Positions 1 to 22,853 of a DNA stretch of 22,853 nucleotides are shown here, piece by piece. The stretch is from Spirochaetaceae bacterium. Lineage in GTDB: Bacteria; Spirochaetota; Spirochaetia; Treponematales; Breznakiellaceae. The notes under the pieces are model-generated. The model was not told the origin of the DNA and ran no database searches. It saw only the letters and a program-made list of their open reading frames with translations. The translations under genes and the position numbers were made by a program. The stretch lies in contig JAIRMO010000187.1 in assembly GCA_031258625.1 (NCBI GenBank), positions 1-22,853 of the forward strand, written 5' to 3'. Each line of letters begins with the position of its first letter. Position 1 is the stretch's first letter.

Positions 1-452
1 TGGACTTGTTTGACCGGAAGGTCATCGGCTGGGCGTTAAGCGCCGATATGGAGACCGTTCATACGACGATCCCCGCCCTGGAAATGGCTGGCGCCAACCG
101 GATACCCGGCCCCGGCCAGATCTTCCACTCAGACCGGGGCGTGCAGTATGGTGCGAAATCGTTTCGGGACCGTCTGGGGGAGGTGTGTCCTTCGGTTCGC
201 CAGAGCATGAGCCGGAAGGGGAATTGTTGGGACAATGCCTGTGCGGAAACCTTTTTCAAAACGCTGAAACGGGAACTGGAAACGGTGGACGGCAAACATG
301 CCGCGGCAGAGGTAAGGCAGTCGGTGTTTATGTATGTCGAGGCGTATTATAATCGCATTCGTCTGCATTCGGCGCTTGACTATAATGCGCCTTGTATGTT
401 TAACTCAGAACAAGTCGCTTAACAGTGTCTACCTTACAGGGTAAAGTCCACA
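1..452 (+). mobile_element. IS3-family insertion sequence, right end only
   Basis: The window opens inside an IS3-family element; only the last third of its transposase gene and its right terminus are present. The right end at about 427-452 reads, on the opposite strand, TGTGGACTTTACCCTG and so on, which begins with the TG expected of IS3-family ends (the element ends in CA). Beyond position 452 the sequence switches to an IS630-type transposase gene read on the other strand, so this copy inserted into that gene. The left end and any target-site duplication lie outside the window. The exact boundary is inferred from where the IS630 homology stops, and could be off by a few bases. Confidence 0.7.
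3..422 (+). CDS. IS3-family transposase OrfB, C-terminal part
   Basis: This is the C-terminal half of an IS3-type OrfB integrase-like transposase (rve fold), cut by the left window edge; the true start is outside. The second catalytic Asp lies in HSDRGVQY and the catalytic Glu in the segment reading NCWDNACAETFFKTLK, the usual D-(35)-E arrangement. The C-terminal YNxxRxHSAL motif (here YNRIRLHSALDYNAP) is typical of the family. The first catalytic Asp is not visible because it precedes the window. The reading frame is open to its stop codon and shows no lesion, so the element may be intact to the left. It catalyses excision and circularisation of the IS and its insertion elsewhere. Confidence 0.9.
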   Translation, partial: DLFDRKVIGWALSADMETVHTTIPALEMAGANRIPGPGQIFHSDRGVQYGAKSFRDRLGEVCPSVRQSMSRKGNCWDNACAETFFKTLKRELETVDGKHAAAEVRQSVFMYVEAYYNRIRLHSALDYNAPCMFNSEQVA

Positions 453-720
453 GCCGCTTTTTCCGTTCTAGGGCCGCCGCAAACCCTTCTTCCACGAACC
501 GTTTGCGGAGATTTCCTATTGGCCGTATATTTGACCCATAGGCTGCGGCTATTTTCCCATCGGTCCATGGTTCATTGGCCGGTATCTCATCAAGGCCCAG
601 GAGTATCTGGGCATGGCGTATCCGGTAGCCGGCAGTATGTCCTTTTTGTATCAGCTTTTTTAAACGCTCCCGCTCTTCCTCCGTTAGGGGTACCCGGTAT
701 TTGATATTCGGTTTCAGCAT
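453..720 (-). pseudogene. IS630-family transposase, N-terminal fragment
   Basis: Read from 720 downward, about 89 residues match the N-terminal helix-turn-helix region of IS630-family transposases: LTEEERERLKKL, then RIRHAQILLGLDE, then WTDGKIAAAYG and LRKRFVEEGFAAALERK. In intact members this is followed by a linker and the DDE catalytic domain. Here the frame runs at about position 453 into the right end of the IS3 element, adding 17 unrelated residues before a stop. The catalytic domain is therefore missing and the gene is dead. A possible start ATG lies at 718-720, with a purine-rich AGGAGGGGAAT just upstream on the minus strand, so the promoter-proximal part may still be translated. Confidence 0.8.
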
Positions 721-789
721 ATTCCCCTCCTCTTATACATATCGGAGAGAAATTCTTGTCATATGAGTATGTTTAGGCTTCGGAGAGTA

Positions 790-1731
790 CTAGGCGGTCT
801 TCCACTTAATAGTTTTTTCTTCAATAAAGGATAAGAGACTATTCAGGATAGTTATAACTACCCCGACCAGGATAATACCCGCTATGGTATGCGTGTAATC
901 GGCGTAATCGGAATATTTTTTTATAAAAAATCCCAACCCCGACTGGGCGCCGATCATTTCCGCCATCATCAGAATCATAAACATGGTGGACAACTGGACC
1001 CGCAAGCTGCGGACAATACCGGGTATCAAATAAGGAAGGATCACCTTTAAAAGCATGGTGGGGGTATTTACCGCCATAACCTTTGCCGAATCGATAATCC
1101 GGCGATCTATGGCGCCCACGTTGTTGATCATCCCCATAAAGGTCGGCCAGAACAAGCCCAAGGCGACAACCGCTACGGAGGCGCTGGAAAAGGTAGGCAT
1201 AATCGCTACCAAGTAGGGGGTGTAAATCATCGCGGGGATAGGGCTTATAACCTTGGCAATGGGGAAAAAGTCATTCCGCAGCCGGGTATTCCATCCCACA
1301 AAGAGGCCCAACAAATTACCCGATACCAAGGCGATGCCTATACCCAAAAACAAGAGCCAGAGGGAACTGAAAATTCCCCGGATCATCAGGTTGTAATCGG
1401 TGATAAAAATATAAAAAACATCCTCCGGCGCGGGGTACAGGACCTGCATCAGGACATTAAAGGTTTTTGTCGCCAGTTCCCAAAGGATAAGGAAAACAAA
1501 AACACCGATACTGATATCCTGAATCTGTTTTTTCCCCGGATACCGTATGGACTGGTAGAGATAATAGATCCATATAAGGGTACTTACCAGAAAAAAAACA
1601 AAGGGGCTTTCGACCTCCCGTTTACCCGGAGTGAACATCAGGATTAATAGAAAGACATAAAACGAGGTGGTAAGCATTAACCGGCCGAAACGTCTCAGAA
1701 GGGTGTCGTTTTTGTTCGCAACCAGGGTCAT
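790..1731 (-). CDS. ABC importer permease, SsuC/TauC/NrtB type
   Basis: This 313-residue integral membrane protein is the permease of a sulfonate/taurine/nitrate-type ABC importer. Hydrophobic stretches at about 19-35, 44-61 and 74-92 precede the usual core of the binding-protein-dependent transport domain (about 115-305). The cytoplasmic coupling (EAA) loop is visible as AKVMAVNTPTMLLKVILPYLIPGI, split here as AKVMAVNTPTML then LKVILPYLIP. The two extra N-terminal helices make it longer than the usual six-helix SsuC. Its ATG overlaps the stop of the ATPase gene by four bases (ATGA), so the two are translationally coupled. It is the last gene of the nitrogenase-like operon and should form the membrane channel for that system's substrate. 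Substrate identity is an inference. Confidence 0.88.
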   Translation of the reverse strand: MTLVANKNDTLLRRFGRLMLTTSFYVFLLILMFTPGKREVESPFVFFLVSTLIWIYYLYQSIRYPGKKQIQDISIGVFVFLILWELATKTFNVLMQVLYPAPEDVFYIFITDYNLMIRGIFSSLWLLFLGIGIALVSGNLLGLFVGWNTRLRNDFFPIAKVISPIPAMIYTPYLVAIMPTFSSASVAVVALGLFWPTFMGMINNVGAIDRRIIDSAKVMAVNTPTMLLKVILPYLIPGIVRSLRVQLSTMFMILMMAEMIGAQSGLGFFIKKYSDYADYTHTIAGIILVGVVITILNSLLSFIEEKTIKWKTA

Positions 1732-2525
1732 AATACCACTTCCTCACCGATGCGGTTTCCCACATCCTGCAAAAACAAACTCATCAACCGGTTCCGAATT
1801 TCCATGTATTTCGGAGAAACCATGATTTCTTCTCTGGTTAAATCCACGGGAAATCCAATGGAAATTTCCTCTTTTATCCTTTTGGGCTCCATAAAAACGA
1901 TCCGGTCTGCCAGGATGATCGCCTCATCAATATCATGGGTAACAAAAACTACCGCTTTCCGATTATCCCCATTTTTGCAGAGTTTGACCGTTAACGCCTG
2001 GAGAGCCAGCCGGTTTTTCGGATCAATGGCGCCGAAGGGCTCGTCCAAAAGGAGAATCTCCGTATCCATCGCCAGGGTCCGGGCAATAGCCACCCGTTGC
2101 TGCATACCACCGGATAACTGATAGGGGTATTTATCAACGTACTCTTCCAAGTTAACCCGCTTAAGATATTCCAGGGCCCGTTCCTCAATTTGTTTTTTAT
2201 TCTGAAAAAGATTGGCCTGCTTTATGCCAAAATACACGTTTTTTTTGGCGGTGAGCCAGGGAAAAAGTGAATAATGCTGAAACACCATACCCCGATCCGT
2301 TCCCGTCCCTCGAACGGCCGCTCCATCAATCCGTACCTCCCCTTCGGTTGGAAAGTTGAGACCGGCCAAAAGGGATATGAGGGTGCTTTTTCCGCAGCCC
2401 GAAGGTCCGATGATACAGACAAATTCACCTTCTTCAATTTTGAGATTTACCTTCTCCAAAGCTACAAATGATTTACCGGCATCCCGAAACTCCAAAGACA
2501 CATTGTTTAGTTCAACCTTACTCAA
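1728..2525 (-). CDS. ABC importer ATPase, SsuB/TauB/NrtD type
   Basis: This 265-residue ATP-binding subunit shows every motif of the class: Walker A GPSGCGKST at about residues 40-48, Q-loop FQHYSLFPW at about 82-90, signature LSGGMQQR at about 137-144, Walker B ILLLDEP at about 157-163, and the switch His in VTHD at about 197. It most resembles SsuB/TauB/NrtD proteins, which energise uptake of sulfonates, taurine or nitrate. I chose the TTG at 2,525 because GGGG sits eight bases upstream on the minus strand and no later start keeps the first beta strand. It follows the binding protein after a 137-base gap that carries a strong hairpin, and it overlaps the permease gene by four bases. Confidence 0.92.
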   Translation of the reverse strand: MSKVELNNVSLEFRDAGKSFVALEKVNLKIEEGEFVCIIGPSGCGKSTLISLLAGLNFPTEGEVRIDGAAVRGTGTDRGMVFQHYSLFPWLTAKKNVYFGIKQANLFQNKKQIEERALEYLKRVNLEEYVDKYPYQLSGGMQQRVAIARTLAMDTEILLLDEPFGAIDPKNRLALQALTVKLCKNGDNRKAVVFVTHDIDEAIILADRIVFMEPKRIKEEISIGFPVDLTREEIMVSPKYMEIRNRLMSLFLQDVGNRIGEEVVL

Positions 2526-2577
2526 CCTAAAATCCCCTTTTCCCGCCTTAGGACTGCGAAACTATGGTATTTTAACG

Positions 2578-2610
2578 GAGTTGTTCAGAAACACAGGTTC
2601 CGAACAACTC
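2578..2610 (-). promoter_or_regulatory. intercistronic hairpin between binding-protein and ATPase genes
   Basis: Arms at 2,578-2,590 and 2,598-2,610 form a 13-base-pair stem with a seven-base loop. The single mismatch is a G-U wobble when read as minus-strand RNA, the transcribed strand. No U-run follows, so it is unlikely to be a full terminator. Its place just after the binding-protein gene is where importer operons often carry a processing or mRNA-stabilising hairpin that keeps the binding protein more abundant than the membrane parts. That role is an inference. Confidence 0.55.
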
Positions 2611-2662
2611 TATTTTCTTACCAGTGGTTACCGGTACTGCTTTCTAAATCCGATGATTCCGG

Positions 2663-3757
2663 TCATATCTTTTCCGATTCTTCAAAAAAGGTCTTAAGTT
2701 GCAAATAGACCGGATCATCAGGGTACCGCTCCAGAATTTTATTTATAGCCTCAGAAAAAATATCAGAGTTTATGTGATCATCCAGATTAATATCCGAATC
2801 TTTTACAATCCCATCCTGCCGCAGGTATTCATTAAAACGGTGTAAGTTAGCCCTTGCCGGCGCCGGGTTGTATTTTGATGCGGTGGAACTGTAAATCCCG
2901 GACTCAATATAGCTTACGCTTTGTCCCGATGCTTCCTTTACGATATTGACGGTGGTATCACGATCGGTATAGATCACTTTATAGGCACGGATCAAAGCCT
3001 GAAGATACGCTACCAGGAGTTCCCGTTTTTCTTTGATTACCTCATCGGTTGTACTCTGACGGCAGCATGGATACCCGGGATCCAGATCCGCCACATTAAG
3101 GACAACCTCAAGCCCCATGTCTTTTGCGATACTGACCCCATCGGCGGTAATATAGGCCACATCTACGGCGCCCTTGATGACCCCCTGGACAATTACATTA
3201 TCGGACCCCAGATCCACAAAGGTATAATCCCTGTCGAGGAAAATTCCCAGCTTTCGGAGGCGATCTCGAATTACATAATCTCCGGTATAACCCCTCGTAC
3301 TTCCATATTTTTTCCCCCGAAAATTCTCCAGGTTTTTGAATTCTTCGACCCGTTCGGGAAGGGCCACAATAACCCCACCCTCCATGGCGGAACCGCCAAA
3401 AATAACCAAATCCGTTTTTTCGGAAATAAACTGTAAGGGAGGGGTAACACCGTAGGCCACCACATCAACCTTACCCAGCTTTAATGCGGTAAATCCATCG
3501 TTGGTATTCTGCAACACCACGGGTTCGATTGCAACCCCTTCTTCCTCAAAGTATCCAAGCTGATAGGCTATGTTGTTTTGCGTTTGTTTCATACCGGTGG
3601 GAATCCATGCCACCTTTAATGCGCCTAAGTTTTTTTGTCCTTCAGTATTAGCCGTAGCGGCATCAGCGGCGGCCTCTTTCTTGGCGCAACCGGTAATAAG
3701 AAGCCCAAGGGCTAAAACAATCATTGCTGACGGCAACCTGATTTTTTTTCTTTTCAT
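2663..3757 (-). CDS. lipoprotein substrate-binding protein, SsuA/TauA/NMT1 family
   Basis: This 364-residue protein begins with a lipoprotein signal: basic MKRKKIR, a hydrophobic stretch, and lipobox LITGC with the lipidated Cys at 24. The mature part has the type II periplasmic-binding-protein fold of the SsuA/TauA/NMT1 family: VAWIPTGMKQTQNNIAYQLG, then YFEEEGV, then TPPLQF, then GVIVALP, then the hinge region KYGSTRGYTGDYV. It should deliver the substrate to the neighbouring permease. The mature protein carries an unusual vicinal Cys pair in GYPCCRQ at about 231-232. The ATG at 3,757 has AAGGAG six bases upstream. The gene follows the NifD-like gene by 46 bases, which ties this importer to the reductase. 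The ligand cannot be read from sequence; an organosulfur compound is the inference from context. Confidence 0.9.
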   Translation of the reverse strand: MKRKKIRLPSAMIVLALGLLITGCAKKEAAADAATANTEGQKNLGALKVAWIPTGMKQTQNNIAYQLGYFEEEGVAIEPVVLQNTNDGFTALKLGKVDVVAYGVTPPLQFISEKTDLVIFGGSAMEGGVIVALPERVEEFKNLENFRGKKYGSTRGYTGDYVIRDRLRKLGIFLDRDYTFVDLGSDNVIVQGVIKGAVDVAYITADGVSIAKDMGLEVVLNVADLDPGYPCCRQSTTDEVIKEKRELLVAYLQALIRAYKVIYTDRDTTVNIVKEASGQSVSYIESGIYSSTASKYNPAPARANLHRFNEYLRQDGIVKDSDINLDDHINSDIFSEAINKILERYPDDPVYLQLKTFFEESEKI

Positions 3758-3803
3758 ACGTAACTCCTTTTTAAACAGAATGTCCGGAACAGTCCGCTAA
3801 AAT

Positions 3804-5381
3804 TTAAACGGCCGCTACCGGTTCTTCCGGTTCTTTGACGATCCCCTTATCAATGATGTAATGATAGGGGCTTTTTTCATACCAACTCTCCTTATAGGGC
3901 AGCTTAATATTGCGGCTCAAATTTTTAGCATAATTGGTATTTAACAACGTCCGGTCGATCCGCCGGGCAAGATCATACGCCCCCCGGTAGCCAAAAAAAG
4001 CAAAACGCTGGGCAAATAGGGTAATGGAGGGAATACCGAGTTTGTTGATCCAAATCCCTACACCCGGATGGGATATGGCCATATCGGGTTTAAGTTTTTT
4101 AACCTGATTCACCAGCTCCGACGGCTGATTAGAGATGCTGTTGGAAATATCACCGATGGTTTCGCCTATTTCCTCAAAAAGTTTATTCCCAAAGGAATCA
4201 AAGTTGAAATGCCGGAACCCCACGACCTCCATGCCTATTTCATTTGCCAGAAGACCGGTGGTACCTATCCTGAGGTAGCCCCCGGAGATAAGTACCTTTT
4301 TGCCTTTAACCCTTTCCCGAATCGGCGCCAAGGCGGCTTTTAGTTTTTCCTCCTCCTTTACCAGGATCTTATCCGCCTCCTTTTCAAGGCCAAAAAACTG
4401 TGCAATTTCCATAACAAATTTCCTGGTAGCGCTGCTTCCGATGGGGATGCTGGGAGTAATATAGGGCATATTGAATTTCTGTTTTAGAAATTCAATAAAA
4501 TAGAGATCGTGGACATGACAAAAACTTACATTCAGCGCCGCTTCGGTTATCTTGCGCCACTCATCAGGATCCTTAAATTCCACAAAGATCTGAACGTTTA
4601 ACCCTATCGCCTCCAACAACCGCCGGATCTCCGCCTCGTCCTGGGGACCGATGGACCAGGCGTTATACAAATTAACGGTCCTGCTTTTTTTGTATTCATA
4701 CTGTTGGACTTTAAGATCATAGTCCCGATCATCCTTATTAAAGGGATAATAGTCCACATAGGGTCTAAGTTTAAAATCAAATTTGTGCAGGATCCCGTGG
4801 TATACCACATCGTAGGCCCCGGAAAACACCTTTGCCTTAAATCCCGGACAATGGAGCGGAACCAGTGTCGCGGAGACCTCACTTTGTGTACGGTTTACCA
4901 CCTCGTCGATATCATCCCCAATAATAGAAGGGGTACAGGTCATCAGGATAAAAATAGCGGTAGGCCGGAACTGCCGATCCGCATCCAGGATGGTCTGTTT
5001 AAGTTTTTCCTCACCGCCGCCTATCACTTCAGCTTCAGTTAAGTTGGTGGTTAGCCACCGCGCCCCGGCCATTTTAACCCCCCGGGCGGCGCCGTACATC
5101 CTTACGCTGAAATCAATAATATGGCTGCTGGACCCGCACCCCGCAGGCCCGTGCATAATAACCACCGAATCCTTTACCGAAAAAGAGATGAGGGTGGATA
5201 CCATCATTTGACAACCCGTACCCTGGGTGAAGGTTCTGTCACAATTAATAAGACAACCCTTTTGGGCACAGTTTGTCATATCCTTGGTACAGCCGCCATA
5301 CGCAAATCCGGTACGGCGGGAAACTTCCCTGGTCTGGGGCTCCCTTGAATCAAAATTAACATTGAGTATGGGTTTATTCAT
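3804..5381 (-). CDS. NifD-like subunit of a nitrogenase-like reductase (group IV/MarD-like)
   Basis: This 525-residue protein belongs to the NifD/NifE/BchN/MarD superfamily. The P-cluster-type cysteines are present at C57 (GTGCQMM), C82 (HGPAGCG) and C149 (MTCTPSIIGDDI). C288 in SFCHVHD aligns by eye with the Cys that holds the cofactor in NifD. The region corresponding to NifD His442 reads LFAQRFAFFGYRG with no His, and the His195 region reads FKAKVFSGAYDV, also without it. A four-Cys segment at residues 31-47 (GGCTKDMTNC, then AQKGCLINC) precedes C57 and is unusual. It is therefore probably not a dinitrogen-fixing enzyme; a reductase for another substrate is likely. AGGGAGG lies seven bases before its ATG. 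A 58-base gap separates it from the NifK-like gene. Confidence 0.85.
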   Translation of the reverse strand: MNKPILNVNFDSREPQTREVSRRTGFAYGGCTKDMTNCAQKGCLINCDRTFTQGTGCQMMVSTLISFSVKDSVVIMHGPAGCGSSSHIIDFSVRMYGAARGVKMAGARWLTTNLTEAEVIGGGEEKLKQTILDADRQFRPTAIFILMTCTPSIIGDDIDEVVNRTQSEVSATLVPLHCPGFKAKVFSGAYDVVYHGILHKFDFKLRPYVDYYPFNKDDRDYDLKVQQYEYKKSRTVNLYNAWSIGPQDEAEIRRLLEAIGLNVQIFVEFKDPDEWRKITEAALNVSFCHVHDLYFIEFLKQKFNMPYITPSIPIGSSATRKFVMEIAQFFGLEKEADKILVKEEEKLKAALAPIRERVKGKKVLISGGYLRIGTTGLLANEIGMEVVGFRHFNFDSFGNKLFEEIGETIGDISNSISNQPSELVNQVKKLKPDMAISHPGVGIWINKLGIPSITLFAQRFAFFGYRGAYDLARRIDRTLLNTNYAKNLSRNIKLPYKESWYEKSPYHYIIDKGIVKEPEEPVAAV

Positions 5382-5408
5382 TCCCTTACCTCCCTTACAA
5401 GACTTATA

Positions 5409-5425
5409 AAACCATCACATGGTTT
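5409..5425 (-). repeat. small hairpin between NifK-like and NifD-like genes
   Basis: A perfect seven-base inverted repeat, AAACCAT with ATGGTTT and a three-base loop, sits between the NifK-like stop and the NifD-like ribosome-binding site. It could be a minor mRNA-processing or stability hairpin. It is short and may be incidental. Confidence 0.35.
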
Positions 5426-5439
5426 CCGTGTTTTTTATT

Positions 5440-6771
5440 TTATCTCCCGGTAATTTGAGCGCTGATGAGATCTTCCAGGAGGCTCAGTCCCCCCTTAAAG
5501 CCGGCATATCCCTTGGACAGGATGATCCGGTTGATGACCGGAAAACTTACCGACAAAAACGGGCCGTTAAGGGTATCCGCCAGTTTCCTGTCTATGGTAC
5601 TGCCTAAAACAAAGGCCGGGGCAAAGGTTTCGTAATAGGGATCAGATTTAAACTGAGGATTGTTTTGTTCGATATATTGCTGGATCCTATAGGTATCGGT
5701 CTCAAAAATAAGTTCCGGTCTTTTAGAAAATTCTATCTGCTCAAAGGCGTCTTTGATAACCTGCTTTTGTTCCTCCGTAAGATCGTCGGTAACAAATATA
5801 TACCCCGGAATCCAGCCGATCTCATTATCCAGATATTTTGCGTAAGGTAACGCTTCGGTGGCATTGGCTATCACCACCACGTAATTCTGAAAATCAAAAT
5901 CAGCGATAAGGTTGGTTACCCGGTCTATATATTTATAGAAAATTTCCGTTTCCTGGCGTAAGACCCGGTCTACTTTGGCGTTATCTATCCCTAAGATTTC
6001 CGCAACCTGCCGGACAAATTTAACGGTAGCCCGGTTCCCAATAGGCAGATCCGTTACCAGGGAATCAATTCCATGGCTGTCCGTGGCTATCCGGGCCGCT
6101 TCAACACCGTATAACCGGGAAAATACGATGTTAAGTACGGCTTCACCGGCGCTGAGGATGTTTTTTTGCGTTTGGTCATTCGTAAAAAAGGTGTTGGCTT
6201 CCACATCGATCAAACTCAAAATCCTTCGGATCTCTTCAAGATCCCCCCGGAAGTAGGGATCATAGGCGGGAACCAATCCTAAGAGGTTGACCAGATTTTT
6301 TCGTTTGGTTTCTGACTTTGGAATATATTGATGAAAAAGTTCCTCCATCATTTTTGAATATCCGTAGTAGGAATTACCCTTAAACCCCCCGGAATCAATA
6401 AAAAGAAGCGGTTTTTCCCGTTCTTCAATTTCGTTTAACACCCCCTTTACATCGTCGCCGATAATGTCGGTCATGCAAGTGGTGGTAAGTACAAAAAGAT
6501 CTCCTTCCATTATTTCGAAGGTGTTTTTTATTTCTTCCTTTAGTTTAGCGGAACCGCCGAAGATGATCTCCGGTTCCCCCACGTTGGAACTCGGGGCCGC
6601 ATCGCCGCAATACCCGCCGCCGAAATAACCGCCTAATGACATTGCCCCGGCCAAAGTACCGGCGCAGCCCTGGGCGCCGTGTATAATGGGAATGGTTTTG
6701 GGTAAAGCGCTCAGGGTAGCCAAAACACCCCCCAACATACAGGAAAATCTGGGCCTCTCCACATGTGCCAT
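5440..6771 (-). CDS. NifK-like subunit of a nitrogenase-like reductase (group IV/MarK-like)
   Basis: This 443-residue protein belongs to the NifK/NifN/BchB/MarK superfamily. Cysteines at C11 (RPRFSCMLGG), C36 (HGAQGCAG) and C99 (TTTCMTDIIGDDV) match the three P-cluster ligands of NifK; C55 (GGGYCGD) and the Ser in FIDSGGFKGNS correspond to other conserved positions near that cluster. With the NifD-like protein it should form the alpha2-beta2 catalytic component. I took the ATG at 6,771 because AAGGAG lies seven bases upstream and the protein then starts as family members do. The frame stays open to 6,918, but that extension lies inside cysK and has no family match. It is shorter than true NifK and lacks its long N-terminal extension. 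Confidence 0.86.
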   Translation of the reverse strand: MAHVERPRFSCMLGGVLATLSALPKTIPIIHGAQGCAGTLAGAMSLGGYFGGGYCGDAAPSSNVGEPEIIFGGSAKLKEEIKNTFEIMEGDLFVLTTTCMTDIIGDDVKGVLNEIEEREKPLLFIDSGGFKGNSYYGYSKMMEELFHQYIPKSETKRKNLVNLLGLVPAYDPYFRGDLEEIRRILSLIDVEANTFFTNDQTQKNILSAGEAVLNIVFSRLYGVEAARIATDSHGIDSLVTDLPIGNRATVKFVRQVAEILGIDNAKVDRVLRQETEIFYKYIDRVTNLIADFDFQNYVVVIANATEALPYAKYLDNEIGWIPGYIFVTDDLTEEQKQVIKDAFEQIEFSKRPELIFETDTYRIQQYIEQNNPQFKSDPYYETFAPAFVLGSTIDRKLADTLNGPFLSVSFPVINRIILSKGYAGFKGGLSLLEDLISAQITGR

Positions 6772-6799
6772 ATATACACTCCTTATGGTTCGTCTGAAA

Positions 6800-7741
6800 T
6801 CAGACCGTATCCCCTGAAAACAGGGGCGTTGATAAATACCTTTCACCCGTATCGGGGAGCAGTACCACCACCGTCTTCCCCTCGTTTTCCAAGCGTTTGG
6901 CAATATGGGTCGCGGCAAAAAGGGCCGCCCCCGATGAGATCCCCACCAGCAGCCCTTCCTTCCGGGCTACCTCCTGGGAGGCCTCAAAAGCCTCATTGTT
7001 TTTAACCCGGAATATTTCATCCACCGTATTCCGGTTAAATACATTGGGTACAAAACCGGCTCCAATGCCCTGAATCGGGTGGGGGCTTGGCGCTTCACCG
7101 GAAAGAACCGAAGAATCATAGGGTTCAACAGCGACAATTTTAATAGCCGGATTGGCCTGTTTTAAAATCTCCCCCACACCGGTAATGGTTCCCCCGGTTC
7201 CGACCCCGGCCACAAACACGTCGACCTTGCCGTCGGTATCCTCCAGGATCTCCGTGGCGGTGGTTTCCCGGTGTATCGCCGGATTGGCGGGATTGTCAAA
7301 CTGCTGGGGGATAAAAGAATTATCAATTTGCGCGTTGAGTTCCTCCGCCTTCCTGATGGCCCCTTTCATGCCCAGGGCCCCCGGGGTTAATACCAACTCC
7401 GCCCCCAATGCCCGCAGGAGCCGTCTTCGTTCTATACTCATGGTTTCCGGCATGGTAAGAACAATTTTGTACCCCCTGGCCGCCGCTACAAAGGCAAGGC
7501 CGATACCGGTATTACCACTGGTGGGTTCAATAATAGTGGTATCCTTATTGATGAGCCCCCGTTGTTCCCCATCGGTGATCATGGCAAAGGCAATCCGGTC
7601 CTTGACGCTGCCCAAGGGGTTAAAATATTCTAATTTGGCGATAAGTTCTCCCGCTAATTTTTTATCTTCCCCGTATTTATTGAGCCGTAACAGCGGCGTC
7701 TTCCCAATCAAATCCGTCAGACTATCTGCAATTTTAGCCAC
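6800..7741 (-). CDS. cysK: cysteine synthase (O-acetylserine sulfhydrylase)
   Basis: This 313-residue PLP enzyme makes cysteine from O-acetylserine and sulfide. The PLP lysine is K47 in NPLGSVKDR, the substrate loop is TSGNTG at about 74-79, and the phosphate-binding loop is GTGGTITG. The protein ends in a normal CysK tail ([10 protein letters not shown]). The start is GTG at 7,741, supported by AGGAGG about eight bases upstream. It sits between the NifH-like and NifK-like genes with gaps of 27 and 28 bases, so it is co-transcribed with them. This placement suggests that the reductase reaction releases sulfide, or a thiol, which is fixed at once as cysteine. Use of another thiol in place of sulfide cannot be excluded. 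Confidence 0.95.
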
Positions 7742-7768
7742 CTAAGCACCCTCCTGATTTTATTTCCC

Positions 7769-8644
7769 TTAAATTGCCGCGCCTTGGGAAGTAACCTTGC
7801 CCTGTTCAACCTCAAGTAAATAATCCCCCCACCTGCCGGCCCATTCCCGCAATTCCGTAACTTCCATGGGCGTGGGGGTTTTGGATACCGAATGTTCCAC
7901 GATTTTTGCCGCCAGGGATCGGTATATCCCCGCCTGAACGGAACGCGGCGCCGCTTCGATGGTGGTTTTCCCCTGGAGTTCACTTTGAGTTACGGTAATG
8001 GACCGGGGAATATACTCCATTACCTGGGTATGGGTTTTTGCCACAAAATCGTCGATGATCTCCTGGGAATAGGGGGTTCCCATGGAATTGGCGATTACCC
8101 CGCCCAAAAGGGCGCCCCCGGAATTGGAGTACTTACTTATCCCCTTAAAAAGGTTATTCGAGGCATAGATAGACATAAAGTCCGAAGAGGATACGGTAAA
8201 AACATGTTCCGCTATCCCCTCCCGGATAGGAACGGCAAACCCGCCGCATACCACATCCCCCAGAACGTCATAAATAACCACGTCCAGTTCCAGTTCTTCA
8301 AAGATATTCTGATGTTTGAAGAGTTCCACCGCGGTGATGATTCCCCGTCCCGCGCAGCCCACCCCGGGGGCGGGCCCTCCGGCTTCTACGCAATAAATAC
8401 CGTTAAACCCCGGAAAAATAACCTCATGGGCCTTGACCACGGTTTTTTCCCGGAGGGTGTCCAAAACCGTGGGGATGTATTTCCCTCCCCGCAGGGTGTT
8501 GGTGGAATCGCTTTTAGGATCACAACCGAACTGCATGACCTTCAACCCCAATTCGGATAAGGCCGCGCTCAAATTTGAGGTGGTCGTTGATTTTCCGATG
8601 CCACCCTTTCCATAAATCGCAATTTGTTTAATCGCTTTCGCCAA
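7769..8644 (-). CDS. NifH-like ATP-dependent reductase component (group IV)
   Basis: This protein of about 291 residues is a NifH/BchL/MarH-type P-loop ATPase that passes electrons from a [4Fe-4S] cluster to the NifDK-like partner. Walker A is [11 protein letters not shown]. The two bridging cluster cysteines are in [13 protein letters not shown] (C97) and [15 protein letters not shown] (C133). The Arg that is ADP-ribosylated in classical NifH is present as R100. I chose the TTG at 8,644: GGGGAG lies seven bases before it, whereas the TTG at 8,650 leaves only one base. It is the first gene of the operon, after a strong promoter. Sequence details such as a CAGRG cluster loop without nitrogenase-specific neighbours favour a group IV paralogue over a nitrogen-fixing NifH. 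Confidence 0.9.
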
Positions 8645-8687
8645 AACCAAGCTCCCCTTTTCCTTAAAATTTAGTCCGTCTCTCCAT

Positions 8688-8715
8688 TACCTATTTTTTT
8701 TATTATTCATAGGTA
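8688..8715 (-). promoter_or_regulatory. leader hairpin of the nitrogenase-like operon
   Basis: In the untranslated leader, TACCTAT at 8,709-8,715 (minus) can pair with ATAGGTA at 8,688-8,694, leaving an A-rich 14-base loop. The stem is only seven pairs and AT-rich. It could modulate mRNA stability or be incidental. Confidence 0.3.
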
Positions 8716-8731
8716 TTTAATAAGTTTTTAG

Positions 8732-8760
8732 ATTATATTAAGCGTAAAATATATTGTCAA
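8732..8760 (-). promoter_or_regulatory. sigma70-type promoter of the nitrogenase-like operon
   Basis: On the minus strand TTGACA (8,755-8,760) and TATAAT (8,732-8,737) are separated by exactly 17 bases, a consensus housekeeping promoter. The DNA upstream of it is very AT-rich and could act as an UP element. The expected start of transcription near 8,725 gives a leader of about 80 bases before the NifH-like gene. A promoter this strong implies control by a repressor or by an RNA mechanism if the operon is conditional. Confidence 0.8.
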
Positions 8761-8763
8761 TAT
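8751..8763. promoter_or_regulatory. candidate operator overlapping the -35 box
   Basis: A 13-base perfect palindrome, ATATTGACAATAT (odd centre), covers the -35 hexamer of the nitrogenase-like operon promoter. A site here would let a dimeric repressor block RNA polymerase. No regulator gene is present in the window, and a palindrome this short in AT-rich DNA can occur by chance. Confidence 0.35.
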
Positions 8764-8803
8764 GTTTTCCTAAAAATTCTATATTTTTAATATGAAATAT
8801 TTC

Positions 8804-8824
8804 CCAAAATACGGTTGATTTTGG
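8804..8824. repeat. short palindrome of the TTTTGGAA family
   Basis: CCAAAAT and ATTTTGG (8,804-8,810 and 8,818-8,824) flank a seven-base loop. It lies between the thiI terminator region and the operon promoter, next to the longer palindrome at 8,844-8,872, and shares its core with the palindromes near 12,702, 18,611 and 18,734. Confidence 0.4.
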
Positions 8825-8872
8825 AAAAGCCGCTATGATGAAGCGGTTTCAAAATCTCGTATTTTGAAACCG
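8825..8872 (-). terminator. likely terminator region after thiI
   Basis: Directly after the thiI stop, a perfect 12-base inverted repeat (8,844-8,855 with 8,861-8,872, five-base loop) is followed by a second small stem CCGCT/AGCGG (8,830-8,846) that runs into CTTTT on the minus strand. Together they could end thiI transcription and insulate it from the operon promoter. The two stems share bases, so they are mutually exclusive. The U-tract is short, which keeps confidence moderate. Confidence 0.5.
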
Positions 8873-8877
8873 TACCC

Positions 8878-10110
8878 TTAAATCATGCCGCCTTCGGCCT
8901 GCGTTCCGTTCCCCCGAGGCCCGTTCTGTTCCGGCCGTTCTTTTCCCGGGGGAAAGGAACATTTTTCCGTATGCCCCCCTCGGAGGGCCTCCGCCAGGGA
9001 TTCCTCCAGGTTAAGCCCCTGGTAGAGGCGGAGGGCTTCCTCCCGGTTCCCCCGGATGATGGGGTGGGGAGGGCTGAAAAGGAGGCAGCAGTCCTCATAG
9101 GGGAGGATTGAGGTTTTGTAGGTACCGATGGTCTCGGCGATCCGGATGATTTTTTCCTTATCCATGCCGATCAAGGGCCGCAACACCGGGATTTTTACCC
9201 GGCTTTCGGTACAGGCTATATTTTCTATAGTTTGGCTTGCCACCTGGGAAAGGCTTTCCCCGGTGATAAGGCACGCGCAACGCAGCTTTTCCGCCAGCTT
9301 TTCCGCGGCGTCCATCATAGCCATCCTGAGCAGGACCGTATGCCATTCCAAAGGAGCCCCCGCTTTTATGTGTTTCTGGATCGGGGTAAAATTCAAGGTG
9401 TGGAGCCGGACCCCCAGGGAATACCGGCCCACGGTTTCCGCCAATTTTACCACCTTGAGCCGGGCTTCTTCCGAGGTGTAGGGGTAGGCATGGAAATAAA
9501 CCGCCTCGATTACCATCCCCCGGGATGCCAAGAGGTACCCCGCCACCGGGGAATCGATACCCCCCGAGAGGAGGAGGAGGCCCCGGCCGGCGCTTCCCAC
9601 GGGAAGCCCCTGCCGTCCCCGCCGCCCGAAACCGTATACATAGGCCTTTTCCCGGATCTCAACTTCAATAATTCCCTGGGGCTGACGGACATCCACCCGG
9701 AGGCCCGGCACCGCCCCCAGCACCGCCTCGCCCCCCTCCCGGGCAATACCGTAGGAATCCAGGGGAAAACTTTTATCGGTCCGGCGGGCCTCTATTTTGA
9801 AGGTTCGGATCCCCCCTCCCAGCAGCCGCTTCCCTTCCTCAACACAGGAGCGGATCACCGCGGGGACGGTTTTTTCACACACCCGGGTCTGTGCCCATCC
9901 GCTAATCCCCATCAAATGGTCCAGGGCGTCTTCGGCCCGGCTTTCCGTATCCTCGGGACTGTGGAGGTAGAAGCGGCCGCTGGCGGTTTCCACCCGCGCC
10001 CCGGTTCCCCGGATCAGGGCCTCCAGGTTCCGCCGGAGGATCCGTTCAAAAACCCGGCGGTTCCCCCCCTTGAGGGTGAGTTCCCCCAATTTTAAAAGAT
10101 AGGTGATCAT
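8878..10110 (-). CDS. thiI: tRNA 4-thiouridine synthase ThiI, without rhodanese domain
   Basis: This 410-residue protein adenylates U8 of tRNA and inserts sulfur to give 4-thiouridine. An N-terminal ferredoxin-like and THUMP region (about 1-165) is followed by a PP-loop ATP-pyrophosphatase domain with the motif SGGIDSP at 182-188. The conserved Cys in PYEDCCLLFSPPHP (C341/C342) marks the active-site loop. It lacks the C-terminal rhodanese domain of the enterobacterial protein and ends in a Gly/Pro-rich tail. In Bacillus-type systems such a ThiI takes sulfur directly from a dedicated desulfurase, and one is encoded nine bases upstream. The start has only a weak AAAGG very close to the ATG; translation is probably coupled to the gene before it. 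Confidence 0.93.
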   Translation of the reverse strand: MITYLLKLGELTLKGGNRRVFERILRRNLEALIRGTGARVETASGRFYLHSPEDTESRAEDALDHLMGISGWAQTRVCEKTVPAVIRSCVEEGKRLLGGGIRTFKIEARRTDKSFPLDSYGIAREGGEAVLGAVPGLRVDVRQPQGIIEVEIREKAYVYGFGRRGRQGLPVGSAGRGLLLLSGGIDSPVAGYLLASRGMVIEAVYFHAYPYTSEEARLKVVKLAETVGRYSLGVRLHTLNFTPIQKHIKAGAPLEWHTVLLRMAMMDAAEKLAEKLRCACLITGESLSQVASQTIENIACTESRVKIPVLRPLIGMDKEKIIRIAETIGTYKTSILPYEDCCLLFSPPHPIIRGNREEALRLYQGLNLEESLAEALRGGHTEKCSFPPGKERPEQNGPRGNGTQAEGGMI

Positions 10111-10119
10111 CCCTTTATA

Positions 10120-11262
10120 CTACAGCGTTTTGAGCATTTCTCCTATGGCGTTGATCAGGGCCTCTACATCCTCGATACTGGTGGACCAGCCCTGGGATAT
10201 CCGAACACCTCCGAATGCGGTCTGTTCATCCACCCCCATGGCGGCGAGGATCGGCCGTTTCTCCGAGGCCGAGGAACAGGCGGAACCCGTGGAAACCGCA
10301 AACCCCACGTCATCCAGGACCCGGACCATCACCTCCCCGGGAATGTCCTCGAAAGCGGCCTGGAGGATATAGGGGGAAAACCGGGAATCCCCTTCCCCCC
10401 GGTCCCGGGGGATGAGGGAACACCGGCCCAGGTCCCGCAGGGCATGGATCAGGGTTTTCCACCGGCCGGAAGCGGCCTCGTATTCCCGCCGCAGGGTATC
10501 CGGGTCAAGCCGTTTTTCCAGGCAGTCCGCCAGGGCCAGGGCGCCGGCGGTATTTTCCGTTCCCGGCCGCTTACCCCCCTCCTGCCCCCCCCCGGAATAG
10601 AGGGGTTCCAGGTCTTTCCGGCAGTAGAGGAGGCCGATACCCCGGGGCCCCCCGAGTTTATGGGCGCTCAACGAGGCGGAATCCACATCCAGAGCCCTGA
10701 GGTCCAGGGGAATCTTCCCCATGGCCTGGACCATATCGCAATGGACATGGACGGGCGCCCCTTCCCGGTTCCGGATCCGGCCCATCAGTCCGGGGAGGTC
10801 CATGACGGCCCCGGTTTCGTTGTTGACCCCCATGATTGCCACCAACCGGGCTCCGGGATTTTTTTTCAGGGCCGCCTCAAGGGTCCGGTGGCTCACCCGG
10901 CCGTCCCCTTCCACAGCGATGGGGGAGACCCGCTTCCCCAGCCGTTCCAGGACCCGGCAATTCTCGCTTACCGAGGGATGTTCCACCGCGGAGGCCAGGA
11001 TATCCCCCGGGCTTCGGAACAGGGTAGAAAAGAGAACCAGGGCGTTCGATTCTGTTCCCCCGGAGGTAAAAAAGAGGTGTTTGGCCTGTACCCCCAGGGC
11101 CGCGGCGCACCGGTTCCGGGCGTCCTCCAGGGCGCCCCGGGCCTCCCGGCCCTCAAGATGCCGGGACGAGGGGTTCCCCCAGGGGAGATCCCCGGGCGCC
11201 GGGATATCCGGCGGCGCGGTGGCGGCCCAGTCAAAGTAACGGCGTTTAAAGGGGGTATTCAT
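10120..11262 (-). CDS. cysteine desulfurase, NifS/IscS family (NifZ-like partner of ThiI)
   Basis: This 380-residue class V PLP aminotransferase releases sulfur from cysteine as an enzyme persulfide. H95 (VEHPSV), D176 (HCDMVQ), the PLP lysine K202 (SAHKLGGPRG) and the catalytic Cys C329 (STGSACSSASEK) are present. The start MNTPFKRRYFDWAAT matches the family (normally YLDNAAT; here Asn is replaced by Trp). The gene precedes thiI by nine bases, so it is most likely the sulfur donor for 4-thiouridine; it may also serve iron-sulfur cluster assembly. No Shine-Dalgarno sequence is visible before the ATG at 11,262: the upstream bases are GATCCTTCCGT. Confidence 0.92.
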   Translation of the reverse strand: MNTPFKRRYFDWAATAPPDIPAPGDLPWGNPSSRHLEGREARGALEDARNRCAAALGVQAKHLFFTSGGTESNALVLFSTLFRSPGDILASAVEHPSVSENCRVLERLGKRVSPIAVEGDGRVSHRTLEAALKKNPGARLVAIMGVNNETGAVMDLPGLMGRIRNREGAPVHVHCDMVQAMGKIPLDLRALDVDSASLSAHKLGGPRGIGLLYCRKDLEPLYSGGGQEGGKRPGTENTAGALALADCLEKRLDPDTLRREYEAASGRWKTLIHALRDLGRCSLIPRDRGEGDSRFSPYILQAAFEDIPGEVMVRVLDDVGFAVSTGSACSSASEKRPILAAMGVDEQTAFGGVRISQGWSTSIEDVEALINAIGEMLKTL

Positions 11263-11275
11263 ACGGAAGGATCAT

Positions 11276-11346
11276 AAAAAAAAATTACGGCCCTCACAAG
11301 GGGGGAACCGGCAGGTCAAGCCATAACCAACCGGAACCGCCCCCTT
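11276..11346 (-). terminator. likely rho-independent terminator of argG
   Basis: Beyond the argG stop, a GC-rich stem is possible between AAGGGGG (11,340-11,346 on the minus strand) and CCCCCTT (11,298-11,305), helped by CCGG/CCGG inside. Nine T residues follow at 11,276-11,284, but about 13 bases after the stem, which is further than usual. A second, shorter pairing closer to the T-run may occur. The same T-run lies just before the desulfurase start. Confidence 0.5.
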
Positions 11347-11354
11347 CCTGACCC

Positions 11355-12659
11355 CTACCCCGCGGTCCCCTTGGATTTGGCGTCGGTAGTCGTTTCCGGC
11401 GGAGTTTTCCCGGCAGCTTTGGCGGCGCCGGCTTGTCCTTTCACGCCGCTTTTCCGCCCCCCCCCTTTTTCCATCATGGCCCGTACCACTATGGGGAGAC
11501 CGTAAAGCCGGATAAAGCCCTTGGCATCGGCGTGGTTGTAGAGTTCTCCGGTGGCAAAACTGGCGATACTGGCGTTATAGAGGGAATAGGGGGAAACGGC
11601 CCCCGCAGAGGATATGGAGCCCTTATAAAGTTTGAGCCGTACCGTACCGGTTACCGTCCGCTGGGTGGCGTCCACAAAGGCGGAAAGGCTCTCCCGAAGG
11701 GGGGTAAACCAGAGGCCTCCGTAGATCAGCTCCCCCATCTTGAGCGCGGCCTGTTGTTTAAAGGCATAGGTCTGCCGGTCAAGGCAGAGGTGTTCCAGTT
11801 CCTGGTGGGCATAGTAGAGGATGCTGCCCCCGGGGGTTTCATAGATCCCACGGCTTTTCATCCCCACCACCCGGTTCTCCACGAGGTCCACGATACCCAC
11901 CCCATGGGCGCCGCCGATTTTATTCAAGGTCTGAATCAACCTCACCCCGTCCAGCTTACGGCCGTTCACCCCAATGGGGATCCCCTTTTCAAACTCGATC
12001 TCCACGTATTCGGCCTTGTTGGGGGCCTTTTCCGGGGGCACCGATATTTCGAGCATATTCCCCAGGCGGGGTTCATTTGAGGGGTCCTCCAGTTCCAGGC
12101 CCTCGTGGGAAATATGCCAAAGGTTATCGTCCCGGCTGTAGGATTGTTTCTTTTTCATGGGCGCCGGGATCTTCCGTTTTTTCAGATATTCGATTTCTTC
12201 CTCCCGGCTTTTAATGTCCCAGGTCCGCCAGGGGGCGATGATCTCCAGATCCGGGGCAAAGGCCATGATCCCCAGGTCGAACCTGACCTGGTCGTTCCCC
12301 TTGCCGGTGGCCCCATGGGCGATAGCCACGGCTTTTTCCTTCCGGGCCTGTTCCACCAGGACCTTGGCAATGAGGGGCCGGGCGGTGGAGGTTCCCAGGA
12401 GGTACTTTTCTTCGTAGACGGCGTTGGCCTTGAGGGCGGGCCACACATAGTTCTCCACATAGGTTTGTTTGACATCAACCACCACACAAGAAACCGCCCC
12501 GGTATCCAGGGCCCGTTGGGTAACGGTTTGCCAGTCCGCCTCCTGTCCCACATCCACACAAACCGCCGCGATATCACAATCGTAGTTTTCCTTGAGCCAG
12601 GGGATGATCACCGTGGTATCCAACCCCCCCGAATAGGCGAGCACGACTTTCTTTTTCAT
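11355..12659 (-). CDS. argG: argininosuccinate synthase
   Basis: This 434-residue enzyme joins citrulline and aspartate using ATP to make argininosuccinate, the penultimate intermediate of arginine synthesis. The N-type ATP pyrophosphatase motif is [11 protein letters not shown] near residues 6-16, and the family signature [12 protein letters not shown] follows at about 115. I chose the ATG at 12,659: GGAG lies five bases upstream and the protein then starts [14 protein letters not shown] as expected. The frame stays open upstream to 12,716 without support. The last 30 or so residues are a low-complexity Lys/Ala/Gly/Thr tail beyond the usual end. It is a single-gene unit, separated from the argCJBD operon by the opposite-strand TraX-family gene. 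Confidence 0.96.
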
Positions 12660-12701
12660 AACAACTCCGGAATAGCGTACAAACGTAATTTTCTTATAAG
12701 C

Positions 12702-12732
12702 CTGTTCCGAAACCAACCGGATTTTGGAACAG
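12702..12732. repeat. palindrome in the argG upstream region
   Basis: CTGTTCCGAAA and TTTTGGAACAG (12,702-12,712 and 12,722-12,732) pair over 11 bases with one mismatch, which becomes a G-U wobble if transcribed in the plus direction. It lies between argG and the divergent TraX-family gene and shares the TTTTGGAAC core with other intergenic palindromes in this window. Confidence 0.5.
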
Positions 12733-12736
12733 ACCC

Positions 12737-12742
12737 ATTATA
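12737..12742 (-). promoter_or_regulatory. possible -10 box for argG
   Basis: A perfect TATAAT on the minus strand lies about 80 bases upstream of the argG start. No good -35 hexamer is placed 16-18 bases upstream (an A/T run is there), so this is only a candidate. Transcription would start inside or just before the palindrome at 12,702-12,732. Confidence 0.3.
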
Positions 12743-12837
12743 CTATAAAACAACAATATAAAAAAGGCCCCGGCAAAAATTCGCTAAAAATTTGGAATTT
12801 CTCCGGGGGATGAGTACCTTATAATTGAGGAGTGGTT

Positions 12838-13644
12838 ATGGTTGATGAGGAAATAGCGGTGGTGAAATTACACCATCAGTATCAGATTATGTCGGGGACC
12901 ACCCTTAAAGTTATCGGTATTATCCTGATGGTTATGGACCACCTGCACCAAATGTTTATCCTCCAGGGGGCGCCGAATTGGTTAAATTGGTTCGGCCGTC
13001 CGGTGGCCGTCATATTTATGTTTCTCTGCGCCGAGGGGTTTTATTATACCCGGAGCAAAAAACGGTATCTGGCCCAGCTTCTGATCGGGTTCTTGTTCAT
13101 GTCCCTTATGAACCGGATCCTTTCCTATTATTTACCCCTTGAAGCGGTTGCCCTAATAAACAACATATTCAGCGCCCTCCTCCTCGCGGCTTTTTATATG
13201 GGAATGGTTGACCTTATCCGGGAGGGTATCCGGGAGAAAAGGGCAAAAAAAATCCTCCTGGCCCTGGGGGGAATACTCATCCCCTGGGTTATCGGCATAG
13301 CCACACTCTTTGTCATCGCCAACGTAGAGCGGACCGGGGCGATGCTCCTGCTGTTTATCCCCAATCCCATCTTCGCGGAGGGCGGCTTTGTTATGGTCCT
13401 GATGGGACTGCTGTTTTATATCCTGCGGAAATACCGGCTGGCCCAGGCGGGGGTGATAGCGGTCATCGCGCTCATCTCGGGGCTCACCGCCGAGCCCGGG
13501 AATTTCCAATGGCTCATGGTTACCGCCATTATACCCATCCTCCTTTACAACGGTAACCGGGGCCGGGGGGGTAAATACTTCTTCTACATCTTTTACCCCG
13601 CCCATATATACCTGTTTTATATCATCGCCTGGTTTTTAAAATAA
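12838..13644 (+). CDS. TraX-family integral membrane protein
   Basis: This 268-residue polytopic membrane protein has about eight or nine hydrophobic segments. The N-terminal portion, GTTLKVIGIILMVMDHLHQM followed by WFGRPVAVIFMFLCAEGFYYT, is the hallmark of the TraX family (named for the F-plasmid pilin acetylase), which is common as a chromosomal protein of unknown role and probably acylates a surface molecule. I chose the ATG at 12,838 because GAGGAG lies five bases upstream; a GTG at 12,832 would overlap that site. A TATAAT at 12,820-12,825 is too close to be its -10 box. No conjugation genes are nearby, so a role in F-like transfer is unlikely. It points against argG and argD and is probably transcribed alone. 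Confidence 0.8.
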   Translation: MVDEEIAVVKLHHQYQIMSGTTLKVIGIILMVMDHLHQMFILQGAPNWLNWFGRPVAVIFMFLCAEGFYYTRSKKRYLAQLLIGFLFMSLMNRILSYYLPLEAVALINNIFSALLLAAFYMGMVDLIREGIREKRAKKILLALGGILIPWVIGIATLFVIANVERTGAMLLLFIPNPIFAEGGFVMVLMGLLFYILRKYRLAQAGVIAVIALISGLTAEPGNFQWLMVTAIIPILLYNGNRGRGGKYFFYIFYPAHIYLFYIIAWFLK

Positions 13645-13834
13645 AGAATTTTGGAAAGGGATTGTACCGGCGATGATTACACCCTTATAAAGAGGATGAA
13701 ACCTGGCCTTTTTACGGGACAAGGATATAAGCCTGGTAAACGGCGGCGAATACCTCATCGGCGCAAGTTTTCTTATGTGTATCCTCCGTTAAGTCAATGG
13801 GAGGAGGAATCCTAAAAAAGCGGCCTTCTAAATT
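13645..13834. other. intergenic stretch with a possible gene relic
   Basis: These 190 bases separate the converging TraX-family gene and argD. One plus-strand frame near 13,708-13,790 reads AFLRDKDISLVNGGEYLIGA and on to a stop, which looks like protein-coding sequence without a start; it may be a relic of a lost gene. A different frame (13,696-13,815) gives a 39-residue basic peptide that I do not call. No convincing terminator is seen; a T-run follows argD on the minus strand without a clear stem. Confidence 0.3.
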
Positions 13835-14998
13835 TCAGTCCAAAATCCCCCGGAGGATCCCCAACCCCTGGTCAATCTCGCCGTTGGTAATGGTATAGGG
13901 GGGAAGGAACCGCAGGGTATGGGTCCCCGCGGAAAGGATCAGGAGCCCCCGGGCCAGGCAAGCCTCCAGTACCGGCCAGGCTTCGACGGTGATATCCACG
14001 CCAATCATAAGCCCCCTGCCCCGGATCTCTTTAATCTTCGGGTGATTCCAGGATCGGAGGATCCCCTGAATCCGCTCCCCCTTCCCCCGGATCTCCCCCA
14101 AAAACTGAGGTGTGTGTACCGTATCAAGCACCACCAGACCCGCGGCCGCGGCCAAGGGGTTCCCCCCAAAGGTGGAACCGTGGTCCCCGGGCTCAAAGAC
14201 ATCCGCGGTTTTTTCTCCCCCCAGGACCGCCCCCACGGGGACCCCCCCGGAAAGCCCCTTGGCCAGGGTCACCACATCGGGTCTGACCCCGTAGGCCTCA
14301 CAGGCCAGAAAGGTCCCGGTCCGCCCCACCCCGCACTGGATCTCGTCAAACATAAGGAGTATATCCCGGTCCGCGCAAAACCGGGCGGCGGCCTTAATAT
14401 ATGCCTCGTCCTGGGGGATGATCCCGCTTTCACCCTGGACGGCCTCGATGAGGAGCCCCGCCACGGAGGAAGGGTCCAGGGCACGGTCCAGGGCATCCAC
14501 GTCCCCGGGGGGCACAAAAAGAAACCCTTCGGTAAAGGGGCCAAAGTCCCGGTGGAACTTTTCCTGTCCCGTGGCGGCCAGGGTGGTAATGGTCCTGCCG
14601 TGGAAACTTCCCCGTAGGGTAACGATCCGGTACCGGCCGGGACCGTGTTTTTTCAGGGAATATTTCCGGGCTATTTTGCAGGCCCCCTCATTGGCCTCGG
14701 CCCCGGAATTGGCCAGAAACACCTTTCGCATCCCCGCCGGGGCGCAGGCGGCCACCAGCTTTTCCGCAAAGGCCAGGGACACATCACTCTGGTAGTAATT
14801 ACACACATGGTTGATTTTCGCCGCCTGCTCCGCAACAGCCTTTACCAGGGCCGGATACCCGTGGCCCAAACAATTCACCGCGATACCGGCGGTAAAATCC
14901 AGGTAGTGTTTTCCGTTCACGTCCGAAAGCCAGGCCCCCTCCCCTTGGGTAAAGGTTACCGGCAGCCGGTGATAGGTATTCATAAATACATCGGCCAT
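13835..14998 (-). CDS. argD: acetylornithine aminotransferase
   Basis: This 387-residue class III PLP aminotransferase converts N-acetylglutamate semialdehyde to N-acetylornithine. Motifs include LANSGAEANEGACKIARKY, FDEIQCGVGRTG with the cofactor Asp (about 218), and the PLP lysine in TLAKGLSGGVP (about K247). The family-typical opening MADVFMNTYHRLPVTF supports the ATG at 14,998, which has GAGGAG six bases upstream, partly formed by the end of argB (the argB stop TGA lies at 15,009-15,011). A TTG at 15,016 in the same frame has no such site. It is the last gene of the argC-J-B-D operon and is translationally coupled to argB. Confidence 0.94.
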   Translation of the reverse strand: MADVFMNTYHRLPVTFTQGEGAWLSDVNGKHYLDFTAGIAVNCLGHGYPALVKAVAEQAAKINHVCNYYQSDVSLAFAEKLVAACAPAGMRKVFLANSGAEANEGACKIARKYSLKKHGPGRYRIVTLRGSFHGRTITTLAATGQEKFHRDFGPFTEGFLFVPPGDVDALDRALDPSSVAGLLIEAVQGESGIIPQDEAYIKAAARFCADRDILLMFDEIQCGVGRTGTFLACEAYGVRPDVVTLAKGLSGGVPVGAVLGGEKTADVFEPGDHGSTFGGNPLAAAAGLVVLDTVHTPQFLGEIRGKGERIQGILRSWNHPKIKEIRGRGLMIGVDITVEAWPVLEACLARGLLILSAGTHTLRFLPPYTITNGEIDQGLGILRGILD

Positions 14999-15008
14999 AG
15001 TTTTCTCC

Positions 15009-15881
15009 TCATTCAATCATAGTTCCAATGCCCTCATCGGTAAACAACTCGATGAGCAGGGCATGGGGAAGGCGTCCGTCGATGATATGGGCCTTTTTGA
15101 CCCCCCCTTCCAGGGCGAGGCCGCAACATTCGGCCTTGGGGATCATCCCCTTATTCACTACCCCCTGTTGGGTAAGGTCATCCAGCTCGGCCTTGGTAAG
15201 GGCCTTGATCAACGAATCCGGGTCCTCCACATCCCGGAGTATACCCTGCACGTCGGTCATCAGGATGAGTTTTTCCGCCCCCAGGGCCGCGGCGATCTTG
15301 GCGGCGGCGGTATCGGCGTTCACGTTGAGGGCATGCCCCGCGTCTTCCCCAATCCCCAGGGCCACCGAGGAGATCACCGGGACGGCCCCCGAATCCAGGA
15401 TGGCGTTTAACACCGAAGTTTCCACCGCCTCAATTTCCCCGACCAGGCCCAGATCCTCCCCGGTGATCCGCCTGGCCTGGAGCAGGGCCCCGTCGATACC
15501 GCACAGGCCCAGGGCCTTGCCCCCGGCCTGCTGGATGAGGGAAGTGATATCCTTATTCACCTTACCGCACAGAACCATCTGCACGACTTCCATGGTCTCC
15601 TCATCGGTATACCGCAGCCCCCGGACAAAACGGCTTTCCTTGCCCATGGCGGAAAGCATCACCCCGATCTCCGGGCCGCCCCCGTGGACCAGCACCACCC
15701 GGATACCCACGCAGGCCATGAGGATCACGTCCTGGATCACCGCCGCCTTGAGGGACCCGTTGATCATGGCGTTTCCCCCGTATTTAACCACCATGGTCTT
15801 GCCCCGGTACCGCTGAATATAGGGCAGCGCGTGGATCAGGACCGCCGCCCGGTCGTTATTCGAAACCATCATATCCTTCAT
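15009..15881 (-). CDS. argB: acetylglutamate kinase
   Basis: This 290-residue amino-acid kinase phosphorylates N-acetylglutamate. The lysine of VVKYGGNAM, the glycine-rich VHGGGPEI, and NVNADTAAAKIA with LILMTDV mark the substrate and ATP sites. The N-terminal helix, VLIHALPYIQRYRGK, is the element that distinguishes arginine-inhibited hexameric kinases from the insensitive dimeric type. This fits the presence of argJ, because in the cyclic pathway ArgB is normally the feedback-controlled step. ATG at 15,881 follows the argJ stop by 33 bases; an alternative ATG lies three codons in. Its end nearly touches the argD start. Confidence 0.95.
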   Translation of the reverse strand: MKDMMVSNNDRAAVLIHALPYIQRYRGKTMVVKYGGNAMINGSLKAAVIQDVILMACVGIRVVLVHGGGPEIGVMLSAMGKESRFVRGLRYTDEETMEVVQMVLCGKVNKDITSLIQQAGGKALGLCGIDGALLQARRITGEDLGLVGEIEAVETSVLNAILDSGAVPVISSVALGIGEDAGHALNVNADTAAAKIAAALGAEKLILMTDVQGILRDVEDPDSLIKALTKAELDDLTQQGVVNKGMIPKAECCGLALEGGVKKAHIIDGRLPHALLIELFTDEGIGTMIE

Positions 15882-15914
15882 TTTATTTCCCCATCCTTAT
15901 TGTCCCGCCAATTC

Positions 15915-17177
15915 CTAGGAACGGTAATCGCCGTTTATCCTGACATACTCATAGGTAAGATCGCAGCCCCAGGCCACGGCCTCTCCGGGACCGAGGTTGA
16001 GGGGATCCGGCAGCGCCCTGTTTTCTTCCCCCCCGGCCAGGTCCACGAGGATCCAGATTTCCTCTTCCGAAAGGATCCCCTTGGCCTCGTCTTCGGAAAA
16101 GGGGACCGCCGCCCCTTGCCGGCATACCAAAAGGGAACCCCGGCGGCCGGCGAAACGGACTTCCACGGTATTCGGGTCAAAGGGAACCCCGGCGTAACCC
16201 AGGGCGCAGAGTACCCGGCCCCAGTTGGCGTCGGCGCCGAAACAGGCGGCCTTGACCAGATTTGAGGCGGCCACGGATTTTGCCAGGGCCTCCGCGGCAG
16301 CCTCATCCGCCGCGCCCCGGACCGCCACGTTCAGCAGTTTGCCGGCCCCTTCCCCGTCCCGGGCCATGGCCCGGGCAAGGTACACACAGAGGGACTCCAG
16401 GGCCTTTTGGAAGGCCTCAAACTCCACCCCTCCGGCATCGATCAAGGGATTCCCCGCTTCGCCGTTGGCCATAACCAGAACCATGTCATTGGTAGAGGTG
16501 TCCCCGTCCACGGTAAGGCGGTTAAAGGAACGTTTTACCCCGTGCCGGAGGGCCCGATCCAGGAGGGGCCCGGAGACGGCGGCGTCGGTGGTAATAAAAC
16601 AGAGCATGGTGGCCATATTGGGGTGGATCATCCCCGAACCCTTGACCATAGCCCCCAACCGGACCGGAAGGCCCCGAATCTCTATTTCCAGGGAAATCTC
16701 CTTTTTCCGGGTGTCGGTGGTCATGATCCCCTCCAGGGCGGCGTCGTGACCCGCCTTATCCCCCCGCAGGGACCGGACCAGGCGGTCCATACCGGCTTCA
16801 ATAACCGCAAGGGGCAGGGGTACTCCGATGACTCCGGTGGAAGCCACCGCCGCCTCCCCGGGCGCTATGGCGAGCTTTTCCGCGGCCAGGTCCGCCATAC
16901 GCCGGGCCGCGGCCAGCCCGGCTTCCCCGGTACAGGCGTTGGCGTTTCCTGAATTGGCGATCACCGCCCGGCAGTTCCCCCGGGCCAGGCGCTCCCGGCT
17001 GACCAGGACGCTGGCGGCCTGGACCCGGTTTGTGGTAAACACCGCCGCCGAAGTACAGGGCTTTTCCGAACAGATCAGGGCCAGATCCCGTTTGGGGGAC
17101 GAAGCCTTGATGCCGGCCCGGATACCCCCGGCCCGGAACCCCCGGGGGGCGCATACCCCCCCCGCTATCTCTTTCAC
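15915..17177 (-). CDS. argJ: ornithine acetyltransferase/N-acetylglutamate synthase
   Basis: This 420-residue protein transfers the acetyl group from N-acetylornithine to glutamate, recycling it. It is made as a proenzyme cleaved before the nucleophilic Thr in MIHPNMATML (T190), which is intact, giving alpha and beta chains. Other conserved parts are ANSGNANACTG and the segment TVDGDTSTNDM. Whether it also uses acetyl-CoA for N-acetylglutamate synthesis (bifunctional form) cannot be told from sequence, but no argA is seen here. The start is GTG at 17,177, supported by a long purine-rich GGGAGGGG just upstream. It follows argC by 48 bases in the same operon. Confidence 0.95.
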   Translation of the reverse strand: MKEIAGGVCAPRGFRAGGIRAGIKASSPKRDLALICSEKPCTSAAVFTTNRVQAASVLVSRERLARGNCRAVIANSGNANACTGEAGLAAARRMADLAAEKLAIAPGEAAVASTGVIGVPLPLAVIEAGMDRLVRSLRGDKAGHDAALEGIMTTDTRKKEISLEIEIRGLPVRLGAMVKGSGMIHPNMATMLCFITTDAAVSGPLLDRALRHGVKRSFNRLTVDGDTSTNDMVLVMANGEAGNPLIDAGGVEFEAFQKALESLCVYLARAMARDGEGAGKLLNVAVRGAADEAAAEALAKSVAASNLVKAACFGADANWGRVLCALGYAGVPFDPNTVEVRFAGRRGSLLVCRQGAAVPFSEDEAKGILSEEEIWILVDLAGGEENRALPDPLNLGPGEAVAWGCDLTYEYVRINGDYRS

Positions 17178-17225
17178 TACTCCCCTCCCCTTCCGTATTC
17201 GTTATCCATGCCGCGTCCTCCGGAT

Positions 17226-18332
17226 TTAAAACAACGAAGGAATCGCGGTAAGCCCCGCGGTTTCGTCAAATCCAAAGACCACATTCATATTCTGAACGGC
17301 CTGCCCGGCGGCGCCCTTAACCATATTGTCAATGGCGCTGAGGACGATCAGGGTGGTACCCGCCTGGTCCAGGTGTACCGAAATATCGCAGTAATTGGAC
17401 TGCCGCACCCGGTTGGATGCGGCGGCTGTCCCGGGGGGAAGCAGCCGGATAAAGGGCTCGTCCCGGTAAAACGCCGCGTAAAGCTCCCGAATTTTTCCGG
17501 TTTTTTCCTCAATTTCCCCGCCGGGGGGACGGGGCGCGCCGGAGACGGCCCGGGATCGCCAGGACTCCGCCAGGGGGATATAGCTGGTACTGAGGATGCC
17601 CCGGTTCATGGGGGCCAGGTGGGGGGTAAAGATCAAAGCCGGGGCGTTTCCCCCGGCCATGGCGGCAAAATTCCGGCTTATTTCCGGGGTATGCCGATGG
17701 CTCCCCACCTTGTAGGGGATCACCGCGTCGGCACATTCGGGGTAATGGAAGGCCCGGCCCGGCTCCCGGCCCCCTCCGGTTATCCCGGAGGCGGCGTCCA
17801 CGATTACCGTCCCCGGCCCGCCCAGACCCTGGGCCAGGGCGGGGAAGACCCCCAGGGACGCCGCGGTGGGATAACAGCCGGGGTTCCCGATGATCACCCG
17901 TCCCCCGGCGGCAAGGTCCTTTATTTTCCGCCGGTTGAGTTCCGGCAGGCCGTATACGGCGGCGGATCGCAGCTCGGGATACTTATAGGGCTTGCCGTAC
18001 CAGGCGGTATAAGTTTCCTCATCCTCCCCAAAACGAAAATCCGCGGACAGGTCGATAAAGGGGATCCCCTTTTCCATACAAAATTTTCCGTAATCCTCCC
18101 CTACCCCATGGGGCAGGGCCGAAAAAACCACTCCGGAATTTTTAATCACCCCTTCCGCCGTATCCAGGGCAGCGGAAACGCCCTTTAAAAAATTGGGGTA
18201 TACCGCCTCAATCCGGTCCCCTTCATAACTCACCGAAGAAAGGGAAAGCCCCTTAACCTCGGGATGTCCCGATAAAAGCCGGACTAATTCCGCCCCCGCG
18301 TATCCGGTGGCGCCAATAACTCCCGCGATCAT
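17226..18332 (-). CDS. argC: N-acetyl-gamma-glutamyl-phosphate reductase
   Basis: This 368-residue NADPH-dependent enzyme reduces the ArgB product to the semialdehyde. It opens with the dinucleotide-binding MIAGVIGATGYAGAELVRLL, and the catalytic Cys is C153 in IGNPGCYPTAA. GSHRHTPEI carries a conserved His. It is a little longer than usual because of an insertion around residues 240-275 (region SRAVSGAPRPPGGEIEE). ATG at 18,332 follows GAGG at eight bases. It is the first gene of argC-J-B-D, preceded by a leader of more than 200 bases with strong secondary structure. Confidence 0.95.
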   Translation of the reverse strand: MIAGVIGATGYAGAELVRLLSGHPEVKGLSLSSVSYEGDRIEAVYPNFLKGVSAALDTAEGVIKNSGVVFSALPHGVGEDYGKFCMEKGIPFIDLSADFRFGEDEETYTAWYGKPYKYPELRSAAVYGLPELNRRKIKDLAAGGRVIIGNPGCYPTAASLGVFPALAQGLGGPGTVIVDAASGITGGGREPGRAFHYPECADAVIPYKVGSHRHTPEISRNFAAMAGGNAPALIFTPHLAPMNRGILSTSYIPLAESWRSRAVSGAPRPPGGEIEEKTGKIRELYAAFYRDEPFIRLLPPGTAAASNRVRQSNYCDISVHLDQAGTTLIVLSAIDNMVKGAAGQAVQNMNVVFGFDETAGLTAIPSLF

Positions 18333-18368
18333 ATCTTAAACCTCATCTTTACTTTAATTTTTATAGAA

Positions 18369-18422
18369 AATCGGCCGTTAAAAGGGAATATCCCTCGGCA
18401 GCCTTATAAAGAAAGGCCGATT
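18369..18422 (-). promoter_or_regulatory. structured leader element before argC, possible attenuator
   Basis: On the minus strand AATCGGCC (18,415-18,422) pairs with GGCCGATT (18,369-18,376). The enclosed 38 bases contain a further hairpin, AGGGA/TCCCT. The closing arm is followed by TTTTCTAT, a short U-rich tract, 37 bases before the argC start. This arrangement could be an attenuator, a processing site, or part of a larger RNA element. No leader peptide with Arg codons is evident. Confidence 0.4.
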
Positions 18423-18544
18423 AACAGGACGCCAACCGGTACTTCCTCCCTTACACGAGACGGGTACCGGCGGTACGGAGGCGGGATACATAATAACCGG
18501 CAAGAAAAAAAGCCGGCCGGCGGGAAATAGAAAAACCACCCTGC

Positions 18545-18599
18545 TGAATGTGCTGTTTATTCATATTTATAAAATCACATAAATATTTATCTTTGTCAA
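18545..18599 (-). promoter_or_regulatory. candidate argC promoter with ArgR-like inverted repeat
   Basis: On the minus strand a perfect TTGACA lies at 18,594-18,599. The best -10-like box, TATAAA at 18,566-18,571, is 22 bases away, which is too long; a poor GATTTT sits at 17 bases. Just downstream, TGAAT and ATTCA (18,545-18,563) form an inverted repeat with a nine-base spacer, which resembles two ArgR half-sites although the spacing differs from the usual ARG box. If real, ArgR would block initiation of the arginine operon. Confidence 0.35.
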
Positions 18600-18610
18600 C
18601 GGAGGCCGTC

Positions 18611-18628
18611 CCAAAACATCGATTTTGG
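18611..18628. repeat. short palindrome CCAAAA/TTTTGG
   Basis: CCAAAA and TTTTGG flank a six-base loop in the intergenic region between argC and the small Cys-rich protein gene. It is another copy of the TTTTGG(A)AC palindrome core seen elsewhere in the window. Confidence 0.35.
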
Positions 18629-18683
18629 AACCAATGGATTTGTAATTTTTATACAAATTTTGCCTTGAATTTGCCAAAATCCC

Positions 18684-18712
18684 TTGACTAATTATCAATA
18701 TTTTGGAATATT
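18684..18712 (+). promoter_or_regulatory. candidate promoter of the small Cys-rich protein gene
   Basis: TTGACT and AATATT are separated by 17 bases. Transcription from here would give a leader of about 110 bases that contains the palindrome pair GTTTCAAAA/TTTTGAAAC. Confidence 0.4.
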
Positions 18713-18733
18713 TATTCATTCTGTGGGGGGATT

Positions 18734-18792
18734 GTTTCAAAATAAGGCTGTTTTTATGGAACCAAAGGTCCGCACTGACCGGGTTTTGAAAC
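18734..18792 (+). repeat. palindromic pair GTTTCAAAA/TTTTGAAAC in a leader
   Basis: Nine-base arms at 18,734-18,742 and 18,784-18,792 are separated by 41 bases, just before the small Cys-rich gene. The arms match those of the palindrome after thiI (8,844-8,872). Pairing in mRNA would form a long hairpin upstream of the ribosome-binding site. Confidence 0.4.
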
Positions 18793-18827
18793 CGGCCCTC
18801 AATAGGGTAAATAAGGTGGGTAAAATT

Positions 18828-19202
18828 ATGATTCAAACAGTTGAATTGGAAGCGCAAAAAACGAGGATCTTGCAGCCCGTAATTAGCGAAGATGCCACAG
18901 AGGAATTCCACAGCGGAAAAATATACTGCGCCAATTGTATTCATTGTAAACTGATCCCCGCAAAACCCGACCGGGAGGAACGGTACGTCCTCCGCATCCG
19001 CTGTGCGGCCGGAAAATGGAAAAAAAAGCTTGGCCAGGAAAAAATGTACAAATATTGTACCATTACCCGCCGTTATCTGGATAGTTGTGATGCCTATGAG
19101 GAAATGGGAGACACCCGGGAATTCATCCGGGACCTCCGAAAAAATCTTCCTAACCGGGACGAAGTTTTCACCCTCCTTGAGGATAAGGATGAAAACGATT
19201 AG
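18828..19202 (+). CDS. small Cys-rich protein of unknown function
   Basis: This 124-residue soluble protein is not recognised. It has six cysteines: C34, C37 and C40 in YCANCIHCKL (CxxCxxC), then C59 (IRCAAGKW), C77 (KYCTIT) and C87 (DSCDAY). This spacing suggests a metal or iron-sulfur binding site. The middle is strongly basic (KWKKKLGQEKMYK) and the C-terminus is acidic. I chose the ATG at 18,828 because AAGGTGG lies eight bases upstream; the frame is open further, to 18,684, but that part overlaps the promoter-like sequence. It stands alone, divergent from the arginine operon. Nucleic-acid or metal binding is a guess from composition. Confidence 0.7.
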   Translation: MIQTVELEAQKTRILQPVISEDATEEFHSGKIYCANCIHCKLIPAKPDREERYVLRIRCAAGKWKKKLGQEKMYKYCTITRRYLDSCDAYEEMGDTREFIRDLRKNLPNRDEVFTLLEDKDEND

Positions 19203-19428
19203 TGCCCCGACACGATTAAACCTATGGATGTGGGCGCATCCGGCCCCAGCGCGCCTTCGGTTCGCTGGGGCCGGACCGGGCTATCCGCTCTAATGAGGTT
19301 TTGACAGGTTCCCTGTCAAAACCTCATTCCGCTCCTATCCCTTGCGCGTTGCTCAGGCGGCTATTGTTGCCAGGCAACTATTGTTGCCAGATATCCGTAG
19401 TTTATTCGGGAGTCCGGTTTTATACCCC
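19203..19428. repeat. intergenic palindromic element with two long perfect stems and a direct repeat
   Basis: This non-coding stretch holds three structures: a 12-base GC-rich inverted repeat (19,240-19,251 with 19,263-19,274, 11-base loop), a 17-base perfect inverted repeat with a three-base loop (19,292-19,308 with 19,312-19,328), and a 13-base direct repeat CTATTGTTGCCAG (19,361-19,373 and 19,378-19,390). The stem bases are flanked by CTATCCGCTC and CCGCTCCTATCC, which themselves look related. No U-tract follows either stem. It resembles repeated intergenic palindromic elements found in many host-associated bacteria; a mobile repeat or structured RNA is possible. Confidence 0.6.
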
Positions 19429-19457
19429 TTGTTTTTGCCGCGCTACTGTAGTATAAC
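19429..19457 (+). promoter_or_regulatory. promoter of the small lipoprotein gene
   Basis: TTGTTT and TATAAC are 17 bases apart, and the ATG follows only seven bases after the -10 box. The transcript would start at or next to the start codon, which would make it almost leaderless, unless the promoter lies further upstream. Confidence 0.45.
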
Positions 19458-19463
19458 GGGGGT

Positions 19464-19850
19464 ATGTACAGAATTAAGTATACGGCGCTTGTTTTGATCG
19501 GTTTGTGGCTTTTTTCCTGTGTTTCCGAACCCGGGGGCATTCCCGAAGGGTTAAGCCCCGCGCAATTGATTCAACGCGGGCAGGAGGCATCGGATGAGAA
19601 TAAATTTGACGAGGCCTTAACATATTATACGGTTCTTTTGCAAAAGTATCCTGAAAATATGGAAATTGTGTGCGCGGCGGAATATGAGATTGCCTTTATC
19701 CACTATAAACAAAAAAAGTATAACCAGGCCAGGACCGAATTTAACGCCCTGTTGGCCCGGTACGATACCCCTGATGAGGAGTTGCTGCCCGCACAGTTTA
19801 AAATATTATCCCAAATTGTCCTTGCAAAACTGGACCCATCAATCCAATAG
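19464..19850 (+). CDS. small TPR-like lipoprotein
   Basis: This 128-residue protein starts with a basic and hydrophobic signal and a relaxed spirochaetal-type lipobox, LFSC, with lipidated Cys at 19. Residues from about 35 to 100 form helical repeats of TPR type: GQEASDENKFDEALTYYTVL, then YEIAFIHYKQKKYNQARTEF. This is the arrangement of outer-membrane assembly helpers such as BamD or YbgF, but the protein is too short to be BamD. It is probably a membrane-anchored adaptor. It ends nine bases before the DMT-family transporter gene, so the two are likely co-transcribed. The ATG has only GGGGG close upstream. Confidence 0.75.
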   Translation: MYRIKYTALVLIGLWLFSCVSEPGGIPEGLSPAQLIQRGQEASDENKFDEALTYYTVLLQKYPENMEIVCAAEYEIAFIHYKQKKYNQARTEFNALLARYDTPDEELLPAQFKILSQIVLAKLDPSIQ

Positions 19851-19859
19851 AATAACCCC

Positions 19860-20876
19860 ATGAATAAACAGGCCCTCAGAGCGGATTTGCTTTTATTATT
19901 AACATCCTGTATCTGGGGCTTCGGCTTTGTAGCCCAGCGATCGGGAATGGAATACGTGGGGCCCTTTACCTTTAACGGCATACGGTTTATTTTAGGAAGC
20001 CTTTCCCTCCTCCCCCTTATCCTGTTTATAGGGCGGAAAAAGGGACCGGTCTTGAAACAGGCCCCGGGCTCCCTTGTTTTGTCGTCTCTCCTGGCAGGGG
20101 GGTGTCTTTTCATCGCGGTAACCTTCCAGCAGGGGGGGATCATGTTTACCACCGCGGGAAACGCGGGGTTCATCACCGGCCTGTATGTGGTATTAGTTCC
20201 CATTCTGGGTGTTTTTTTAGGGAGAAAGACCGGACTCCCCACCTGGATAGGCGCGGGATGTACCCTGACCGGACTCTATTTTCTCAGCGCCGCGGGGCAC
20301 CTGGAATCCATTAATCCCGGGGATATTATCACCGCCATAGGCGCCTTTTTCTGGGCCCTTCATGTACTGCTTATTGACCGGCTGGTAAAAAACACGGATC
20401 CCCTCATGCTTTCTTCGGGGCAATTCGCCTGGTGCGGCCTTTTTTCGCTTATCACCGCCCTGGGGGCGGAACCTTTTTTGGGGGACTGGGTAGAAGCGTT
20501 AAATCCGGCCCTGCGTTCTTCGGGGCTTTTTTCCTGGTACAGCTTTCCCGAATTGTTAACCGGCATCGGTTCCGGCGCTTTTTCCGGGACATTTCTGCTG
20601 GACAGCCTTATCCCCATACTCTACGGAGGCCTCGCCTCGGTGGGTATTGCCTACACCCTCCAGGTAGTGGCCCAACAGTACGCGCCTCCGGCCCACGCGA
20701 CCATCATCCTCTGCCTGGAAGGGTGTTTTGCCGCTATCGGGGGGATTTTGCTCCTGGGGGAACCCCTGGGCGCCTGGACCCTCCTGGGGTTTTGCCTCAT
20801 GCTCTCCGGAATGCTCGTCACCCAGTGGGAGGTTATCGCCGGCGGTTTCGGCGGAAAGGATGCGGGAAACGGCTAA
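19860..20876 (+). CDS. EamA/DMT-family transporter
   Basis: This 338-residue inner-membrane protein has ten hydrophobic helices in two EamA repeats (about 8-146 and 158-325). The first repeat opens with LLLLLTSCIWGFGFVAQRSG, the second with DIITAIGAFFWALHVLLIDR, and the usual late motif ATIILCLEGCFAAIGGILLLGE is present. DMT proteins export amino acids or metabolites or import nucleotide sugars; the substrate is not readable here. The start has no clear ribosome-binding site, but it follows the lipoprotein gene by nine bases and coupling is probable. Its 3' end overlaps the SfsA-DUF123 gene by 17 bases. Confidence 0.9.
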   Translation: MNKQALRADLLLLLTSCIWGFGFVAQRSGMEYVGPFTFNGIRFILGSLSLLPLILFIGRKKGPVLKQAPGSLVLSSLLAGGCLFIAVTFQQGGIMFTTAGNAGFITGLYVVLVPILGVFLGRKTGLPTWIGAGCTLTGLYFLSAAGHLESINPGDIITAIGAFFWALHVLLIDRLVKNTDPLMLSSGQFAWCGLFSLITALGAEPFLGDWVEALNPALRSSGLFSWYSFPELLTGIGSGAFSGTFLLDSLIPILYGGLASVGIAYTLQVVAQQYAPPAHATIILCLEGCFAAIGGILLLGEPLGAWTLLGFCLMLSGMLVTQWEVIAGGFGGKDAGNG

Positions 20877-22080
20877 GATACCCCCGGGAGACGGTACGGT
20901 ACGGCTCTTTACCAACCACCGGGAAGCCCTATTTGTCAAGCGGCCCAACCGCTTCCTTATCATCGCCCGGGACGGGGACGAAGAAATTGCCTGCCACTGC
21001 CCTAATCCGGGGCGGCTCATCGAATTTGTTTTTCCCGGTTCAAAACTCATCCTGGAACGGAGAGCGCCCTTTTCCCCGGGCCCGGGGAGGGCAAAATCTC
21101 CCAAGGCCAAAACCGGCTGGACCGCCGTGGGGATCCATTACCGGGACGGGATAGTCCCGCTCTTTTCCTCCCGGGCAAATAAGGCCGCGGAGACCCTGAT
21201 CCTTAAAAAAATAATCCCCGGCCTCCGGGAAATCCATGGGGAATTTACCTTGGGAGCGTCCCGGTTCGATTTTCTCTGCATCGACGGGAAGGGAAACCGG
21301 CACCTGGTGGAAGTAAAGGCCTGTTCCCTCATCGAATACGGGGTAGCCATGTTCCCCGACGCCCCCAGCGGCCGGGCGCTGAAACACCTGGAGGAGCTGG
21401 CGGCCCTATGGGCCGAGGGGTATACCTGCCATGTGCTTTTTGTCATTGTCCACGGGAAAGCCCGGGTTTTTATCCCAAACATCCACACCGACCCCGCCTT
21501 TGCCGCTGCCTTGAGCCGTTACGGCAATACCGGGGACAAATCGGGGGTGAGGATCCACGCCGCCCTGCTTTGCTGTGACCGGGAGGGAAGGGCGGCATTG
21601 ACATCGGCCTCAGTACCGGTAGATCTTTCCCATGGGGAACTGGCGGAAAGCAATCGGGGGAATTACCTCATCCTCCTTAAAATCCCCATATCCACGGAAA
21701 TTATTACCGGAGCCTTGGGCCCCCGGCTTTATGCCCCGGGCTGGTATGTTTACGCCGGTTCCGCCCGGAAAAACCTGTCCGCCCGGGTAAACCGGCATCT
21801 GCGAAAAAACCGAAAACAAAAACACTGGCACCTTGATTACCTTACCCCCCAGGCGGAAACCATCAAGGCCCTGCCGATCCGCTCCTACCGCAACCTGGAA
21901 TGTTCTTTGGCAAAGGCCCTGGACGATCTGGGGGGAACAGCCATCCCCGGATTCGGCTGTTCCGACTGCCGCTGCAAGAGCCATCTCTTTTATTTTACGG
22001 ATCCCCCCATGGGAAACCGGGCCTTTGTGGACCTGCTGCTCAAATTCCGGCATGAAACGGGTTTACAAAGGGAAGGCTGA
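20860..22080 (+). CDS. sfsA: SfsA nuclease fused to a DUF123 (GIY-YIG-like) domain
   Basis: This 406-residue protein joins two domains. Residues about 14-255 are SfsA, a DNA/RNA-binding protein with a PD-(D/E)XK nuclease core; SRFDFLC (D137) and HLVEVKACS (E151, K153) carry the catalytic residues. Residues about 268-385 are a DUF123 domain related to GIY-YIG nucleases, with GNYLILLKIP, GWYVYAGSARKNLSARVNRH, and KHWHLDYLTP; the later CSDCRCKSHLF carries three Cys. Most SfsA proteins are about 235 residues and have no such extension. I chose the ATG at 20,860 because the family begins shortly after it; the frame is open to 20,728, but that part lies inside the transporter gene. It is likely a two-headed nuclease of unknown target. 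Confidence 0.88.
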   Translation: MRETAKIPPGDGTVRLFTNHREALFVKRPNRFLIIARDGDEEIACHCPNPGRLIEFVFPGSKLILERRAPFSPGPGRAKSPKAKTGWTAVGIHYRDGIVPLFSSRANKAAETLILKKIIPGLREIHGEFTLGASRFDFLCIDGKGNRHLVEVKACSLIEYGVAMFPDAPSGRALKHLEELAALWAEGYTCHVLFVIVHGKARVFIPNIHTDPAFAAALSRYGNTGDKSGVRIHAALLCCDREGRAALTSASVPVDLSHGELAESNRGNYLILLKIPISTEIITGALGPRLYAPGWYVYAGSARKNLSARVNRHLRKNRKQKHWHLDYLTPQAETIKALPIRSYRNLECSLAKALDDLGGTAIPGFGCSDCRCKSHLFYFTDPPMGNRAFVDLLLKFRHETGLQREG

Positions 22081-22099
22081 TCTACCGCAACAAGGCTTT

Positions 22100-22300
22100 T
22101 TATACCACCTCGTAACCGGCCTCAACTACCGCGGCTTTCATCGCTTCCAAGGTTACCTTATCCTCATGGTCCACTACCGCGTTTTTCTCCTTGAGGCTCA
22201 CCGCGGCATTTTTTACCCCCGATATCTCTTTTAGAGCATCGCTTACATGCCGCACACAGTGATCACAGGACATTCCTTCTATGTTCAGCGTCGTTTTCAT
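22100..22300 (-). CDS. small heavy-metal-associated domain protein (CopZ-like)
   Basis: This 66-residue protein is a single HMA domain with the metal-binding loop GMSCDHC (C12 and C15) and the expected beta-alpha-beta-beta-alpha-beta pattern (MKTTLNIEG through to EAGYEVV). Such proteins carry Cu(I) or another soft metal to P-type ATPases. No copper ATPase or regulator is nearby, so its partner is elsewhere. ATG at 22,300 has AAGGAG five bases upstream; the frame is open much further, but that part would run into the 5S rRNA gene. It lies about 40 bases downstream of the 5S gene, on the same strand. Confidence 0.88.
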   Translation of the reverse strand: MKTTLNIEGMSCDHCVRHVSDALKEISGVKNAAVSLKEKNAVVDHEDKVTLEAMKAAVVEAGYEVV

Positions 22301-22333
22301 ATAAACTCCTTCTAACGCATACCTTTCCCCAAT

Positions 22334-22340
22334 AAAAAAA
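22334..22340 (-). terminator. U-tract after the 5S rRNA gene
   Basis: A run of seven T residues follows the 5S rRNA 3' end on the minus strand. The closing 5S stem directly before it may serve as the hairpin of a terminator for the rRNA operon. Confidence 0.45.
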
Positions 22341-22458
22341 GCCTGGCAATGACCTACTTTCCCACCGCTTCGAGCGGCAGTATCATCGGCGTAAGAGGGC
22401 TTGACTTCCGTGTTCGGAATGGGAACGGGTATAACACCTCCACCATAATCACCAGGCA
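22341..22458 (-). rRNA. rrf: 5S ribosomal RNA
   Basis: On the minus strand the sequence starts TGCCTGGTGATTATGG and ends CATTGCCAGGC; the ends pair as the terminal helix. The universally conserved central part, CCCGTTCCCATTCCGAACAC, is present, and the length (about 118 bases) is normal. The 23S gene precedes it by about 60 bases with no tRNA between them. Ends are accurate to a base or two. Confidence 0.96.
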
Positions 22459-22520
22459 ATTAATTACCATACAAACCAGGGGATACGACGTATCAAAAGG
22501 GCAGCGCAACAAGAACGATA

Positions 22521-22853
22521 ATATGGTCAAGCCTCACGGTAGATTAGTAGTGGTCGGCTCAATACCTTACGATACGTAGACCTCCACCCTATCAACCAGG
22601 TAGTCTTCCTGGTACCTTTAGGAGGGTCGAACCCTCAGGGATGGTTTATCTTGAGGCGGGCTTCCCACTTAGATGCCTTCAGCGGTTATCCCTTCCGAAC
22701 GTAGCTACCCGGCACATGCCCTTGGCAGGACAACCGGTACACCAGAGGTTCGTCCATTTCGGTCCTCTCGTACTAAAAACAGCTCCTCTCAACCATCCAA
22801 CGCCCATGGCAGATAGGGACCGAACTGTCTCGCGACGTTCTGAACCCAGCTCA
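22521..22853 (-). rRNA. rrl: 23S ribosomal RNA, 3' part
   Basis: The minus strand carries the 3' domain of 23S rRNA, including the sarcin-ricin loop segment AGTACGAGAGGACC (near 22,765-22,780) and TGAGCTGGGTTCAGAACGTC at the right edge, and it ends CCGTGAGGCTTGACCAT. The gene continues past the window. The 3' end is placed by comparison with the known end of bacterial 23S rRNA (GAGGCTTAACC in E. coli). This fragment could give a reliable species assignment. Confidence 0.95.

Follow-up and report, generated by a model that had tools for sequence, protein, structure and literature searches.

The window (the whole 22,853-nucleotide stretch of spirochaete DNA analysed here) carries on its minus strand a seven-gene operon that reads nifH-like, cysK, nifK-like, nifD-like, binding protein, ATPase, permease. 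The operon is real: each gene lies where the original prediction had placed it and in the order given there, and the gaps, put at less than about 140 bases, measure 27 (H-cysK), 28 (cysK-K), 58 (K-D), 46 (D-binding protein) and, at the largest, 137 bases (binding protein-ATPase), with the ATPase and permease genes overlapping by 4. The features are:

8732..8760, minus strand: promoter-like site TTGACA-17-TATAAT, 12/12 match to the sigma-70 consensus, about 80 bases upstream of H
7769..8650, minus strand: NifH/MarH-like Fe protein (reductase component), Fer4_NifH E 6.6e-98
6800..7741, minus strand: cysK, cysteine synthase A, TIGR01139 at 454.5 bits (cut-off 350.95)
5440..6771, minus strand: NifK/MarK-like subunit, 443 amino acids, Oxidored_nitro (PF00148)
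3804..5381, minus strand: NifD/MarD-like catalytic subunit, 525 amino acids, PF00148
4518..4520, minus strand: codon of D Cys288, predicted [Fe8S9C] ligand (equivalent to MarD Cys270), Cys in 24/24 clade rows
4068..4070, minus strand: codon of D His438, predicted second cluster ligand (equivalent to MarD His429), His in 24/24 clade rows
2663..3757, minus strand: lipoprotein substrate-binding protein, NMT1/SsuA superfamily, PF09084 E 5.8e-15
3062..3067, minus strand: vicinal Cys231-Cys232 of the binding protein, conserved in two binding-protein types
1728..2525, minus strand: ABC transporter ATPase, ABC_tran E 3.9e-35
790..1731, minus strand: ABC transporter permease, BPD_transp_1 E 7.6e-18

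A pattern search of positions 500-9000 finds the 12/12 sigma-70 match once; as the sole perfect match it is a putative promoter, which fits the single promoter proposed originally. The start of K is more likely the ATG at 6771, where a ribosome-binding site is seen by eye and which yields the 443-residue protein, than the TTG at 6918 of the open reading frame list, which would make K overlap cysK. Rfam at gathering thresholds, applied to the window and 22 loci, finds no regulatory RNA near any operon start. (Its matches are 5S and 23S rRNA, both where the window ends, a TPP riboswitch at 1488-1609 of locus L016 and an L10 leader at 2831-2963 of L081.)

Placement and predicted cluster ligands of H, D and K

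With a PF00148 component-1 pair and a NifH-type Fe protein the operon belongs to the nitrogenase superfamily, as a group IV nitrogenase-like system. Among solved structures, all three proteins are closest to their counterparts in Mar, the methylthio-alkane reductase: H scores 487.5 bits against MarH (9fmg_D), the next chain, a NifH, reaching 270.9; K scores 238.4 bits against MarK (9d9u_C) versus 73.7 for the next chain; and D scores 207.7 bits against MarD (9fmg_A) versus 105.9 for the best nitrogenase chain. 9fmg_A is also the best structural match of the D fold model (pLDDT 85.2). In trees, D and K nevertheless form a clade of their own outside both NifDK/NifEN and Mar (values 99/98 for D, 97/96 for K); the D tree separates the 24 clade rows from the 20 rows that are Mar or Mar-like. 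Against DPOR_BchB, K and D each score 89 bits (cut-off 490.35), and D scores 59.1 bits against bchN (cut-off 419.95); reduction of protochlorophyllide/chlorophyllide and of F430 was dropped on profile scores so far under the cut-offs. The placements named beforehand as adverse to the original prediction, with D and K inside NifDK or inside BchNB, are thus contradicted, the former by the trees and the latter by profile scores.

(A note on sampling: the D and K trees contain no BchNB, CfbD, Vnf, Anf, Nfa or IsrD rows, so that placement relative to those families rests on profile and PDB scores and on the descriptions in papers, as does that of H, for which no tree was built. The D tree holds 59 of 81 remaining D rows; the long rows L183_10 and L049_7 were deliberately excluded, and the long, wrongly assigned row L147_4 was removed from both the D conservation alignment and the D tree.)

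The residues that would hold the metalloclusters are conserved throughout: the three P-cluster cysteines of D in all 24 clade rows examined, P-cluster Cys 11, 36 and 99 of K in 21/21, and the two predicted [Fe8S9C] ligands as listed above. The substrate pocket is another matter. MarD His194, Trp195, Phe199 and Arg428 are absent from every one of the 24 D rows; the loop bearing His438 is one residue shorter than in MarD, and Arg428 is left with no counterpart. An arginine at this place, beside His429, has been put forward as a possible hallmark of methylthio-alkane reductases (PMC12552129); it occurs in 34/35 Mar and Mar-like rows and in 0/24 of the clade. The same cofactor working on a different substrate is the likely meaning of this pattern. 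At the position of NifD His442 the clade has Phe (22 rows), Tyr (1) or Trp (1), and at the position of its own His438 the NifD/E rows have Gly (18/18). (NifD and NifE rows were separated by length; among the ten "NifD" rows is one, probably a NifE, with Asn at His442.)

The company of cysK, importer and NifB

D has cysK for a neighbour in 62/80 named loci, spread over six phyla. Where at least 3 kb of upstream sequence is available the count is 48/55, as against 0/28 nif loci (the control comprises 28 of the 43 genomes matched at E <= 1e-60, in stretches of 8 to 20 kb, NifD exceeding its curated cut-off in 26/28). A survey for the order H-cysK-K-D-ABC had been suggested at the outset, and the cysK-K-D order indeed recurs in many genomes, cysK being directly upstream of K in 51/77 loci; an order unique to this genome, which would have told against the original prediction, is thereby contradicted. 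CysK is absent, with at least 3 kb upstream, from L027, L028, L029, L081, L072, L073 and L078. Linkage of this general kind is not new: cysteine synthase next to nitrogenase-like genes was noted by Dos Santos 2012, and next to nifKD-like genes in a 2026 spirochaete paper (Pillotina corrugata), as far as the descriptions in these sources go.

Does cysK travel with the reductase or with the host? On the CysK tree the A/C label of operonic rows changes once along D group and 10 times along phylum, which shows cysK moving together with K-D. The AU test rejects one common clade for all operonic CysK (p-AU 4e-5; tree without L191, a wrongly chosen ORF, and with L023 and L059 classed as operonic), which means that the module gained cysK more than once or that other lineages lost it. 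A quick first tree had placed the operonic rows L068 and L074 outside the two main sets.

The importer was originally called sulfonate-type, and this holds at the level of superfamily; the curated sulfonate and taurine cut-offs are missed. The binding protein scores 56 bits against an SsuA-family cut-off of 163.5, the ATPase 204 against 357 and the permease 65.5 against 342 for the taurine families; no sulfonate or taurine family reaches its cut-off among the best 25 of 188 matches listed for the ATPase, nor among those listed for the permease. The binding-protein fold model (pLDDT 87.6; Foldseek, VIA-align 2) scores alike with bicarbonate, nitrate, sulfonate, taurine and pyrimidine-type binders, so that no ligand class follows. 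Its Cys-Cys pair is more distinctive. A binding protein is recognised near D in 50 loci, of at least three kinds among the carriers, and in 44 it is of a Cys-Cys type; the pair occurs in 49/49 proteins of the window's type and a second type in the loci (a count that partly reflects common descent, because both types were chosen by mutual likeness), in 0/30 top-scoring and 2/20 middle-scoring general NMT1 proteins, and in 0/6 of a third type. The six loci with this third type near D (L005, L013, L030, L062, L063, L073) rule out the pair as a mark of every such importer. Four Cys-Cys-type binding proteins have no nitrogenase-like gene in view nearby, and two of these adjoin cysK.

That nifB, nifE and nifN are missing from the window is correct, and a nifB-type gene lies on another contig (C153) of the source genome, G000. 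Its product scores 262.8 bits against TIGR01290 (cut-off 343.65), the match covering just the radical SAM portion (positions 3-278 of a 441-position model), and a NifX-like gene adjoins it. To call the route "self-contained", as had been done, is therefore too strong: the NifB-type gene that is presumably required sits on a different contig. NifB-type matches occur in 23/23 carrier genomes (8 above the curated cut-off), and in 30/77 loci such a gene is within five genes of D. Neither nifE nor nifN was found in G000, whose assembly is 72% complete; the one further component-1 homologue found there is a K-like fragment on contig C55. A cysE-like gene is present, CysE-like matches occur in 22/23 carriers (11 above cut-off), and a Sat-type ATP sulfurylase in 0/23.

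Sulfur release as the proposed role, and other readings

We think it somewhat better than an even bet that this is a sulfur-scavenging operon, in which an imported organosulfur compound is reductively desulfurised to sulfide and the sulfide captured by CysK. The sequence of events would be: 1) the lipoprotein-ABC importer takes up a polar sulfur compound; 2) the Fe protein, spending ATP, feeds electrons into a DK heterotetramer that would carry P-clusters and, on D Cys288 and His438, an [Fe8S9C] cluster, which the genome's NifB would make with no help from NifEN and with neither molybdenum nor homocitrate; 3) DK reductively cleaves a carbon-sulfur bond; 4) CysK joins the released sulfide to O-acetylserine, yielding cysteine. 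Homology is what suggests the metalloclusters, the Fe-protein-driven electron flow and the C-S cleavage; the sulfide product is deduced from the neighbouring genes and from functions missing in the genomes; an organosulfur substrate we infer. MetY-like or PatB-like genes (named by eye) near such enzymes in some loci speak for it as well. Against this reading, the literature consulted reports neither activity nor expression nor a ligand for a clade member; CysK is a common enzyme, and the source genome has a second copy. The loci without cysK, the rejected common clade of operonic CysK, the third binding-protein type and a binding-protein fold no closer to sulfonate binders than to nitrate or bicarbonate binders also weigh against it.

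What leaves the enzyme could instead be sulfite, freed from an imported sulfonate in the manner of Isr and turned into sulfide by a separate sulfite reductase, with CysK only the common end step. The SsuA superfamily of the importer would suit this, as would the report that IsrBHDK and SsuCAB are needed for anaerobic isethionate use by R. capsulatus and that Isr occurs in spirochaetes (PMC11423573, as far as that account goes). The domain of sulfite/nitrite reductases (PF01077) is present in 8/23 carriers, where the product may be sulfite, but absent from 15/23. These 15, which include the non-MAG records R. albus AR67 and 8, B. hungatei DSM 14810, AC2028, P6A3 and C. polysaccharolyticum, are better matched by a sulfide product than by sulfite. 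IsrD, moreover, is described with one of the three P-cluster cysteines and no Cys275, and the clade rows have all; on this cysteine pattern, membership among isethionate reductases as described in PMC11423573 was dropped, and sulfite release is in general unlikely.

A variant of Mar, releasing methanethiol or another thiol that CysK or MetY would convert to S-alkylcysteine or methionine, is similarly doubtful. Mar is the nearest known function, MetY-like genes stand in several Mar-like loci, and MetY-like or PatB-like genes (named by eye) appear near such enzymes in a few loci of the clade as well. CysK dominates in the clade, however, a MetY-like gene being near D in only 2/77 loci; the four MarD residues discussed above are missing; and volatile thioethers should not require an ABC importer.

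Could cysK and the importer merely supply cysteine, sulfur or metal for the metalloclusters, the reductase having a target unrelated to sulfur? Much sulfur is needed to build a P-cluster and [Fe8S9C], the second cysK of the source genome lies near the NifB-type and NifX-like genes, and Dos Santos 2012 suggested, for other ABC-bearing loci, that metal transport is coupled to the assembly of the cofactor. Yet true nif clusters, which need the P-cluster and the same precursor, have no cysK in any of the 28 control loci, and two Cys-Cys-type importers adjoin cysK with no nitrogenase-like gene seen there; we regard this supply role as improbable. Equally improbable is an imported compound bearing a soft element other than sulfur (selenium, or a thiol-bound metal or metalloid), which the enzyme would free reductively. 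The Cys-Cys pair resembles the CUxxT motif listed in a 2026 review for SaoB, a selenoprotein binding protein, whose ligand by that review's suggestion is a metal or unknown (PMC13188914); but the SaoB family matches none of 14 binding proteins scanned (SaoX weakly 4/14), and the neighbouring cysK points to sulfur. Divergent N2 fixation is most improbable and was dropped, for although H just passes the NifH cut-off (396.6 versus 394.35 bits), the NifD, VnfD and AnfD profile scores fall far short of theirs, neither D nor K falls in the Nif clade, the NifD His442 position is aromatic as described, and nifE/nifN were not found in the incomplete G000 genome.

Taking sulfide release as the preferred reading, one may go a step further and, tentatively and at rather less than even odds, see here a third kind of sulfur-freeing nitrogenase-like reductase: an enzyme with a carbide-centred [Fe8S9C] cluster lacking molybdenum and homocitrate, which would turn an imported polar compound into sulfide, and which, with its travelling cysK and mostly Cys-Cys importers, would form a mobile unit shared by anaerobes from several phyla and a route to cysteine where sulfite reduction seems missing. 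If so, clusters of the nitrogenase type do a second sulfur job besides that of Mar, in anaerobes many of which have no sulfite reductase in view; one of biology's most elaborate metal clusters has a new use, and an unassigned part of group IV has a function. Named strains in which this could be tested are R. albus, B. hungatei and C. polysaccharolyticum (without PF01077) and C. fimetarium (with it). Clade and Mar together offer a natural contrast set, with identical cluster ligands, differing pocket residues and probably another substrate. The paper on the structure of MarDK makes the case that such clusters served reductases before N2 fixation arose; a second enzyme of this type in sulfur metabolism would bear on the role of those ancestors.

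Relation to known systems

With NifHDK/NifEN the clade shares the fold, the P-cluster cysteines and the Cys275 equivalent; it differs in having His438 where NifD/E has Gly, in its cysK, which nif loci lack, and in a source genome in which NifEN was not found. IsrBHDK of Rhodobacter capsulatus is alike in its nitrogenase-like HDK, radical SAM partner, SsuABC-type importer and place in sulfur assimilation; it differs, by the description of IsrD, in the cysteines already mentioned, and all that IsrB has in common with NifB is the radical SAM motif, a NifB-type protein being present here (PMC11423573, within the scope of its account). Alike in gene company, by their descriptions, are the nifKD-like genes with cysteine synthase of Pillotina corrugata (2026) and of Dos Santos 2012, whose described examples with sulfhydrylase or cysteine synthase neighbours are R. 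rubrum, C. beijerinckii and Geobacter FRC-32, the two kinds of neighbour not being assigned there to one or another of the three; these are possibly of the same clade. Their descriptions do not go into cluster ligands, importer or clade. Of the solved enzymes, MarBHDK of Rhodospirillum rubrum remains the one closest to H, D and K, sharing a NifB-type partner, a sulfur setting, the P-cluster cysteines and both [Fe8S9C] ligand residues (Cys270 and His429 in MarD). The two part ways in clade (D is 28% identical to MarD), in the pocket, where His194, Trp195, Phe199 and Arg428 belong to Mar, and in company, the usual neighbour here being CysK, not MetY, and the importers mostly of the Cys-Cys type.

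The operon and its surroundings

The window corresponds to contig C23 of assembly G000 (2.1 Mb in 242 contigs, 72% complete), and two of its minus-strand features are:

8650 to 790, minus strand: genes for H, CysK, K, D, lipoprotein substrate-binding protein (SBP), ATPase and permease, in that order (ORF calls; H, K and D are NifH-, NifK- and NifD-like)
22341-22853, minus strand: 5S rRNA gene and end of the 23S rRNA gene

The gene facts of the operon are firm. Order and close spacing are as originally predicted: there are seven minus-strand genes, and the gaps are 27 (H-cysK), 28 (cysK-K), 58 (K-D), 46 (D-SBP), 137 (SBP-ATPase, the largest) and -4 bases (ATPase-permease), with the start of K at 6771 rather than 6918. 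Every gene's family is confirmed by Pfam and NCBIfam, and CysK lies above its NCBIfam equivalog cut-off. The pattern match to the sigma-70 consensus at 8760-8732 is the sole 12/12 match across 8.5 kb (matches of at least 9 number 17, against 13.1 expected). The closest named loci, by D identity, are L004 (98%) and L005 and L006 (both 89%), from Spirochaetaceae/Treponema MAGs whose isolate codes we take to denote termite gut.

Upstream, on the same strand, are thiI and a NifS/IscS-like cysteine desulfurase gene (8878-11262; Pfam, NCBIfam); an inverted repeat, GGTTTCAAAAT...ATTTTGAAACC, is noted by eye between thiI and the operon. An arginine biosynthesis run (argG, argD, argB, argJ, argC, from reading the translations) occupies 11355-18332. 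Two ORFs seen by eye lie at the operon's downstream end: a truncated IS3-type transposase (6-422) and a small helix-turn-helix transposase-like frame without a Pfam or NCBIfam match (400-720).

Recurrence of the module and history of its cysK

The sulfur module is real and recurring. A D-alignment scan of 84,980 species genomes yielded 154 relatives; among the best 80 of these, a translated search places CysK within 6 kb of D on the same strand in 62 loci, and near D in 48 of the 55 loci that have at least 3 kb of upstream sequence. (These counts are not independent, some loci being close kin.) As recorded, the 62 belong to six phyla: 43 Bacillota, 8 Spirochaetota, 7 Synergistota, 2 Planctomycetota, 1 Thermodesulfobacteriota and 1 Fusobacteriota, most of them MAGs and possibly mis-binned. 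The co-occurrence of cysK is accordingly not unique to G000. The exact order H-cysK-K-D-SBP-ATPase-permease is complete in 2 of the 77 loci used for ORF-based counts (L007, L022; three loci, L014, L025 and L059, have no called D ORF). Of the 77, 51 have cysK as the gene immediately upstream of K, and 48 have an ABC part at most four genes away.

CysK was not found, despite enough DNA, in L027, L028, L029, L081, L072, L073 and L078. Three group-B relatives (L027, L028, L081) have, by eye, a LysR-type regulator gene in place of cysK before K-D-SBP-ATPase-permease. None of 28 Bacillota nif control loci carries CysK (NifD is above cut-off in 26); nitrogenase-type clusters therefore do not generally come with cysK. 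Of 296 Spirochaetota genomes in one sample, G000 alone has a clear member, so that across the phylum the module is rare.

In a tree of 80 CysK rows, 54 of them operonic, the operonic label changes 4 times, against 22.2 when shuffled; a single clade of operonic CysK is rejected (p-AU 4e-5). Most operonic rows fall into two sets. Set A comprises 16 rows from D group A loci (D at least 60% identical to window D; support 96/83, with a further row from a group A locus alongside), and set C 33 rows from D group C loci (100/98). Group C rows L037 and L042 adjoin set A; two more group C rows, L068 and L074, stand with L091 apart. When only the 53 rows of groups A and C are counted, the label for D group changes once and that for phylum 10 times: cysK therefore follows K-D, not host phylum. 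Even so, cysK probably joined K-D more than once. The module is apparently mobile.

Sulfur supply and the importer

The original prediction was of an operon that imports an organosulfur compound, cleaves it with a nitrogenase-like enzyme and passes the sulfur to cysteine through CysK. A sulfur-scavenging function is plausible. The surroundings were surveyed in 23 carriers of the D/K module (G000 and 22 chosen from the genomes of the 80 loci). Sulfite/nitrite reductase (PF01077) is present in 8, C. fimetarium among them, and was not found in 15, including the incomplete G000 and six non-MAG records. Sat-type ATP sulfurylase was found in none of the 23 in a search confined to that type (E. coli, which uses the CysND route, likewise gives no match). 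CysE-like matches occur in 22, with 11 above cut-off; both of those in G000 are below. In carriers that lack a sulfite reductase, a product that feeds CysK should be sulfide; the argument fails if the organism's sulfide need is met otherwise and served by CysK. Of 13 stretches with a Mar-like or related D (Mar: the methylthio-alkane reductase MarHDK of R. rubrum), 6 contain CysK and 6 a MetY-like gene.

A vicinal Cys-Cys pair marks two types of linked binding proteins (C231-C232 in the window SBP). Importers close to Mar-like paralogues have it too (L175, L177, L179, L180); it is missing from 3 of 7 binding-protein matches in Mar-like paralogue stretches, and is lacking in the binding-protein type of six loci. 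One further locus, L262, combines a CC-type binding protein and cysK with two ORFs that resemble MetY and two that resemble MtaA/CmuA-family methyltransferases; its 18 kb contain no nitrogenase-like genes.

Cofactor, pocket and relation to known reductases

The originally stated absence of nifB holds for the window, but not for the genome, in which contig C153 encodes a NifB-type radical SAM protein; its neighbours are a NifX-like gene and another copy of cysK:

L088 7183-9496 (G000, contig C153): nifB-type radical SAM gene, then NifX-like gene and second cysK on the opposite strand

No K or D is found in the 15 kb of that locus. NifB-type matches are present in 23/23 carriers (best per genome, E at most about 2e-71); 8 pass the curated cut-off, and many are without the NifX part. 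In 30 of the 77 loci a NifB-type gene is no more than five genes from D; another 9 have just a NifX-like or short piece there. A paralogous cluster of genome G002 (L091, contig C97) reads, on one strand, cysK-nifX-permease-ATPase-SBP-cysK-nifB-K-D, its SBP being CC-type. NifEN was not found in the 72%-complete G000, where the component-1 family (PF00148) is represented by the window's D and K plus a K-like fragment on C55. That fragment (L089/L003), whose matched region contains a single TAG stop, sits at the edge of the contig and is followed, by eye, by helix-turn-helix/cupin regulator-like and acyl-CoA synthetase-like ORFs.

H, D and K all score highest, among PDB sequences, with one enzyme, R. 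rubrum Mar (9fmg/9d9u): 487.5 bits for H (next chain 270.9), 207.7 for D (best nitrogenase chain 105.9) and 238.4 for K (runner-up 73.7). The AlphaFold model of D (pLDDT 85.2) has 9fmg_A as first structural match (TM 0.79/0.88), although MarD is just 28% identical to window D. In trees of clade, Mar-type and Nif sequences (59 D rows, by maximum likelihood, and 50 K rows), D and K fall outside NifDK/NifEN. The D tree has 24 clade rows in one group (99/98), 20 Mar and Mar-like rows in another (100/100), NifD/NifE apart (100/100) and a third lineage of four rows (L094, L097, L099, L185; 100/99); the K tree gives 97/96 for the window's clade, 100/100 for NifK/N and a weak 87/69 for Mar. Among the rows compared, D/K is a distinct clade of nitrogenase-like reductase.

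Earlier literature already records the linkage with cysteine synthase. A role in sulfur metabolism has been suggested for NifD-like sequences with a Cys275 equivalent, which commonly occur together with O-acetylhomoserine sulfhydrylase or cysteine synthase (Dos Santos 2012, PMC3464626); in Pillotina corrugata, a large termite-gut spirochaete, one operon combines a cysteine synthase gene with nifK and nifD of group IV (2026, PMC13067680); MarHDK-like genes are tied to methyltransferase clusters also bearing sulfur amino acid genes (preprint, PMC10418091); and the isethionate reductase IsrBHDK has been described (Morimoto 2024, PMC11423573). In the parts of the literature consulted, no account was found of the clade's conserved cluster ligands, pocket differences or Cys-Cys importer.

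The published MarDK structure has a P-cluster and an [Fe8S9C] cluster bound by MarD Cys270 and His429, the latter on a loop that nitrogenases do not use, and Arg428-His429 is termed a possible hallmark of Mar (PMC12552129; its numbering is consistent with the Mar chain sequence used here). In an alignment of 81 D rows, the three P-cluster cysteines and the Cys270 and His429 equivalents are kept in 24/24 clade rows. Cys270 is found in every group; the His429 column has His in 14/14 Mar and 17/21 Mar-like rows, Gly in 18/18 NifD and NifE rows, and a gap in all four third-lineage rows, which keep the P-cluster Cys and Cys270 equivalents. The NifD His442 column holds Phe, Tyr or Trp in clade rows. 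By homology, D/K of the clade would hold both clusters, an assignment well supported by the conserved ligand residues. All 24 clade rows lack Trp195, Cys73, Gln74, His194 (replaced by Val, Ile, Tyr or Leu) and Arg428 (the loop being one residue shorter), and have Tyr for Phe199; the His375 column is Asn in 12 and His in 12. Arg428 and Trp195 are each kept in 34/35 Mar and Mar-like rows; His194, in 14/14 Mar rows, is no general Mar mark because 0/21 Mar-like rows have it. Compared with Mar, the clade retains the cofactor's ligand residues within a remodelled pocket.
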